Shown: positions 1-64,000 of the stretch, piece by piece
Layout of the letters: each line of letters starts with the position of its first letter
Position numbering within the stretch: the stretch's first letter is position 1
The notes under the pieces: generated by a model
What the model was told of the DNA's origin: nothing
What the model saw: only the letters and a program-made list of their open reading frames with translations
Database searches by the model: none
Assembly: GCF_947497045.1 (NCBI RefSeq)
Contig: NZ_CANMEU010000010.1
Coordinates: 62,001-126,000 of the forward strand
Direction of reading: 5' to 3'
Length of the DNA: 64,000 nt
From: an uncultured Tateyamaria sp.
GTDB lineage: Bacteria > Pseudomonadota > Alphaproteobacteria > Rhodobacterales > Rhodobacteraceae
Program-made: the position numbers and the translations under genes

Positions 1-1109
1 GCGGTATTGCGCGGCCCCAACTCGGCGGCCTGGGTTTGGCTGACGCCGGAAAAGGCGCGTTTGAGCCCATGATCAATCAGCAGCGCGTTGTTCATAAAGG
101 TGTGGTGGACGGGGTGCATCTCTCCGCCCCACTTGACCTGGTCGGGGATCAGGGCGTGCCAGCGATAAAGCAGGCTGAATTCAGTGGTGATCCAGTTGGG
201 CTTGTTCCACGGCGCGCGCCACGCCACCGACGGATCAGCACGCAAGGTAAAAGGCAGTGGCGAGATATGGTTGATGTAGTCCTCGACCACCATCTTGATG
301 AACAACACGATCACAGCGTTGCGGGTCGTCTCAAACACGCGGTCGTCGTCCCAGCCGGGATGTGCGCCCTCGATCTCGCCTGCAAGCCGATTGTGTTCAC
401 GCAGGAACAAGGTGTTGAGCATCGAGACCTGCGGCACCGAATTGGCCCGGTCCCCTCCAAACGCAAACAGGGTAGTGCGGCGGGCATCGTCGATGGAACT
501 GTCGCCCAAGGGCGGATCGAGCACGGCAAATTGCGGGTCCAGCTTGCCCTTGGCATAGAGGAAGGGCGCGTATTCCTCGCCATTGATCATCTGCGATTTG
601 AGGCGGCCCCGCTGGCCCGCATCGGACGATTTCAGGCGCAAGGCGTTCGTTTGATCCTGCCTGCGCCCATACAGCGGACACAGGTCGATCTCGTGGTTGG
701 AGGTGTTGCGTTTCAGCCGGCTCTCCGGCCCATGCCCATCGGGAGTCAGCGTTTCGGATTCCGTGCGGATGAATCCATCTGTGAGGTACTGGGCAAAGGC
801 GGGAAACAGGCAGGTCGATTTGGGGCACAGACGTTGCGCACCCGCACGCCGCGCAAACAGATCGCGCAAGGCTGTCGGATCGGGCGCATTTTCGCGAGGG
901 CGGGGCGGCAGATGCCGCGCGCTCCACCGGCGATCGGTCAGGCCTTGCCACGACACATAATCCCGTTCCGTGCTGAGCGGATGGGGGCGAAAGCGGGCGC
1001 GTTTGACGACGCGATTGATCGCCCAACGGTTCACCCACGCATCCAGAGGCGGCATCGCCTCGACGATGGAAAAGAGGATCTTGCGGATGGAATAAGAGAA
1101 AGAAGGCAT
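1..1109 (-). CDS. Cyclooxygenase-like animal haem peroxidase, 3' end outside window
   Basis: I translated this frame directly from the minus strand. The start is the ATG at 1109 and the frame stays open to the window edge, so the C-terminus is missing. About 369 residues are visible. They carry signatures of the animal haem peroxidase superfamily (An_peroxidase): GDRANSVPQ, LREHNRL, and FSLLYRWHALIPD. The last matches the proximal-histidine segment of prostaglandin synthases and alpha-dioxygenases, where the Tyr two or three residues before the haem-ligand His is the radical-forming catalytic residue. That Tyr and His are both present. No signal peptide is obvious. The likely role is fatty-acid dioxygenation or peroxidation; the substrate is unknown. 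The long plus-strand frame over this region is judged a shadow. Confidence 0.8.
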   Translation of the reverse strand, partial: MPSFSYSIRKILFSIVEAMPPLDAWVNRWAINRVVKRARFRPHPLSTERDYVSWQGLTDRRWSARHLPPRPRENAPDPTALRDLFARRAGAQRLCPKSTCLFPAFAQYLTDGFIRTESETLTPDGHGPESRLKRNTSNHEIDLCPLYGRRQDQTNALRLKSSDAGQRGRLKSQMINGEEYAPFLYAKGKLDPQFAVLDPPLGDSSIDDARRTTLFAFGGDRANSVPQVSMLNTLFLREHNRLAGEIEGAHPGWDDDRVFETTRNAVIVLFIKMVVEDYINHISPLPFTLRADPSVAWRAPWNKPNWITTEFSLLYRWHALIPDQVKWGGEMHPVHHTFMNNALLIDHGLKRAFSGVSQTQAAELGPRNT

Positions 1110-1331
1110 AATGGGACGCTCGAAAATAGGATGAATAATCCGGTGATCATCTCCCAACACCGCGTGCATTTCCAGCAATAGTTGAACGCCGCCCCCATTT
1201 AGGGGCCGCGGGAATCCGCCAATGCGCCCACCCCCACAGACCGCATGGCGTTTCGTGTGGTCCTCGGCTATGATCTGATCAGATCGCGAAAATACAATCA
1301 AATGCAAAGCCTTACACCGTCGGGACCCGTT
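1110..1331. other. Divergent intergenic region
   Basis: This stretch separates the minus-strand peroxidase from the plus-strand mla-like operon and should hold both promoters. No clear -35/-10 pair or operator was recognised. Upstream in-frame ATGs at 1245 and 1302 could extend the next gene into it. Confidence 0.5.
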
Positions 1332-2456
1332 ATGGCACAGCCCACCTTCACCTTTGAGGATCGCGACGGACAGCCGACTGTGCGGCTGACCGGGCGATTG
1401 GTGACGCAGTACCTGAACCTTGTCGAAGACGCGTTTTCCGGCACCACCGTCAATGGCCCGTCGCTCCGCCTTGATCTGAGCGCCCTTGACGCGCTGGATA
1501 CGGGCGGTGCGTGGCTGATTGCACACTTGCAGGCGCGTCTGGAAGGGGATGGCGTGACCGTCGATCTGACCGGGGCTGACGCAGATCGCACCGCCCTGTT
1601 GCGCACCGTGCGCGAGGCACTGCCGTCAGAAAAAGGGGTCGAGGACATTCCGCGCGGCTTGCTCGTGTGGATTTCTGTCGTTGGTGCGAAAACGGCGGGT
1701 GTGGGGGCCTTGATGGCGTCCCTGCTCAGCTTCACGGGCGAGATGCTGGCCAGCCTGTTTGGCAACATTCTGCGCCCCAGACGGTGGCGCCCCGCCGCCC
1801 TTGTCAGCCAGATGCAGGACGCCGGGTTCAACGCAATCCCGATCGTCGTGCTGATGAGCTTTCTGATTGGGGTTGTGCTGTCCTTTCAGGGGGCTTCGCA
1901 ACTACGTCAGTTCGGGGCCGAGGTGTTTGTGGTGGACCTGATCGCGATTTCGATCCTGCGCGAACTTGGCATCCTTCTGACGGCGATCATTGTGGCGGGG
2001 CGGTCGGGGTCGGCCTTTACTGCATCCATCGGGTCCATGAAGGTGCGTGAAGAGCTGGACGCGATGCGCACCCTTGGCCTCGACCCCATGGAGGTTCTGG
2101 TGCTGCCCCGTGTCATCGCACTGATCATCATGTTACCGATCCTGGGGTTCATCGCCAATATCTCGGGGCTGATCGGCGGTGCATTGATGAGCTGGATCGA
2201 GTTGGGCGTCAGCCCGGGCATGTTCGTCACACGCCTTCAGGAAAACACGGATGTCTGGCATCTGGCCATCGGCATGATCAAGGCACCGTTCTTTGCCGCC
2301 GTGATCGGGGTCGTGTCGTGCTGGCAGGCCATGCAGGTGCGCGGATCGGCGGACAGTGTGGGGCATCAGACAACTATATCCGTGGTGCAATCCATCTTTC
2401 TGGTGATCGTGGTCGACGCAATGTTTTCCATCTTTTTTGCGGAGATCGGTTTGTGA
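1332..2456 (+). CDS. MlaE-type ABC permease with N-terminal STAS domain
   Basis: This is the inner-membrane permease of an MCE-type phospholipid transporter. Residues 1 to about 95 resemble a STAS domain of the MlaB kind (a LDLSALDALDTGGAWLI strand and loop). The rest is a polytopic MlaE permease with the conserved core around AGRSGSAFTASIGSMKVREELDA. In E. coli MlaB and MlaE are separate proteins; here they are fused. The start at 1332 (MAQPTF) was chosen because the domain begins right after it; 1302 and 1245 are in-frame alternatives with poorer context. The stop overlaps the GTG start of the ATPase gene by 4 nt, so the two are probably translationally coupled. Confidence 0.88.
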   Translation: MAQPTFTFEDRDGQPTVRLTGRLVTQYLNLVEDAFSGTTVNGPSLRLDLSALDALDTGGAWLIAHLQARLEGDGVTVDLTGADADRTALLRTVREALPSEKGVEDIPRGLLVWISVVGAKTAGVGALMASLLSFTGEMLASLFGNILRPRRWRPAALVSQMQDAGFNAIPIVVLMSFLIGVVLSFQGASQLRQFGAEVFVVDLIAISILRELGILLTAIIVAGRSGSAFTASIGSMKVREELDAMRTLGLDPMEVLVLPRVIALIIMLPILGFIANISGLIGGALMSWIELGVSPGMFVTRLQENTDVWHLAIGMIKAPFFAAVIGVVSCWQAMQVRGSADSVGHQTTISVVQSIFLVIVVDAMFSIFFAEIGL

Positions 2457-3229
2457 GCGACACCGAGCGCGAAGCGGTCATCAAGGTGCGCGGGCTGGTC
2501 AACCGGTTCGGCACTCAGGTCGTGCATGACAACCTTGATCTGGATGTGTGGCGGGGCGAAGTGCTGGGCATCGTGGGTGGGTCCGGTACGGGCAAATCCG
2601 TGCTGTTGCGCACCATTGTCGGCCTCAACCAACCTGCCGCCGGCACCATCAATGTGCTGGGCGCGGACGTGCTGCACGGCAGCCGGGCGGAACGCTTGCA
2701 GGCTGAGCGGCGATGGGGTGTCGCCTTTCAGGACGGGGCGCTGTTTTCTTCGCTGACGGTCATGCAGAACGTGATGGCACCCATGCGCGAGCATTTGAAC
2801 CTCAGCCATGCGTTGATGTGCGCCTTGGGCCAGCTCAAGATCAGCCTCGTGGGATTGCCGCCATTGGCCTGCGGCAAGCTGCCATCCGAGTTGTCGGGGG
2901 GGATGCGCAAACGTGCGGCCCTTGCCCGCGCACTATCACTGGATCCTGAAATCGTGTTTCTGGACGAACCGACCGCAGGCCTCGATCCCATCGGGGCGGC
3001 GGCATATGACGATCTGATCGATGAGTTGAAACGCTCGCTTGGGCTTACGGTCTTTATGGTCACCCATGACCTCGACTCTCTTTATGCGATCTGCGACAGA
3101 ATTGCGGTACTGGCGGAAAAGAAGGTGCTGGTCGAGGGGCCCATCGAGGGCATGACAGATGTGGATCACCCGTGGGTCCAGGAATATTTCACCGGCCCGC
3201 GCGCGCGCGCGGCGCAAAGCAAAACCTGA
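2453..3229 (+). CDS. MlaF-type ABC transporter ATPase
   Basis: This is the ATP-binding subunit that powers the MCE lipid transporter with the permease just upstream. It starts at a GTG that overlaps the permease stop (GTGA). The ABC motifs are complete: Walker A GGSGTGKS, signature ELSGGMRKR (the variant typical of MlaF/Ttg2A rather than LSGGQ), Walker B FLDEPTAGLDP and an H-loop in MVTHD. Length is about 258 residues, normal for the family. The downstream MCE gene begins 24 nt later, consistent with one operon. Confidence 0.9.
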   Translation: MSDTEREAVIKVRGLVNRFGTQVVHDNLDLDVWRGEVLGIVGGSGTGKSVLLRTIVGLNQPAAGTINVLGADVLHGSRAERLQAERRWGVAFQDGALFSSLTVMQNVMAPMREHLNLSHALMCALGQLKISLVGLPPLACGKLPSELSGGMRKRAALARALSLDPEIVFLDEPTAGLDPIGAAAYDDLIDELKRSLGLTVFMVTHDLDSLYAICDRIAVLAEKKVLVEGPIEGMTDVDHPWVQEYFTGPRARAAQSKT

Positions 3230-3253
3230 CCGGAAAAAAGGAGCCGCTGCCAC

Positions 3254-4582
3254 ATGGAGACCAAAGCCAACTACATGCTGATCGGGCTGTTCACGCTGGC
3301 AGGTATTCTGGGCACACTCGGGCTGTTATTATGGCTCGCCAAGGTCGAGGTGGATCGCCAATACGCCTATTACGATATCCGGTTCGACGATGTGACGGGC
3401 CTCGGGTCTGCCAGCGACGTACGCTATAACGGGGTGCCGGTCGGGCAGGTGATCGACATCGCACTGGATGGGGAAAATGCCGATCACGTACGGGTCCAGA
3501 TCGAGGTCAGCGCGGACACGCCCGTGAATGCAGACACCATCGCACGCCTGCAATCCCAGGGCGTGACCGGGGTAAGCTATGTGGCCCTCAAAGGGGGGGA
3601 TGAACAATCCGCCCCCCTGCCCGACGACGGTATGATCCCGTCCGAGCGGACGGCACTCCAATCAGTTTTTGACGGCGCACCCAAGGTGCTGGACCGGGCC
3701 GTGACCCTGCTCGACAACATCAACGACGTCTTTGACGATGACAACAAGATGGCAGTCGCCAGCATTCTCGAAAATCTGGCGGTGTCCTCGGGGCGGCTGG
3801 ACACAGTGCTGCGCGATTTCGAAAGCCTGTCTGCCGACCTTGGCAGTGCGGCGCGCAATGTGGCGGGCTTTGCCGAACGGCTTGATCTGCTGGCCGACAC
3901 CGCAGATGAGACGTTGATGCGCGCCACCAGCGCATTGGACACCGCAAAAGGCACATTGAACACCATCAACACCTTCACGGTAGACGAACTGACCCCACTG
4001 GCCCGGGACGCGCGCACGACGATCCTGACGGCGAACGGCGTCATCACAAGCGTGGGTGAGGACACCAGCCGTATTGCCGCACGCCTTGACACATTGGCCG
4101 ATGACGGGACGGATACCTTGCGCAGTGCAACAGGTGCCTTTGAGAGTGCGACCAAAACGCTCGCCCAGATCGACACGACGATGCAGGATGCGTCCACCAC
4201 GCTTGGCACTGCCGATCAGACATTCGCGATGGCAAACACGATCATCGAGAATGACGTCAGCGCGATCATCGCGGACCTGCGCGGCGCGGCCACCGCCTTT
4301 ACCAGCACGATCACCAATGCGTCCGGCAGCATCGACACGATCTCGACCGAGGTGGTCGCCGCCTCCCGCTCTGCGGCCAATTTCACCGGCGCGCTTGAGG
4401 ATGTGGTCGCTGGCAACCAGCGCCAACTGTCCGACTTTCTACGCCTTGGCCTGCCTGAATTCCTGCGCCTTACCGAAGAGGCGCGCGGGCTGGTCACCAA
4501 CCTCGAACGTCTTGTGAACAAGATCGAACGGGATCCCGCCCGTTTCCTGCTTGGCACCCAAAATTCAGAGTTCAACCGATGA
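3254..4582 (+). CDS. MlaD-family MCE domain protein
   Basis: This is the substrate-binding MCE subunit of the Mla-type transporter. A single N-terminal membrane anchor (about residues 7-28) is followed by one MCE domain (about 38-115, with VRYNGVPVGQV). A long helical C-terminal region, rich in Ala, Asp and Thr, then fills most of the 442 residues. Classical MlaD is about 180 residues, so this belongs to the long class whose C-terminal helices are thought to form a needle or tunnel. The spacing and order (permease, ATPase, MCE, lipoprotein) support one complex spanning inner membrane and periplasm. Confidence 0.88.
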   Translation: METKANYMLIGLFTLAGILGTLGLLLWLAKVEVDRQYAYYDIRFDDVTGLGSASDVRYNGVPVGQVIDIALDGENADHVRVQIEVSADTPVNADTIARLQSQGVTGVSYVALKGGDEQSAPLPDDGMIPSERTALQSVFDGAPKVLDRAVTLLDNINDVFDDDNKMAVASILENLAVSSGRLDTVLRDFESLSADLGSAARNVAGFAERLDLLADTADETLMRATSALDTAKGTLNTINTFTVDELTPLARDARTTILTANGVITSVGEDTSRIAARLDTLADDGTDTLRSATGAFESATKTLAQIDTTMQDASTTLGTADQTFAMANTIIENDVSAIIADLRGAATAFTSTITNASGSIDTISTEVVAASRSAANFTGALEDVVAGNQRQLSDFLRLGLPEFLRLTEEARGLVTNLERLVNKIERDPARFLLGTQNSEFNR

Positions 4583-5223
4583 AAACGACCCGCCGTTTGC
4601 CCGCCCTCCTTGCCGCAATGATCCTGCTTGGAGGATGCGCCGGGCTTGCCAGCCTCAATCAGGCGACGATCCCGTCAGAAGTGTTTGTTCTGACCCCCAA
4701 AAGCACATTTGATCCGGGTTTGCCCAACCTTAAATATCAGATTGTCGTGGACACACCCACCGCGACAGCGGCTGTCAATACGGACCAGATCGCCGTGCAG
4801 CCCACACCCCTTCAGGTGCAATATTTGCCGGGTGCGCGGTGGGTCGATCGTGCCCCCCTGATCGTGCAGGCGCTGTTGATCGAAAGTTTCGAGAATACCG
4901 GCAAGGTGCCAGCCGTGGGCAGTTCGACCATCGGGTTGCGCGCCGATTATCTGATCGTCACCGACATTCGCGAATTTCAGGCAACCGTCCCGACCGGCGC
5001 ATTGTCAGAAGCGTTGCAAATCGACGTCCGCCTGAACATCAAGATCATCGATGCCTTTACGGATCGGATCATTGCGTCAAGATCGTTTGAGGAATTTGTG
5101 GCCTCCCCCACGGATGCGGCCCCGGATGTGGCGGGTGCCTTTGACGAGGCTTTGGGGGATACCATGCGCGATGCCGTGGAATGGAGCATCCGCAAGATCG
5201 CCGGGCACGCTCCGGGGCGCTAG
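4579..5223 (+). CDS. ABC-type transport auxiliary lipoprotein (MCE-associated)
   Basis: A 214-residue lipoprotein with a clear signal peptide and lipobox (LLGGCAG, Cys about residue 20). It matches the ABC_trans_aux (DUF330) family, which accompanies MCE transporters and probably links them to the outer membrane. Its ATG overlaps the stop of the MCE gene (ATGA), placing it last in the mla-like operon. Its TAG stop shares the CTAG at 5220-5223 with the stop of the convergent pqiC-like gene. Confidence 0.85.
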   Translation: MKTTRRLPALLAAMILLGGCAGLASLNQATIPSEVFVLTPKSTFDPGLPNLKYQIVVDTPTATAAVNTDQIAVQPTPLQVQYLPGARWVDRAPLIVQALLIESFENTGKVPAVGSSTIGLRADYLIVTDIREFQATVPTGALSEALQIDVRLNIKIIDAFTDRIIASRSFEEFVASPTDAAPDVAGAFDEALGDTMRDAVEWSIRKIAGHAPGR

Positions 5224-5792
5224 CGCAACCCGTTCCGTGCGATGAACAACGACAGGTCCGCAATGATCTGCCCCCGTGCAGCGGCAATCGCTTGGGGACC
5301 GCCATCGACTGCGTAAGGCACGCTCAGATCAAACACGCCCGAGCGTTCGCGCCGCCCGTCCGCGACACTGACAAAGTACTGACCCGTGGCGCGGAATTGA
5401 CCCGCCGCGTTGGCGACCAGTGTTTCAAAGCGCACGTCAAGACGGGCATCCGGGAAGGCCTCAAACGGCCACGGCTCGGGGGCGACGCGCGCACCGGACA
5501 GAGCTGCGATATTGCGGGCCAGCTCAAGCGAAACCGCGCGCGCGGGGGCGTCCGCCCACAGCACAGCGGCATCGGTCACCAGCTTGCCGGTTTCGTCCTG
5601 CACGGCGATCTCGTTGGCGCTTGCATAGGCGGGCAAGGACACATCGCGCACCTCGACACTGCGAAAGGCGATGCGCTGCGTCTGGGCGACCTCGGGGGCC
5701 GTCACCGCATAAAGGTCGGGCGAGGCCCCACATGCTGCCAGCAGCATCAGCCCGGCGGCCAAGGCCGGTTTCAAAATCCCCATCATCGTCAT
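5220..5792 (-). CDS. pqiC: PqiC-like outer-membrane lipoprotein
   Basis: A 190-residue lipoprotein with signal sequence and lipobox LLAACG. It also belongs to the ABC_trans_aux/PqiC family, which anchors the PqiB tunnel to the outer membrane. It starts with an ATG overlapping the pqiB stop by 4 nt and is the last gene of a pqiA-pqiA-pqiB-pqiC operon. It ends tail-to-tail with the lipoprotein gene of the neighbouring Mla-type operon, so two paralogous MCE lipoproteins converge. The symbol is assigned from operon order and family. Confidence 0.8.
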   Translation of the reverse strand: MTMMGILKPALAAGLMLLAACGASPDLYAVTAPEVAQTQRIAFRSVEVRDVSLPAYASANEIAVQDETGKLVTDAAVLWADAPARAVSLELARNIAALSGARVAPEPWPFEAFPDARLDVRFETLVANAAGQFRATGQYFVSVADGRRERSGVFDLSVPYAVDGGPQAIAAARGQIIADLSLFIARNGLR

Positions 5793-7873
5793 CTTCCCCG
5801 AATAAGCGCGCTTGGATTGCGTTCCAAGGTGCGCGCAAGTGCAGCGATGGCGCTGGCCGCTTCTGACAGATCGCGCAAGGCAACCTGCGCATCCCGGCTG
5901 AGCGCCTCGCCCTTGTTATAGCCTGCAATCGTGCGGCTGGCCTGATCCAGAACGGCGCTCACACGGGCCACAAGCGATGGCAGATCCTGCGTGGACTGCG
6001 CAACCGCGTCCGCCGCATCACGGGCCGAGACCAATGTGGCATTTACATTTGCGACCGCGCCGCCCTCGCGCAATTCGCGCAAGGTCGCGTTGATTTCGTT
6101 CAGCGCCGCACCAAGGTCAGCAGGCAATGCGCGCGCCGCATCCGTGGACAGGACCGCATTGGCGGATGCAGTCAGCCCGGTCAGCTCTTGGGTCAACTCC
6201 TCAAGCGGGAGGGCAGCCGCCTTGGCGGCAATCTCTTCGACCTGCGCAATCAGGGCAGGCACGCCGGACACCGATGCAGTCACCCCTTCGGCAGCGGCAG
6301 CCGCTGCATCCACGGCCGCAATAAGCTGGGTAGTGAACTGGTCACGCTCAAGCTGCGCCAATATGGCCTCAAAGCGGCTCAGGGTCGCGTTCAACCTGAC
6401 CGGAATATCCTGCACATCCTCTGAGGTCACGATCCCGCGCACATCGCCCAGCAATCCGGTAACGGCCTCGGGCATGCCTTGCAGGTCTTCGCTGGCCACA
6501 AAAGTGCGCGCACTGTTCAGAAACAGGATCACGCTGTCCAGCAATTCCTCGACAGGCAGATTGTTGATACGGGCCACAACCCCTTCGACGGTGGCGGCCA
6601 CATCCGAGACTTCGCTTTCGGTGGTGGGAATGATCGGGATACCGCCCTGCCGGATCTGACCCGCGGGGGGCGGCGCATCGTCGACCTGCACAAGTTCAAT
6701 CTTGAGCCCACCCGCAAACAGGCTGGCCGCCGCAAGACGGGCGCGCAGCCCTTCCTCGATCCGTTTGTTCAGGAATTCAAGGGCGGCCGCGCTGGTGGTT
6801 TCACCTTGCAGGCCAAGGCGTGATGGCTGGATATAAAGCAACGCGTTCAGCCGCACCCGTTCATCCCCGAACTCGTCCTCGTCGATGACACCGGACAGGC
6901 CCTGCACACGGCCAATCTGCAACCCGCTCAGCTCGACCGGGGCGTCCACCGCAAGGCCGGAGATGTTTTCCTCGAACACCACGCGCATCTCAAGGGGCTG
7001 CACTTCGGAAGCGTTGAACAGGCTCGCCCGCGCTGTTTCGGAATCTTCGAACACCTCGAACATATAACCGTCCGACACGCGCGCCCCGCTGGACACGAAG
7101 GTGTCAAAGGTCAACCCGCCGCTCAGCAACGTGGCAACCGACTGAAAGTCGATCTCGGCCCCGCCGGGACCAACCGAAAAGGTAAACCCGGAGGTGTCCC
7201 AGAACCGGGTCGAGCGGGAAATAAGGCGGCTGTGAGGATGATAGATGATCGCCTCGGCGATGGCGAAATTGCCGCTTTGGGAAATCTGAGCCTTGCCGAC
7301 CCGCCCCACCTCGATGCCACGAAATGTAATGGGGGCATCATCGGTCAGACTGCCCTGCCCTGTTGTGCGTAACGCAATCTGCAAGCCCTCGCGGCCATAG
7401 CGGAACAGGGGCGTATCCCGAAGCCCGTTGAACTTGGCCTGCGACGGGCCGATTTCGCTGTCCCACGCGCCCTCGACATAGACACCCGTCAGAACGGTAT
7501 CGAGGCCGCTGACCCCTTGCGCGCTCAGTTCTGGGCGCACGATCCAGAAACTTGCGCCCACGTCGATGAAAGGGGCAATTTCCTTGTCCACACGCACCGC
7601 GGCCACCACACCATCAAGGCCCGGCGTGAACTTCACATCCTCGACAACGCCCACGGTCACATCGCGGTAACGCAGCTCGGTATCACGCTTTTTGATGCCC
7701 GCGCCGTTTTCAAACTGGATTTCGATCAGCGGGCCGCGATCATTGTAACTTTGCCATGCCACAGCCATCGCAATGGTCAGCGCAAGAAGCGGAATAATCC
7801 AGACAAAGGACGCACCCCCAAACACGGAGCGGCGCGCGGGTTCGATCTTCACAGGTTGGGGCGTGTCAGTCAT
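5789..7873 (-). CDS. pqiB: PqiB-like MCE protein with three MCE domains
   Basis: A 694-residue MCE protein. An N-terminal membrane helix (about residues 18-38) is followed by three MCE repeats, visible as ELRYRDVTVGVVEDV, ITFRGIEVGRVGKA and VELSGLQIGRVQGL. The C-terminal 250 residues are Ala-rich and helical. This is the E. coli PqiB layout, in which stacked MCE rings and helices bridge the periplasm for lipid transport. The start MTDTPQ at 7873 was chosen because it overlaps the stop of the preceding pqiA gene by 8 nt; an extension to 7933 would run further into that gene. Confidence 0.88.
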   Translation of the reverse strand: MTDTPQPVKIEPARRSVFGGASFVWIIPLLALTIAMAVAWQSYNDRGPLIEIQFENGAGIKKRDTELRYRDVTVGVVEDVKFTPGLDGVVAAVRVDKEIAPFIDVGASFWIVRPELSAQGVSGLDTVLTGVYVEGAWDSEIGPSQAKFNGLRDTPLFRYGREGLQIALRTTGQGSLTDDAPITFRGIEVGRVGKAQISQSGNFAIAEAIIYHPHSRLISRSTRFWDTSGFTFSVGPGGAEIDFQSVATLLSGGLTFDTFVSSGARVSDGYMFEVFEDSETARASLFNASEVQPLEMRVVFEENISGLAVDAPVELSGLQIGRVQGLSGVIDEDEFGDERVRLNALLYIQPSRLGLQGETTSAAALEFLNKRIEEGLRARLAAASLFAGGLKIELVQVDDAPPPAGQIRQGGIPIIPTTESEVSDVAATVEGVVARINNLPVEELLDSVILFLNSARTFVASEDLQGMPEAVTGLLGDVRGIVTSEDVQDIPVRLNATLSRFEAILAQLERDQFTTQLIAAVDAAAAAAEGVTASVSGVPALIAQVEEIAAKAAALPLEELTQELTGLTASANAVLSTDAARALPADLGAALNEINATLRELREGGAVANVNATLVSARDAADAVAQSTQDLPSLVARVSAVLDQASRTIAGYNKGEALSRDAQVALRDLSEAASAIAALARTLERNPSALIRGR

Positions 7874-8552
7874 GTGCAGGTTGTCCCTTTTGCCCCTCGG
7901 CACCCTCATCGCGTTTCTGAGCGGCCCGCGCATCCCAGATCATGCGACTGTCAAAGGCCTGCGCGGACAGCATCGTAAAGATCACCGAAAGCGCAAAGAA
8001 CAAACTGGCGCGACCCGGATTGATGGCCGCCAATGTATTTAACTGAACCAGCGACGACATGATGGCAACCACAAAGATGTCGATCATGGACCAACGCCCA
8101 ATGTATTCAACCACTTCATAAAGCACCTGGCGGTGATGGTTGGACACAGCCGAGGGCCGCGTGACCGAAATGGCCAGAAAGCCGATGGCCATGAACTTGC
8201 CGATGGGGATCACGACACTCGCAAACAGGATGATGAACGCAATCCCCGGAGAGCCGTAGTGGATCAGTTCGATCGCGCCGCCCACGATGGTGTCCTCCTG
8301 CACGCTCAGCAGGGTGCGCGTTTGCAGCATCGGGTACATGTTGGCGGGGATGTAGCACATGAACCCCACGATCCACAGCGCCCAGACCCGTTGCAGGCTG
8401 AGCGTATCACGCGCCACAACCGCGCTGCCGCAACGCCCGCAGGTGGTCGTGCCCGCAGGCCACACCTTGGTGCAGCGTCGGCAGGCCACGACGCCCATCT
8501 CGCGGGCGCTCAGGATTTGCGCGTTCTGTCCAGCGACGTCCATACCGACCAC
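7866..8552 (-). CDS. PqiA domain membrane protein, C-terminal-half homologue
   Basis: A 228-residue polytopic inner-membrane protein of the paraquat-inducible protein A family. The N-terminus carries a zinc-ribbon-like CRRC...CGRCG motif, followed by four predicted membrane segments with the family stretch MCYIPANMYP. It corresponds to the second half of E. coli PqiA. The gene overlaps the upstream PqiA-domain gene by 43 nt and pqiB by 8 nt. Two close ATG codons (8552 and 8543) could be the start. Confidence 0.85.
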   Translation of the reverse strand: MVGMDVAGQNAQILSAREMGVVACRRCTKVWPAGTTTCGRCGSAVVARDTLSLQRVWALWIVGFMCYIPANMYPMLQTRTLLSVQEDTIVGGAIELIHYGSPGIAFIILFASVVIPIGKFMAIGFLAISVTRPSAVSNHHRQVLYEVVEYIGRWSMIDIFVVAIMSSLVQLNTLAAINPGRASLFFALSVIFTMLSAQAFDSRMIWDARAAQKRDEGAEGQKGQPAHD

Positions 8553-9145
8553 CTACACAGGAAATTATCCTGCACCACAACCAACACAACCAACACCGAA
8601 AACATCCAGAAAGCAGGCCCAAAGGTCACATCCGCCAGATCACTGATCTTGATCAACGCCACCGCGCAGCCAAGCGCAAAGATTTCGGCCATCGACCAGG
8701 GCCGCAGTGCCTCGGCAAAGCGGAACGCCTGTGTCGACCCGCGCACGGGCGGGTAATCGAGTACGATGGGGATCAGCACGTAGAGCGTCAGCAAGACCCG
8801 CGCGAGCGGCACAAAAATGATCAGCGCCGCCGTCGCCAGCGCCAGCGCGATCAACAGCCCGTCGCTGAAGGCCAATGCCGCATCAAGGATCGACACCGAA
8901 TTGGTGGTCCCCCCCGCTGAAATCGACAGGAACGGAAAGACGGTCGCCGCCACGATCAGGATCGCAATCGCACTGGAGACTGCGATGATCTGCAAGCCTG
9001 CCTTGCGCCGCGGCGTGATCAGCACCGTACCACAACGCGCGCATGTCGCCTTTTGCCCCGCCGAGGGCCGTTCAAGCGCATAGACCGCATCGCAATGGGT
9101 ACACACGATCAGCTTGTCGAGGGGAATCGGGGGCGCTGTGCTCAT
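8510..9145 (-). CDS. pqiA: PqiA domain membrane protein, N-terminal-half homologue
   Basis: A 211-residue PqiA-family membrane protein, first gene of the pqi-like operon. It has its own four-cysteine ribbon near the N-terminus (CTHCDAVY...CARCG) and about four membrane helices. With the next gene it reproduces the two-domain PqiA of enterobacteria as two overlapping cistrons. PqiA is thought to feed lipids to, or anchor, the PqiB tunnel in the inner membrane. I infer a natural split rather than a frameshift, because each part has its own complete ribbon and start. Confidence 0.83.
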   Translation of the reverse strand: MSTAPPIPLDKLIVCTHCDAVYALERPSAGQKATCARCGTVLITPRRKAGLQIIAVSSAIAILIVAATVFPFLSISAGGTTNSVSILDAALAFSDGLLIALALATAALIIFVPLARVLLTLYVLIPIVLDYPPVRGSTQAFRFAEALRPWSMAEIFALGCAVALIKISDLADVTFGPAFWMFSVLVVLVVVQDNFLCRWSVWTSLDRTRKS

Positions 9146-9193
9146 TCCTCTGATTTAGCAGGTTTCGCAGGCGCGCACAGGCGTGATGGATCA

Positions 9194-10177
9194 TCAGGGT
9201 GCAACGATGGGAGTCGCCTTCAGCGCAGGCTCAGACGTTGGCGTATCCACAAAGGCACTGCCATGTTCAAACCAGCTTTGCGGCGCGGGTGCCCCCCAAA
9301 GGGTCTGGCGCTGCGGGTCCTTGAGATCCCATTTGATCGGTTCCAGATCCGGGTCGACTGTCTGATAATCCGAGCAATAGATCTCAATCCGGTGCCCGTC
9401 CGGATCCAGAATATAAAGGAAAAAGGCGTTCGAGATGCCGTGCCGCCCCGGCCCCCGTTCGATATTGCCCACATGCCCCGTCGTCGCCATCAGGTCGAGC
9501 AGGTCAATGATGTTGAGCGGGGTCGGCACCCAGAACGCCACGTGATGCAGGCGCGGCCCGGTCCCGTTGGTGAAGGCCATATCATGCACCCCGCCCTTGC
9601 GGTGCATCCACGCTGCCCACAGCTTTTTACTGTCCTCATCCTCGGTATATTCGGTCACCCGGAAACCGATATCGCCGTAGAACGCGACGGACGAATCCAC
9701 ATCCGGGGAAAAGCAGTTGAAATGGTCGATACGCAGCGGTTTGACCCCACGATAAAGCGCGTATTGCTGGTGGATCGGGGCCAGGCGGTCCATCTGGTGA
9801 TAGAATTCCAGCGGGATGCCCGCGTTGTCCGAGGTCAGGAGGGTTCGACCCTGATACGCCCGTTCAATCCACGCGGTCGGGTGCCCCTTGCCCGCAAAAT
9901 AAGCCTCGGCCCGGTCCAGATCGTCCTCGTCAAATGTCTTGAAACCCATGACCTCAACCGTGCCGGGTTGATCGGACTTTTGCAGGATCACGCAGTGATG
10001 GCCGCGTTCCTCCATCGCGCGCAGATAGACGTGGGCATCGGTCTCGTCCGTGACCTGAAGGCCCAGAATATCTGTGTAGAACGCGCGGCTTGCAGCCAGA
10101 TCAGCGACGTTCAGGCAGACGTGGCTCAGCCGGATCGTGTTGAAATCGGGATAGAGGTTCGGGGCGGGGACGGGCAT
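9194..10177 (-). CDS. hpaD: 3,4-dihydroxyphenylacetate 2,3-dioxygenase
   Basis: A 327-residue type I extradiol ring-cleavage dioxygenase that opens homoprotocatechuate. It has two vicinal-oxygen-chelate modules. The C-terminal one carries the metal triad: His in RIDHFN, His in LHHVAFW and Glu in HRIEIYCSDY. The overall sequence resembles the homoprotocatechuate dioxygenases of Brevibacterium and Arthrobacter rather than the type II E. coli HpaD. Its start overlaps the hpaE stop by one base (TGATG), so the pair is co-transcribed. The other pathway genes are outside the window. Confidence 0.87.
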   Translation of the reverse strand: MPVPAPNLYPDFNTIRLSHVCLNVADLAASRAFYTDILGLQVTDETDAHVYLRAMEERGHHCVILQKSDQPGTVEVMGFKTFDEDDLDRAEAYFAGKGHPTAWIERAYQGRTLLTSDNAGIPLEFYHQMDRLAPIHQQYALYRGVKPLRIDHFNCFSPDVDSSVAFYGDIGFRVTEYTEDEDSKKLWAAWMHRKGGVHDMAFTNGTGPRLHHVAFWVPTPLNIIDLLDLMATTGHVGNIERGPGRHGISNAFFLYILDPDGHRIEIYCSDYQTVDPDLEPIKWDLKDPQRQTLWGAPAPQSWFEHGSAFVDTPTSEPALKATPIVAP

Positions 10178-11688
10178 CAGGAGGCTCCCAATCTAGTGAT
10201 CTTGTGCTGGCCAGTGGCAAAGCCGACATGCTTTTGCTCCATGTAGAACTCAAAGGACCAGTCGCCGCCATCCCGCCCGATCCCGCTGGCCTTGACCCCG
10301 CCAAAGGGGGTGGGCAGGTGGCGCACGTTTTCCGAATTGACCCAGATCATTCCCGCCTCGAGGCAGTCGGTAAAGCGCAAGGCACGCGTCAGATCGTTGG
10401 TCCAGACATAGCCCGTTAGCCCATAGGCCGTGTCATTGGCCATGTGCAACGCGTCCTCCTCGGTTCTGAAGGGGATAGAGGTGAGGACGGGGCCAAATAT
10501 CTCCTCTTGCGCGATGCGCATGTCGTTGGTGGCATCGGTGAACAAGGTGGGGCGTACGAAATAACCTTCGGTACCGACGGCAGTACCACCGGCAGCAACC
10601 CTCGCCCCATCCTCGCGCGCGATGTCGAAATAGCGGGTCACTTTGTCGAAGTGTTCCTTGCTGACCAGCGGGCCGATCTCGGTTGCCGGGTCCAGCGGAT
10701 GACCCACTTTGATGCGGTTCACACGCTCGACCAATTTGGCCTCGAACTCGGATCGAATCGTGTCCTGCACCAGCAAGCGGGACGAGGACGTACACCGCTC
10801 TCCGTTGATTGAGTAAATCATAAAGATCACCGCATCCATCGCGCGATCGAGGTCCGCATCTTCAAACACGATCACCGGATTCTTGCCCCCCAGCTCAAGA
10901 TGATTGCGCTTGAGCGTATCCGCCCCCTGTTTGGTGATCAGGCTGCCGGTGCGGCTTTCGCCCACAAAGGCGATGGCCCGGATCAGCGGGTGTTCACACA
11001 GCGCCTTGCCTGCCTCGTCACCAAAGCCGTTGACGGTGTTGAGCACACCGGGGGGCAGACCCGCCTCTTCGACGATCTGGACCAGCAGGCGCGCGGTCAG
11101 CGGTGAGACTTCGGCCGGCTTGTGAACAACCGTGCAACCCGCCGCCAGGGCCGGCGCGATCTTCCATGTGGACAGCATGAAGGGCGTGTTCCACGGCGTG
11201 ATCACTCCGACAGGGCCGATGGGCACGCGGGTTGTGACGTTCATCAGCGTGGGCGATGGCAAGTGTTGCCCGTCGCGCGCACGCACCACCTGATCGGCAA
11301 AATAGCGGAAATTCTCGGCCCCGCGCAGGGCTGCCTTGGACATGAATTTGATGGTCTGACCGGTATCCCAGCATTCACACAAGGCGATCTCTTCGGCGCG
11401 CGCCTCGATCCCTTCGGCGATCCTGATCAAGATATCGCAACGCTGTTTGGCGGGCATGTCACGCCAGTCGGCAAAGGCTGCCGCGGCGGCCCGAGCAGCC
11501 TTGTCGATATCCGCCGCAGTGCCATGGGCAACGTCGCAAATCACGCTCTTGTCGACGGGCGTGTGGGTTTGGAACACCCCGCCTGACCCGGCCACATCCT
11601 GCCCGGCGATCCGGTTGGGAATTCCGTACGCACGGAACCGATCAAGATAGCCGCCCAGCTTGGTGAGATTGTCGTCCAACGCGCTCAT
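10177..11688 (-). CDS. hpaE: 5-carboxymethyl-2-hydroxymuconate semialdehyde dehydrogenase
   Basis: A 503-residue NAD-dependent aldehyde dehydrogenase that oxidises the ring-cleavage product of HpaD. Visible family motifs include the Glu/Gly stretch LELGGKNPVIVFEDAD and the nucleophilic Cys in NGERCTSSSR, which is characteristic of the HpaE subfamily. The ATG at 11688 has a good ribosome-binding site (GGAGG, 7 nt upstream). It is the first gene of the hpaE-hpaD unit and diverges from hpaR. Confidence 0.9.
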   Translation of the reverse strand: MSALDDNLTKLGGYLDRFRAYGIPNRIAGQDVAGSGGVFQTHTPVDKSVICDVAHGTAADIDKAARAAAAAFADWRDMPAKQRCDILIRIAEGIEARAEEIALCECWDTGQTIKFMSKAALRGAENFRYFADQVVRARDGQHLPSPTLMNVTTRVPIGPVGVITPWNTPFMLSTWKIAPALAAGCTVVHKPAEVSPLTARLLVQIVEEAGLPPGVLNTVNGFGDEAGKALCEHPLIRAIAFVGESRTGSLITKQGADTLKRNHLELGGKNPVIVFEDADLDRAMDAVIFMIYSINGERCTSSSRLLVQDTIRSEFEAKLVERVNRIKVGHPLDPATEIGPLVSKEHFDKVTRYFDIAREDGARVAAGGTAVGTEGYFVRPTLFTDATNDMRIAQEEIFGPVLTSIPFRTEEDALHMANDTAYGLTGYVWTNDLTRALRFTDCLEAGMIWVNSENVRHLPTPFGGVKASGIGRDGGDWSFEFYMEQKHVGFATGQHKITRLGAS

Positions 11689-11747
11689 TCATGGGCCTCC
11701 GGCTGCAAGGATGGGACCAGCCCCGGCTGATCCAGCACTCATCTTAT

Positions 11748-11759
11748 TTAACATGTTAA
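11748..11759. promoter_or_regulatory. Palindrome, candidate HpaR operator
   Basis: A perfect 12-bp inverted repeat, TTAACATGTTAA, sits in the 159-bp region between hpaE and the divergent hpaR. MarR-family regulators commonly bind such AT-rich palindromes and repress both divergent units. The assignment is inference from position and symmetry. Confidence 0.55.
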
Positions 11760-11847
11760 TTATTGTGAAGGGCGTAAATGCGACCTACACTGTCACGCTC
11801 GACCTGGCAGCACAGACAGCACATGTTGCGCGTATTGAAGGATCCAG

Positions 11848-12285
11848 ATGCCCCCCCGACTTCCCTCAACCTCGCGGTCCTTGCCCATTGCGCTGATCCG
11901 TGCGCGCGAAGGGGTCATGGCCCCGATCCGTGACATGTTGGCCGATACCGGGATCACGGAACAGCAGTGGCGGGTGTTGCGGGTGCTGTCCGAATACGGG
12001 CCGCTGGATACATCCACCCTTGCGGACCGGGCCAGCCTGCTGTTTCCAAGCCTGACCCGGATTGCGACCACGATGCGCGAAAAGGGGTTGATCACCCAGA
12101 CCCGCGACAGCGATGACCGGCGGCGTCAGTTCATCCAGATTACCGATGCAGGCCAGAAGATCATCGATGACCACACCGCACAGGCCGCTCGCATTGTTGC
12201 AGGCTTTCGCGAAACACTGGGCGATGCGCAATACGAGACTTTGCTGGACTTGCTGGCCCGTCTGGACCCCGGCGCGCGTGGTTAA
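11848..12285 (+). CDS. hpaR: HpaR, MarR-family repressor of homoprotocatechuate degradation
   Basis: A 145-residue winged-helix regulator. The wHTH core is visible as TEQQWRVLRVLSEYG...STLADRASLLFPSLTRI, followed by the wing DSDDRR and a C-terminal dimerisation helix. This matches HpaR, which represses the hpa genes until aromatic intermediates bind. The divergent position next to hpaE-hpaD supports the name. Its TAA stop overlaps the convergent UPF0261 gene stop by 4 nt (TTAA). Confidence 0.87.
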   Translation: MPPRLPSTSRSLPIALIRAREGVMAPIRDMLADTGITEQQWRVLRVLSEYGPLDTSTLADRASLLFPSLTRIATTMREKGLITQTRDSDDRRRQFIQITDAGQKIIDDHTAQAARIVAGFRETLGDAQYETLLDLLARLDPGARG

Positions 12286-13514
12286 GGGCGCACCGTCCCA
12301 TCCGCCCGCCATCCGTCAAAGATCTGCAAGGCGAGGTCCGCAAAGGCTGCGTCATTGATATGCGCATCAATGCGGTGCACATCCACGTTTGCCGGGGCAT
12401 CGGCCTCAAGCGTGTCGAGGAATTGCGCAAGGCCGGACGGGTTGTACAAATCCGCCCCCGCCCGGTCCCATTCGCCCAACCCCCGCTCGGGCAGCAACAG
12501 CGCGGTCGGTCCCGTCGCCCTGGCCAATTGCGCGGCGTGGGCGTGGGCGACGGCACCGCGTTCATCCGCATCGATCACCACGCTGGTCAGCAGGCGGTTG
12601 TGGGCCCGTTGGGGATGTGTGCTCCATTTGTCGGGAACGGGTGCCCAGCCCACAATATCCACCAGATCGTAGCAGCCCGGTGCCACCAGTTGGGGTGTCC
12701 CGGCCAACCCCGCGCCTGTCAGCCTGTCAGGCCCGGCCGATATGCTTGAGCCGTGCAGATGGTTGCCGACCTCCTGGGTGCAGAAATCAAACACGCAGGC
12801 AAAGGCCCCCTGCGCGGCAAGGCTTTCAAAGGCCCGGCCCCCCATACCCGTCGCGTGAAACACCGCCACCTCGTATCCACGCGCCTCAAGCGCAGGTTTG
12901 AGGGGGATCACATAGCGCAAGGCAGACGTGCCAAGCGACATCATCCCGATCAGAGGCGGGCCGCTCTGCGGTTTCCGGGCCGCGCGTGCCGCCCCCAACA
13001 CCGCCCCCCCGGCTTGGGCCAACGTGGCCTTGCAGACCGAATTCAACCCATAAAGGCCGCCTGCCCACAGGATCATCTGCACATCCGCCGCCACCCGGTC
13101 CGGTGGGATCAGCGCAGAGAAGGACACGGTCGAAACGATATATTTGGGCACGCCCAAGGGCAGGGCCGCACAGACATCAAGGGCGAGATCCGTGCCCATG
13201 GTGCCGCCCAAGACGATCACCCCGTCAAAGACACCTTGGGCAAAGAGACGCACGGTCAGGGTTGCTGCGCCTTTTGCCATGATCTGCATCGCCTCGTTTT
13301 CCTCGCCCGACGCAATGGCCCACGCAATCGAGCTGCCCCCGGCGGCGGCCACGTCGTGTTTGGAATGATCGGTGGGCGCAGCAGGATCGCCCAGCACCGA
13401 CACATCCATCGTGACAACCTGCCCTCCCTGTCCGCGGATCACCTCAGCCAGAAACGTCAGCTCGTCGTTTTTGGTGTCATAGGTGCCGATCACCAGAACG
13501 GTTTTGCGTGCCAT
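12282..13514 (-). CDS. Tm-1-like ATP-binding protein (UPF0261)
   Basis: A 410-residue protein of the UPF0261/Tm-1-like family, recognised from the start VLVIGTYDTKNDELTFLAEVI and the Gly-rich stretch GVIVLGGTMGTDLAL. Plant Tm-1 uses this fold as its N-terminal domain to inhibit tobamovirus replication; the bacterial function is unknown. In many bacteria the gene is paired with a TIM-barrel phosphoenolpyruvate-hydrolase-like gene, and that partner is not adjacent here. It stands alone, convergent with hpaR. Confidence 0.82.
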   Translation of the reverse strand: MARKTVLVIGTYDTKNDELTFLAEVIRGQGGQVVTMDVSVLGDPAAPTDHSKHDVAAAGGSSIAWAIASGEENEAMQIMAKGAATLTVRLFAQGVFDGVIVLGGTMGTDLALDVCAALPLGVPKYIVSTVSFSALIPPDRVAADVQMILWAGGLYGLNSVCKATLAQAGGAVLGAARAARKPQSGPPLIGMMSLGTSALRYVIPLKPALEARGYEVAVFHATGMGGRAFESLAAQGAFACVFDFCTQEVGNHLHGSSISAGPDRLTGAGLAGTPQLVAPGCYDLVDIVGWAPVPDKWSTHPQRAHNRLLTSVVIDADERGAVAHAHAAQLARATGPTALLLPERGLGEWDRAGADLYNPSGLAQFLDTLEADAPANVDVHRIDAHINDAAFADLALQIFDGWRADGTVRP

Positions 13515-13705
13515 GGGCGCATCCCTTTCACAGGCTGAGGTTCGAGTGAGGCCGCCTGACCTTCGTGCCCTTATCTGTGGGCCTACAGGACATTGTCATG
13601 TCCGTTATCCGACAGCGCCATCACTTCACCCTGCCCGGTCACCTCTTGCCGTGTGCGGCACGTCCGGCACCTCAAAAGGCCGCCTCCTCAGATCTGCCAG
13701 CACAG

Positions 13706-14641
13706 TCAAAGCGGGGCCTCCGCTGCACCGGCGTCGGCAATCAATGCTTTGTAATGCGCGCGGATCGCGTGAAAGACAGGCCCCGCAGTGCCGCCCCCAA
13801 TCACGCGTCCATCGATTTCGAACACGGGCGACTGAGCCCCGAACGTGCCCGTCAAAAACGCTTCGTCCGCGCCGTAGGCATCGACGAGGGAATAGTTGCG
13901 CTCGAACACGGGGATGTTGTTGGCGCGGCACAGGTCAATCACCTTCTGGCGGGTGATGCCGTTCATGCAGTAATCCCCGGTCGAGGTCCAAACCGCCCCC
14001 TTGCGCACGATAAAGAAGTTGCAGGCGTTGGTGGTGTTCACAAAGCCAAACGGGTCAAGCATCAGCGCCTCATCAGCACCAGCGCGAACCGCGTGGTTCA
14101 GCGCGATGATGCAGTTCAGTTTGGAATGCGAGTTCAGCTTGGCATCCTGCGTCAGCGGCAGGCCACGATGATGGGGCACCGTGTGCAAGCGAATGCCGCG
14201 ATCCACGATGCTTGTGTCGGGTTTGGAGTGTTCAGCAATGATCACAATCGTAGGTCCGTAGACGCTCAGATGCGGATGCTGAAACGGTTTTTTCTTGCGC
14301 CCGCGTGTGACCATCAGGCGGATATGCACATCCGTTGTCATCGCATTGGCATTCAGCGTCTGCCAGATCGCGTCCGTCAACTCACCGCGCGTCTTGCCAA
14401 TATCAAGGTCGAGGTACAGCGCCGCCTCATAGAGCCGGTCCAGATGTTCGGTCAGAAACGAGATGTGCCCGTCATAGAGCCGCATCCCCTCCCAGATCCC
14501 GTCGCCCAGCATAAAACCGGAATCGTAGACTGACACCTTGGCCTCGTCCCGGTGCACCACGGCCCCGTCCACATAGATCAGGATGTCGTCATTGCGCGCA
14601 TCCATGGCCGCATCATGGGTCGAAATATGTGTGTCGGTCAT
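13706..14641 (-). CDS. Fold-type IV PLP-dependent aminotransferase
   Basis: A 311-residue class IV aminotransferase of the family containing branched-chain, D-amino-acid and R-amine transaminases. Motifs include FMLGDGIWEGMR near the N-terminus, the PLP-binding Lys in SHSKLNCI, and FVNTTNACNFFIV. The start at 14641 (MTDTHI) is supported by a GAAGGA ribosome-binding site 8 nt upstream, so the frame extension to 14707 is rejected. Substrate cannot be fixed from sequence. It lies 22 nt beyond the kinase gene on the same strand and may be co-transcribed with it. Confidence 0.82.
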   Translation of the reverse strand: MTDTHISTHDAAMDARNDDILIYVDGAVVHRDEAKVSVYDSGFMLGDGIWEGMRLYDGHISFLTEHLDRLYEAALYLDLDIGKTRGELTDAIWQTLNANAMTTDVHIRLMVTRGRKKKPFQHPHLSVYGPTIVIIAEHSKPDTSIVDRGIRLHTVPHHRGLPLTQDAKLNSHSKLNCIIALNHAVRAGADEALMLDPFGFVNTTNACNFFIVRKGAVWTSTGDYCMNGITRQKVIDLCRANNIPVFERNYSLVDAYGADEAFLTGTFGAQSPVFEIDGRVIGGGTAGPVFHAIRAHYKALIADAGAAEAPL

Positions 14642-14728
14642 GTCGGGTCCTTCGCAGATATGGTCAGGCCCCAACATGGCGCAGGTGATGATGCGACAAC
14701 AGCGCAATCCGCAGCGGCAGCACGCATA

Positions 14729-17512
14729 TCAGGCAAAGGCGGCGTTGGCCTCTGCAAGCTCGGCAAGCATGGCGGCGTATCGCGGATCGTCATGGATCTC
14801 CGCGATCTGCTTTTCCATCGCGATGATCTCGGCACGTGTGGCCGCGATTTTCTTGTCGATGGCCTCGATCTCCACCCGGTCTTTGGGGGCGCCAAGTTTC
14901 TGCCGGAAACCAGTAATTTTCTCTGCGATACCGGCGATGGTTTTCTCAAGACTTGCCACGCGCTGGCCCAGTTGCTCCTTTTTCATTTCATCAAAGGCAT
15001 TTGCCACTTTTGATTTTGTGACGGCCAGTTCGCTCTCACGGTCGGCTTGCAAGCGCTCAAAGTGACTGATCTGAACCTCGATCAACGCATCTGTTTTGCT
15101 CAGCTCGAGGCGCTGGATATCACCCTTCAATGCGTTGATATGCGCAGCGATCTCACCTGTTTTACGACCCGCCGTGCGCGCATATTCGGCTGTCGCCGCC
15201 TTGAGGCGATCCACATTTTCGGCGGTATAGCTGGAATCGATATCGTCGAAATAACTCGACATCAAAACGGCATCCAAAGTGGGGCGCTTGGCGGGATCGG
15301 GCTGCTTCAGGCTGTTGATCAGACGATCCAGCGCAGAGGCCGATGTCGCCTCGCCCGCGCCGTCAACTTTCTGGTTCGCAACCGGGTTCGAACTGGAAAA
15401 TCTTTCGCTGTATTCCCCCTGCTTGCGGATCGGGTCGGTGATGCGTTGCAGGATTTCACCCAAGGTGAAGTTGTCGGATTTTTGGGTCACATCCCCCTCT
15501 CCCTGTAATTCGGGCGGCTGATAGCCGGGCGTCCATTCGTCCAGGTCGCTCACCACATCCGTGCCGCTGTCGACATGATGGGCCAATCCGAAATCCGCCA
15601 CCTTGAAGGTCCCGTCCGAGGTCAGAAAGATGTTCGCTTCTTTCAGGTCATGGTGCGTCATGCCCCCCTGCTGCATGGCCTGCATCCCCTTGACGACATC
15701 GCGCATTTGGGCCGCCATCATCGCCTGACGGGCGTCTTCGGACATCAGGCCCGTATCCTCGCAAGCGGCCATCGCGTCGGTATAGGCATGTGCATCGCCC
15801 GCATCCGCCATATCCATCACGATCAGCGGGATACCATTGGGGGCCAGCACCATCCCCTTCATGTCGAGGATATTGTCGTGGCATTCCCCGTCTTCTCCGC
15901 CCGTGGCAGCGCGATGATTCAACGCCTCGGAGCGGAAATTCTCGTGCATGGTTTCATCCGTGCTGCCCGCGTCAAAGTTGGCCGCAATGGGAGTCTTGAG
16001 AACAACAGGCGCACCGGTAACCGGATGGACCGCGCGAAAGACCTTGCCACCGCCCCCGCGCCCCAGAAACGTGATGTCGTCAAAGGTCACACCGTCCATC
16101 ACGAACGAGGTCGGTGTGCCGGTGTCGTCAAAGGCCGCCTTGTTCGGGAAGGCATCAAAAGCGGCCTTGTTCATTGCTTTGGCCGCAGCTTGAAGCCGGG
16201 CAAGCTGATCCGGATCGGTGTCTTTGGGGTTCTCGGGATCAAACGCGATGCCGGAGGCCCGTGCGGCCTCCACACACCAGTCCTCGTAGCCACGCGCGCA
16301 CATTTCAAACGCCTCGTCCGGCATGGGCCCCGGGGTGGCAAGCAGGCTCTGCAATGCTGATGTGATCCCATTGCCCGCCACCAACGCCATCTCGTCTGCG
16401 GTGCGACTGGTGTCGGTCAAATCAATATCCATGTCCTCAAAGAAATCTACGGTCGAAAATTCGCGTGTCTTGCTGTTGGTTGGCAAACCCACCGCATCCG
16501 TTAGCCCAAGGGCGAAATTGTCCTGCAACACCGCTTGGCGGTATTGCTCCTGTGCCTGCGCCCAGCGTTCCGCCTGCCTTGCCTCGACCACCTTGAACCG
16601 CTCGGCCATGTCGGCCTCGGCTTGCTTGGCCGCATCACCTGTCAGGGCGGTCCCGTCACCATCTGTGCTGGTACTGACCTCCATCGGTGGGGGTGTCGTT
16701 TTGGCCGCAAGGGCGTTCAGCAGAGCCAGACGCCGCTCTTTGAGCTGCGCCTCCAGTTCAGTGCGCAACTCGGCTCCGTTTCCGCTCAGGTGATGTGTGC
16801 GCGCCGTCTCGTGGGCGGCCATGTAGTCCCCATTGTAGCTCATGGGCAGCCGTCCGGGCTGTTCCTTGTTCAGCAGCGCCATGTTGTGCCCGATCAATCC
16901 GATCAGCGATTTGACCATCGGCGCACTGGCGTGCATCGCGCCGTACGCGTCCAGCCGCCCGGACACAGCCGTCTGGAGCGCATCCATCTGTCCGATCAAG
17001 ACCAGCTTCTCGCGTTGCGCCGCCCCAAGCAGGCCAAGGATTTCTTCGCGATCCGCGCCGGTGGCGGGATCGATGATCAAGGCACAGCGGTCAATCACGT
17101 CCTGGCTTTGGCTGTCGGTATCAAGGATCAGCGCCTGCTTGGCCGTTAACATCGTCTGGATCTTGTTCCTGAGCGTTGCAATATCCGCGCCGATCACCCC
17201 CGGGTTCAGACCGTTCTTGACCGTATTGGCCGCCGCACGCGCGCTTTCCTTGATCGCCTTGAGGTCGCCGTAAGCCCCCTTGAGGTCGCCACTCTCGGCC
17301 TTTTTGGTGGCGTCCGCGATCCCCTTTTCGACGACAGCGCGCTGTGGATGTTCGGGTGGCAGCACCCCCAATTCGGCCTCGGCCTTGTCGCGGCGACGCC
17401 AAAACTCCTTCAGCCGGGCGGCCATGTTGCGTTTCGCAAAGTATCCCTTGGAGTCGTAGGCAAGGTGGGTCGTCAGAAACGACATCTGCTCGGTGCTGAG
17501 ATCAGCCATCAT
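14729..17512 (-). CDS. Large soluble eukaryotic-like Ser/Thr protein kinase
   Basis: A 927-residue protein with a complete kinase domain at about 478-750: glycine loop LGRGGGGKVF (about 483), VAIK-type Lys in VVLK (about 506), catalytic loop HHDLKEAN (about 619-626), DFG (about 639) and a PPEL activation-segment end. The Arg of subdomain XI sits in KRPTLDAVL. The N-terminal about 470 residues are helical and unassigned, and the C-terminal about 160 residues look like a coiled coil. No membrane segment, PASTA repeat or signal peptide is seen, unlike typical PknB kinases. Substrate is unknown. The start is MMADLS at 17512 or 17509. Confidence 0.8.
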   Translation of the reverse strand: MMADLSTEQMSFLTTHLAYDSKGYFAKRNMAARLKEFWRRRDKAEAELGVLPPEHPQRAVVEKGIADATKKAESGDLKGAYGDLKAIKESARAAANTVKNGLNPGVIGADIATLRNKIQTMLTAKQALILDTDSQSQDVIDRCALIIDPATGADREEILGLLGAAQREKLVLIGQMDALQTAVSGRLDAYGAMHASAPMVKSLIGLIGHNMALLNKEQPGRLPMSYNGDYMAAHETARTHHLSGNGAELRTELEAQLKERRLALLNALAAKTTPPPMEVSTSTDGDGTALTGDAAKQAEADMAERFKVVEARQAERWAQAQEQYRQAVLQDNFALGLTDAVGLPTNSKTREFSTVDFFEDMDIDLTDTSRTADEMALVAGNGITSALQSLLATPGPMPDEAFEMCARGYEDWCVEAARASGIAFDPENPKDTDPDQLARLQAAAKAMNKAAFDAFPNKAAFDDTGTPTSFVMDGVTFDDITFLGRGGGGKVFRAVHPVTGAPVVLKTPIAANFDAGSTDETMHENFRSEALNHRAATGGEDGECHDNILDMKGMVLAPNGIPLIVMDMADAGDAHAYTDAMAACEDTGLMSEDARQAMMAAQMRDVVKGMQAMQQGGMTHHDLKEANIFLTSDGTFKVADFGLAHHVDSGTDVVSDLDEWTPGYQPPELQGEGDVTQKSDNFTLGEILQRITDPIRKQGEYSERFSSSNPVANQKVDGAGEATSASALDRLINSLKQPDPAKRPTLDAVLMSSYFDDIDSSYTAENVDRLKAATAEYARTAGRKTGEIAAHINALKGDIQRLELSKTDALIEVQISHFERLQADRESELAVTKSKVANAFDEMKKEQLGQRVASLEKTIAGIAEKITGFRQKLGAPKDRVEIEAIDKKIAATRAEIIAMEKQIAEIHDDPRYAAMLAELAEANAAFA

Positions 17513-17761
17513 AATTCCTTAATGCAAAGCCGTATTCATTCAAAAAAATGCAGCACTGCCGCCAAGCCCCGCACATCTCGCCAAGGCACAGCGCAAGACT
17601 AAGCAGATCGACTGACCTGCGACAAGGATAGGGCACTATTTTCCAAGATCACAACCGAGGGTGGCGTTGTTCATTGATTGTGAACAGTATTTTTCCAACC
17701 TTGGTCCAATAATCGCCACAAACCACAGGCAAACAGGTCTTCGTAAGTTGGAGTAAAGCAC

Positions 17762-18718
17762 ATGTATTTGTCTGTTGTGGTTCCGTGCATGAACGAAGAA
17801 GAGTCGCTGCCCTATCTGGTGGATCGGCTTGTTCAGGCCATTGAGCCCTACAAGGATCGCGCCGAAATCGTGCTGGTCGATGATGGGTCGAACGACGGCA
17901 CATGGGCGGCCATCACCAAGGCGCAGGCGACCTGCCCGCAACTGCGCGGCTTGCGCATGTCCTCCAACCGCGGGCATCAGGTCGCTTTGACCGCAGGGCT
18001 TGAAGCGGCACGCGGTGCACGCATTTTCATGCTTGATGCGGACCTTCAGGATCCACCTGAATTGCTGGCTGACATGATGGCAATGATGGACCGGGGTCAC
18101 GATGTGGTTTACGGGCGGCGCGCCGAACGGCAGGGTGAGACGATATTCAAACGTACCACCGCGCATGTGTTTTACCGCCTGTTGAACACCATGTCGGATG
18201 TGCCGATCCCCAAGGACACCGGTGATTTCCGGCTGGTCAGCCGCCGCGCATTGGATGCGGTTCTGGCCATGCCCGAAAGGGCGCGCTTCATTCGCGGCAT
18301 GTTTGCATGGGTCGGCTATAGCCAGATTGGCATCGAATACGCCCGCGCCCCACGGCACATGGGCGAAACCAAATACCCGTTCCGCAAGATGCTGCGCTTT
18401 GCCATCGATGCGATGACCGCATTTTCCACCAAACCGCTCAAGCTGGCGACACGGCTGTCCTTTGTCAGCCTCGGTGTGGCCGGGTTGATGATGATCTACG
18501 TGTTCCGCTCGTTGATCCTATACCAGACCGCGCCCGGTTGGGCCTCGGTTGTGCTGGCGATTGCGGCATTCTCGGGCGTGCAATTGCTGACACTGGGCAT
18601 CCTGGGCGAATATATCGGACGGCTTTATGTCGAGGCCAAAAACCGCCCCCTTTACTTCATCGCGGAGGAGTCGCGCACGGTTGTGGACGCCTCGGCCCGG
18701 CTGCAAACACGGGCGTGA
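17762..18718 (+). CDS. GtrB/ArnC-type family 2 glycosyltransferase
   Basis: A 318-residue membrane-bound GT2 that probably transfers a sugar from a nucleotide donor to polyprenyl phosphate. The GT-A motifs are VDDGSND and the metal-binding LDADLQDPPE. Two C-terminal membrane helices fall at about 233-258 and 268-290. A GGAG ribosome-binding site lies 8 nt before the ATG. The following genes encode GtrA, a methyltransferase and a polytopic protein with 1-nt to 4-nt overlaps or contacts, so this starts a four-gene surface-glycan modification unit. Confidence 0.87.
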   Translation: MYLSVVVPCMNEEESLPYLVDRLVQAIEPYKDRAEIVLVDDGSNDGTWAAITKAQATCPQLRGLRMSSNRGHQVALTAGLEAARGARIFMLDADLQDPPELLADMMAMMDRGHDVVYGRRAERQGETIFKRTTAHVFYRLLNTMSDVPIPKDTGDFRLVSRRALDAVLAMPERARFIRGMFAWVGYSQIGIEYARAPRHMGETKYPFRKMLRFAIDAMTAFSTKPLKLATRLSFVSLGVAGLMMIYVFRSLILYQTAPGWASVVLAIAAFSGVQLLTLGILGEYIGRLYVEAKNRPLYFIAEESRTVVDASARLQTRA

Positions 18719-18720
18719 TC

Positions 18721-19122
18721 ATGGGGCACCCTGCAAAAATTCTGCGCTTTACCTGCGTCGGGGCGACGGTCGCTCTGCTTTACATCGCGCTCTATCTCGG
18801 CCTTTTGGCACTCGCGTTCGCCCAACCTGTTGCCAACAGCACCGCGTTCCTGCTGGCCGTTGCTGTACAATATGCAGGCCAAGCCGCCTTTACCTTTCGC
18901 GCGCCCCTCAAGGATGGGCCACAGATCACGCGATTTGTTGCAATGATAGGCTGCGGGCTGCTCAGTTCTGCGCTTATCACCGGTATTGCACAGCCCGCGC
19001 TCGGCCTGCCGCATTGGGGTGCCGCGGTGATTGTGACGCTTGTGCTACCAATCCAGAATTACCTGATCATGTCGCGGTGGGTTTTCGCGTATGGATCAAA
19101 TCCTGCGGAGACTTCCCAATGA
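18721..19122 (+). CDS. GtrA-family membrane protein
   Basis: A 133-residue protein with four membrane helices of the GtrA family, proposed to help flip polyprenyl-linked sugars made by GtrB. The start is ATG 18721 just after the glycosyltransferase stop; a GTG at 18715 that would overlap that stop is the alternative. Its own stop overlaps the methyltransferase start (ATGA). The family stretch QYAGQAAFTF is present. Confidence 0.82.
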   Translation: MGHPAKILRFTCVGATVALLYIALYLGLLALAFAQPVANSTAFLLAVAVQYAGQAAFTFRAPLKDGPQITRFVAMIGCGLLSSALITGIAQPALGLPHWGAAVIVTLVLPIQNYLIMSRWVFAYGSNPAETSQ

Positions 19123-19889
19123 CGCATATTTATAACGATACATTCTTCGACTATATTGATCAGGGCGCGCGGCGTTCGGCCAAAGCATTGACCACGTTGA
19201 TGACCAAGTGGCTGGCTCCGCAAAGCGTGCTTGATCTTGGATGCGGGCGCGGCGTGTGGCTGAATGAATGGCAGCGCGCGGGTGCCTCGGATGTGCTGGG
19301 TGTGGACGGCGATTATGTCGACCGCAGCCAGTTGGCAATTGATGCCGCCCTGTTCCACGCAGGCGATCTGACCCAGCCTTTGGATCTTGACCGCCGCTTT
19401 GATCTGGCCCAAAGCCTTGAGGTCGGGGAACACCTGCCAACCGCCGCCTCCGATGCGCTGGTGGACAGCCTCACTCACGCCTCGGACCGAGTGTTGTTTT
19501 CGGCAGCCGTTGTCGGACAGGGGGGCGAATTTCACGTCAACGAACAGCCCCTTTCCTTTTGGCAAGCCAAGTTCGAAGCGCGCGGATATCAGGCCTATGA
19601 CTGCCTGCGCCCGCATCTGAAGTCCGATCGCTCGGTTGAGCCATGGTATCGCTACAACGCCATCCTCTATGTGAACGAGGCGGGTGCCGCGCACCTACCC
19701 GAGGCGATCCGCACCCATGCGCTTGCCGATGGCGTGCAGGTCAAAAACGCCGGTGATCTGGCGTGGCGGGCGCGGCGCGCGGTTGTGGCCAACCTGCCCC
19801 AAGGGGCTGTCACGCGGATTGCGCAGGCCCGCGCCGCCGTGCTGGCCGCGAATGCCCGGCGGATGAACACCCGCACGAGCCTGTCATAA
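19119..19889 (+). CDS. Class I SAM-dependent methyltransferase
   Basis: A 256-residue methyltransferase. The SAM-binding motif I is VLDLGCGRGVWL at about residue 37, followed by an acidic strand end GVDGD. The substrate is unknown, but position between gtrA and a glycosyltransferase-like membrane protein suggests glycan or lipid-sugar methylation. The start overlaps the gtrA stop by 4 nt; a much longer upstream frame is a shadow of gtrA. Confidence 0.82.
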   Translation: MTHIYNDTFFDYIDQGARRSAKALTTLMTKWLAPQSVLDLGCGRGVWLNEWQRAGASDVLGVDGDYVDRSQLAIDAALFHAGDLTQPLDLDRRFDLAQSLEVGEHLPTAASDALVDSLTHASDRVLFSAAVVGQGGEFHVNEQPLSFWQAKFEARGYQAYDCLRPHLKSDRSVEPWYRYNAILYVNEAGAAHLPEAIRTHALADGVQVKNAGDLAWRARRAVVANLPQGAVTRIAQARAAVLAANARRMNTRTSLS

Positions 19890-21217
19890 TGCCCCCGGCC
19901 ACGGCCATTGCGATCCCGACCGCGCGGGGTCTGTGGCTGCTGATGGCCATCACCGTCATCGCCGCCCTATTGGTCAGCCTGCCCAACCTGCGCGACCCGA
20001 TGCTGCGCTATGACGATTTCCCCGCTCTTTTGGCCGATCCATCCGGGTTCTGGCCCAAGACGCTGCATGAGGGGCGGTGGCTGAACTATCTGTGGCATCT
20101 GCGCGAGGTCGTGACTCCGGCGTGGCTGAATTTCGTGGTCTATCAGGCCCTTTGGGCGGGATTTGCGGCCAGTATCGCCTTTGCAGCCACCGGGGCTGCG
20201 CGCCACGGGCCGATCCTGGCCTTGCTGATCCTGGTCGCACCACCTGCAACGCTGATATCGCTGTGGTTCAACACGTTGATGCCCGGCCTCGCACTGGTCA
20301 CGGTCTATGGGCTGCTTGGGTGCGTCCTGCGCCCGCGCACGCATCGGCTGCTGATGCCCATCTTTGTCGTGGCGAGCTTTATGTCCTACACGACCTATCC
20401 GCTTTTGATCCTCGCCATGGCGCTCATATGCAGCCCTGAGAAATCAGTGCGCGACCTGGCCGGGCTGCTTGGCGTGTTCGTCGCCTCCTTCGCGGCGGCG
20501 GTCCTGATTGTCTATACGATCAATTATCAGGTTCACGGCATCTTCGGCGTGCCCTTGGCGGCCTGGCGCGCGGCGTCCCCGGCCTCTGATATCGCGGGGA
20601 TGATCCAGAATATCCCGCTTGTCACCCAATCCCTCAGTGATCTGATGATCAAGGCGAGCTTCAGCTTTGCCCCGGCCGTCTGGTTCCATCTGGCAATGCT
20701 TGTGGGTGGGACGCTGGTGCTGGCGCGCCACGTCCCCAAAGAGGCGCTGTATCTGCATGCCGGATTGTGGATGGGCATGGCACTGGTGGTGGTGCAGATC
20801 CTCAAGATGGGGGCGATTGTGCCTGCCCGGTCCTTTCTGTTTGCGTGGATCATTTACGCCGTGATCATCGTGCGCGCAGCACAAGTCCTCAGCGTGACGC
20901 CCAATCTGGCAGCCCGGTTGGTGCTTAACTTCGTGCTGTTGGTCGTGGGCAGCTACCTGCTGCAAACCTTTGTGCAATACACCACCTATCGCGGCTGGCA
21001 GGCCGAGACGCGCGCATTGGCACCTGCGGTCAAAGCTGTCGAGGGGCCGGTGGAAATTGCAGGCGATGTGATGCAGTATCCCTCGGCGCAGTTGGCCGGG
21101 GTGCAGGACCCAACCGCGCTGGTGTTTCGGCTGCACTATCTGACAGGCAAAACTGTGACGCTCTGTGCGCCAGACGCAAGTTGTTCAGACACGGCGCTGC
21201 ACCTGGATCAGAACTGA
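19889..21217 (+). CDS. Polytopic membrane protein, GtrC-like candidate glycosyltransferase
   Basis: A 442-residue integral membrane protein with roughly ten hydrophobic helices. The first periplasmic loop after helix 1 holds LRYDDFPALLADPSGFW, resembling the acidic loop of GT-C glycosyltransferases. Together with GtrB and GtrA upstream it fits the serotype-specific GtrC role, transferring the flipped sugar to a surface polymer. The start codon shares one base with the methyltransferase stop (TAATG). No closer family is recognised. Confidence 0.68.
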   Translation: MPPATAIAIPTARGLWLLMAITVIAALLVSLPNLRDPMLRYDDFPALLADPSGFWPKTLHEGRWLNYLWHLREVVTPAWLNFVVYQALWAGFAASIAFAATGAARHGPILALLILVAPPATLISLWFNTLMPGLALVTVYGLLGCVLRPRTHRLLMPIFVVASFMSYTTYPLLILAMALICSPEKSVRDLAGLLGVFVASFAAAVLIVYTINYQVHGIFGVPLAAWRAASPASDIAGMIQNIPLVTQSLSDLMIKASFSFAPAVWFHLAMLVGGTLVLARHVPKEALYLHAGLWMGMALVVVQILKMGAIVPARSFLFAWIIYAVIIVRAAQVLSVTPNLAARLVLNFVLLVVGSYLLQTFVQYTTYRGWQAETRALAPAVKAVEGPVEIAGDVMQYPSAQLAGVQDPTALVFRLHYLTGKTVTLCAPDASCSDTALHLDQN

Positions 21218-21818
21218 GCATAATCAAGCCTCAGATTCCGCGTATTGCTGCGTGATCCGTGCCGATCACATCAACCCGAACTGCGAGGTCCTGCGTGCTG
21301 AAGGCGACAGAAAGCGGGGCGAACAGCACATGGGCAAAGGACGAAGGCAGATCGCAGCGGGCAACACCATGGCTGCGGTAACGCAGGCATGCATCGCTCC
21401 CCGCCTTGGGCCTGAGGCAACAGCACTTCACCGGATTGAGTGATGCGGTGCCCCTTGGCCGAGCGATCAGACAGGCCCCGCATTGACGCATACCACCCCC
21501 GCAGCACGGCGCAAACCACCCACCCCGAGGATCGTCAGAGGGATGCACATGTTGACCCAGCCCATCATCCCTCATTTGTGCACGCGTGGATCGTTTTCGC
21601 TCCGATGCGGCGAAGTATTTCGCACAGAAACCCAAAAACGTTCGGATTTGCAGGTGCGATCACCACAGCCGTCACCACCCTTGCATCAAAACAAGCAGAT
21701 ATCCGCGTTCTCACGACAAGTTGGGCTGCCTGGGCCTGTTTTTGCCGCCTCGCCCGCACATATCCTACCGAACGTGGCTCGTGGGTCCCGCCCCTGCCAA
21801 CAGACCGGAGTATCGACA
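21218..21818. other. 601-bp region without a convincing gene
   Basis: Short frames exist on both strands, including a hydrophobic 33-codon minus-strand stretch near 21,570, but none has family similarity or sustained coding character. The last 12 bases contain the GGAG ribosome-binding site of egtB. Otherwise nothing was recognised. Confidence 0.5.
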
Positions 21819-23078
21819 GTGACAACATCCCTTGCCCACATCCACCCGCGCGAGGCGCTGTCTTTGTTCGAGCGTACGCGGGCGCGCACAGATACGCTGG
21901 TCGCCCCCCTGAACCCCGAGGACATGATGCTGCAAAGCATGGAGGATGCCTCGCCCGCAAAGTGGCACCTGGCCCACACCACGTGGTTCTTCGAGGAGTT
22001 CATCCTCAAACCGCGCCTGCCCGCCTATTGCTCGCCCGACGACCGTTTCGCGTTTCTGTTCAACAGCTACTACACCCAGGCCGGTCCACGGCATGCACGT
22101 GATCGGCGGGGCCTTGTGTCGCGCCCGGATGGGCAGGCGGTGCGCGACTATCGCGCCCATGTGGAGGACAGTCTTGCGACCCTCATGTCAGGCGCGCGGG
22201 ACGATACCGACGACATTGCCGCCTTGGTCGAGCTTGGGTGCCATCACGAAATGCAGCATCAGGAACTGCTGGTCACCGACCTGTTGCATGGCCTCAGCTT
22301 CAATCCGCTGTTGCCGATCTACAAGGATCCCGAACCGCTGCCCGTCACGAACGAGGTGGAACTGACATTCACCCGCCATGACGGTGGGCTGGTCGATATC
22401 GGGCATGGGGGGTCGGGGTTTTCCTATGACTGCGAGGGGCCGCGCCACAAGGTGTTCCTGCGCCCCTACGACATTGCTGACCGCCCCGTAACCAACCGCG
22501 ACTGGATCGCCTTCATGCAGGATGGCGGCTACGGCGATGCGCGCCATTGGCTGATGGAAGGTCACGCGGTCGCGGCGCGCGAAGGATGGGAGCATCCACT
22601 TTATTGGTGGCAGCAATACGATCAATGGTGGACCTATACCTTGCGGGGTCCACAGCCCGTGGCGTTGGACGCGCCGGTTGTGCACATAAGCTATTATGAG
22701 GCCGACGCCTTTGCCCGGTGGGCCGGGGCAAGACTGCCCACAGAGGCCGAACATGAGGTCGCATTTCGTGCCATGCCCATCACCGGCAACCTGATGGGCG
22801 ATGCAGGCGCTATCGGCGCGCTGCGCCCTCTGCCCGGCGCGGGCATCTGGGGCGGTGTGTGGGAATGGACAGCCTCCGATTTCGCGCCCTATCCCGGTTT
22901 TCGCCCGCCCGAAGGGGCGCTTGGCGAATATAATGGCAAGTTCATGGTCAATCAGCGGGTCTTGCGCGGCGGGTCCTGCGTCACCCCACGCGAACAGATG
23001 CGCCCAACCTACCGCACCTTCTTTTACCCCCATCAACGCTGGCAAATGCTGGGCCTGCGCCTGGCAAAGGATGTATGA
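21819..23078 (+). CDS. egtB: EgtB, iron-dependent ergothioneine sulfoxide synthase
   Basis: A 419-residue non-haem iron enzyme that joins trimethylhistidine (hercynine) to a thiol to form the sulfoxide precursor of ergothioneine. An N-terminal DinB-like domain provides the three-His site: His in AKWHLAHTTWF and two in HHEMQHQE. The C-terminal half is an FGE-sulfatase fold ending RVLRGGSC. The GTG start at 21819 is supported by GGAG 8 nt upstream; the frame opens earlier but the extension is low-complexity and unlike the family. It overlaps egtD by 4 nt. Confidence 0.92.
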   Translation: MTTSLAHIHPREALSLFERTRARTDTLVAPLNPEDMMLQSMEDASPAKWHLAHTTWFFEEFILKPRLPAYCSPDDRFAFLFNSYYTQAGPRHARDRRGLVSRPDGQAVRDYRAHVEDSLATLMSGARDDTDDIAALVELGCHHEMQHQELLVTDLLHGLSFNPLLPIYKDPEPLPVTNEVELTFTRHDGGLVDIGHGGSGFSYDCEGPRHKVFLRPYDIADRPVTNRDWIAFMQDGGYGDARHWLMEGHAVAAREGWEHPLYWWQQYDQWWTYTLRGPQPVALDAPVVHISYYEADAFARWAGARLPTEAEHEVAFRAMPITGNLMGDAGAIGALRPLPGAGIWGGVWEWTASDFAPYPGFRPPEGALGEYNGKFMVNQRVLRGGSCVTPREQMRPTYRTFFYPHQRWQMLGLRLAKDV

Positions 23079-24046
23079 CCATGACACTCGCCAATACCCC
23101 CTCTTTGCACAATGAAACAGCGCGCGCGTTCCTGCGTGATGCGATCCACGGGCTGACAGGCGCGCGCAAATCCCTGCCGCCCAAGTGGCTCTATGACCAT
23201 GCGGGCAGCGCCTTGTTCGAAGAGATCACTGGCCTGCCGGAATATTACCCGACCCGCACTGAGATCTCGATCTTGCGGGCCCATGCCGCCAACTTGGCGG
23301 GTTACATCTCTGAAGGCGGCGCGCTGGTCGAGTTGGGATCAGGCGCAAGCATCAAGACCCGGCTGCTGCTCGACGCGGGCCCGCATATCGCAGCCTACGT
23401 GCCAATCGATATTTCCGCCGCGTTCCTGCACGCCACAGCGGACGATTTGCACACCCGCTATCCACATCTGGCGGTACATCCCACGGTCGGGGACTTCGCC
23501 AACCCCATCGCACTGCCCGCCGCCTTGCACGACCTGCCCAAGGTTGGGTTTTTTCCCGGCTCGACCATCGGGAACCTCGACCCCCTGGATGCGATTGCCC
23601 TGCTGGTCCGCGCCCGCGCGTGGCCGGGGATCGAGACGTTCATCCTCGGGGCCGATCTGGTGAAGGACCCCCAGGTCCTGATCGATGCCTATGATGACAA
23701 GGCGGGTGTGACGGCCCGCTTCATCACCAACATCCTGACGCGGATGAACGCTGAATTGGGTGCTGATTTCGATGTGGACCGGTTTGACTACATCGCTGAG
23801 TGGAACGCGGACGCCGCACAGATCCAGATGTCATTGATGGCACAGGTCGATCATCACGTGTCGCTTGGCGGGCAGGACATTCGCTTTGCCAATCAAGAGT
23901 CCATCGCCGTCAGTCAGTCCCGTAAATATACGATGGACAGTCTGGAAAACCTTGCCGACGCCGCGGGGTGGGCCGTGCACGAGGTGGTGACCGACCCCGA
24001 AACCAACTTCGCGGTCGCTGTCCTGAAAGCACAAAGCCCTGTCTAG
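23075..24046 (+). CDS. egtD: EgtD, L-histidine N-alpha-methyltransferase
   Basis: A 323-residue SAM-dependent enzyme that trimethylates histidine to hercynine, the first step of ergothioneine synthesis. Diagnostic motifs are LYDHAGSALFEEIT, LPEYYPTRTE and the SAM site ELGSGASIKT. It overlaps egtB by ATGA. The two genes provide the core pathway; no egtA, egtC or egtE gene is present nearby, so the C-S lyase step must be encoded elsewhere. Confidence 0.93.
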   Translation: MTMTLANTPSLHNETARAFLRDAIHGLTGARKSLPPKWLYDHAGSALFEEITGLPEYYPTRTEISILRAHAANLAGYISEGGALVELGSGASIKTRLLLDAGPHIAAYVPIDISAAFLHATADDLHTRYPHLAVHPTVGDFANPIALPAALHDLPKVGFFPGSTIGNLDPLDAIALLVRARAWPGIETFILGADLVKDPQVLIDAYDDKAGVTARFITNILTRMNAELGADFDVDRFDYIAEWNADAAQIQMSLMAQVDHHVSLGGQDIRFANQESIAVSQSRKYTMDSLENLADAAGWAVHEVVTDPETNFAVAVLKAQSPV

Positions 24047-24313
24047 ATCATAGATGGTCCGGGCGCACGGTTCCGGGCCGCACATCTTCGATCAGCGTCA
24101 GAACATCTGTTATCGCCAGTACATTCGCGGACCCCATTGCGGATTTGCGAAGCAGCAATTTGGCACATTCGGGCAGAAGATGGCGATGCGTTAGCATCCG
24201 CACTTGATCAGCCCAAAGAAGACAAAGGTCGCTTTGATATCGCCGTCAGCCCATTGAGCGCACGGGTACGCCTGACCTCAGGTTGAGCGTTCGTCCCCGG
24301 CAAAGCGACCCAT

Positions 24314-25138
24314 TCAGGACGCCTTGGCTTGCGGGGAAAAGTCGGTCACCCAGTCCTTGGACAGGTCATGCAAAAGCGGAAAATATTCAAACATCTCGGG
24401 GATTTGGTCATCCGGCACCAACGGTTTGTCATACAAGCCGCGACTGTCATTATCGTCATGCACCGCACGGATGTAATAGGGCCGCTGTGAATACAGAACG
24501 CGCGTGGGTCGGTCGCGCATGATGTTCTTGTGCGAGATATCATAAAGGCTGTAGCGCGACGGGCTTGGCGCAACGATCGCAAGGCCCAGATTGGTTGTGG
24601 CACTGACCCTTGGATGCAAACTGAGCTTGCCGTTCTTGAATAACCCCGTCAGACCGCAAGCATGTGAAATGCAAGAATATTTTTCGCCCCGTGCGCGCAA
24701 ATTCTTGGCCGCTGCCGCCTCTGCGTGGAGCTTTTCGTTGAAGTCGACCGACAGTGCATCATCGTCATCAAGCACCACCTGACAGGACCAGGGATCGGCC
24801 GTAAAATGCTGCCAGCGGTAGGTGCGAAAATGCACGTGCGTCGGATCAGGGTCGCAGAACATCACATGCGCCCGGTCCCCAAGCATGTCCCCGCACATCG
24901 CCTTGAGCTGCTTTTGAAAGGTCTTGGGCAGGAACGTCGAACTCAGAATGTTGTGCACAAAGCTTTTGTTGGTCTGATCGGCCAGCGAGCGCAACGTCAC
25001 CTTCTCGAAAAAGTACTGCCGCCGCTTCAACCGCTCGGTGTCGAACAGGATTTCCATGTCCTTGCTGGCCTTGGACCGCCAGCCCGGCGAGGGGTTAAAG
25101 AATGAATAACGGGTCTGATAAATCATGTGCATGTTCAC
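24314..25138 (-). CDS. Putative rhamnosyltransferase-family glycosyltransferase
   Basis: A 274-residue protein resembling the Rhamno_transf family of putative rhamnosyltransferases, seen from the opening YQTRYSFF and the acidic motif VVLDDDDAL, which likely binds metal and nucleotide sugar. There is no membrane helix. It lies 76 nt downstream of the sulfatase gene on the same strand and may share its transcript. The sugar and acceptor are unknown. Confidence 0.65.
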   Translation of the reverse strand: MNMHMIYQTRYSFFNPSPGWRSKASKDMEILFDTERLKRRQYFFEKVTLRSLADQTNKSFVHNILSSTFLPKTFQKQLKAMCGDMLGDRAHVMFCDPDPTHVHFRTYRWQHFTADPWSCQVVLDDDDALSVDFNEKLHAEAAAAKNLRARGEKYSCISHACGLTGLFKNGKLSLHPRVSATTNLGLAIVAPSPSRYSLYDISHKNIMRDRPTRVLYSQRPYYIRAVHDDNDSRGLYDKPLVPDDQIPEMFEYFPLLHDLSKDWVTDFSPQAKAS

Positions 25139-25214
25139 GTCTCTCCCTGTCGGCCATGTGCAGCATAATCAACGATAATTGCGTTGCACAGTCTGAATTC
25201 TGACCGCGCCACGG

Positions 25215-26522
25215 TCACTCCAACACCAGTCCGTGCGCCCGACAGCATTCCACATGCGCTTGCGCCATTTCGGCATGCGCCGGGTGTATCGCGCCCAGAT
25301 TTTCCTGCTGCCACCAGTCGGTTTCAAGGTCATAAAGCTCGGTCGTGTCGTCATTGTACCTGATATAGCGATACTTGCCCTTGCGGATTGCGGACCCGTG
25401 CGGGTTAAAGGTCGGCACGGCGCGATCCGGGTCGCCTGCCCCCTCTTCAACGATGGGCCGTAGCGACTTACGGATCTCGTTTTCACCTGGATCCAACCCT
25501 GCGTAATCAAGCACCGTGGGCCCTGCATCCAGCAAGGCGACAGGGTCCGTCACCACCCGCGCGGTCGGGTCGGTTGGATCGTGCACGATCAGGGGCACAA
25601 GCGAGGTCTGTTCCCACAATGTCGATTTCCCAAAACGGCCATTTTCGCCCAGATGATGCCCATGATCCGTTAAAATAACGAAAATGGTATTTTCGGCATG
25701 CTTTGACGCCTTCAGCGCATCCCACACCCGGCCCAGATGGTGATCACCATGTGAAAACGCTGCAAAATAGTTGCGCACACTTTTGCGCCAATGTCGCCGA
25801 TCATGGGTCTTGAATGTGGGCCCAAGCACTGCGTCCGCATAGGGACCACGTTCAAACCCCCGCTGCCATTCGGGCGGGTACTCGAACTCCATGAAAGGAT
25901 ACATCTGTTTGTAGGGCACAGGGGTGATGAACGGACTATGAGGACTGAAAAAACCGACCTCGCGATAAAACGGCTGGTCGCTTTCGTAGTTGTCCAGGAA
26001 CTCGATGAATGAGTCCGCACTTTGGGCGTCGTAGTAATACCCGTCATCCTTGGGATCGGTGGTCGAAATGCCACCGCCACTGCCCCCGTTTCGCGACTGC
26101 GCAAATTCGGGCCGCAGCTTTATGTCGATGCGAAAGCCTTTGCGCTCATCCGAATAGAGGATTTTCTGAACGTGTTCGGGCAGCGGTCGAAACCCGTGGT
26201 GCACCTTGCCCCCTGACGAGCAGAAATAGCCGCTTTCCTTGAGTTTGTACTGCCACATTTCTTGGGGCGGGACGGTGTCATATACCTTTTGCTTGTTGTC
26301 ATAGATACCTGTCTCGGGTGGGGCCCTGCCCGACATAAAGCTTGATCGCGAGGGGCCGCACAGCGGCGACTGGCAATAGGCCGCATGAAACGCGGTGGAC
26401 TCCGCACAGATGCGATCCAGATTGGGCGTCTTCAGCTCGACCCCGAAAATATTGCGATACCGCCAAAACGAAAATGCATCGTCAAAACTGAAAAAGACAA
26501 TGTTCTTTTTTGATTGAGACAC
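25215..26522 (-). CDS. Type I sulfatase
   Basis: A 435-residue sulfatase with the formylglycine signature C-x-P-S-R (LCGPSRSSF, Cys about residue 55) and metal ligands in SFDDA and in LTDHGHHLGE. The closest relatives seem to be choline- or iduronate-sulfatase-like enzymes. The N-terminus begins directly with the first strand and has no signal peptide, so a cytoplasmic location is likely. Activation would need a formylglycine-generating enzyme encoded elsewhere. The neighbouring glycosyltransferase suggests sulfated saccharide metabolism, but this is inference. Confidence 0.85.
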   Translation of the reverse strand: MSQSKKNIVFFSFDDAFSFWRYRNIFGVELKTPNLDRICAESTAFHAAYCQSPLCGPSRSSFMSGRAPPETGIYDNKQKVYDTVPPQEMWQYKLKESGYFCSSGGKVHHGFRPLPEHVQKILYSDERKGFRIDIKLRPEFAQSRNGGSGGGISTTDPKDDGYYYDAQSADSFIEFLDNYESDQPFYREVGFFSPHSPFITPVPYKQMYPFMEFEYPPEWQRGFERGPYADAVLGPTFKTHDRRHWRKSVRNYFAAFSHGDHHLGRVWDALKASKHAENTIFVILTDHGHHLGENGRFGKSTLWEQTSLVPLIVHDPTDPTARVVTDPVALLDAGPTVLDYAGLDPGENEIRKSLRPIVEEGAGDPDRAVPTFNPHGSAIRKGKYRYIRYNDDTTELYDLETDWWQQENLGAIHPAHAEMAQAHVECCRAHGLVLE

Positions 26523-26929
26523 CTGTTACCGCCCCGTCTGCCATGCCGTTTGTGACCCTGCCATTGGTGGCGGGACTGCTATTGGCCTCGTTGTCGGACA
26601 GTTTAAGCCGTATTTCAAGGGACAAGGGTGTATGGGTGCGCCCCCGATCCGTGGGTATCAGGTATATGCACGCATCAGAAAGGCGGCCTTACCAAGCAAC
26701 TCGTGCTCATGGAGTTTGCACTAAAAAGACCCAACTGGCTTTGATCCAACGCCACCGGGAGACCTTTGAGCCCCGTGACGTTCTGACGGTCGGTGAGGCG
26801 GAGGGTATTACACCCAGAGATGCCCTTGATTATTGAGGTCGGGACGGCGGCAAGTTGGGCATTATGTGTCGCATCAACCACATCCACGCCGCATGGGGTC
26901 CAGATTTGGGCCGATTTGGACATGAAAGA
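26523..26929. other. Intergenic region without a recognised gene
   Basis: About 400 bp between the sulfatase start and the terminator-like hairpin of the AGCS pseudogene. Plus- and minus-strand frames here are short and compositionally atypical. It should hold the sulfatase promoter. Nothing specific was recognised. Confidence 0.45.
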
Positions 26930-26950
26930 GGCCGCGCACAACGCGCGGCC
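26930..26950 (-). terminator. Hairpin downstream of AGCS pseudogene
   Basis: A perfect 8-bp GC stem (GGCCGCGC/GCGCGGCC) with a 5-nt loop lies just past the end of the symporter pseudogene. On the minus strand it is followed by a weak TCTTTC tract, so it is a plausible intrinsic terminator. Confidence 0.55.
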
Positions 26951-26975
26951 CCCATCTGGTTTTGGATCGTCAGTC

Positions 26976-28531
26976 TTAGTGGGTGAACTTTCTGATCTCG
27001 CCCGATTTCAGGCGTGCGCTGTAGGAGGTCAACTCGGCACGCACCACTTTCATCAGGAAGTACAGGCAGAAGATATTGACGACCGCCATCGCAAAGATCG
27101 CCGCATCCGAAAAGTCGATAACCGGCCCAAGGCTGGCCGCCGCACCGATCACGATGAAGATACAGAAGATGATCTTGAAGATCAGCTCAGTCATCTTGCT
27201 TTCGCCAAACAGGTAGGTCCACGCCTTGAGGCCGGAATACGACCACGAGATCATGGTGGAGAACGCAAACAGGACCACAGCAACGACCAGTACCAACGGG
27301 AACCACCCAATTGCGGACTCAAAGGCCGCCGAGGTCAGCGCCACCCCTCCATTACCATCCACGGTCGCAATGGCTGTGCCCGCTTCGTTGAGCATGTAGT
27401 TGCCCGTGGCCTCATCGATGATCAACTGTTGCGATATGATGATGACCAGCGCCGTCATCGTACAAATCACAACCGTATCGATCAGCGGCTCCAGCAGGGA
27501 TACGAAGCCTTCGGTGATTGGCTCTTTGGTCTTTACCGCCGAATGAGCAATCGCTGCGGAACCCACACCCGCCTCGTTCGAGAACGCCGCACGCTTGAAC
27601 CCCTGGATCAACGCGCCGACAAATCCGCCCACCACACCAAGACCCGTGAACGCACCTGCAAAGATCTGACCAAAGGCCTATCCGATCATGTCAAAGTTCA
27701 CGATCAAGACGATAATCGCGGCCCCCACATGGAGAATGCCCATGAACGGCACGATTTTTTCGGTGACCCGCGCGATGGATTTGATCCCGCCCACGATGAC
27801 GGCAAAGACCAAAGCCGCAAAGAAAAGCCCCGTGATCCAGCCCGGGAAATCGCCGGAGATCTGCGTGATCTGCGCATGCGCCTGATTGGCCTGAAACATG
27901 TTTCCGCCACCCAACGCGCCAAGGATACAGAACACCGAAAACAGCACTGCAAGGATCTTGCCGCCGGGCAGGCCCAATTCGTCAGACCCTTTCGAGATGC
28001 AATACATCGGGCCACCGGAAACGGTCCCCTCGGGGTACTCGTTCCGATATTTCACACCCAAGGTGCATTCGGTGAACTTGGACGCCATACCCAGCAAACC
28101 GGCCAGGATCATCCAGAACGTCGCGCCCGGCCCACCAATCCCGACAGCCACCGTGACACCTGCAATGTTGCCCAGACCGACTGTGCCCGACAGGGCCGTG
28201 GCAGGCGCCTGAAAGTGGCTCACCTCGCCCGCATCTCCGGGGTCGGAATAGCCGCCCTTGACCAAACTGATGGCATGGCCAAAGAACCGGAACTGCACCC
28301 CAGCAAAGTAAACTGTAAAGATGGTGGCACCGACGACCAGCCACATCACGATCCAGGGAAATTCGTGCCCGGGACCGACATGAATATGAAGTTGACGAAC
28401 CAGCCTGTTGCGTTCGAAAACGCTTCGTTTACGCGAGCATCAAGCGAGGCGGCGGCGTCTTGGGCAGACGCGGGCAATGCGACGACGATATAGGCCACAA
28501 AAGCCCGGAGAAGTGATTGAAAGTACTTTAT
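26976..28531 (-). pseudogene. AGCS-family sodium/amino-acid symporter pseudogene
   Basis: The sequence encodes nearly the whole of an alanine/glycine:cation symporter but is broken in three places. The expected start, correctly placed after an AAGGA ribosome-binding site, reads ATA at 28531-28529. A frameshift near 28,362 separates the signal-like N-terminus from the segment FPWIVMWLVVGA. An in-frame TAG at 27680-27678 interrupts the middle, with homology continuing in the same frame to SGEIRKFTH. An intact paralogue lies at 46607-48109. It follows a uspA gene, as the paralogue does. Sequencing error could explain one lesion but is unlikely for all three. Confidence 0.85.
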
Positions 28532-28543
28532 TTGATCAAATCC

Positions 28544-28985
28544 TTATGCGACGACAGTGACGGGAACGCGCGCGTTCATCACGAGATTTGCGGTTGAACT
28601 GCCAAACAGGCGCGACGTCAGCCCACCCGCGCTCGAGCGTGCAACGACGATCTGGGAGGCACCTTCGGAATGGGCGATCTCATCAATGGTGTCGGCAACA
28701 TCACCGTGGCGCACAATCGCCTTTGCCGAATGCCCCGCCTTTTTCAGCGCAGCGACAGCCGGATCGACGACGCGTTCCATCGCGATTGAAATCTCTTCCT
28801 CGCGCCGTTTATGGCGTTGCGCATTCTCTTCGGCTGTCTGAAAGGAAAACGGCGACCATTCGATCACATAAACAACGATCAACTCACAGGTTTCGCTGTT
28901 CGCCGCGACGCCGGTGGCGAATTCAAGGGCTTTCTTCCCCGAACTCTGACCATCAAGTCCAATAACTAATTTCATATTCTTCATC
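28544..28985 (-). CDS. Universal stress protein UspA family
   Basis: An about 147-residue single-domain Usp. The N-terminal strand LVIGLDGQ and the segment YVIEWSPFSF are followed by a charged helix EENAQRHKRREEEI that is nearly identical in the second Usp of the window (46112). The C-terminal nucleotide-binding loop is degenerate (VVARSSAGGLTSRLFGSSTANLV). Start options are 28985 and 28976; an AGGGA motif suits 28976. It sits just upstream of the AGCS pseudogene and probably belonged to a functional pair with it. Confidence 0.8.
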
Positions 28986-29319
28986 CCTGATAATTTGGCC
29001 TTATGACTAGGCTTTCTGGTCGGGGAGCCGCTTGATCCGGCACGCCTCCCATCGGGTCGACCGTACGCTACAGAATGAAATTCCACCCAACGTTTCGTTT
29101 TGCGGCCAGAAACATGAGGGCATATCCGACATTTGTTCGCCAGTTACGCGCCTTTGACATGAAATCGCGTTGTGTCGTTGCTGCCCTTGGCGAGGTCGCG
29201 AATGGCCTGATGCGTCTTGTGTGCAGTGGATCAGTTGGTGGCTTGGTCTTTCCCAAAGGACGACGCGGTTTGCAGTGATGCAGCGCGGCGTGGGCCGGAC
29301 ATCCTGCGCCCCCTGCCCC
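28986..29319. other. Intergenic region, no supported gene
   Basis: The 334 bp between the DUF808 gene end and the uspA start contain overlapping short frames of 62-67 codons on both strands. None has family similarity or a good ribosome-binding site. It should contain the uspA promoter. Confidence 0.45.
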
Positions 29320-30288
29320 TTAAATCGCCTTCGGTGCCACGCGTCGCCACAGGGGCGTGATCACTTTCTCACCCACCGGGATCAGCACAAAACCCAACGC
29401 CAGACCAAGCACGCCGTCGATTGCGGCCTTGGTGAACCACGCCACCGTACCGGACGCATCCCCGAGCGCCGCCGCCACCGACTTGCCCGCGCCATAGATC
29501 ACGTCTTCGGGGCCGTGCCAGCCCATTTCGGCCAGCCCGTGCACGATGATCGACCCGCCGACCCACAGCATGGCCGTGGTGCCGATGATTGTCAGCGCTT
29601 TCATAAACCCCGGCATCACCTTGACGATGCCGCGCCCAAGCACGCGGGTCAGGCCCAGACGACCCCGGTTGGACATGGCAAGCCCCACATCATCCGCCTT
29701 CACAATCAGCGCGACTGAACCATAGACGGCAACGGTGATCATAATGGCGACAGCGGCCAGCGTCGCGGCTTCCATCCAGAAATTGCTCTCGGGGATTGCG
29801 GCCAGCGAAATGGTCATAATCTCGGCGGACAGGATAAAGTCGGTCTTGATCGCGCCCTTGGCTTTTTCTTCCTCAAGATGGGCGGGGTCCTGAACTTCGT
29901 TCTCTTTGCCCTCGTAATCCTCGTGCCCGTGCCCCCACCCCAGCACATGGGTGACCTTTTCTGCGCCCTCGAAACAGAGATATGCGCCACCCAGCATCAA
30001 CAGCGGTGGAATGGCCCAGGGTGCAAGGGCGGACAAGGCGAGACCGGCAGGCAGCAAATAGACCAGCTTGTTGATCATGGAGCCCTTGGCGATACGCCAG
30101 ATGATCGGCAATTCGCGGTCTGCGGAAAAGCCTTGGACGTATTTGGGAGTCACAGCCGCGTCGTCGATCACGGCCCCTGCGGCCTTGGACCCTGCCTTGA
30201 CCGCCTGCCCAACGACGTCATCAACACTGGCCGCCGCGATCTTGGCGATTCCCGCCACATCGTCCAAAAGTGCCAAAAGACCGCTCAT
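29320..30288 (-). CDS. DUF808 family inner-membrane protein
   Basis: A 322-residue membrane protein of the DUF808 (YedI-like) family, recognised from its start MSGLLALLDDVAGIAKIAAASVDDV and several hydrophobic helices. A charged His/Glu-rich loop (GHGHEDYEGKENEV) sits in the middle. The function of the family is unknown. The ATG at 30288 has GGAG 8 nt upstream, so the 21-codon extension is rejected. Confidence 0.82.
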   Translation of the reverse strand: MSGLLALLDDVAGIAKIAAASVDDVVGQAVKAGSKAAGAVIDDAAVTPKYVQGFSADRELPIIWRIAKGSMINKLVYLLPAGLALSALAPWAIPPLLMLGGAYLCFEGAEKVTHVLGWGHGHEDYEGKENEVQDPAHLEEEKAKGAIKTDFILSAEIMTISLAAIPESNFWMEAATLAAVAIMITVAVYGSVALIVKADDVGLAMSNRGRLGLTRVLGRGIVKVMPGFMKALTIIGTTAMLWVGGSIIVHGLAEMGWHGPEDVIYGAGKSVAAALGDASGTVAWFTKAAIDGVLGLALGFVLIPVGEKVITPLWRRVAPKAI

Positions 30289-30493
30289 ATTGCCCGCTCC
30301 GATTGTATGCCTGTTCGTGTTAGCGTCCGACAGGCCAAAAAGTTCCACCACGTGTTAGCGCCAACTGTATACCATTGGACACCTTTATCGCTAACACTTT
30401 GTTTTTTCGCCCCTTTCAGGGTTCTCAGGCCAAGGTGTGACCGCTAAGAGTTCCGAAACACTTAACGCGGCGCGGCACGAAGGACCACGTTTT

Positions 30494-31495
30494 ATGACAG
30501 TCAAAGTTGGCATTAACGGGTTCGGGCGCATCGGGCGCTGTACCTTGTCCCACATCGTCACCTCCATGCGAAACGACATCGACGTGGTAGCCGTGAACGC
30601 GACGGGGCCGCTCGAAACCGCGGCCCATCTGATGAAATATGACAGCATTCATGGCCGGTTCCCAAACGATATCACGGTTGCGAACAACACCATGGATCTG
30701 GGGCGCGGCCCGATCCGGATGATGTCGACCTACGACATGAGCAGCCTCGATTGGGAGGGTGTGGATGTGGTTCTGGAATGCACCGGGAAATTCAATGACG
30801 GGCACAAGGCCGCCGTCCACATGGATCGCGGTGCGGGCAAGGTTCTGCTGTCCGCCCCGGGCAAGAACGTGGACAAGACCATCGTGTTCGGGGTCAACGA
30901 TAATCTGCTGGCGGCCAATGACCGAATGATCTCGAACGGGTCGTGCACCACCAACTGCCTGGCACCGCTGGCATCGGTGCTGGACACGGCATTCGGGATC
31001 GAACGCGGGGTGATGACCACGATCCACAGCTACACAGGGGACCAGCCAACCCTGGATCGCCGCCACGACGATCTGTACCGCGCGCGGGCGGCGGCGATGG
31101 CAATGATCCCGACCTCGACCGGGGCCGCCAAAGCACTTGGCGAGGTGTTGCCAAATCTTGCAGGCAAGCTCGATGGCACCTCCATGCGGGTGCCGACGCC
31201 CAATGTCTCGGCCGTGGATCTCACGTTCGAGGCGGGGCGTGATGTGACGGTCGAAGAGGTGAATGCGGCCATGGCAGACGCCGCGCGCGGGCCGATGGGC
31301 CGGGTGCTGGCCTATGACGACGAGGCAAAGGTGTCCGTCGATTTCAACCACACCGAACACTCGTCTATCTTTGCGCCCGACCAGACCAAGGTCGTGGGCA
31401 AGCGGTTGGTGCGGGTGCTGGCCTGGTATGACAATGAATGGGCATTTTCGGCCCGTATGGCGGATGTGGCCGTCGCGATGGGACGGCTGAACTAG
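30494..31495 (+). CDS. gap: Glyceraldehyde-3-phosphate dehydrogenase, paralogue 1
   Basis: A 333-residue GAPDH. The Rossmann start is INGFGRIGR, the catalytic Cys lies in SNGSCTTNC and the base His in TIHSYTGDQ. The residue after the second strand, which in NAD-specific enzymes is Asp (as NDL), is Ala here (VNATG). This suggests relaxed or NADP preference and perhaps an anabolic role, by inference. The start at 30494 was chosen because the family begins there. A second gap gene follows 351 nt downstream. Confidence 0.9.
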   Translation: MTVKVGINGFGRIGRCTLSHIVTSMRNDIDVVAVNATGPLETAAHLMKYDSIHGRFPNDITVANNTMDLGRGPIRMMSTYDMSSLDWEGVDVVLECTGKFNDGHKAAVHMDRGAGKVLLSAPGKNVDKTIVFGVNDNLLAANDRMISNGSCTTNCLAPLASVLDTAFGIERGVMTTIHSYTGDQPTLDRRHDDLYRARAAAMAMIPTSTGAAKALGEVLPNLAGKLDGTSMRVPTPNVSAVDLTFEAGRDVTVEEVNAAMADAARGPMGRVLAYDDEAKVSVDFNHTEHSSIFAPDQTKVVGKRLVRVLAWYDNEWAFSARMADVAVAMGRLN

Positions 31496-31573
31496 GCGCG
31501 CACACGGCTTGCAAGGATGAGGCGGTGCTGTCACAACGGCGCTGCCTTTTTCGTTTCAGGACCGCAGCGCGCC

Positions 31574-31717
31574 ATGACCAACCGCATCGCATTTTTCCTT
31601 GGGTTGATCATCGTGATCGCAATCGTTGTCGACGTGACACTGTACGGGAACGAACACCTTATTTTCCTTGCCAAAAAGCTGGCCGAACTGCTGGAATGGA
31701 TGGCTTTCTGGCGCTGA
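31574..31717 (+). CDS. Small single-pass membrane protein between gap genes
   Basis: A 47-residue protein starting MTNRIAFFLGLI with one strong hydrophobic helix (about residues 5-24) and a short amphipathic C-terminal tail ending WMAFWR. It lies between two GAPDH genes. Such short proteins in this position are, to my recollection, common in roseobacters. A longer frame starting at 31517 has no support. Function is unknown. Confidence 0.6.
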   Translation: MTNRIAFFLGLIIVIAIVVDVTLYGNEHLIFLAKKLAELLEWMAFWR

Positions 31718-31846
31718 GCAGACGGGCGGCGATCCGCCCTGCCCGGTTGACACCTCTGCCCAAATGGCGTTGTTAGCGATAACGGCACGCAACGCCAGAC
31801 GCGGCGTGCCTGAAACTGCATTCTGACACCAGATACGGGGGCTATC

Positions 31847-32851
31847 ATGGCCATCAAAGTTGCGATTAACGGATTTGGCCGCATTGGCCGCAATGTGCTG
31901 CGCGCGATCATCGAAAGCGGGCGGACGGATATCGAGGTCGTGGCGATCAACGATCTGGGTCCGGTCGAGACCAATGCACACCTGCTGCAATACGACAGCG
32001 TGCATGGCCGCTTTCCGGTGCAGGTCAAAACCGGCGCGGACAGTATCGATGTGGGCACCGGCCCGATCAAGGTCTCTGCGATGCGCAACCCTGCCGACCT
32101 GCCCTGGGGCCACGTGGATATTGTGCTGGAATGCACGGGCATCTTCACATCCAAAGACGCCTGCCAGGCACATCTGGAAAACGGGTCAAACCGGGTTCTG
32201 ATCTCGGCCCCTGGCACAAACGCGGATAAAACAATCGTTTACGGGGTAAACCACGATCAATTGTCGGGCGATGATGTGATCGTGTCGAACGCATCCTGCA
32301 CGACCAACTGCCTGACACCCGTGGCCAAGGTGTTGCACGACACGTTCGGCATCAAGCGCGGATTTATGACCACTGTGCACAGCTATACCGGCGACCAGCC
32401 GACGCTGGATACGATGCACAAGGACCTCTACCGCGCCCGCGCGGCGGCCCTGTCGATGATCCCGACCTCAACCGGGGCGGCCAAGGCCGTGGGCCTCGTA
32501 ATGCCCGAACTCAACGGCAAGCTGGACGGCGTTGCAATCCGCGTGCCCACGCCCAACGTGTCTTGTGTGGACCTGACAGTTGAGGTCGATGGCGATGTCA
32601 CCGCCGAGCAGATCAACACCGCGATGTCCGAAGCTGCGGCTGCCGGCCCTCTGAAAGGCGTGCTTGAGGTGACGGACGCGAAACTGGTGTCGATGGACTT
32701 CAACCACGACCCCCACTCGTCAATCTTTGCCACAGATCAGACCAAGGTCATGGGCGGCAACATGGTGCGGATCCTGTCGTGGTACGACAACGAATGGGGC
32801 TTTTCCAACCGGATGGGCGATACCGCTGTCGAGATGGGCAAATATCTGTAA
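31847..32851 (+). CDS. gap: Glyceraldehyde-3-phosphate dehydrogenase, paralogue 2
   Basis: A 334-residue GAPDH with INGFGRIGRN, catalytic Cys in SNASCTTNC and His in TVHSYTGDQ. Here the coenzyme-determining position keeps Asp (INDLG), consistent with NAD-dependent glycolytic use, in contrast to the upstream paralogue. It is followed within 25 nt by a strong intrinsic terminator that ends the gap region. Confidence 0.93.
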   Translation: MAIKVAINGFGRIGRNVLRAIIESGRTDIEVVAINDLGPVETNAHLLQYDSVHGRFPVQVKTGADSIDVGTGPIKVSAMRNPADLPWGHVDIVLECTGIFTSKDACQAHLENGSNRVLISAPGTNADKTIVYGVNHDQLSGDDVIVSNASCTTNCLTPVAKVLHDTFGIKRGFMTTVHSYTGDQPTLDTMHKDLYRARAAALSMIPTSTGAAKAVGLVMPELNGKLDGVAIRVPTPNVSCVDLTVEVDGDVTAEQINTAMSEAAAAGPLKGVLEVTDAKLVSMDFNHDPHSSIFATDQTKVMGGNMVRILSWYDNEWGFSNRMGDTAVEMGKYL

Positions 32852-32870
32852 ACCAACAGTCTCTCTTTCG

Positions 32871-32901
32871 AAAAAGGCACCGTCCCGGCGGTGCCTTTTT
32901 T
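32871..32901 (+). terminator. Intrinsic terminator after gap
   Basis: A 7-bp GC-rich stem (GGCACCG/CGGTGCC) with a 6-nt loop, flanked by five A upstream and six T downstream. It is well formed for the plus strand and could work on the minus strand too. Confidence 0.9.
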
Positions 32902-33191
32902 GTGAGCACATCTGGTTTTTCGCAGCGGATAACAGTTTTGATCCCAGATGATCATCGTTCGCGATGCAGTTTGCATTCGGCTTGCCCGGAAAAAACCATT
33001 CGCGCACCTGATTGCGTGGCCATCATGCCATCGAAATTTCTGCTGGGCATGCTTTTCATATCACCAGCGAGGTACGCTCAGAGGTTCAAGACGGCAATTC
33101 AAACAGATTGAAGCAGGCATTTGCCGGGCCTCACATGAACTCACAGGGTGGGCACATTCCGGTCGTTCGCAGCATTCGGTCAATATTTGCT
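32902..33191. other. Intergenic region between convergent gap and lysE-like genes
   Basis: No frame of convincing coding quality and no further hairpin with a T-tract was seen in these 290 bp. Confidence 0.45.
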
Positions 33192-33815
33192 CTAGCGGCT
33201 GGTCGCCATCAACGCGCTACCCCCGAGGAGTAAGGAACCGCTTCCATAGCCCATTCGCTTTCGAGCCTTGATGCTGCGCATCATCTCTCGCGCCTGCGAC
33301 GCCAGCAACGCATATCCAGCCAGCACGATGAACACCACCATCATGGAGGTGGCCATCAGGATCAGGAATTGTGGAGTCATCGGATAGGCCGTATCCATGA
33401 ACTGAGCGAGAAAAGCGACGTAGAACAGGATCGCCTTGGGATTCAGAGTGCCGGTCAGGAAACCGGCACGCAGGCTTGCAGCCCGTGGGACCGAATGCGC
33501 GGTTTCCAGAAGGTCACCTTCCACAAGCCGCCGCGCCGCAATAATCTGGGAAATGCCCAACCACGCCATGTACGCCACTCCAGCCCATTTGAGGCCCTGA
33601 TACGCTGCGCTTGACGTTGCCAGTATCACGCCAAGTCCAATGTACGAGGCAGACATCACGACAACCCCGCCAAGCACGTCACCGAGGATGCAGAAAAGGG
33701 CTGCTCCCATGCCTCGTGACAAAGATTGCCCCAAGACCATCAAAACGCTTGGGCCGGGTATCAGCGAAAGAACGGTGTAGGCGACGGCATAGGACAACCA
33801 GGTCTCGAATGTCAT
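33192..33815 (-). CDS. LysE/RhtB-family amino-acid exporter
   Basis: A 207-residue protein with six hydrophobic helices and the family N-terminal motif LSLIPGPSVLMVLGQSLSRG, typical of RhtB-type homoserine or threonine exporters. The family stretch GFLTGTLNPKAILFYVAF is also present. The start at 33815 (MTFETW) was chosen because the upstream extension is hydrophilic and non-conserved. Substrate is unknown. Confidence 0.87.
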   Translation of the reverse strand: MTFETWLSYAVAYTVLSLIPGPSVLMVLGQSLSRGMGAALFCILGDVLGGVVVMSASYIGLGVILATSSAAYQGLKWAGVAYMAWLGISQIIAARRLVEGDLLETAHSVPRAASLRAGFLTGTLNPKAILFYVAFLAQFMDTAYPMTPQFLILMATSMMVVFIVLAGYALLASQAREMMRSIKARKRMGYGSGSLLLGGSALMATSR

Positions 33816-34279
33816 TCCCAATCCCCACTTTACATGGCGCGTATGTTTTGACCGACCGCTCGCGGTCACGGTGTCGATGCTGTCATCTGCCACCACATCG
33901 CAAATCTGATTGATGATCAACCGCGCGCAGCATGCGAACGCGTTCATCACTTCACGCAACCGTGTTCGCCCCTCCGGAAAATGGCCGGAATTGCCCACAG
34001 GGACCGGCAACTACATGCCTCTGGCTAAGTTGGTATTTTTACGGGCTAAATTTTGCCAATGCCTTCCGGAATCTCCAGCACGGAATTGCCAGAATCCCCG
34101 CATCCCGAATGATCGTTGGAGGCCGTGCCCTCCAACCAATACCGAGTGTGAGAAACAACACGACTGTCGAAGACAGAGGTTAGCCGCAGATCTGGACGCA
34201 TGGTGATCCATTGCCATGGTGCCCGATCAAGTCCGTGACGGCCAGACTTTTGTCGGAAACACATCTTGGAGAAACGATG
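33816..34279. other. Promoter-bearing intergenic region
   Basis: A 464-bp, less GC-rich stretch between divergent genes. No G8-like or signal-peptide coding sequence is found upstream of the beta-helix gene. The GGAG ribosome-binding site of that gene is at 34268-34271. No other feature was recognised. Confidence 0.5.
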
Positions 34280-36874
34280 ATGCCCGTCACCCAAATTGAG
34301 AATAACGACGCCTTCCTGATGGCCATCGGAGAAGGCAGCAGAATTGAAGTTCACGGCGCGGACGCGGAAAAAGAGAGTTGGACCCAGCTTAACCAGTCCG
34401 CCGGGCGCGGAGAAAATGTCCTGCAATTGGAGCTTGAGACAGGCTGGGAGGTTGGCGACCGGATCGCCATCGCATCCACCGGAACGAATATGGAAGACGC
34501 CGAGGAACGCACCATCGTGGAGGTGCGGGACGGTGGGCGAACGGTTGTGCTGGATCAACCCCTTGTCAACGACCATTTCGGCGATGCCCAAACCTATCAG
34601 AACGGCAAATCAGGTCAGGATGCGCGGGAGTGGACGGTTGATCAGCGCGCAGAGGTCGCCCTGCTCAGTCGCAATGTCACGATCCAGGGCGATGAGGACA
34701 GTACCCAAGACGGCTTTGGCGGCCATTCGATGGTTATGGATGGTGCTGACATACACATTTCCGGTGCAGAATTTGCGCGGATGGGGCAGGAAGGCGCGCT
34801 TGGACGCTATCCCCTTCATTGGCACCTTCAGGCGGATGTCTCGGGTCAATACGTAGAAAACTCGTCCATCCATCACAGCTACAACAAGGGGGTCACGATC
34901 CACGGAACCCAGAATGCCTGGCTGGAAGACAATGTCGTTTTTGACACGATCGGACACGGCTACTTCCTTGAGGATGGGGCGGAATTTGGCAACGTCCTTA
35001 TCGACAACCTTGCATTTGTTCAGCGGGCCGCGGACAACGTTCGTGACGCCCCGATCGCGTCGGATGCCACTGCGGTCTCCAGTTTCTGGATTCAGAACCC
35101 TGACAATCACCTCATCGGCAACCGGGCTGTCGGCTCTGATCACAGCGGATTTTGGGTCCTATCGCGAGAGGCCGTGATCGACCAATCCGCGGCAACGGGG
35201 CTTTATGATGGCTATGTGCCGCGTGACCAGGCCTTCGGCATCTTCGAGGGGAACGTAGCGCACGCGAACAATCAATCCGCGCTGCGGATCGGTGGACAGG
35301 TTGATGAAACGACGGGTGCGGTTTCTCCGAATACGCCGTTCCACATCACCCAACGCGATGGTCAGAACAACGCGGTGGATTATCTCATCCAGGATTTCGA
35401 GGGCTATAAATCCGGTGGTGATGCGGTTTGGGTTCGCGGCTTTGGCGGCGCGTTCGAAAACATGATCCTGGCGGATAACGGGCGCGCAACCTTCCTGCGC
35501 GGATTGCAGACCGTCGAAGACAGCTTGATCGTTGGTGCATCTGACAATGATGATGGCAGCCCAATTCGGGGAGGAGAGCGTCATGGCATCTCGCTCTATG
35601 ACGAGGCGCTCGCGATCCGTGACAGTCATTTCGCCGGATTTTCGGGCACCGATGACGGCGCGTTTTCGCAACATATCGGTGTTGATAACTCAACCCGGCA
35701 CAGTATCGAAAATGTGACGTTTGAGAACGATGGCACCAACCCCTTTACCAATCGGGATCGTCAGGGGATCACGGATGAGCAAGGCACCTTCTCTGTAGGG
35801 CTTGTTGATATTGACGGGTCGATCACTGGCACGCCGGGACAGATCCTTACACCGCGCATCGACGATGTCGGCGGCCAGTTCGTCAGGGTGGATCAGCCTG
35901 GATTCAATGCGGGAGAGGGTGCAACCTATGATCAATCCATTGGCGCATGGGTGAACCCCGTTGGCACGACAATCGGTGTTCTGGAACATACCAGCACCAG
36001 CGTTCCCATGACGGTCACGCGCTCAGATGGTCCGCAGCTTTCCAATCTGAATGCTGATGACCGGACGGAATTTCTTGTTTTTGCAGATCAGGATCTGATC
36101 TACACGGTTGATCATCAGGGCGCACCGGACTCTCGTTTTTCGGTCGATGTCACCGATCTGCCGCTCGGCGCATCCGTCGTCTTGCGCTACGTTGATCTGT
36201 CGCCAAATACATCCATCCAGGGGGCTGATAGCGTCGATAGCCTTGACGCTTTGATGCAGGCGACCGGATCATCTGTCTTCCGGCAAGGCGGAGACACCTA
36301 CCTCAAGCTCGTTGCCACCGAATTTGACTATGACAGCAGCAGCGGCAGCCCGGCCATCGATCAACGCTCCTTTTCTGACAGCATAACGGTGGTGTCTGGT
36401 GGCGGGCGCGATCAGGGGGACAATGCCAGCGAACCCCGTGATCTGGGCCGAACGGTCCCTTACGGCACCGTGGATGCCGATCAGATCACCCGTCCAGAGC
36501 GTGCGCAATCCACCTCGGACACAGTGGACATCGCCCCGGATGACGCGCGCTGGTCAGATGCGTCAACCTGGGCAGGATCACTCCCGGATGTTGGTGACAT
36601 CGTGGTCGTGGGTGAAGGCGAAACGCTCGTGCTGGATACCGATGCAGAGGTGGCCGGGATCATTGTGAATGGCGGCGCGCTGATCGTCGAAGATACCCAA
36701 GATATCGATTTGGTCACGGACTACCTTCTGGTGATCAACGAGGGACTGTTCCAGGTCGGCCAGGAGGACAGCCCGCATCAGAACGACTTCACTCTTACCC
36801 TGGAGGGTGATGATCCCACGGCCGATATCAATCTCGAACCATTTCTCAATCTCACCGGGATCGAGATTGTCTGA
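34280..36874 (+). CDS. CEMIP/TMEM2-like parallel beta-helix protein with C-terminal G8 domain
   Basis: An acidic protein of about 864 residues. The middle (about 190-260) carries RYPLHWHLQADVSG, SSIHHSYNKGVTIHG and GHGYFLEDGAE, hallmarks of the right-handed beta-helix shared with the animal hyaluronan-degrading proteins CEMIP and TMEM2. The N-terminal segment (WEVGDRIAIAST...EERTIV) is what normally follows a G8 domain, but a G8 domain is found at the other end (about 754-850, starting RWSDASTWAGSLP). There is no signal peptide. The extreme C-terminus is hydrophobic after an acidic residue (IEIV), compatible with type I secretion. A second ATG at 34277 is possible. Confidence 0.75.
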   Translation: MPVTQIENNDAFLMAIGEGSRIEVHGADAEKESWTQLNQSAGRGENVLQLELETGWEVGDRIAIASTGTNMEDAEERTIVEVRDGGRTVVLDQPLVNDHFGDAQTYQNGKSGQDAREWTVDQRAEVALLSRNVTIQGDEDSTQDGFGGHSMVMDGADIHISGAEFARMGQEGALGRYPLHWHLQADVSGQYVENSSIHHSYNKGVTIHGTQNAWLEDNVVFDTIGHGYFLEDGAEFGNVLIDNLAFVQRAADNVRDAPIASDATAVSSFWIQNPDNHLIGNRAVGSDHSGFWVLSREAVIDQSAATGLYDGYVPRDQAFGIFEGNVAHANNQSALRIGGQVDETTGAVSPNTPFHITQRDGQNNAVDYLIQDFEGYKSGGDAVWVRGFGGAFENMILADNGRATFLRGLQTVEDSLIVGASDNDDGSPIRGGERHGISLYDEALAIRDSHFAGFSGTDDGAFSQHIGVDNSTRHSIENVTFENDGTNPFTNRDRQGITDEQGTFSVGLVDIDGSITGTPGQILTPRIDDVGGQFVRVDQPGFNAGEGATYDQSIGAWVNPVGTTIGVLEHTSTSVPMTVTRSDGPQLSNLNADDRTEFLVFADQDLIYTVDHQGAPDSRFSVDVTDLPLGASVVLRYVDLSPNTSIQGADSVDSLDALMQATGSSVFRQGGDTYLKLVATEFDYDSSSGSPAIDQRSFSDSITVVSGGGRDQGDNASEPRDLGRTVPYGTVDADQITRPERAQSTSDTVDIAPDDARWSDASTWAGSLPDVGDIVVVGEGETLVLDTDAEVAGIIVNGGALIVEDTQDIDLVTDYLLVINEGLFQVGQEDSPHQNDFTLTLEGDDPTADINLEPFLNLTGIEIV

Positions 36875-37054
36875 TCCCGCCACCTCAATGACCGCATGAC
36901 GTTGCAAAGCAAAATACCGGGGCGGGATCCGGCTGCGCATAAAGCCTCCCGCGCTGACCACCCCCAAAACCCAGTCACCGATAATGTCATTGGATGAGAC
37001 CTGAACAGCTTTAACCCGGGGCCTCTGCCCCATCCAGAAGAAGGAAACGACCAG

Positions 37055-38455
37055 ATGCAACCTCAATTGACTATCGATGATCTGACGATCTCAATCATCG
37101 ATACCGAGACGGATTCTGCTATTGCAACGCTCACACCGGGCGAGGCTATCTCCGAAGACCTTTTGGCCGGAAAGGACGTGACCCTTTCCGTCGAAGTAAA
37201 TGACGCAACATTGGCCGATGAGGTTGGAAGTATGCGCCTGAACTTGGGCGATCAGACGCGTTTGGAGAATGTTGAACCCTATGCGTTGTTTGGTGACTCC
37301 AACGGTGACTTCCTGACGGGTGAAGCACTTTCTGCGGGTACCTTCGAATTCAGCTTTGATGTGTTTTCCGGTGCTCGCGGACAAGGTGAGACGCTGCTGT
37401 CAGAGACTGTCTCGTTCAGCATCGAACCAGACACGGATCCTGACCCCACGCCGGTTGACCCTGATCCCGACCCGGATCCCACACCGGTTGACCCTGACCC
37501 AATTGAAGGGGAATCGATCGGTACTGAAAATGACTTTGCGGGCGTTCGGCTTTGGGTGGCAAATGACATCAGTGAAATTGACGATGCGGCGTCCACTGCG
37601 GCATTGATGTTGGGTGCGAAGAACATCGCGGACAGCGATGCCAATATCACAGGCTCCTCCGAAACTATGATCTTGGAAGGCGCATTCATCGACACGGATC
37701 GGGGTGGTGCACGCCAATGGTTTGACGATGTCGAAAAGGTAGCCTCGGCTGCGTCTGACGCCTATGATATACCCGTCTATTCCCCACGGTCTGACATCGA
37801 CGTGGGCGCAGGTGAATTTGCTCTGACACGGGATATGACGGCGTCGCTGGAGACAGCCTTCGACAACAACGAGCAAATGATTGTTGTCTCTGGCGGACCC
37901 ACGACGTTCGCAGGCCAGGTCGTCTCCGATTGGCTTGATGACGCACAGGGTCCAGACCAGATCGCAAAAGCCCAATGGCTCTTGGAGGGTGGGTTTTCAC
38001 AGGTCACACATGGCGGCGACAATGATGGTGATGACACATTGGACATCGTGCGGGATCCGGGACGCGCGTTCTTCAACAACAGCACATCCGGAGCGGGTCA
38101 GTCCGTCACGAACCCATCCGTTCAGGGCTTTTATGAGGACCTCCATGACAAGGCCTTCGACATCCTGATGACCGGGCTGGATACAAGCACGCTCTCTTCC
38201 ATCGAAGACAGCTTTGTTGAGGACTCACTCCTCATTTCCTTGGAAAACCAGAATAACAACAGTTCTGTCCGTGGACCTGCTGACGGTATTGCAGAGTCGA
38301 TCGGTGATGATCTCGCACGTGATTTTGCGTTGGACTATACGAAGGACGCCCGATCAGGCGAGATCATTGATATTTCCGATGTCGGGATGCTGGGCATCCT
38401 GACCGAAGGTGGCGATCAATTCTCGAGAGCAGATATGTTCGACTTCCTCGCATGA
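37055..38455 (+). CDS. Secreted two-domain protein with Asp-Pro linker
   Basis: A 466-residue acidic protein. Residues 1-125 resemble an Ig-like beta-sandwich module common in bacterial malectin-type proteins (GSMRLNLGDQTRLENVEPYA, then LFGDSNGDF). A DPDPTP-type linker (about 127-152) leads to a C-terminal domain of about 310 residues that I do not recognise. No signal peptide is present, and the end (DMFDFLA) has the acidic-plus-hydrophobic tail of type I secretion substrates. The start has AAGGAA upstream. It follows the G8 protein by 180 bp on the same strand and is ended by a strong terminator. Confidence 0.65.
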   Translation: MQPQLTIDDLTISIIDTETDSAIATLTPGEAISEDLLAGKDVTLSVEVNDATLADEVGSMRLNLGDQTRLENVEPYALFGDSNGDFLTGEALSAGTFEFSFDVFSGARGQGETLLSETVSFSIEPDTDPDPTPVDPDPDPDPTPVDPDPIEGESIGTENDFAGVRLWVANDISEIDDAASTAALMLGAKNIADSDANITGSSETMILEGAFIDTDRGGARQWFDDVEKVASAASDAYDIPVYSPRSDIDVGAGEFALTRDMTASLETAFDNNEQMIVVSGGPTTFAGQVVSDWLDDAQGPDQIAKAQWLLEGGFSQVTHGGDNDGDDTLDIVRDPGRAFFNNSTSGAGQSVTNPSVQGFYEDLHDKAFDILMTGLDTSTLSSIEDSFVEDSLLISLENQNNNSSVRGPADGIAESIGDDLARDFALDYTKDARSGEIIDISDVGMLGILTEGGDQFSRADMFDFLA

Positions 38456-38575
38456 TCAGAGCGGACACCGCATTGGATCAAACTTGCGATACCGCTTCAT
38501 CTGGTGGGACCACACCGTCCCGGCATCTGATTTGGAAACCAGACGTCTGATCCTGTTCCGTCCAAAACACAGAAG

Positions 38576-38602
38576 AGAAGCCCGCTGCTATGGCGGGCTT
38601 CT
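38576..38602 (+). terminator. Intrinsic terminator after 37055-38455
   Basis: A perfect 10-bp stem (AGAAGCCCGC/GCGGGCTTCT) with a 7-nt loop. The trailing T-tract is short (TTGCGTT) but the stem is strong. Confidence 0.75.
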
Positions 38603-38688
38603 TGCGTTATACAGTTCAACATCTGACCTAGGTGTTTGATCCCGCGGTTTGATGGTGTGATCCTTTCGCAAGACTGGAAGGAAACACT
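38603..38688. other. Short spacer and left flank of IS481 remnant
   Basis: This spacer precedes the remnant start codon. GTGTGATCC and GGAAGGAAACAC look like the usual leader of the element, but no terminal inverted repeat could be defined by eye. Confidence 0.35.
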
Positions 38689-39010
38689 ATGGGACAAATT
38701 CGTCATGGCAGCGTCACGACCACGCACGCTGTCCGAGCAGCGATACAATGATCGCAAGCTTCGATCCCGGAACTGAGCCGGGAACTGGGGCCTAATCCCA
38801 AGACAGTGGCGCAAGCGCAAAACGGTTGAAGATCAGAAGACTGGACCGAAAGAACCACGCTTAACCGTTCCGAGCGAAGACGAGGAAGCTATGGCCGTCG
38901 CGTTTGCGAAGCTAGAGCCCTGTTTGATCGGCATGGAAGCCTGCAGCAGCGCTCGCCATTGGGTCTGCGAGCTATGAAAGCTGAAGTTGCCGTCCACGAA
39001 ACCAGCAGCA
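38689..39010 (+). pseudogene. Decayed IS481-type transposase fragment
   Basis: Reading from ATG 38689 gives MGQIRHGSVTTTHAVRAAIQ, then an in-frame TGA (38749), then SQASIPELSRELG and NPKTVA. After a frameshift near 38,810 the next frame continues WRKRKTVEDQKTGPKEPR and EDEEAMAVAF. This matches the N-terminal helix-turn-helix region of IS481-family transposases known from Rhodobacteraceae. A further scrap near 38,985 (VAVHETSSRPPNA) resembles the DDE-domain stretch around FVELHEKATRRTA. The catalytic core is gone, so it is not mobile. Confidence 0.8.
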
Positions 39011-39180
39011 GGCCACCAAACGCCCGATTAGAGAAGTGAACTTTCGCGGCAGGACTTAGGTTTCCACCTTGGGTGGCGGCAGGGCTGAACGATGTTATTC
39101 ACAGTTTCAACAGTGTACCCTTGCCCTGTGATCTGAAACCAAAGGGATCATCGGTTCCGAATTCGAAAACAGAGCGAAAA
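39011..39180. other. Spacer upstream of amidohydrolase
   Basis: No gene is seen. The frame of the amidohydrolase extends back to 39073, but that part has no family similarity and overlaps the decayed transposon flank. Confidence 0.4.
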
Positions 39181-40350
39181 ATGCTGACAAATAGTGACCT
39201 GATTGAACTGACCGAATTTCGCCGCGCGCTTCACCGCCACCCCGAGGTTTCCGGCGAAGAAATGGAAACCGCAAAGACCATAGTGGCAGCACTGCGGCCA
39301 ATGAACCCCACGCGCATCATTGCGGGGCTTGGCGGCCATGGCGTGGCTGCAATTTTCGACAGCGGACAGAATGGCCCGACAGTGCTTTTTCGGGCCGAAC
39401 TTGACGCCCTGCCCATCCACGAACGCAATGATACCATCGCGTGGCCCTCACAAATCCCGGGCAAAAGCCACGTTTGTGGCCATGATGGGCACATGACCAT
39501 GCTACTTGCCCTGGGCCGTCTGATCTCGCGCAGGCCGGTGGTACGAGGCCGCGTTGTCCTGATGTTCCAACCCGCCGAGGAAGATGGAAGCGGCGCAAAG
39601 GCGGTTGTCGCGGACCCCGCCTATCAAGACATCAAACCGGACTGGGCCTTTGCCATTCACAACGAGCCGGGAAGCCCATTTGGGTTTGTCTCTACCCGTG
39701 TCGGGCTGATGAATTGTGCATCTCTGGGTCTGAAGATTGCGCTGAAAGGGAAAACCGCCCATGCCGCCGATCCGCAGGACGGTGTGTCGCCTGCATTGGC
39801 GGTCGCCAAACTGATCCCCGCGCTGGATGCTCTGGGCCACGGTGAGGGCGGCCCGCGCAACGATGATTTCCGCCTCGTGACAATTACCCATGCCAATATC
39901 GGAGAGCCGACATTTGGCATCGCTCCGGGTGAGGCCGAGATTTTCGCAACCCTGCGCACGGCCGGTGATGCAGGTCTGGACGGCCTTGAGACGGCGGCGC
40001 GTACCCTTGCCACTTCAGTGGCAGAGGAATTCAGGCTGGACGTGACGTTCGAGGTTCACGACCACTTCGCCGCATCTGTAAATGACCCGGAGGCCTATAA
40101 CGTGGCGACCAAGGCGATGGATGCAATCGGTGTCCCCCATGGCGAGGAAAACGTCCCCATGCGAGCGTCCGAGGATTTTGGCGTGTTCGGTTGGGGGGCA
40201 AAGGCGGCCATGCTGTGTTTGGGACCGGGCGAAGATCATGCCGCCCTGCATAACCCGGACTATGACTTTCCCGATGATCTCATCCCGATCGGCAGCGCAA
40301 TCTTTGAACGCATAGCGCGCAACTTGCTAAGGGATGCGCAAGGGGGCTAG
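39181..40350 (+). CDS. M20-family amidohydrolase (hippurate-hydrolase-like)
   Basis: A 389-residue metal-dependent amidohydrolase of the M20D group (hippuricase, N-acyl-amino-acid and IAA-amino-acid hydrolases). Visible motifs are RRALHRHPEVSGEE, the metal-binding CGHDGHM, PAEEDGSGAKA and a C-terminal ASEDFG. It is expected to cleave an N-acyl amino acid in the cytoplasm; there is no signal peptide. The start MLTNSDL at 39181 fits the family. The substrate cannot be read from sequence. Confidence 0.87.
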   Translation: MLTNSDLIELTEFRRALHRHPEVSGEEMETAKTIVAALRPMNPTRIIAGLGGHGVAAIFDSGQNGPTVLFRAELDALPIHERNDTIAWPSQIPGKSHVCGHDGHMTMLLALGRLISRRPVVRGRVVLMFQPAEEDGSGAKAVVADPAYQDIKPDWAFAIHNEPGSPFGFVSTRVGLMNCASLGLKIALKGKTAHAADPQDGVSPALAVAKLIPALDALGHGEGGPRNDDFRLVTITHANIGEPTFGIAPGEAEIFATLRTAGDAGLDGLETAARTLATSVAEEFRLDVTFEVHDHFAASVNDPEAYNVATKAMDAIGVPHGEENVPMRASEDFGVFGWGAKAAMLCLGPGEDHAALHNPDYDFPDDLIPIGSAIFERIARNLLRDAQGG

Positions 40351-40415
40351 GGCCGCACCCACGCGCGCAGACGCACAGTTTGTTGCATCATGGCGAACCC
40401 AAGACGCGGGACCAG

Positions 40416-41300
40416 TTAGCGCAACACGTCCCGCCAGGAACGTTTCGGCGCAAAGCCCACCATCTCCTTGGCCTTCTTGTTCGAATAAAACGTCTCATTC
40501 GGTCCCATCTCGCCCCGCACTTCGACACCGGGGTAGAACCGTGCGATCACCTCGTCAGCGGTAAGGTCCACCGACATGTCATCATTGGACACATTGAACA
40601 CCTCATAACCCAACCCATCCGTTTTCAGGCAGCAATCCACCATATGCCCCAGGTCTCGGGCATCGATATAGGCAAAGATGTTTCGACGACGCAGCGCCGG
40701 GTCCTGCACAAAGGCGGGGAACATCCCGGCATATTCATCCGGCTCAATCACATTGTTGATCCGCAACCCGTATATGTCCGCGCCCGTGCGCGCCTGAAAC
40801 GACCTCGCCGTCATCTCGTTGCAGACTTTGGACATGGCATAGCTGTCATGTGGCACGGTCGGATGGGTCTCATCGACGGGCACGAAATCGGGCTTCAGCT
40901 CTCGATCTGCAAAGCAAATGCCATAGGTGGTCTCGGAGCTTGCAAAGATCACCTTCGGGATGCCAAGTTTCGCGGCCGCCTCAATCACATTGTATGTGCT
41001 CAGGCTATTTTGCCGGAAACACTCGCCATCAGTGCCGATCATAACACGCGGGACGGCGGCGAAATGCACGACGGCATCATAAGTGGGAACGCCCGTCCCC
41101 TCGTCCAGTTCCGTGCCGTCTGTGAACTGACTCATGGCTCCGATCACCTGGCCCGCATCGCACAGGTCGACCAGTAATTCAGCGCAGTCCAGCCCCGAGG
41201 GCACTTGGTCCAGATTGACCACGCGGTGGCCCCGCGCCCGCAGGTGCCGGATGGCCCATTTGCCTGCCTTGCCGCTTCCACCTGTAAAAAGTACCCGCAT
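40416..41300 (-). CDS. NAD-dependent epimerase/dehydratase (extended SDR)
   Basis: A 294-residue extended short-chain dehydrogenase. The NAD site is FTGGSGKAGKWAI near the N-terminus; the catalytic Ser and Tyr-x-x-x-Lys lie in FASSETTYG and SYAMSKVCNE. The start at 41300 has a strong GGAGG 5 nt upstream, so the frame extension to 41423 is rejected. It is convergent with the amidohydrolase. It could act on a nucleotide sugar or on a uronate or aldonate; neighbours do not decide. Confidence 0.85.
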   Translation of the reverse strand: MRVLFTGGSGKAGKWAIRHLRARGHRVVNLDQVPSGLDCAELLVDLCDAGQVIGAMSQFTDGTELDEGTGVPTYDAVVHFAAVPRVMIGTDGECFRQNSLSTYNVIEAAAKLGIPKVIFASSETTYGICFADRELKPDFVPVDETHPTVPHDSYAMSKVCNEMTARSFQARTGADIYGLRINNVIEPDEYAGMFPAFVQDPALRRRNIFAYIDARDLGHMVDCCLKTDGLGYEVFNVSNDDMSVDLTADEVIARFYPGVEVRGEMGPNETFYSNKKAKEMVGFAPKRSWRDVLR

Positions 41301-41595
41301 TGCGCCCTCCAATAATGTGTATCTTGATGCCCGTCGCACCAAACGGCAAAGATGAACCACAAGCCCCAAGGGCGGCAAGACCTTGCAGGTCAACCGTCGC
41401 TTGTTGGCCGGACCCCGTCGCAAGAGTCATTTAGACGGCGTGCGTCCCCCCACCTTCAATACAGAGCCAGTCGCTCAACGGGAAAGAAAAGACTGTCCCG
41501 ATCACATATGCGGCGTTTTGCGCGCAAACACGGCCTTCTCGCATGTACGAACACGTTGCGTCGCAGCTTGGGTGCAGCAAAGGACCACGTCCGTA
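41301..41595. other. Non-coding stretch between epimerase and truncated IclR gene
   Basis: This is where the missing C-terminal part of the IclR regulator would be expected. None of the minus-strand frames shows it. The region holds the epimerase promoter. Confidence 0.45.
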
Positions 41596-42159
41596 TCACT
41601 CACGCTGTTTCGCGACACTCCAGTCCAACGGGTCAAGAAAGACACTGACGATGCCTCGATATCGGGTAATCCCGTCCCGCACGGCGGGCGGCAGGTAGGC
41701 CATCAGTGCTTTGCCCGAGGCAGAACAATGCACAGGTTCCAGCATGCCGGGGCGCTGTATCCCGCCCAATGATCCCTTGGCCTCAATCAGGCGCAAGTAC
41801 ACGACATCGGTTCCATTCTGCACCCCAAGGGTCAGATTGCCCTCAAACAGACCATGCAGGCGCATCATCTCGTCCAAGGCGACCGCCTGAATGTCGTATC
41901 CCGCATAGGCATTGCGCACGAGGTCGAACACCTTGGGGCCGAGCAGATAGACCTTGGACTCTTTGACATGCTGCACCAGCTGTTCATCAGCCGCGATGCT
42001 GAGCAGACGATGCAGCGTGCTCTTGTTCAGCCCCGTTTGCGCGACCAGTTCGGAAAAGGTCAACGGCGTGCGCGCCTCGCTGATCACAGTCACGAGGGAC
42101 AAAAGTTTCTGGACAATAAAGCTTTTCATGCCAAGCGGAGTACCGTGTTTGAAAATCAT
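41596..42159 (-). pseudogene. IclR-family regulator, C-terminally truncated
   Basis: The frame encodes a winged helix (LSLVTVISEARTPLTFSELVAQTGLNKSTLHRLL) and the first part of the IclR effector domain up to SASGKALMAYLPP. Homologues continue for another 60-70 residues with a Cys-containing effector-binding segment, but here the sequence turns unrelated after TRYRG and stops. The remaining 187 residues are unlikely to bind ligand normally, although the DNA-binding domain is intact. The start at 42159 was chosen from GGAG upstream and family length. Confidence 0.6.
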
Positions 42160-42571
42160 CGACGACCGCTCCGCAGAACCGTGGACCCGACGACGCTTGA
42201 TTGCTTCTTCGTCAAGCGAAAGAAACTGTTTGTGTTCCAAAGATCTCTGAGGCGATGTCGGTCCCTTGCAGACATTCATCTTACCCTGAAAGGTGCGGTG
42301 CCGCCGCCAAGAGGCCGCCATTCGCGCATATTGCAGCAATTGCATTTATTGCGAAGCTTGACGAGGATAGCCCCGCTCAGGACCTGCCATTTTTGCGTCG
42401 CTCGACCAGCAAAGGTCAAACATGTTCGACGCTCGTTGTTCGAGCCGTCAATCGGGCCGCATATTTGAGATCAATCGGTTCTGACCCCAAGAGCTTTCGG
42501 TGGAATTGCAACACCGATATCGTCCGCACCAAACTCGAAAGCCCGCTTTTTGATGTTGGTGCGTCCGGCCC
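42160..42571. other. Intergenic region, no supported gene
   Basis: About 410 bp, upstream of the IclR gene and downstream of the type I secretion genes. Frames in both directions are long but without family similarity. No terminator was recognised. Confidence 0.4.
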
Positions 42572-43885
42572 TCAGCCTTCGCGGAAGGCCCGGGTGAAAT
42601 AGTCGGTCAGCGGTTTGGACAGGTAATTCAGTGGCGATCTTTCGGCGGTTGTGATGAAGGCTTCGACCGGCATGCCGGGCAACAGGATCTGGCCGTTCAG
42701 TTTCGTCATCTCGCCCTCTTTGGGCACCAGTTCGACCTGATAATAGGACGCGCCTGTGGCCTCATCGACAAACACATCTGCGGACAGTTTCGTTACCTGC
42801 CCGAAAATTTCCGGCGTCATGCGCTGGTCCAGCGCGGCAAAACGCAAGGACGCATCCTGCCCCACATGGACCTGATCCACATCGATGGGATCAACCCGAG
42901 ACGAGACCACCATCGGCTGGTCCTGCGGGATGATATACATGATGGCTTCTGCGGGTGAGACCACCGATTGCAGGGCAAAGATGCGGCTGCCGTAAACCAC
43001 GCCGCTGACCGGAGCCCGCACATCCATGCGGGACAGGGTATCCTTGGTGATCAAGCGTTGCTGCACCAGTTCCACTTCCTGAAACTGGAGGTCACGCAGG
43101 GCGGTGATCGCCTCTTCGCGCAGACGCGAGGTCAGCGCGATGCGTTCGATATTCAACGCGGCAATCTGCCCGCGCAATTGCGCCACGCTGGCAGTGGTGC
43201 TGCCGATCTCTCCCAACAGTCGCGCCTGTTCCCGTTGCAGCGAAGAAACGCGCGACGCCGGCGTAAGGCCCTTTTCAAAGAGCTGCTGGCTGTCGCCAAG
43301 TTCGCTCTCGATCAGGCCCTGTTGCGTCTCCAGGGCTGCAAGCTGTGCAGACGCCCCTTCGATCTGGTTTTCGGCCTGCGCGATCTGTTCAAGGATCTGC
43401 TCGGAACTTTGCTGCAAGGATGTGGCGCGCGCCTCAAACAGCTGCGCCTGCCCGTCGATCAGCGCCTGTACTTCGGGGTCTTCGGCGGCCAGTTCCTGCA
43501 ATTCATCCGAGACCACCAAGGCCGAAAGCCCGTCCCGCTCGGCCTTTAGCCGTGCCTTGCGGGCGAGGATTTCAAAAAGCTGTCCCTCGATGACCGCCAA
43601 CTCGGACACCAGCCGTGTATCGTCAAACTTCAACACCACGTCCCCGGCGGCAACCTGATCCCCGTCCTTCACCATAAGGGCCCCGACGACACCGCCCTCG
43701 GGATGCTGGAGCACCTGACGGTTCGATTCCACCTGGATCATGCCCGAGGCGATGACGGCCCCTGAGATGCGGGCCTGCACACTCCACACGCCCAACACGC
43801 CGACCAGGATCAGCAGTGCCAAAGCGCCGACGAACAAAGGACCCTTTGCCGTCCATGTCCCGGGTATTTGAGGGGATGCGTTCAT
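42572..43885 (-). CDS. HlyD/PrtE-type membrane fusion protein of a type I secretion system
   Basis: A 437-residue periplasmic adaptor. One N-terminal membrane helix (about residues 16-36) is followed by a half-lipoyl segment (VIASGMIQVESNRQVLQHPEGG), a long coiled coil (about 95-290) and a C-terminal beta domain with DRSPLNYLSKPLTDYFTRAF, typical of the HlyD/PrtE family. It should link the ABC exporter to an outer-membrane TolC-like channel, which is not encoded here. Its start shares one base with the exporter stop (TAATG). Confidence 0.9.
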   Translation of the reverse strand: MNASPQIPGTWTAKGPLFVGALALLILVGVLGVWSVQARISGAVIASGMIQVESNRQVLQHPEGGVVGALMVKDGDQVAAGDVVLKFDDTRLVSELAVIEGQLFEILARKARLKAERDGLSALVVSDELQELAAEDPEVQALIDGQAQLFEARATSLQQSSEQILEQIAQAENQIEGASAQLAALETQQGLIESELGDSQQLFEKGLTPASRVSSLQREQARLLGEIGSTTASVAQLRGQIAALNIERIALTSRLREEAITALRDLQFQEVELVQQRLITKDTLSRMDVRAPVSGVVYGSRIFALQSVVSPAEAIMYIIPQDQPMVVSSRVDPIDVDQVHVGQDASLRFAALDQRMTPEIFGQVTKLSADVFVDEATGASYYQVELVPKEGEMTKLNGQILLPGMPVEAFITTAERSPLNYLSKPLTDYFTRAFREG

Positions 43886-45615
43886 TATTCGTTTGCCGTT
43901 GCCAAAGACTGTTTGATTTTCTGCACGTTGCTCACCATGGATTTCAGCACCTCGTCGCGAGGGCCGTCCGCCTTGACCTGCCCGCCATCAATGACCATCA
44001 GCCGGTCACATTCGGAAATCGCAGAGGGGCGGTGCGTTGTGATGATGACTGCGCGATTGCTCGCCTTGAATTCACTGACCGCGCGGTTCAGCGCCAAAGA
44101 GCCATCATTGTCCAGCGCGGAATTGGGCTCGTCCAGGATCAACAGAACCGGGTCCCCGTAAAACGCGCGGGCCAGAGCAATCCGCTGACGCTGCCCCCCC
44201 GACAACTGGCTGTCATCGCCGTGCACAATCGTATCGTACCCATCCGGCAGCGTCAGGATCATGTCGTGGGCATTGGCCCGCTTTGCGGCTTCGACAACCT
44301 TTGTCCCATCAGGTTCGGTCGACATGCGCGCGATGTTGTCCGCAATCGTTCCCGAAAAGAGCACGACGTTTTGTGGCAGGTAGCCGATATAGGATCCGAG
44401 ATCATCGGGATCATATTGATCCAGCGTTGCTCCGCCGAACCGCACTTCTCCGGTCGCCACACGTGTCAGGCCCAAAAGTGTTTTGGCCAGTGTCGTCTTG
44501 CCCGACCCGCTTTTGCCGATGATCCCCAAAGCCTCCCCCGCACCTAGATAGAAAGAGACGTTTCTCAGGGTCGGGGATTTGGCCCCCGGGGCCATGACGG
44601 ACACACCCGCAAAGGAGATATTCGCCTCGGGTTGCGGCAAGGTCAGCGTTTTGGGGGCTGGCGGCGTGATTTCCAACAAAGCGCCAAGCGCGGACCAGGC
44701 CGCGCGCGCACGCTGCACCATTGCCCATTGCCCGATGGTCTGCTCAATCGGTGCCAATGCGCGGCCCAGCAAGATAGAGCCTGCGATCATCGCCCCGGCC
44801 GTCATTTCCCCCTGCAACACCAGATAGGCCCCCACGGCCAGCATGGCGGATTGCAGGAACAGCCGGAAGGACTTTGTCGCAGCTGAAAACAGACCCGTCC
44901 AATCGCTGGATTTCATCGTCTGCTGAAGGGACACGTCGCGCATGCTGTGCCAGCGTGCGGACACCGCCGGACCCATCCCCTGTGCCCGCACGACCTCGGA
45001 GGATCGGCGGGCCTGTTCGGCAAAACCGCTGGCATGGCTGGAGGCGGTCTGGGCCTCCATCGTCTTGCTCCGCGTCAAAAATCCGTTCAGCAGCGTGATG
45101 ACAATCAACATCCCACCCCCAAAAACGGCCACCCAGCCCAGCCAGGGATGGAAAATAAAGATCGCGCCCAGAAAGAAGGGCGTCCAGGGGATATCAAAAA
45201 GCGCCAACATCACCGGCGAGGTGAAAAGACCCTGAACAGATTCCAGATCACGCAAACCGCTGGCCGGGTTAGCACGTTCCTTGGGCAACAACGCGCGTTT
45301 GAGCACCGCATCGAAAACCCGATCATCCAGCCGTGACTGAAAGCGTGCCCCAAAGCGCGCCAGCACCCGCCCACGCGCATAATCCAGCATTGCCATCAGG
45401 CCATAAAGCGCACCCACCAGCGCAAAAAGAGCCACCAGCGTCTCTTCGGAACGCGATCCCAGCACCCGGTCATAGACTTGCAGCATGAACAGTGGGCCTG
45501 TGAGCATCAGCAGGTTCACAAAGATGCTGAACAGGAACACAGCCCACAAAAGCCAGATGCCTTCCCGGCGGGCTTCGCGCAGCTCGGGAAACCCCGGTTT
45601 GGTATTCGCTTTCAT
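43885..45615 (-). CDS. Type I secretion ABC exporter (PrtD/AprD-like)
   Basis: A 576-residue fused permease-ATPase. The N-terminal half has about six membrane helices with the PrtD-type segment LMLTGPLFMLQVYDRVLGS. The C-terminal half has Walker A GKSGSGKTT, signature LSGGQRQR, Walker B LLILDEPNSALD and the switch His in TTHRPSA. No N-terminal C39 peptidase domain is present, so substrates should carry an uncleaved C-terminal signal. Candidate substrates are the signal-peptide-less proteins at 34280, 37055 and 48524. Confidence 0.92.
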   Translation of the reverse strand: MKANTKPGFPELREARREGIWLLWAVFLFSIFVNLLMLTGPLFMLQVYDRVLGSRSEETLVALFALVGALYGLMAMLDYARGRVLARFGARFQSRLDDRVFDAVLKRALLPKERANPASGLRDLESVQGLFTSPVMLALFDIPWTPFFLGAIFIFHPWLGWVAVFGGGMLIVITLLNGFLTRSKTMEAQTASSHASGFAEQARRSSEVVRAQGMGPAVSARWHSMRDVSLQQTMKSSDWTGLFSAATKSFRLFLQSAMLAVGAYLVLQGEMTAGAMIAGSILLGRALAPIEQTIGQWAMVQRARAAWSALGALLEITPPAPKTLTLPQPEANISFAGVSVMAPGAKSPTLRNVSFYLGAGEALGIIGKSGSGKTTLAKTLLGLTRVATGEVRFGGATLDQYDPDDLGSYIGYLPQNVVLFSGTIADNIARMSTEPDGTKVVEAAKRANAHDMILTLPDGYDTIVHGDDSQLSGGQRQRIALARAFYGDPVLLILDEPNSALDNDGSLALNRAVSEFKASNRAVIITTHRPSAISECDRLMVIDGGQVKADGPRDEVLKSMVSNVQKIKQSLATANE

Positions 45616-46111
45616 CTGTTCAACGCCACACTGATCGATTTTTTCGCAACCTGATCGCCGATATCTGGAATGTCACGGCCTTATTGCGTCACCACGCATT
45701 CACGTCGGATTTCCGCCGAAAACCTGTAAGGAGTGATAAAATCAGCCGTTGCCGTTACCGCTTCAACGGGCAATTCCGGACCCCGGATCCACCTATGCCG
45801 ACCTGTCCGGGCAACATTTCAGGAATTGAGCCCGCCACGCCACGATTATGTCGCCTTCATCAAGCTCCGCGATAAGCGTGACCTCAGCCGTCATGCATTA
45901 CGGTCCTCTGCTCAGAATCTACGCACACTTTGTACCTGATGTGCCGCTTTGGCCTGATTGTTCCAGTCGATCTTGCGTCCATATCGACCTTATGAGTCAC
46001 GCGGCTTGTCTAAATGTGTTTTTTGATCAACACTTCCTGACAAGCTGTGTTGGTTTTCTACCGTTTGCAGGCGATGCAGCCAAAGCCAGATGCAGTTTGA
46101 GAGGAAGTCTT
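45616..46111. other. Divergent promoter region of secretion genes and uspA
   Basis: A 496-bp region. A TTGATCAA palindrome occurs near 46,023, also seen between the other uspA and its symporter pseudogene (28,533), but it is too short to name. The ribosome-binding site GAGGAAG of uspA lies at about 46,101. No gene was recognised. Confidence 0.5.
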
Positions 46112-46546
46112 ATGACGAATTCGGTCTTAGTTGCGATAGATGGTAGTGACGGTGGCCAGCGGGCACTTCGGTATGCAAGTGAGCGGGCCAAGCTTGGCGG
46201 CGCAAAGTTGATCATAACATACGTCATCGAATGGTCACCTTATTCATTCAATACACCCGAAGAGAACGCAGAGCGTCACATGCGCCGCGAGGAAGAGATC
46301 GACAGGGCGACCTCCGGCGTCGTCGAACCCGCAGCAAAGCAGCTGGCGACCGAGGGCATCGAGTATGAAACGGTTGTCCGGCATGGGCCACCAGCGGAAA
46401 CACTGATCAAACTCGCGGAAAACTTTGGTGTGCAGCAGATTGTAATCGGACGGCGTGGGCAGTCGGGCATCAAGAACCTGCTGTTCGGGAGCGTTGCGGG
46501 CAATTTGGTCCAGACCTCGCCCGTACCTGTTGTCGTCGTGCCCTGA
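46112..46546 (+). CDS. Universal stress protein UspA family, ATP-binding type
   Basis: A 144-residue Usp. It keeps the full nucleotide loop G-x2-G-x9-G-S/T (IGRRGQSGIKNLLFGSVAGNLV), unlike the degenerate copy at 28544. The insertion YVIEWSPYSF followed by EENAERHMRREEEI is shared with that copy. The start at 46112 has AGGAAG upstream; the longer frame from 45848 is rejected. It precedes the intact AGCS symporter by 60 nt, suggesting co-transcription and a regulatory link. Confidence 0.87.
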   Translation: MTNSVLVAIDGSDGGQRALRYASERAKLGGAKLIITYVIEWSPYSFNTPEENAERHMRREEEIDRATSGVVEPAAKQLATEGIEYETVVRHGPPAETLIKLAENFGVQQIVIGRRGQSGIKNLLFGSVAGNLVQTSPVPVVVVP

Positions 46547-46606
46547 TACCCCGCTGCAAAGGTCACCCACAGGTGGTGAGCCAACAAAAAAATGGAGAGA
46601 CAAGTT

Positions 46607-48109
46607 ATGATGAGGTTCCTGGCAACGCTTACGGCTCTACTGCTCTCTACATTGGCCGCACATGCAGGCTTTGACGATACAATCAACGAAATCACGGCAC
46701 CCATCGCATCAGCGATCGGCAGTTTCGTGTTTTTCAAGATCACCGTTTTGGGAGCCGGGCTTCCGCTGGTTGTCTTATGGCTCGTGATCGGGGCGGTATT
46801 CTTCACATTCTATATGGGCTTCGTGAACATCGGCGGCTTCAAACACGCGATCCAACTCGTCCGTGGGGACTATGCCGATCCCGACAGTCCAGGTGAGGTG
46901 TCACACTTTCAGGCGCTTGCCACAGCCGTGTCTGGCACGGTCGGCATTGGTAACATCGGTGGGGTTGCTGTGGCCGTGACGATTGGTGGCGCGGGGGCCA
47001 CCTTCTGGCTGATTGTCGCGGGTTTTCTGGGCATGTCCACCAAGTTTGTAGAATGCACGCTAGGGGTCAAATACCGGCAGGAAAACCCCGATGGATCCGT
47101 GTCGGGCGGCCCGATGTATTATATGCGCAAAGGGTTTGAAGAACGCGGCATGGGCGGTTTCGGAAGGTTCATGGGCACGTTCTATGCGATCGGTATCTTT
47201 GTTGGTGCCTTGGGCATCGGCAATATGTTCCAATCCAATCAGGCCTATGTGCAGTTGAATACCGTCGCAGGGGGCGCACTTGACGGGCTGGGCTGGTTGG
47301 TCGGCCTGATCCTCGCCGCGGTCGTCTTCATGGTCATTATAGGTGGTATCAAGTCCATCGCCCGCGTGACGGAAAAGATCGTCCCCTTCATGGCGATTTT
47401 TTACTGCGTGTTCGCGATCATCGTCATCCTGATGAATTTCACATCGATCCCCGCTGCGATTGGCAATATCTTCTCCGGTGCATTTACAGGTGCAGGCGTG
47501 CAAGGTGGTGCGATTGGTGCACTGATCATCGGCTTCCAACGTGCCGTCTTTTCGAACGAGGCGGGCATCGGGTCGGCCTCCATCGCGCACGCCGCCGTGA
47601 GAACACCAGAACCCGTGACCGAAGGTTACGTTTCGCTGTTGGAGCCGTTCATTGATACCATTGTCATCTGTACGATCACGGCACTGGTCATCGGAACAAG
47701 TCAGGTTGCGGACCCGAACTTTGCCGGTGATGCCACAGGCGTGGCGATGACATCGGCTGCCTTTGAGCGGCAGATCAGCTGGTTCCCGCTACCGCTGGCC
47801 TTTGGTGCGTTGCTTTTTGCATTCTCGACAATGATTTCGTGGTCATACTATGGGTTGAAGGGTTGGACCTATCTATTTGGTGAAGGCCATATGGGGCAGA
47901 CGATCTACAAGCTGATGTTCTGCGCGTTTGTGGCACTGGGTTGCATGGTGCAACTGGGACCGATCCTGGATATCTCGGACGCTCTGGTCTTCCTGATCTG
48001 TGTGCCGAACATTCTGGGTCTGTACTTCCTCGCACCAATCGTGCGGCGTGAAATGCTAAGCTATAAGGCACGTTTGGCCAACGGCGAGATCAAGAGATAT
48101 AGCCACTGA
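46607..48109 (+). CDS. AGCS-family sodium:alanine/glycine symporter
   Basis: A 500-residue secondary transporter importing alanine, glycine or a related amino acid with sodium. The N-terminus is signal-like, ending AAHAG. Family motifs are GEVSHFQALATAVSGTVGIGNIGGVA, split across helices, and FSNEAGIGSASIAHAA. About eleven membrane helices are predicted. The start at 46607 or 46610 follows GGAG at 46594; the ATG at 46592 overlaps that site and is rejected. It is the intact paralogue of the pseudogene at 26976-28531. Confidence 0.92.
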   Translation: MMRFLATLTALLLSTLAAHAGFDDTINEITAPIASAIGSFVFFKITVLGAGLPLVVLWLVIGAVFFTFYMGFVNIGGFKHAIQLVRGDYADPDSPGEVSHFQALATAVSGTVGIGNIGGVAVAVTIGGAGATFWLIVAGFLGMSTKFVECTLGVKYRQENPDGSVSGGPMYYMRKGFEERGMGGFGRFMGTFYAIGIFVGALGIGNMFQSNQAYVQLNTVAGGALDGLGWLVGLILAAVVFMVIIGGIKSIARVTEKIVPFMAIFYCVFAIIVILMNFTSIPAAIGNIFSGAFTGAGVQGGAIGALIIGFQRAVFSNEAGIGSASIAHAAVRTPEPVTEGYVSLLEPFIDTIVICTITALVIGTSQVADPNFAGDATGVAMTSAAFERQISWFPLPLAFGALLFAFSTMISWSYYGLKGWTYLFGEGHMGQTIYKLMFCAFVALGCMVQLGPILDISDALVFLICVPNILGLYFLAPIVRREMLSYKARLANGEIKRYSH

Positions 48110-48125
48110 ACAAAAGGAAACGTCG

Positions 48126-48169
48126 CCAACATCAACGATATGCACGTCGATACATATCGCTGATGTTGG
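48126..48169. repeat. Long imperfect hairpin, 17-bp stem
   Basis: An inverted repeat, CCAACATCA-a-CGATATG and CATATCG-c-TGATGTTGG, forms a 17-bp stem with one A-C mismatch and a 10-nt loop, starting 17 nt after the symporter stop. There is no T-tract on either strand, so it may stabilise the 3' end, terminate bidirectionally in a Rho-dependent way, or be an operator. Confidence 0.7.
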
Positions 48170-48523
48170 GGACTTTGCTCCAGTGAAAAATGCAAGCTTG
48201 TGCGGAGCAGACCGAACAGTTGCTGGTTGCAAGAGTTGTTGAGCCATATTGACGGCCCAACCCTGAAGGCAAAGCCACATAAGGCGCTCGTATACGTTGC
48301 GGCAGCGGCACCACCCCCCCCGATACCTGGACCAACGCTGTGAAAGTCCCAGACGCTGGCAAGCTGCGGCCATCTAAGAGAATTGTCGCGCGCCACCAGA
48401 TGCGTTTTGGCAGCATCTCGCCCTCAACCTATTGATAGTCGAAAGATCTTTGACAGTTGCGCCGCGCCGGTTCGATACAAGGACCCGTCACGCCACCTGT
48501 CCCATCTGTAGGAGAATTGAAAC
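48170..48523. other. Intergenic region upstream of malectin protein gene
   Basis: About 350 bp with no convincing frame apart from shadows. A clear AGGAG ribosome-binding site precedes the ATG at 48524. The promoter was not identified. Confidence 0.45.
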
Positions 48524-49429
48524 ATGTTCGAATTGGCCACCGACCACATCTCACCCTTGTCCGCAGCAACTTATGATCCGACCTCGGGTGACCTCTACCT
48601 TGAGTTTGACTATGCGAGGCTGCTTGATACCAAGGGCGAATGGTCCAACGGCAGGCACATCGATGCGGTGACCTTCATGGGAAACGCCTACCCAATCATC
48701 ATCCACGACGATAACGGCCCGCGCGACAATAACGGACAATATGTCTTTAACGAAAATACGGTGGACAATATCTTCACAATCAATGTTGGTGCAGGCCATG
48801 ATCCGGCCAATGGCACTTTGTCCTTTGGACTGAGTGACCGCGAAGATGGCACCCGGCAGCTATTCACCTTCGAATTGGATGAAACCGGCGACACGACCGA
48901 CGGCGGAGCGGCCCCCCTGCCAACGCTGGTCTATGCGGTGAATGCGGGCGGCGATGCGTTTACAGCAGAAAACGGCGTAAAATATCAGGCCGACGATTTC
49001 AATAACGGTCGGTCGCATCAAACCGGCACAGATATCGCTGGTACAACAGGCGATGACGCTCTTTATCAGTCGGAACGCTGGAGCGCGAACAGCCTTACCT
49101 ATGATCTGGAAGTCGACAACGGCACCTATGATGTCGAGTTGAATTTTGCCGAAATTTGGTCTGGTGCTGCGACATCCGGCAAACGTGTGTTTGATGTCTT
49201 CGTGGAAGACGAACTTGTTTTCAACAATCTGGACATCACGGATGAGGCGGGCTTCAACACTGCCCTTGATCTGGTCGGTCAGGTGGCGGTGGACGATGGA
49301 TCGCTCACCATTCGGATCAGCGGAGAAGTTCAGAACCCGAAAATCTCCGGCTTTTCGGTATGGGAAGCTGAAGAGGTCAAAGATAAGGGGTTTTCACAAG
49401 GCTCACTCTATGACGATCTCAGTTTTTGA
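48524..49429 (+). CDS. Malectin-domain protein, probable secreted carbohydrate binder
   Basis: A 301-residue acidic protein without signal peptide. The N-terminal about 125 residues are an unassigned beta-rich domain. Residues about 135-285 form a malectin-like domain (VYAVNAGGDAF...YQADDF, NGTYDVELNFAEIW, GKRVFDVFVED), which binds saccharides. It ends with YDDLSF, an acidic-hydrophobic tail. Together with the type I exporter 3 kb upstream, extracellular function is likely. Ligand is unknown. Confidence 0.72.
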   Translation: MFELATDHISPLSAATYDPTSGDLYLEFDYARLLDTKGEWSNGRHIDAVTFMGNAYPIIIHDDNGPRDNNGQYVFNENTVDNIFTINVGAGHDPANGTLSFGLSDREDGTRQLFTFELDETGDTTDGGAAPLPTLVYAVNAGGDAFTAENGVKYQADDFNNGRSHQTGTDIAGTTGDDALYQSERWSANSLTYDLEVDNGTYDVELNFAEIWSGAATSGKRVFDVFVEDELVFNNLDITDEAGFNTALDLVGQVAVDDGSLTIRISGEVQNPKISGFSVWEAEEVKDKGFSQGSLYDDLSF

Positions 49430-50283
49430 AGCACCCGATCTACGCCTTGGATCACCAGTGCTTGCCCTGAACATTATCTGAGGTGATCCGCGCAAAGACC
49501 CATTGAAACCACCCTGCCTCCTGAAACGATCCGCGCCTTTGCTCGCACATAGGGTCAGGGCTGGAAAGCCCGTCGCATTCGAGCGTAAGGTGGCTTAAAC
49601 GAGCACTTGGGGCGGAACGAAACCGCGACGGGTCCAGTCTTTGATTTTCGCCACCTTAGTACCTCAACGAAGATCCCTGATCGATCGAGGCTCCGGCCAC
49701 GGCGAAGGACAGGAAATCTGTTCCTCGAACCAACCCCGCTCTAAACCATTTAGGCCAGCATATGCAGCAAGCCCCAGATAGATGCAGCGCGTGCGCATAG
49801 CAGCAGAAACAAACGTATTGGAGGTGCCCGAACATTCGAATCTACCCGAGTTCGCTTTCCGTGGACCACCAAACCCATGATCGAAACGAGAGCGAACACG
49901 AAAACAGAACTACCATGGATCACACATCCAAATGTATGTGTCTCCACGATCAGTCCCGACGTGCGCGAATTACTGTAGCGGACATTTGCTGCAGTACAGC
50001 ATCCGGTAAATTGGACTCAATACCCAACGTCGGATGCATCGCGGCATGGTCGCAATGCCTTGCGTACCGCCCGGAGCTGGCTTTGGAGGAGTTATCGCAC
50101 GCGGCTTTGCGGCTCTCCAGAGGCAGACATTGACAGATCACTCATCCGACGCCGGTTCCACGGGAGAGCTCCGCCAGATTTGCTGGAACCCTACGGTCTG
50201 TTCCTGTCATCCCCGCCCGACTGATCACCAATATAGACTGTTTTGGAACGCGGTACCGGCGATAAGTCTTCAACACCGCTGGT
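49430..50283. other. Long non-coding or decayed region
   Basis: About 850 bp with lower coding quality than its surroundings. It contains a separated 9-bp inverted repeat, TAAGGTGGC at 49586-49594 and GCCACCTTA at 49650-49658. A hydrophobic 65-codon minus-strand frame (49750-49947) has no family similarity. No gene is supported. Confidence 0.45.
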
Positions 50284-50322
50284 AAAAAAAGTGCCCCCAG
50301 CCTTGCTTGGCCAGAGGCACTT
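50284..50322 (-). terminator. Intrinsic terminator of the DUF4394 gene
   Basis: On the minus strand AAGTGCC pairs with GGCACTT around a shorter inner stem with G-U pairs, followed by a run of seven T. It lies about 50 nt beyond the DUF4394 stop. Confidence 0.85.
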
Positions 50323-50370
50323 CCTTCACTGTCACAAGGCGGGTCAAAACAAGACCTCACCCAACGTTCC

Positions 50371-51225
50371 TTACATACCTTGTGATACAGCAAAGCCGGT
50401 AAAGCCACTCAGGCCGAGGTCACCAAGATCGGTCAGCGCACCCGAGCCAAGATCGACCAGATAGAGACCCGCCGTATCTTCGCCGTCGATTTGCAACACG
50501 GCATAGGCCATATCAGTGCCCTCCGTGGGTGATACGATGTCAAAGCCACCGGCGTCGGTCACATCGACAGCCTTGCCATCAATCGTCAGCAGACCCACGG
50601 TTGCCAGCTCTCCTGCATTGTTGGCGAGCGTGACAAGCGTATTGGCACGGGCGTCCAGTGCATATTGGGCTGTGGATGCCGCCGTCGCCCCGGCGATTGC
50701 ATTCGTATATGCATTTGCAAAGATCAACGGATCGGCACCCACAGAACTGTCACCCTCCACATAGAATGCGTCCGAAAAGCGACGCACCGAATTGGCCCGT
50801 TCATCGCCATCACCGAACCCATCGGGGAAATAAACCAGGTTTGCCCCATCCGCACCCACTGCGCGCACAGCATCAATCTGGTTATTGAAGTCAAACGCGA
50901 CAGCGCCATCCCCGATTACGGCATCCTCCATGAAGGCGGCCCCAAGGTCCGTCAGCTTTCCGGTCATAAGATCAATGCTGTAGATCGCACCATCGGCATA
51001 GCCCAGGAGCTGCCCGGTCACGGGACGGTAGGCAATCGCGCGCACGGGCGTGTCCAGCGCAAACGTCTGGATCTGGTCAAGGGCTGCGATGTCGGCCATG
51101 GTGACAAGCGTGCTGCCGTTTTCGGCCAACGCATAGCCCTTGGTTCCGGCGTGCCCCATCGCCAAGGCCGGCGATGCCAGCGAAAGTGTCAGCACAGCGG
51201 CGGCGGCGGTCTTCTGGATCATCAT
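50371..51225 (-). CDS. DUF4394 domain secreted protein
   Basis: A 284-residue exported protein with a signal peptide ending near ALAMG. The mature part matches DUF4394, which looks like a beta-propeller-type repeat protein (PVRAIAYRPVTGQLLGYADG, GVLTIDG-type strands, YLVDLGSGALTDLG). The function is unknown. It is divergent from an ECF sigma factor gene with 113 nt between the starts, suggesting that it is a target of that sigma factor. Confidence 0.8.
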   Translation of the reverse strand: MMIQKTAAAAVLTLSLASPALAMGHAGTKGYALAENGSTLVTMADIAALDQIQTFALDTPVRAIAYRPVTGQLLGYADGAIYSIDLMTGKLTDLGAAFMEDAVIGDGAVAFDFNNQIDAVRAVGADGANLVYFPDGFGDGDERANSVRRFSDAFYVEGDSSVGADPLIFANAYTNAIAGATAASTAQYALDARANTLVTLANNAGELATVGLLTIDGKAVDVTDAGGFDIVSPTEGTDMAYAVLQIDGEDTAGLYLVDLGSGALTDLGDLGLSGFTGFAVSQGM

Positions 51226-51338
51226 GTTGTCGTCCTTTTCGGTTGCAATGACCTGCGCATTTGCAGATCGATTGCCTAAGTCACGTGGGATCGAGGACGA
51301 AAGTTTCAGCTGTGCGTCATTTTTTTTCTGATGGACCC

Positions 51339-51896
51339 ATGACAGGCGGAAAAACTCTGACTCCGGAATACGTTGAGGCCATGATTGCCAAATGCGCTTT
51401 GGGGGATCGCTCTGCGTTCGAGGCGCTTTATGAAGCGACCAGCGCGAAACTTTTTGCCGTTTGCGTCCGTGTATTGGGAAAGACGCCCATTGCGGAGGAC
51501 GCCATGCAGGACGCCTACATCAAGATCTGGAACAATGCCGGGCGCTACCGCGTAACTGGCCACTCGCCGATGACCTGGCTGATCACGGTCACACGCAACA
51601 CGGCCATCGACCGCTTGCGTGCGCAGCGCAGCCACAAGGATCTGGCAGACTATCACGATGTTCTGGCCGCCCCCGGCGCGACGCCCGAACAAGCGGCCAT
51701 CGCCGCGTCAGAGGCCGGTCGGTTGGCCGAGTGCATCTCCACTCTGCCACAGGACCGGGCAACCGCGATAAAGGGAGCCTACCTTGAGGGCTACAGCTAT
51801 TCTGACCTGGCCGACGCAGCCGGGGTGCCGCTCAACACCATGCGCACCTGGTTGCGGCGCGGATTGATCGCCCTGCGGGAGTGTATGAGCCAATGA
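51339..51896 (+). CDS. ECF-type RNA polymerase sigma factor
   Basis: A 185-residue sigma-70 family ECF factor. Region 2 includes FEALYEATSAKLFAVCVRVLG, AEDAMQDAYIKIW and SPMTWLITVTRNTAIDRLR. Region 4 shows AYLEGYSYSDLADAAGVPLNTMRTWLRRGL. It resembles the SigK-like group. The next gene encodes its anti-sigma factor and overlaps by 4 nt. The start MTGGKT at 51339 was preferred over a longer frame reaching into the intergenic region. Confidence 0.9.
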   Translation: MTGGKTLTPEYVEAMIAKCALGDRSAFEALYEATSAKLFAVCVRVLGKTPIAEDAMQDAYIKIWNNAGRYRVTGHSPMTWLITVTRNTAIDRLRAQRSHKDLADYHDVLAAPGATPEQAAIAASEAGRLAECISTLPQDRATAIKGAYLEGYSYSDLADAAGVPLNTMRTWLRRGLIALRECMSQ

Positions 51897-52585
51897 TCGA
51901 CAATCCGGACACAGATGACATGCTGGCTGCGGAATATGCTATCGGGCTTCTCGAAGACGCCGCCCTTGACGAGGCGCGCGAGCGTGCCATGTCTGATCCC
52001 GTCTTTGCCGCCCGCATCATAGAGTGGGAGGCGCGCCTGTCACAGATGGCAGACTTGAAGCCCGTGAACCCACCCGCCGCAGCGAAGGCAGCTGTGATCC
52101 GGCGTTTGTTTCCACAGGCACCCCATCTGTCATTCTGGAAGCGCGCAGGGCTGTGGCAGACCCTTACCGGTACCGGGGTCGCCGCACTTCTGTTGCTGGC
52201 CATTACCTCGTGGCAAGCCGGAGTGCCGCAACGGACCGGGCCGCTATACACAGCCGAAATCACATCGCAAACCGGTGACTTCCGCGTGGTGGCCGTTGTG
52301 GACAAGACGCGTAACGAGGTGATCCTGACCCGCACTGCCGGGGCGGCTCCTGCGGGGCGCATATTGCAGGTCTGGGCGCACGGACCGGATGAACCCGCCC
52401 AATCTGTTGGACTTTGGCCCGAAGGGGAGAGCGTCCGCCTGCCCTTGCCGCCTGAGATTGCAGCTGTTCAGGGCACCTTGACCTTAGGCGTGTCCGAAGA
52501 GCCACCTGGCGGCTCACCAACAGGCTTACCGTCAGGTCGGGTGTTTGGCACCGTCGGTATCCCGAACGTCTTGGACGCCATCTGA
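51893..52585 (+). CDS. RskA-type membrane anti-sigma factor
   Basis: A 230-residue single-pass membrane protein. The cytoplasmic N-terminus (LAAEYAIGLLEDAALDEARERA) resembles the anti-sigma domain of RskA. One membrane helix (about 88-106) is followed by the RskA C-terminal periplasmic domain (LVWAHGPDEPAQSVGLWP-like, with GRVFGTVGIPNV). It should hold the adjacent ECF factor inactive until an envelope signal triggers proteolysis. The ATG overlaps the sigma-factor stop (ATGA). Confidence 0.87.
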   Translation: MIDNPDTDDMLAAEYAIGLLEDAALDEARERAMSDPVFAARIIEWEARLSQMADLKPVNPPAAAKAAVIRRLFPQAPHLSFWKRAGLWQTLTGTGVAALLLLAITSWQAGVPQRTGPLYTAEITSQTGDFRVVAVVDKTRNEVILTRTAGAAPAGRILQVWAHGPDEPAQSVGLWPEGESVRLPLPPEIAAVQGTLTLGVSEEPPGGSPTGLPSGRVFGTVGIPNVLDAI

Positions 52586-53022
52586 CCAAAGAGCCTGTTG
52601 AAGGTCTGTTCCTCAAACGGAGCGCGAGATTGCCAAAGCCAATACTCTTGCGCCATTGGCGATACCGGCCGCATTTGGCCATTTGGTTTTGGCAAGAAGG
52701 GGGGATGTCCGCAGTGCGGACCAAAGTAACCAACGATACTGAATGAATTCAGGTCTGCTTTTCAACAAACGATATCATGCCGCCATGTATCCTGTCATTT
52801 TGGCTTTTGCGCATTTAATACCTGGCATAATTCCTGAGCCTGTCGCGAGGTCATACAAGGACGCGCCATCGGGCCATAGTCACCGCCCAAACTCTTGAGT
52901 GCGTTTGTAAGTTCATACCTCAAACGGTTTCCGATGAATTCCAGAGCTGCTTTGCCGGGGAAGAAACTCTCCACTGGGGCTCCGTTTGCGAAAACCACAC
53001 TATGGCGATCCCACAATAGGGC
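52586..53022. other. Region with possible minus-strand gene fragment
   Basis: No intact gene. A 6-bp hairpin GTCCGC-AGT-GCGGAC lies at 52707-52721. Between about 53045 and 52795 a minus-strand frame reads like a real protein end (HALLWDRHSVVFANGAPVES, then FIGNRLRYELTNALKSLGG) but its upstream part runs antisense through the cyclase remnant. It may be the 3' remnant of a truncated gene. Confidence 0.35.
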
Positions 53023-53537
53023 ATGATACACGACATGCCGCTTGCCCTTGCAGATCCGTACACCCGCCAAATCTACCAGACCCTTTGCGGGCGCGAAAAC
53101 TTCGCGCTGTGTTGCCGGCACTTCTATCAAAATGCAGAGCCCGAAGAGACGATCGAGGCGCTGCAAACCTATCACGAAGAAATGAGAAAATTGATCAACC
53201 AGCATGGCGCGGACATCGATCTTCGCATGGGTCACGGGGTGATGGTGCTGTTCAATGACCTCGTCCCTCGTGACGATCCTGCGGGGGATGTGGTCAGGCT
53301 TGCGGTTGCGATGCGCGCACAAATGGCTAAGCTGTGTACGGTGTGGAAACGGCTGGGCCACCGTCTCGGATTTGGTGTTGGCGTCTCTCTGGGCTATGCG
53401 ATGAGGCGGATGACGGTGAAATCCTACCGAGTAAGCGGGCGAGAATTACGGTTGAGGATGACTTCAAGGTCAAAACGAAAGGTGAACTCAGCCTCAAGGG
53501 CATCCGCGAACCCATAAAGATGTTCAGGCTTACGAGC
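53023..53537 (+). pseudogene. Class III adenylate/guanylate cyclase remnant
   Basis: The first frame gives EPEETIEALQTYHEEMRKLIN, VMVLFNDLVPRDDPAGD and RLGFGVGVSLGYA. About 30 codons are then missing, and a second frame resumes at about 53,395 with LCDEADDGEIL, VEDDFKVKTKGELSLKGI and MFRLTS. The N-terminal metal-binding segment is unrecognisable (FALCCRHF), and the second metal Asp of the usual GDG motif is His (MGHGVMV). The gene is therefore inactive. No partner domain or upstream regulatory domain remains. Confidence 0.8.
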
Positions 53538-53915
53538 GATGCCCGATTTTTTCAACAGGTGCTGGATTGGTTCAGGCCCATCACGGAACGGATAAAGAAC
53601 GCGACAAAATTGGAACCTCGCGCCATCTGCTCAAACGGCTGCTTTCAGCGGAGCGAGGTCGTGGCTGGACATAACGACGTCTGGAATATCCTGCTCTCCT
53701 GCCCGACCTGATAAACGCACGACCACCCAACACGTTGGATCGGCATCACAGCCTTACTTTGGCACAACACGTCGCTTGCTGTCGCCATGACATTTCCAAA
53801 AAGGCTGTGTAACACTAGTATTATTCCGGAAATACCCTCTATCGGTGCGGACCGGGGCGCTACGACAAGCACGTCAAGAGATGCCTTCAACGTAGCCTCT
53901 TGAGCAGGAGATTTA
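53538..53915. other. Spacer between cyclase remnant and cytochrome gene
   Basis: The second cyclase frame continues to 53711 without family similarity. The rest contains the promoter region of the cytochrome gene. No other feature was recognised. Confidence 0.4.
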
Positions 53916-55547
53916 ATGAGAAGAATACTTCTGGGTTTCGGGGCACTCGCATTTCTTGTTGTCGGAGCGTGGATTGGCGCGCGTCACGAGGTGACCTCGC
54001 AGGCGGTGCCCGTTGTTGCGCCCGGTGCGGGTGCCGCGGAACGCGGAGCGGCTGCTTTTGTCGGCGCGGCATTTGGCGGGTTGAGCCTGCAAGCCTTGGA
54101 AAGTCACGCGGTACCCTGGAAATTGATGACGGCAGCCCTTGTCCTTGAGGCGGTTGATCAGAGCCCAACGCTTTCAACCGACCGCGACACGCTGAATAAG
54201 GTGCTGACCTCATTCGGGTTTCTTGTGCAGGCCCGGATCAAGAATATGCCGGACGGTGTACCCGGCGCGCCGGGCGCGTTGCCACTGGGTGTGACACATG
54301 GGGTGATCTCTCCGATGGTGGGGCTGCCGGTACATGTGGCCAATCTGGGATGCGCGGCCTGTCATGCCGGTGTGACCTACGGCGCTGATGGTGTCCCCGA
54401 CCCCGCCGCCGCATGGATTGGGATGCCCAACAGTTCCCTGAACCTCGAAGCCTATACACAGTCCATTTTTCGAACACTCAAAGCCTATCAACAGAGGCCG
54501 GATCTGTTGATCGAAACGGTTATGGCGCTGCATCCCGATACAGGCTGGCGCGAGCGCCAAACGTTGCGATGGCTGATCTTGCCGTTGGTCGGTGCGCGGC
54601 TGGATCAGATCGACGACGATCGTGCACTGCCTTTCGTCAATGGGGTTCCGGGCAGCACCAACGGGGTTGCCGCGCTCAAACATGTGTTTGGGGTACCGTT
54701 TCTCGGGGCTGACCTTGCCGATGCGGGTATCGTCTCTATTCCGGACCTTGGATACCGGCACTGGCGCAGCAGTCTGCTGGTCGACGGAGCCTATGCCATC
54801 CCGCAAACCGAACGACAAACCGAGACAACGGCCGTGGACAATACGGCCGAAAAGCGGACCGCTTTGGCGACAATCACGACATTCTTTACGGTACCCAGCA
54901 TGGGCGTTCACCCAAGCACGGCAATTCAGTCCATCCCCGTAGCCGAAGACATCCTTGCCTTTCTGGATAAAACCTACAGACCGCAACCCTTTCCCGGCGT
55001 GATTGATCGCGATCTGGCCCTGAGAGGGGCGGCAGTCTACGGGGAGCAGTGCAGCAGCTGTCATGGCACCTATACCGTTGCAGGGGTGTTGCCAGACATC
55101 ATTTCGTTCCCGAACTGGCTTGGCGATGTTGGTACCGATCCGCTCAGGGCGCAGACCTTCACGCAAGACCTTGTCGCTGTCTTTGAGGACACGGCCTATC
55201 GCGATCAAATCGCCGTTGAACGCACTGGGGCCTATGCCGCGCCGCCACTGAGTGGCATATGGGCCTCGGCCCCGTATCTGCATAACGGAACGGTCCCGAC
55301 CATATGGCACTTGCTGACACCCGAGGCCCGACCAGAGACGTTTGAACTGGGCGGGCACATGCTCGACTTCTCGCGTTTGGGGCTGAAATTGGAAGACGGG
55401 CGATATCCGCGAGATTACATCCCCTTTTCCACGCCGGTCGTTCTGGACACAGGCCAACCGGGTCTGAGCAGCAAGGGGCATGCGTTTGGTGCAACGCTGA
55501 GCGAGGCGGACAAGACCGCTTTGATCGAGTTTCTCAAACAGCTTTAG
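53916..55547 (+). CDS. Dihaem c-type cytochrome, peroxidase/RoxA-like
   Basis: A 543-residue exported protein with an N-terminal signal anchor and two haem c sites, CAACH (146-150) and CSSCH (379-383). The C-terminal part has PPLSGIWASAPYLHNGTVPT, a hallmark shared by bacterial dihaem peroxidases and the RoxA/RoxB rubber oxygenases. It should act in the periplasm as an oxidase, peroxidase or electron carrier. It is convergent with the nitroreductase gene; the stops overlap by 4 nt (TTAG). Which of these activities it has cannot be told from sequence. Confidence 0.75.
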   Translation: MRRILLGFGALAFLVVGAWIGARHEVTSQAVPVVAPGAGAAERGAAAFVGAAFGGLSLQALESHAVPWKLMTAALVLEAVDQSPTLSTDRDTLNKVLTSFGFLVQARIKNMPDGVPGAPGALPLGVTHGVISPMVGLPVHVANLGCAACHAGVTYGADGVPDPAAAWIGMPNSSLNLEAYTQSIFRTLKAYQQRPDLLIETVMALHPDTGWRERQTLRWLILPLVGARLDQIDDDRALPFVNGVPGSTNGVAALKHVFGVPFLGADLADAGIVSIPDLGYRHWRSSLLVDGAYAIPQTERQTETTAVDNTAEKRTALATITTFFTVPSMGVHPSTAIQSIPVAEDILAFLDKTYRPQPFPGVIDRDLALRGAAVYGEQCSSCHGTYTVAGVLPDIISFPNWLGDVGTDPLRAQTFTQDLVAVFEDTAYRDQIAVERTGAYAAPPLSGIWASAPYLHNGTVPTIWHLLTPEARPETFELGGHMLDFSRLGLKLEDGRYPRDYIPFSTPVVLDTGQPGLSSKGHAFGATLSEADKTALIEFLKQL

Positions 55548-56533
55548 AGGATAAGCGCGTCGACGGAGCGTCGCGCAGGAGGGAACGGGGCATGCGGCGG
55601 GCGGTGCCCGATCCGAAAGGCGGAAACGATGCGGCGGTCCTTGGGCAATTCCGCCATCCCGGCCAAAGCCTCGGCGCTCGTCAGATCATCGGCCAGAGCG
55701 GTGAGCACAGAGGCCCCGAAACCAGCAGCTTCGATCCTGAGCCAGGCCCGGTAGAAGGCGCGACCGCTCACAAACGGGTCTTCGCCCTTGGGGCGGTGAA
55801 ATACCACGATGGCGGTTGCGGCAGCCGTCTTTTGTTCCTCAGACAGCAGTTTTTCCGCAAGACCGCAGGCTAACAAAGGGCGAAATCCAAAGCCCAGCAA
55901 CACTTTCGCGCCGATCCTTTCAAAGAACCCCAGTCGCATCGCATCGGCATTCAGGCCGTCGCGCGCCCAATTCGGATGACTGCGCCGCAATCGCATCCAC
56001 GAGACAAGCTCTGTGCGAAAGTCATCCCGTCTGGTGAACGTGAAACTGGCCGTATCCAGCAGTTTCGCAATGAGCCGGATCATTTCAGAAGCTGTGAACA
56101 CGTGGCAATCTGCATCAGCAAGTGTCTGTGCGACTTGGCGGCCTTCATCCGTTGGGGCTTTGAACGCACCGCGCCAGCTTTGCCGGGTGATCACATGCCG
56201 GGCCAGCGCATCCCCTTGTGGGGTGCCGGCGGTCTCCGGAGCGAAAGTCAGTCGGGCGATGGGGCGCATGTCGCTGGTGCCGTCATCCGTCACCAGATCG
56301 TGCGATATGCGCAATCCTTCCTGCGCCGCAGCCAGCACCATCCCCTCAAGCGCCGCACCCAGGCTCATCGCGGCATCATGGCCTGTGGGATCTGCGGCAG
56401 GCAGGCGCACCTTGTGGTCTTCGAACAACCAAATCCGATCCCCCTCAAGCTTCCAGCGGGCCGGTTGAACGTTGTGAACACTGGGGGCCAGACTGGCCCG
56501 CGCAACCAGCTGCCGGAACAAATCAGGCGTCAT
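55544..56533 (-). CDS. Nitroreductase-fold flavoprotein (Acg-like)
   Basis: A 329-residue protein of the nitroreductase superfamily, closest in style to the Acg group (SLAPSVHNVQPARWKLEG at the N-terminus, SMGAALEGMVLAA-like helix, GFGASVLTAL). Acg-type proteins can bind FMN or only sequester it. It is the last gene of the operon 60632-55544 and overlaps the acetyltransferase stop-start by 4 nt. By analogy with other E1-nitroreductase pairs it could oxidise a peptide or acyl product, by inference. Confidence 0.72.
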   Translation of the reverse strand: MTPDLFRQLVARASLAPSVHNVQPARWKLEGDRIWLFEDHKVRLPAADPTGHDAAMSLGAALEGMVLAAAQEGLRISHDLVTDDGTSDMRPIARLTFAPETAGTPQGDALARHVITRQSWRGAFKAPTDEGRQVAQTLADADCHVFTASEMIRLIAKLLDTASFTFTRRDDFRTELVSWMRLRRSHPNWARDGLNADAMRLGFFERIGAKVLLGFGFRPLLACGLAEKLLSEEQKTAAATAIVVFHRPKGEDPFVSGRAFYRAWLRIEAAGFGASVLTALADDLTSAEALAGMAELPKDRRIVSAFRIGHRPPHAPFPPARRSVDALIL

Positions 56534-57615
56534 GTCAGGTCTTTCCTGAACAAATGAAGGCGATGCAACGGGGTGGCCCCGATCTTGGACATCATTCGTA
56601 GGGACGCCTGATTTTCGTCCGCAATCCAGGTGATGCCAAGCTGTTCATAACCAGCCCCGCGCAGTTGCGTGAGGGTTCGCGAAAGCATTGCGCTCATCAG
56701 GCCGCGCCCGTGGCACGACTTGGCAACGGAGTAGAAAATGATCACTGCACGTTTGCGCCGCAGCCGGAAGCGCAGGAAGTGAAACGGGGTCATCAGTGTA
56801 AAGCGCGAGCGTGTCGCCTTGAGAAAGCCGTTGAGATCGGGAATGCAGATCACGACGCCGACGGGCTCATCACCCTTGGCCAGAACCGCGGACAGTCGGG
56901 GGTCGATAATGCTCATCATCTCACCCGCCTGAAAGTTGAATTCCCCGGCTGTCAGGGGCACGAACATCGCATTGTCCGAAAACCCGTCATTGAGCACCTG
57001 CCTTGCCTCTTCCATACGTGCGGCGAAGGTTTTGCGCCGGACCGGGGCGAAAGCACAGTCCGTTTCCAGCTGTAACGGGGGTATTTTGGCCTTGGCCAGA
57101 TCCAGCTCAAACGTGGTCACAGGAAAGACGGGTACAAAACCGTTCTGGCGCAAAAGCCTTGGAATATGCGGCGGGTTCACGACCATGTCGGTATAGGCTT
57201 TGCGCTCAAAATGGTCAGTCTGCACGCCCATCTGCTGCATCGCCGTGAGGTTGAAATTCCCGACAAGTTCTTCGTGCCCCTTGCTTCGGGCCCATCCTTC
57301 GGCCTTGTCCAGCAAGGCCCTGGCAATCTCGGTGTCATCAGCACAGTCAAAGAAACCGAACGAGGCGTGTTTGGTCCCGTAAAGCTTGTTTGAGGCGATA
57401 TGATCATGCACCACGATCCGTCCCAACGGGATCCCGTCGCGAAAGGCGGTGAAATAGTTGAAGACCTCGTTGCTTGGGAAAAGCGGGTTTGTACCTGCGA
57501 TCAAGGCACGCTTAAGGTCAGACTTCAGCGGAGATACATAAGGCGTGCTGTCCTCATAGGCCTGAAACGGGACCTCGAAGAATGACGCAAAATCGCGTTC
57601 GACGATCTCAATCAT
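56530..57615 (-). CDS. Large GNAT-type acetyltransferase
   Basis: A 361-residue protein of the two-lobed GNAT family, with GRIVVHDHIASN, ASFGFFDCADD and a C-terminal acetyltransferase core (GRGLMSAMLSRTL and ENQASLRMMSKIGA). The acceptor is unknown. The start at 57615 overlaps the membrane-protein stop by 8 nt, and its stop overlaps the nitroreductase start, so translation of the operon is coupled. Confidence 0.72.
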   Translation of the reverse strand: MIEIVERDFASFFEVPFQAYEDSTPYVSPLKSDLKRALIAGTNPLFPSNEVFNYFTAFRDGIPLGRIVVHDHIASNKLYGTKHASFGFFDCADDTEIARALLDKAEGWARSKGHEELVGNFNLTAMQQMGVQTDHFERKAYTDMVVNPPHIPRLLRQNGFVPVFPVTTFELDLAKAKIPPLQLETDCAFAPVRRKTFAARMEEARQVLNDGFSDNAMFVPLTAGEFNFQAGEMMSIIDPRLSAVLAKGDEPVGVVICIPDLNGFLKATRSRFTLMTPFHFLRFRLRRKRAVIIFYSVAKSCHGRGLMSAMLSRTLTQLRGAGYEQLGITWIADENQASLRMMSKIGATPLHRLHLFRKDLT

Positions 57616-58816
57616 GCGATGCGTCCCGCTCGGCCAGAAGGACTGCGAGCCGCTGTGCAATCCGCAATTCCAGTTCCAGTTGCCGCGATTGGGCGAGCGC
57701 GGGCACATTCAGCGCCATGGTGCGAAGCGGGTCCTTGGACACCAACATAACATGGCTGGCTTCGAATTTGCGAAAGAACCATGCAAACTGCTCGGAGAGC
57801 TTTGGATTGCCAAGCAGGTCCAGATCTTTCGAGGACACGACGCCACGGCGGATCAGGTGATCTTTGAACACCGCATCGAAATCCCCCAGACTATCAGCGT
57901 TCAGGATCAACGCGCCCGAGGTCAACGCCCTCGTTTGAAGCGCCTGCAAGAACGCATCATGGCTGCTCAGACCATCGTCGGCCAAGACATCAAGCACCCG
58001 CCCGACCTTGACCTCGCGCCTGATCAGCCGGGCCTGATAGAAGATCAAGGCCAGCAAACCCACACTGACGACAATCGCCATCACCTGCACCGTTGTGCGC
58101 ACATCAAGCCCGGCGAGTTCCATGATGCAGAGCGACGCAATAGCGAGACCCGCAGCAAGTGCCGCGGTGGCCGAGACGACTTCGGATTGCGTCGCATCAC
58201 TGCGGCGAAGCGTCAGGCCAAGCCAGCACATGGCCAGAATGGCAATACCTGACAACCGCACCGGAAAGTCCAGAAACTCGGTTCGGAAATCCGATATGGT
58301 CAGTGGCACGATCAGGGCGAGGGACAGTGCCAGCCGGTCGATTGTCGTGTTTTCCGCCACCGACAGGCTTTTCCTGTCTCGCGCCAGAACAAGGACGGTC
58401 AGTGCTACAACAGTCAGGACTTGAAAGCCCGCCAGCGAAATAATGGCCAAAAACGCCTGAGTTGGTGGTGTCACCGCGGCCACAACCGCAAAGACAAGCG
58501 CCCCGACAGCGGCCCATGCCTTCAGGATGAGCGGCGCGTGCCGGCGCAGCAATGCCTCGACCACCAGGAGCATCGCAAGCGGGACGAGGCCGGCAAAGGC
58601 AAAGGTCAAACGCCCGATCCCTTCTGCACCCGTAAGCCATTGCAAAAGCCGGATGGCCAACAGCGCGGCCACGACCTGGATCGCAAATAGAAACCGCCTT
58701 GTCAGCACGGTTCTGGGGCGCTGCATGCGCAATACCTGCCCGAACAGCGCCAGACCAAACAGGCTTGCCAACGTAACAACACTGTCGGCAATCAATTCCG
58801 GCGAAAAGCCCGTCAT
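57608..58816 (-). CDS. Polytopic membrane protein, unrecognised
   Basis: A 402-residue protein with about eight to nine hydrophobic helices in the first 260 residues and a soluble C-terminal region of about 140 residues. No family is recognised. The layout (multi-helix N-terminus plus cytoplasmic tail with VLDVLADDGLSSHDAF) recalls 7TM-type sensors, but no kinase or cyclase signature is present. It overlaps the ThiF-like gene upstream and the GNAT gene downstream, so it belongs to the same operon and may sense or anchor the system. Confidence 0.6.
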   Translation of the reverse strand: MTGFSPELIADSVVTLASLFGLALFGQVLRMQRPRTVLTRRFLFAIQVVAALLAIRLLQWLTGAEGIGRLTFAFAGLVPLAMLLVVEALLRRHAPLILKAWAAVGALVFAVVAAVTPPTQAFLAIISLAGFQVLTVVALTVLVLARDRKSLSVAENTTIDRLALSLALIVPLTISDFRTEFLDFPVRLSGIAILAMCWLGLTLRRSDATQSEVVSATAALAAGLAIASLCIMELAGLDVRTTVQVMAIVVSVGLLALIFYQARLIRREVKVGRVLDVLADDGLSSHDAFLQALQTRALTSGALILNADSLGDFDAVFKDHLIRRGVVSSKDLDLLGNPKLSEQFAWFFRKFEASHVMLVSKDPLRTMALNVPALAQSRQLELELRIAQRLAVLLAERDASHD

Positions 58817-59682
58817 GCCATCATGCGTCGCAAAAAGCGGGTGACGACGGGCCGCAGCACCGCTGCCGTGATAGGATTGCGTGGATGTTCGACCCGCGCA
58901 GCGTAGGGGTTAAAAAACCACCCACGGTGGTCCGCACCCGGCGGACGCCCCAGAATGCCATTGACCACTTCATAGGCCATCAGCATCCCGGTCGAGATCA
59001 CCATGGGTGCAAAAGACATGCGGCTGCGTTTACCGGCTGTGACTTCACCAGCCAGCTCAAGGTCGATGTAGCGGCGCGAAGAAGAATGCAACACCACATA
59101 GGTCGCCTCTGCAAAAAAGGCGCTCTCGCGTTGCGCCTGGCTGAGTGCATCCCAAGCGGTGCCAATGGTTGGATATCCCAACCGTTCTTCCGGCATCGGA
59201 TCTTTTGGCTGCGTCACAAAGACGGATGGCAGCGGAGAGGCATAGGCGTCGATCACGGCACGTTCAGCCTCGCGCGATTGGCGGTACAGCAAAAGTGATG
59301 CACCAAGGTCGTCTGTCCCGTTGACGACGATTTTGCTGTCTGCCACAGCGCTTTGCACATGGTCCGGCCACTCGTCCCGATAGACCGTGATCTCCATCTC
59401 GGGATTGATTTGCAGGCACAGATCGCGCGTGGCCTCGGCTTTTTGCCCCCCGATGGTGTCACGAAAGGCAAAGACCTGCCGGTTCATGTTCGATGTCTCG
59501 AACGCGTCGATATCCGCAAGGATCAGTCGCCCGACACCCATGCGCGCCAGCCCCATGACACAAGCGCCCCCCATGCCGCCCGTGCCACACACAAAAACCT
59601 GTGCCGCACGCAGGCGGGCTTGTTCCTCTGGCGTTACAAACCCGATATTGCGGTTTGTGAAATCATCGTAGGAAAAGGTCAA
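58813..59682 (-). CDS. E1/ThiF-family adenylyltransferase
   Basis: A 289-residue E1-like enzyme. The ATP-binding motif is CGTGGMGGA (32-40), followed by ADIDAFETSNMNRQ (56-69), with the acidic and Asn/Arg/Gln residues used for adenylation by ThiF, MoeB and ubiquitin E1. It should activate a C-terminal carboxylate as an acyl adenylate. It has only three cysteines (32, 41, 89), none at the usual thioester position, and no zinc CxxC pairs, so adenylation without transthiolation is likely. The start overlaps the preceding acetyltransferase-like gene by ATGA. Confidence 0.85.
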   Translation of the reverse strand: MTFSYDDFTNRNIGFVTPEEQARLRAAQVFVCGTGGMGGACVMGLARMGVGRLILADIDAFETSNMNRQVFAFRDTIGGQKAEATRDLCLQINPEMEITVYRDEWPDHVQSAVADSKIVVNGTDDLGASLLLYRQSREAERAVIDAYASPLPSVFVTQPKDPMPEERLGYPTIGTAWDALSQAQRESAFFAEATYVVLHSSSRRYIDLELAGEVTAGKRSRMSFAPMVISTGMLMAYEVVNGILGRPPGADHRGWFFNPYAARVEHPRNPITAAVLRPVVTRFLRRMMA

Positions 59683-60632
59683 ATCGGGTCCTTTCGCGGG
59701 CGCAACGTGCCAAAATGCCGGTTGCTGTCGAACCAGTGCAGTGCGGGCAGGATCACCCGTTGCAGCATCAAGGCCACCAGGGTCACACCGACACTGGCAA
59801 GAGACGCCCGGGGCACCGAATTCTTCAGATAGCCACTGGCCGTCGCCAGATCGATCTGTCCAAGCTGCAATACGTCATCACCCCGGTCGTAGTCCAACAG
59901 GTTCTGACAGAACTCGTTGTAAATAGCATTGCGGTGGTGGGGGGCTTCCTCAAAGGTCTTCTTTAGATCGTCCGAGCCTCCGGTATAGGCATTGGTGATG
60001 ACAAAGCGGTCTTCATCAAACCCGGCATCGGCCCCTACCCCGAAAACGTACCGGTGCTCTGCCATGATCGTGCGCGCCAGCAGGAGATGCTGCAAGGATC
60101 TCTCCTTGGACCGCCGGGGCGTTGGGAATACATCGTCAAAGGTCTCCGCGACCATGCCCACAATGGCAGGCACCTGCGTGACGTTTGACACCCAAAGCGG
60201 ACGCATCTGATTGCGAAACAACAACAAGATGCAGGTCAGACCGTACAGAACCCACGACAATCCCTGCGATTGCTGGTCTGGATCCACCATGACCAACCCC
60301 AGATGCAACACCTCCATCGGCTCCGTCATCGTCGTGATATCCATCAGAGCCAGCGCGTTGAATGCGACTGGCTGCCGGGTGTCCTTGCGGCGTACAATCG
60401 TGACAATCGTGGACTTCAGCCGTTCCGGATCACCTGAAAACACGCCATAGGTCAATGACCCACGCGCGAGCGTTTTCGAAGCGACCGTAACAAGATCAGC
60501 CGACAGCGACGCCAATTCCTCCTGTGACATCCACAGCCCCGGACGCTCGACAATCCGCGTTTCAAAATGTTTGCCCGTGGACAGGGTCAAATCGAGCCGT
60601 GGCTGAAACAATGCGCGCACAAACCCGGACAT
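59679..60632 (-). CDS. Acetyltransferase-like protein heading the ThiF operon
   Basis: A 317-residue protein I do not recognise with certainty. The segment LHLGLVMVDPDQQSQGLSWVLYGL resembles the acetyl-CoA loop of GNAT or N-acyl-amino-acid synthase enzymes. A hydrophobic stretch near the C-terminus (LASVGVTLVALMLQ) may associate with membrane. The start at 60632 has AAGGA 8 nt upstream and is preferred over the extended frame to 60686. It is the first gene of a five-gene unit with overlaps at every junction. Confidence 0.58.
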   Translation of the reverse strand: MSGFVRALFQPRLDLTLSTGKHFETRIVERPGLWMSQEELASLSADLVTVASKTLARGSLTYGVFSGDPERLKSTIVTIVRRKDTRQPVAFNALALMDITTMTEPMEVLHLGLVMVDPDQQSQGLSWVLYGLTCILLLFRNQMRPLWVSNVTQVPAIVGMVAETFDDVFPTPRRSKERSLQHLLLARTIMAEHRYVFGVGADAGFDEDRFVITNAYTGGSDDLKKTFEEAPHHRNAIYNEFCQNLLDYDRGDDVLQLGQIDLATASGYLKNSVPRASLASVGVTLVALMLQRVILPALHWFDSNRHFGTLRPRKDPI

Positions 60633-61141
60633 AAACAGATCCTTCAAAGCCTTTGGCCAGCACAGGGTTTGTCCCTTTGCGCTCAACGCCCGAGCCTAAA
60701 TCTGGCACCATGCTGATCGCAATATCTTTATTCGTGCAGACGGGTTTATTCTTTGCAAAGCGCGATGTTCTTGTAGCAGTCGCGGTCTCACTCATATCCA
60801 GTTGCGCCCCTGGGACAGGACGTTGTGCTGCGAGTGATGTAACGTACGGTACGTAAAGCCGCGTACGGTCCCCGTAGGCCTCTCGCTGCTTCGCCTTATT
60901 GCTACGGCGATTTTTTTCCGATAACGCCCGGTGCGGAAATGCCCCACGTGGCCATTCAGACCATAGTGCATGGAATGTGTGCTGGCAAAGCATCCACCTG
61001 CCGCCAGATTGATGTTTCCGACGCTGTCTCGGGCAGTTGATCTGGCAAGGCGATCCTCAAAGGGGATGTACAGATATGATCAGCGATTTCAGGTGCGGAA
61101 CCTTTGGCATCGTCTGCCTTCGGTGATGGGGTGTGGACCTG
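60633..61141. other. Operon promoter region
   Basis: A 509-bp region upstream of the ThiF operon. It contains the palindrome at 60842-60854 described separately and several short frames. A 77-codon minus-strand frame starting at about 60,795 overlaps the operon's first gene and is not supported. Nothing else was recognised. Confidence 0.5.
60842..60854. promoter_or_regulatory. Palindromic operator candidate ACGTAC-G-GTACGT
   Basis: A perfect 6+1+6 inverted repeat about 210 nt upstream of the first gene of the ThiF operon. A partial third copy (GCGTACGGT) lies at 60861-60869. Such repeats are typical of TetR- or MarR-type regulators. No regulator gene is adjacent, so the assignment is inference. 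Confidence 0.5.
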
Positions 61142-62200
61142 TCAAGACGCACCGCCGAACAGCCTTCGCCCAATCCGCATCAGGCCGGATTCACGGACTG
61201 GCGCAGTATGGGGTTTCGACGGCAGAAAACTGTCTATCGATATCTGATCGGGCTCGGCACCGAGCCTGATAATATCCCTTTGACAACTCTCAACCATCAC
61301 AGGCGGCCCCGCGGCAAAGATCCGATGCTGTGACAGGCTGGCATAATCCTGAGCAACCGCAGGCCCTATGAAACCTGTGCGATATGTTGTCGTCTCATCC
61401 GCTTCCGACAGAATGACGGACAGCCGGAAATTGGGTCCCGCCTTCAAGAGGTCACTTAGCGCATCATTTGCAAAGACATCCTCGCCGGTGCGGGTGCCGA
61501 AATACATGTGGCAGGGTATATGTGGTGCCATTTCCACGAGGTGCTTCGCCATGGAGATCAGCGGCGCAATCCCCGTTCCTCCGCCCAGCAACAGGATCGG
61601 ACGATCGGGTATATCCGACAGGCAGGATGAACCGAACGGTCCGTCCAGACAAATCCGGGTGCCTGCTGGCAGACCTTTGGCGATCATCGGGCTGACGCAG
61701 CCGTCCGGCAGAACCTTTATATAGAATGTCTGTTCATTTTGGGCTGACGTCGTGGCGGGCGAATAGCTGCGCGCAGGTTTACCCGGCAATGACAGATCAA
61801 AATACTGCCCGGGATGAAACTCCAGTGGGGTCAGCGGCCTCAACCGAACTGCCACGACATCCCGCGTTTCTTGCGTCACTGCGATCACCTCGGCCCGATA
61901 TCGGCACGGCGCAATGGTTGGTGCGCCAAGAGGTTCGGGGAACCGGATTTCGAGTGGCCCTCTTGCCTTTGATCGACAGGCGAGGATCCAGCCATTCGCA
62001 GCTTCCTCCTGACTCAGTGTCCCGGCAATATGTGGCAGGCACGTGACCTCACCACTGAGGAGCTGGCATTTGCAGCTGCCACAGTCGCCCGATCGGCATT
62101 GGTTGGGAATTGGAACGCCGGCCTCAAGCCCGGCCTCCAGAAGTGTTCCCTTGTTCAAAGGCACCTTGTGGGGCCAGTTTGCAATCCGAAGATGTGGCAT
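61142..62200 (-). CDS. 2Fe-2S ferredoxin-NAD(P)H flavin reductase
   Basis: A 352-residue electron-transfer reductase. The N-terminal plant-type ferredoxin domain has ligands Cys35, Cys40, Cys43 and Cys75 (CRSGDCGSC...LAC). An FAD domain follows with RSYSPATT, and an NAD domain with LLLGGGTGIAPLIS. It resembles reductases of ring-hydroxylating oxygenases and of CDP-deoxysugar pathways. It starts 3 nt after the cytochrome b fusion gene, so they probably pass electrons between NAD(P)H and a membrane or periplasmic redox partner. Confidence 0.87.
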   Translation of the reverse strand: MPHLRIANWPHKVPLNKGTLLEAGLEAGVPIPNQCRSGDCGSCKCQLLSGEVTCLPHIAGTLSQEEAANGWILACRSKARGPLEIRFPEPLGAPTIAPCRYRAEVIAVTQETRDVVAVRLRPLTPLEFHPGQYFDLSLPGKPARSYSPATTSAQNEQTFYIKVLPDGCVSPMIAKGLPAGTRICLDGPFGSSCLSDIPDRPILLLGGGTGIAPLISMAKHLVEMAPHIPCHMYFGTRTGEDVFANDALSDLLKAGPNFRLSVILSEADETTTYRTGFIGPAVAQDYASLSQHRIFAAGPPVMVESCQRDIIRLGAEPDQISIDSFLPSKPHTAPVRESGLMRIGRRLFGGAS

Positions 62201-62203
62201 GGG

Positions 62204-63856
62204 CTACTCCAGTTCCACGACGACCGGATAGAGATGGCGCGTGTGGCGGGTCTGCGCGTGATCGAAGGCTGCCACCCAAAGATAGGTTGGCGCATCCGGC
62301 AAGAAGGCCACATCATATTCCGAGCCGGTGTCCAGCTTACGCCTCACCTCCATCGTCCAGACACCATTTTCCCAATGCGAGACAGCTGTGACGTCGCCGC
62401 GATCACCTTCCATCGGCGCGTCAACGATGACAGCAGGCAGGATCGTTCCGACGGGAAAGTTCTCAAGCGTGTCGAGCGCAGGATCGTAGGGCACCGTCTC
62501 GCTTTCGCGCAAAAACAGCCCAATGTCATCGCCCGCGTCTGGGGCCAGATTGACCTGCTGAAATTGGGAAAGCATCGACGGATCACGGGGCAACGCGACG
62601 GGGGTGACCAGATCGTCCGAGTATTCCTCCCAATTCATGGCATATCCGCCACCATCCTTGGGGTCCTTGCTGTAACCGCCAGTGTAGCGCCCCTCGCCCT
62701 TGGGAACCATTGGCGGGCCGAAATAGTTGTCGTCAATCTGATTCATAACGGTGTTGCCGGTCCGCACTGACTTCCAGTGCCAGACATCGACCACACTGCC
62801 ATCGGTCGTATAGTGCAGACCTCGCCCGCCCGAAGGCTCCGGCGCGTTATCAAGCGGTTGCGGGCCAAGGTGGATCGAATGATCCCCGGCAATGCCGCCG
62901 CCGCGGGACAGCATCACGCCAAACTTGTCTTCGTAGTAGTCGTCTTCGTCTTGTATGCTGAATTCGGATTGTTGCACTTGCCAACCGGCTTCGGTCCTCA
63001 CAAGCGGCAGGTGCTTCTGGCTGCGCGTGGCATCCTCCCATTGCAGCAGGACATAGATGTCTGTGCCGTCATGGAGCGCGCGAACAGTCACATCGGTGAC
63101 GCCTTCATCAGAGTTTGCACCGCGTGTCGTGGTAACGGTCACGGGTGCCGCAATGCCCCAGCTTGCATCATCGGGATTGCCGTCCAGATCGGGCAGTTCA
63201 TCCGTGCGCATAACCATCAGGTTCTCGGACGCGGTCCGCTCGAGCGTCATCATCATGGCTGCGGCTGCCGTTCCCGCAATCACAGCGCCCCCGGCCGCGA
63301 TCCCGAAAGCAGGGGTCGGGCGAAAAATCTTCAAGAGCTGCGAGACGCCGCCCATGAAGGCAAGTGCTGCGACATGCACCACCATGTAGGCGGGCAACAC
63401 CCAGGCTGCATATTCGTGAACCATGGCAGCGAGCGGATAGGCCATCAGGCCGGGCAAGACACCCATGGCCAGTCCCGTGATCAACGCAACAATCAGCGCC
63501 GCAAACGCCACCCAGTAGATCAACACATTCAGCGCCCGCCACCAACCTCTGGCGTCAGTCCCGCCCATGATGTCGGTACGCCATGATCGGTTCAAAGCGA
63601 TCCTGCCCCAAAGCCCGGCACGCCAGATAAAAACCGCATAGGCCGCGAACAGCGCGACAAATCCAACGGCGGAAATCAAATGCCAGAAGATGACATTGCC
63701 CTGTGGCAGGAGGCCCGAAAAATTGCTCGCGAAACTTGATTGCGGCATATCCGCAGCAATGCGCAACCCGGTGAACAGACTTACGCTCAGGGCCGTAATA
63801 AGCAACCAGTGGACCGCGAAAGTGAAAAAATCGGATCGTGGCTTTTGACGAGCCAT
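62204..63856 (-). CDS. Cytochrome b561-like membrane domain fused to ethylbenzene-dehydrogenase gamma-like haem domain
   Basis: A 550-residue protein. Residues 1 to about 190 contain four to five membrane helices with paired histidines (AVHWLLITAL, FWHLISAVGF, MVHEYAAWVL, YMVVHVAAL) of a cytochrome b domain. The rest, after a further helix, resembles the EB_dh family (PDLDGNPDDASWGIAAPVTV, YVLLQWEDATRSQKH, DYYEDKFGVM), which binds a b haem in the periplasm. The start at 63856 was chosen for a GGAGGAG site 8 nt upstream; 63862 is possible. It forms a two-gene unit with the reductase. Confidence 0.82.
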   Translation of the reverse strand: MARQKPRSDFFTFAVHWLLITALSVSLFTGLRIAADMPQSSFASNFSGLLPQGNVIFWHLISAVGFVALFAAYAVFIWRAGLWGRIALNRSWRTDIMGGTDARGWWRALNVLIYWVAFAALIVALITGLAMGVLPGLMAYPLAAMVHEYAAWVLPAYMVVHVAALAFMGGVSQLLKIFRPTPAFGIAAGGAVIAGTAAAAMMMTLERTASENLMVMRTDELPDLDGNPDDASWGIAAPVTVTTTRGANSDEGVTDVTVRALHDGTDIYVLLQWEDATRSQKHLPLVRTEAGWQVQQSEFSIQDEDDYYEDKFGVMLSRGGGIAGDHSIHLGPQPLDNAPEPSGGRGLHYTTDGSVVDVWHWKSVRTGNTVMNQIDDNYFGPPMVPKGEGRYTGGYSKDPKDGGGYAMNWEEYSDDLVTPVALPRDPSMLSQFQQVNLAPDAGDDIGLFLRESETVPYDPALDTLENFPVGTILPAVIVDAPMEGDRGDVTAVSHWENGVWTMEVRRKLDTGSEYDVAFLPDAPTYLWVAAFDHAQTRHTRHLYPVVVELE

Positions 63857-64000
63857 TAGCATCTCCTCCCTCAAAACTCTGCAATTGCCCCAAGCATCGT
63901 TGTGCAGAGCAACGTCCGTCAACTTCACCCCAGATATTCGGCGGAGCGGCGCTGGAGGTTTCAAGTTCAGAGACCCAAAGGCACAGCGAAAGGCAATGAA

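Follow-up and report, generated by a model that had tools for sequence, protein, structure and literature searches.

Oxazolone lipids of Pseudoalteromonas and mycobacteria are produced by a pathway comprising an acyltransferase, a ThiF cyclase and a nitroreductase-type flavin oxidase; these are unfused in TyzA/TyzB/TyzC, and the ThiF enzyme and the oxidase are fused in the OxzA/OxzB and TrzA/TrzS pathways (PMC10404671 and PMC12856293, both in excerpt). TyzA structurally resembles AHL synthases and FeeM, and OxzA has the same scaffold despite low sequence identity (PMC10404671, in excerpt). A related cluster, for N-acyl-dehydrotyrosine, has also been described (PMC12479983, in excerpt). What oxazolone lipids do physiologically has yet to be settled (PMC12856293).

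In this study, we analyzed an operon which appears kin to the recently described oxazolone-lipid pathway and carries extra, uncharacterised components, namely a membrane protein (MEM), a second GNAT protein (GNAT2) and a cytochrome. We favour, with modest confidence, the view that it encodes a lipid biosynthesis working like the oxazolone-lipid pathway, and its product is most likely an unusual amino-acid lipid.

Gene organization and distribution

Five ORFs, all open and co-directional, were read from the minus strand at 55544-60632 of the window (the whole analyzed stretch of 64,000 nucleotides). The overlaps reported in the preliminary description were found at every junction: 4 nt at AT/E1 (TTGA, with TTG as the E1 start codon), 4 nt at E1/MEM (ATGA), 8 nt at MEM/GNAT2 (ATGATTGA) and 4 nt at GNAT2/NTR (ATGA). 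A cytochrome gene (CYT), absent from that description, is convergent with NTR, the two tails overlapping by 4 nt. The features are as follows.

AT, 59679..60632, minus strand: GNAT-fold protein of 317 aa with a hydrophobic helix at the C-terminus; proposed membrane-anchored N-acyl amino acid synthase
E1, 58813..59682, minus strand: ThiF-like adenylating enzyme of 289 aa, TTG start; proposed to activate and cyclise the N-acyl amino acid carboxylate
MEM, 57608..58816, minus strand: polytopic membrane protein of 402 aa with 8 hydrophobic segments and a soluble C-terminal domain
GNAT2, 56530..57615, minus strand: acetyltransferase-family protein of 361 aa if translation starts at the ATG at position 57615; its role is linked with E1
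NTR, 55544..56533, minus strand: Acg-type nitroreductase-superfamily flavoprotein of 329 aa; proposed O2-dependent desaturase
CYT, 53916..55547, plus strand: c-type cytochrome, RoxA/CCP-like, 543 aa with two CxxCH; probable sixth member

A total of 80 loci were fetched with E1 as the query. The neighbourhood check suggested earlier, on whether the five families co-occur elsewhere in Proteobacteria, was carried out on these loci and came out positive: the set recurs, with the exact order AT-E1-MEM-GNAT2-NTR in 55 of the 80, and E1 is immediately preceded by AT in 78. AT and E1 overlap in 70 of the 76 measured loci (by exactly 4 nt in 51), counts that are biased toward overlaps because the start chosen for each gene was the one closest to the preceding stop codon. 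The conserved order together with the recurring overlaps points to an arrangement beyond chance. The E1-type loci belong to Alphaproteobacteria, the outliers being Lysobacter, one Legionellales MAG and two Gemmatimonadota MAGs.

CYT is present in 29 of the 80 loci; spacing was measured in 25, and all of these are tail-to-tail within -14 to +26 nt. At E<=1e-40 it was detected in 4 of 292 genomes, all among the 12 E1-positive ones (0 of the 280 others), and was not found in the remaining 8 E1-positive genomes at this threshold.

The core of the set is the pair AT and MEM, which also occurs without the other genes. Among 27 sampled AT+MEM genomes (12 E1-positive and 15 E1-negative), 12 have AT and MEM without operon-type E1, NTR or GNAT2, so what the core pair makes is not necessarily an oxazolone. 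GNAT2 was found in all 12 E1-positive and none of the 15 E1-negative genomes after exclusion of one distant 119-bit match in genome G086 (Fisher p 6e-8, genomes treated as unrelated), and in six E1-positive genomes it is encoded away from the operon. Such a strict link between E1 and GNAT2 goes beyond what the published three-enzyme oxazolone pathway explains. Three natural variants illustrate the modularity: locus L188 has AT-E1-NTR alone on a 6-kb contig, a tyz-like minimum; P0242 has AT and E1 fused in a single frame as one predicted protein; and G032 has an E1-GNAT2-NTR-CYT cluster without MEM and with an AT remnant only, AT and MEM being on a different contig.

The occurrence of AT+MEM alone, the tracking of E1 by GNAT2 and not by AT, and the match of GNAT2 to an acetyltransferase family could also mean that GNAT2 is the N-acyl amino acid synthase feeding E1 while AT and MEM make another membrane lipid or signal. 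However, the near-constant position of AT immediately before E1, the joined AT-E1 protein of P0242 and the presence of AT with E1 and NTR in L188, on a contig without GNAT2, make this reading unlikely.

The encoded proteins

E1 matches PF00899 (108.3 bits), and its alignment with E. coli ThiF covers residues 18-147. The adenylation residues (GxGGxGG, D59, N65, R68, Q69, K81 and D124) are present and invariant across ten homologues. Cysteines occur only at positions 32, 41 and 89, of which Cys32 alone is invariant among the 10 homologues, and no CxxC zinc-binding motif was found in the sequence; the earlier account of an adenylation site without zinc cysteines is thus borne out. Scores against PRK08223 (115 bits, cut-off 266) and the Rv1355c model NF005901 (37.5 bits, cut-off 476) are below threshold. 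In profile-profile comparison, residues 1-265 match the ThiF domain of gammaproteobacterial ThiF-nitroreductase fusions with a probability of 99.7, a strength of match expected from any ThiF-fold relative. E1 thus has the features of a ThiF-like cyclase whose adenylation residues are intact and which is akin to the ThiF domain in OxzB-type proteins, yet in an unrooted tree it groups separately from the ThiF domains of the gammaproteobacterial proteins, in a clade of its own (support 99/99). Membership of a protein-modifying or ubiquitin-like system, which the ThiF fold by itself would allow, is very improbable: CxxC is lacking, no ubiquitin-like partner occurs among the five operon proteins, and NTR and GNAT proteins are ill-fitting partners. 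A sulfur-carrier or ubiquitin-type E1 was likewise rejected as an identity for the protein, as no ThiS-like match was found among the same five proteins either.

NTR matches PF00881 (28.6 bits) and, by profile, the Acg structure 2ymv (1.5e-16), and it appears to be an Acg-like flavin-dependent oxidase of the nitroreductase superfamily. It is below the cut-off of every NCBIfam model matched, including Acg-like NF047509 (154.6 bits, cut-off 199) and NF005901 (58.3 bits, cut-off 476). With both NTR and E1 below the latter cut-off, membership of the Rv1355c/TrzS family was rejected, and no match to NF005901 over the cut-off was found in the operon's own genome. The NTR domain of the gammaproteobacterial fusions is matched with a probability of 97.2 (profile-profile). 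These profile comparisons make E1 and NTR distant homologues of the gammaproteobacterial ThiF-nitroreductase fusions.

No trusted Pfam or NCBIfam match was obtained for AT or MEM in profile searches. The predicted fold of AT is GNAT-like, with BjaI among its fold matches, in agreement with the earlier description of an acetyltransferase-like protein. A total of 2805 homologues were found, and the named ones among the best 120 are all labelled hypothetical or uncharacterized; AT looks like a nameless GNAT-fold family that appears to be new. Given the predicted fold of AT, the operon has a candidate GNAT/AHL-synthase-fold acyltransferase gene adjoining the ThiF gene, as in the oxazolone-lipid pathway. 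FeeM/TIGR03694 acyltransferases were found beside the gammaproteobacterial ThiF-NTR fusions in 8 of 20 loci read, and no MEM or GNAT2 matches were found among the ORFs picked in these 20 loci, a picking that missed some ThiF genes. Against eleven TIGR03694/FeeM-type acyltransferases from gammaproteobacterial loci, AT gave an hhalign probability of 0.1, and with no trusted family match either, it was rejected as an OxzA-like (TIGR03694/FeeM) family member. The activity proposed for AT therefore rests on a fold common to very many acetyltransferases. An OxzA-like sequence family is not strictly defining for the pathway, because TyzA and OxzA themselves share low identity (PMC10404671).

GNAT2 belongs to PF00583 (39.5 bits). 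CYT scores 76.2 bits against RoxA-like PF21419 and 133 bits against the dihaem cytochrome c peroxidase model NF040606 (cut-off 150).

Proposed pathway

The enzyme activities and the product are proposed as follows. AT, as a putative N-acyl amino acid synthase, would carry out a membrane-linked N-acylation of an amino acid. E1 would then activate this N-acyl amino acid by adenylation at its carboxylate, allowing ring closure to the oxazolone through the amide oxygen, a step suggested by homology and the intact adenylation site. NTR, judging from homology, would desaturate the alpha-beta bond of the amino acid using O2. GNAT2 may tailor the E1 product or act jointly with it; the association was observed, the reaction itself is proposed, and GNAT2 is placed at the E1 product because it strictly tracks E1 in the tested genomes. 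As guesses, MEM would hold or move the product, and the RoxA-like cytochrome would work outside the cytoplasm, with either the product or peroxide as its target.

According to PMC12856293, oxazolones are reactive toward acid, methanol and ethanol, the first two of which destroy them; they could therefore serve as activated acyl groups. It is possible, if distinctly less probable than the pathway above, that E1 activates the carboxylate of the AT product as an adenylate or oxazolone and GNAT2 transfers this to a second acceptor, an amine or an alcohol, the oxazolone being an intermediate and a dipeptide-like or diacyl amino lipid the end product. The strict co-occurrence of GNAT2 with E1, even off-operon, and their presence in one unit in 55 of the 80 loci would suit such a transfer, but GNAT2 resembles acetyltransferase GNAT families in sequence, and the E1 locus of L188 is without GNAT2 on its 6-kb contig, although the gene could be elsewhere. 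In its most novel form, at about the same low probability, the whole may be a template-free amide or ester lipid route in which the E1-made oxazolone is the acyl donor for GNAT2, built on a new, independent AT+MEM lipid system and completed in many lineages by the RoxA-like haem protein.

Under the favoured oxazolone-type pathway, the known enzyme classes are joined in this locus by a nameless GNAT-fold family with a membrane protein as its constant partner, a further GNAT protein tied to E1, and a haem protein conserved alongside. Because the set is naturally split in some marine and soil bacteria, the role of each gene is open to clean genetic tests.

Comparison with known systems

The preliminary description knew of no named system with this set. 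That does not hold for the three enzyme classes, which are those of the oxazolone-lipid pathway; no system combining them with MEM, GNAT2 and the cytochrome came up in the literature searched, so the novelty stands in part. In Pfam/NCBIfam profile searches, none of the five operon proteins lent support to the suggestion of a peptide-modifying or cyclodehydratase pathway, and a YcaO-type RiPP cyclodehydratase was rejected, no YcaO protein being among them.

CYT shares the RoxA-like segment PF21419 with RoxA, RoxB, RoxC and dihaem cytochrome c peroxidases and falls below all four NCBIfam cut-offs (NF050033, NF050034, NF051462 and NF040606).

The stieleriacine, thalassotalic acid and kyonggic acid clusters (PMC12479983, in excerpt) also combine genes for an N-acyl amino acid synthase, a ThiF protein and a nitroreductase, and in two producers the junctions between them overlap or are short, as in the operon. 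The paper states that oxazolones of these families were not observed; in the excerpt, the Stieleria clusters carry methyltransferase genes, and no counterpart of GNAT2, MEM or the cytochrome is described. Likeness to the Oxz, Tyz and Trz systems refers to enzyme classes as described and to profile matches with the gammaproteobacterial fusions, not to the sequences of those systems themselves. The tryptazolone pathway TrzAS (PMC12856293) shares the acyltransferase, ThiF and oxidase chemistry with the operon, but its ThiF is fused to the oxidase, unlike the separate E1 and NTR; ThiF and NTR are likewise fused in OxzAB of Pseudoalteromonas rubra (as described in citing papers) and in the gammaproteobacterial fusions. 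For the mycobacterial tyrazolone pathway TyzABC, the excerpt of PMC10404671 describes nothing corresponding to MEM, GNAT2 or the cytochrome and places a transporter gene, mmpL9, nearby; as in the present operon, the three enzymes of that pathway (an acyltransferase, a ThiF-like cyclase and a nitroreductase-superfamily oxidase of a single domain) are unfused.

The overlapping operon and its neighbouring genes

On the minus strand of the window, from 60632 to 55544, five genes overlap by 4, 4, 8 and 4 nt, as the preliminary description had correctly stated: AT (a GNAT-fold protein, proposed N-acyl amino acid synthase), E1 (ThiF-like adenylating enzyme), MEM (polytopic membrane protein), GNAT2 (acetyltransferase-family protein) and NTR (Acg-type nitroreductase). 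The genome comprises 4.24 Mb in 54 contigs, and the nearest named loci to its E1, among the best 80 of 122 stretches, were those of a Roseobacter sp. (84%) and Yoonia (80%), which points to a Roseobacter-like source. Pfam and NCBIfam searches identified E1 as ThiF, GNAT2 as an acetyltransferase and NTR as a nitroreductase, the nearest model for the last being Acg/Rv3131, matched below its cut-off; AT and MEM had no trusted match in either database. E1 contains GxGGxGG, D59, R68, Q69, K81 and D124, which were invariant across ten homologues and fall within the segment alignable to E. coli ThiF, and inspection of its sequence revealed no CxxC. A probable sixth member and other features of the window were as follows.

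53916-55547 (+): CYT, c-type cytochrome gene with two CxxCH motifs and a RoxA-like segment, convergent with NTR and overlapping its end by 4 nt
60830-60880: gap upstream of AT with repeated GTACG-type motifs, perhaps a regulator site (by eye)
61142-63964 (-): gene pair upstream of the operon, for a 2Fe-2S/FAD/NAD reductase (Pfam) and a 586-aa membrane protein resembling cytochrome b with a haem-binding part (by eye); the scanned operon loci gave no match to either (E<=1e-15)
51261-52585 and 50371-51225: a sigma-factor-like protein paired with an anti-sigma-like one, next to a protein that looks secreted (translations, by eye)
30437-32851: tandem glyceraldehyde-3-phosphate dehydrogenase-like pair (by eye)
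21483-24046: EgtB/EgtD-like pair, possibly for ergothioneine biosynthesis (by eye)
14729-17512 (-): 927-aa protein, kinase-like domain flanked by long, probably helical regions (by eye)

Distribution and modularity

A single search of species genomes with aligned E1 sequences gave 122 confirmed stretches, of which the best 80 were analyzed as E1 loci. The order AT-E1-MEM-GNAT2-NTR was found in 55 of these 80, AT-E1-MEM-NTR in 16 and AT-E1-MEM in three, several short loci ending at a contig edge; six further orders occurred at one locus each, including AT-E1-NTR alone (L188) and E1-GNAT2-NTR (L112). Gene overlaps recur among the loci. Titles of the best 80 were mostly alphaproteobacterial (Rhodobacterales, Rhizobiales, Caulobacter and Sphingomonas relatives, and an Acetobacteraceae MAG), the others being Lysobacter sp. 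MMG2, a Legionellales MAG and two Gemmatimonadota MAGs. AT was also located on ten plasmid records, and the phage records searched for it gave no match. Three annotated plasmid records label AT, MEM and NTR each as hypothetical protein, E1 as ThiF family adenylyltransferase and GNAT2 as GNAT family N-acetyltransferase.

CYT was detected (tblastn, E<=1e-15) in 29 of the best 80 of 122 loci, lying tail-to-tail at spacings from -14 to +26 nt wherever this was measured (25 loci) and positioned otherwise or more distantly in L115, L175, L176 and L184. All 29 contained GNAT2, and none of the 20 loci without GNAT2 contained CYT (p 3e-5, relatedness ignored). In 15 of the same 80, all with Rhizobiales-type titles, CYT was replaced by a convergent downstream acyl-[ACP]-phospholipid O-acyltransferase-like gene, and the two occurred together in none of the 80, save for a weak 33% match in L110. 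Such a gene is seen in L261 (13167-16565), L262 (12285-14933) and Rhizobiales loci such as L114 and L125.

An order sample of 292 genomes, the window's own included, contained MEM in 27, AT in 28 (the additional one, G018, a partial match with stops) and operon-type E1, defined by E<1e-100, in 12. Besides the window, the regions of the 26 other MEM genes comprised four five-gene sets, six AT-E1-MEM-NTR, three AT-MEM-NTR and 13 AT-MEM. One of these 13, G032, had E1, GNAT2, NTR and CYT grouped on a different contig, where an AT remnant of 132 bases adjoins E1; to judge by coinciding positions, G032 is probably the source of locus L112 (Yoonia sp. F2084L). Genome searches of the 12 remaining AT-MEM genomes found no operon-type E1, NTR or GNAT2; four had weaker nitroreductase matches (61-99 bits), and the E1-negative G086 a single distant GNAT2 match (119 bits). 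At E<=1e-40, CYT was present in four of the 292 genomes, all E1-positive, and was not found in eight E1-positive ones; that of G083 (42% identity) is off-operon.

Association of GNAT2 with E1 and the proposed scheme

Among the 27 genomes with AT and MEM, NTR accompanied E1 in 12 of 12 and occurred in 3 of 15 lacking it. The corresponding counts for GNAT2 were 12 of 12 and 0 of 15 (Fisher p 6e-8, relatedness ignored), because all six four-gene genomes encode full-length GNAT2 (580-598 bits) elsewhere, with neighbouring genes common to five of the six; in G083 it lies tail-to-tail with a cytochrome gene at a gap of about 110 nt. This association is the basis for assigning GNAT2 a putative E1-dependent tailoring step. 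Alternatively, the activated product may be an acyl donor with which GNAT2 forms a second bond, the main rival, which we consider rather unlikely. The scheme that we favour, with moderate confidence, as the most likely is N-acylation by AT and MEM, oxazolone closure by E1, desaturation by NTR, tailoring by GNAT2 and action of CYT outside the cytoplasm. Judging from homology, fold and context, AT with MEM at the membrane would produce an N-acyl amino acid, E1 would activate its carboxylate to give the oxazolone ring, and NTR would desaturate the oxazolone; the places given to MEM and CYT are guesses.

Distant GNAT2 paralogues were seen in two Sphingomonadales genomes (L249, 7121-8170 (-); L250, 7505-8611 (+)) near desaturase-like (His-box) and LptF/G-like genes, labelled by eye, surroundings that suggest a lipid-modifying family.

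Comparison with oxazolone-lipid pathways and ThiF-NTR fusions

Passages of three papers describe related enzymes. TyzA N-acylates amino acids, and TyzB (ThiF) and TyzC (a nitroreductase-superfamily oxidase) perform cyclisation and desaturation to acyl-oxazolones (PMC10404671); TrzA acts with the fusion TrzS, ATP-dependent cyclisation preceding O2-dependent desaturation, and in the relevant ThiF subclusters the majority of nodes have an oxidase or acyltransferase gene as neighbour (PMC12856293); N-acyl-tyrosine clusters are built from the same three enzyme classes (PMC12479983). A word search of the main text of PMC10404671 and PMC12856293 found neither 'cytochrome' nor 'membrane protein', and the sole transporter named in the main text of these two mycobacterial papers is MmpL9, in PMC10404671.

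Kinship to Oxz/Tyz/Trz was judged by enzyme class and through gammaproteobacterial fusions rather than from the Oxz/Tyz/Trz sequences themselves. Among 274 genomes from the class that includes Lysobacter, 25 gave a match to the ThiF-NTR model PRK14851 (E<=1e-50), none above the model's cut-off. Of 20 loci read out of these 25, in a few of which ORF picking overlooked the ThiF gene, at least seven carried ThiF-NTR fusions according to our profiles, and one acyltransferase cluster was represented in nine, directly adjoining the ThiF gene in eight; four scanned members were TIGR03694, and three of these, scanned with Pfam, were FeeM-type. A predicted protein of 723 aa (P0285) has NTR first and then ThiF, the opposite order. 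In an unrooted tree of 56 rows, with 22 taken from 102 operon rows, a single clade (99/99) united the operon E1s, and the 20 gammaproteobacterial ThiFs clustered with two alphaproteobacterial ThiF proteins (95/95, with long branches and bootstrap not settled). E1 residues 1-265 matched the ThiF domain of seven fusions (profile probability 99.7) and NTR their second domain (97.2), whereas AT gave no profile match to eleven acyltransferases of these loci (0.1). By profile, E1 and NTR are remote homologues of the fused domains, but AT is unlike the TIGR03694/FeeM-type acyltransferases in sequence.

The preliminary description had named no system with this gene set as known to it. For the trio of E1, nitroreductase and acyltransferase this does not hold, since PMC10404671, PMC12856293 and PMC12479983 describe that combination, which is already known; the full five- or six-gene set was not met with in the literature searched, so the claim of novelty stands in part, and what looks new is this set, with its unnamed GNAT-fold acyltransferase family, fixed membrane partner and E1-linked GNAT.
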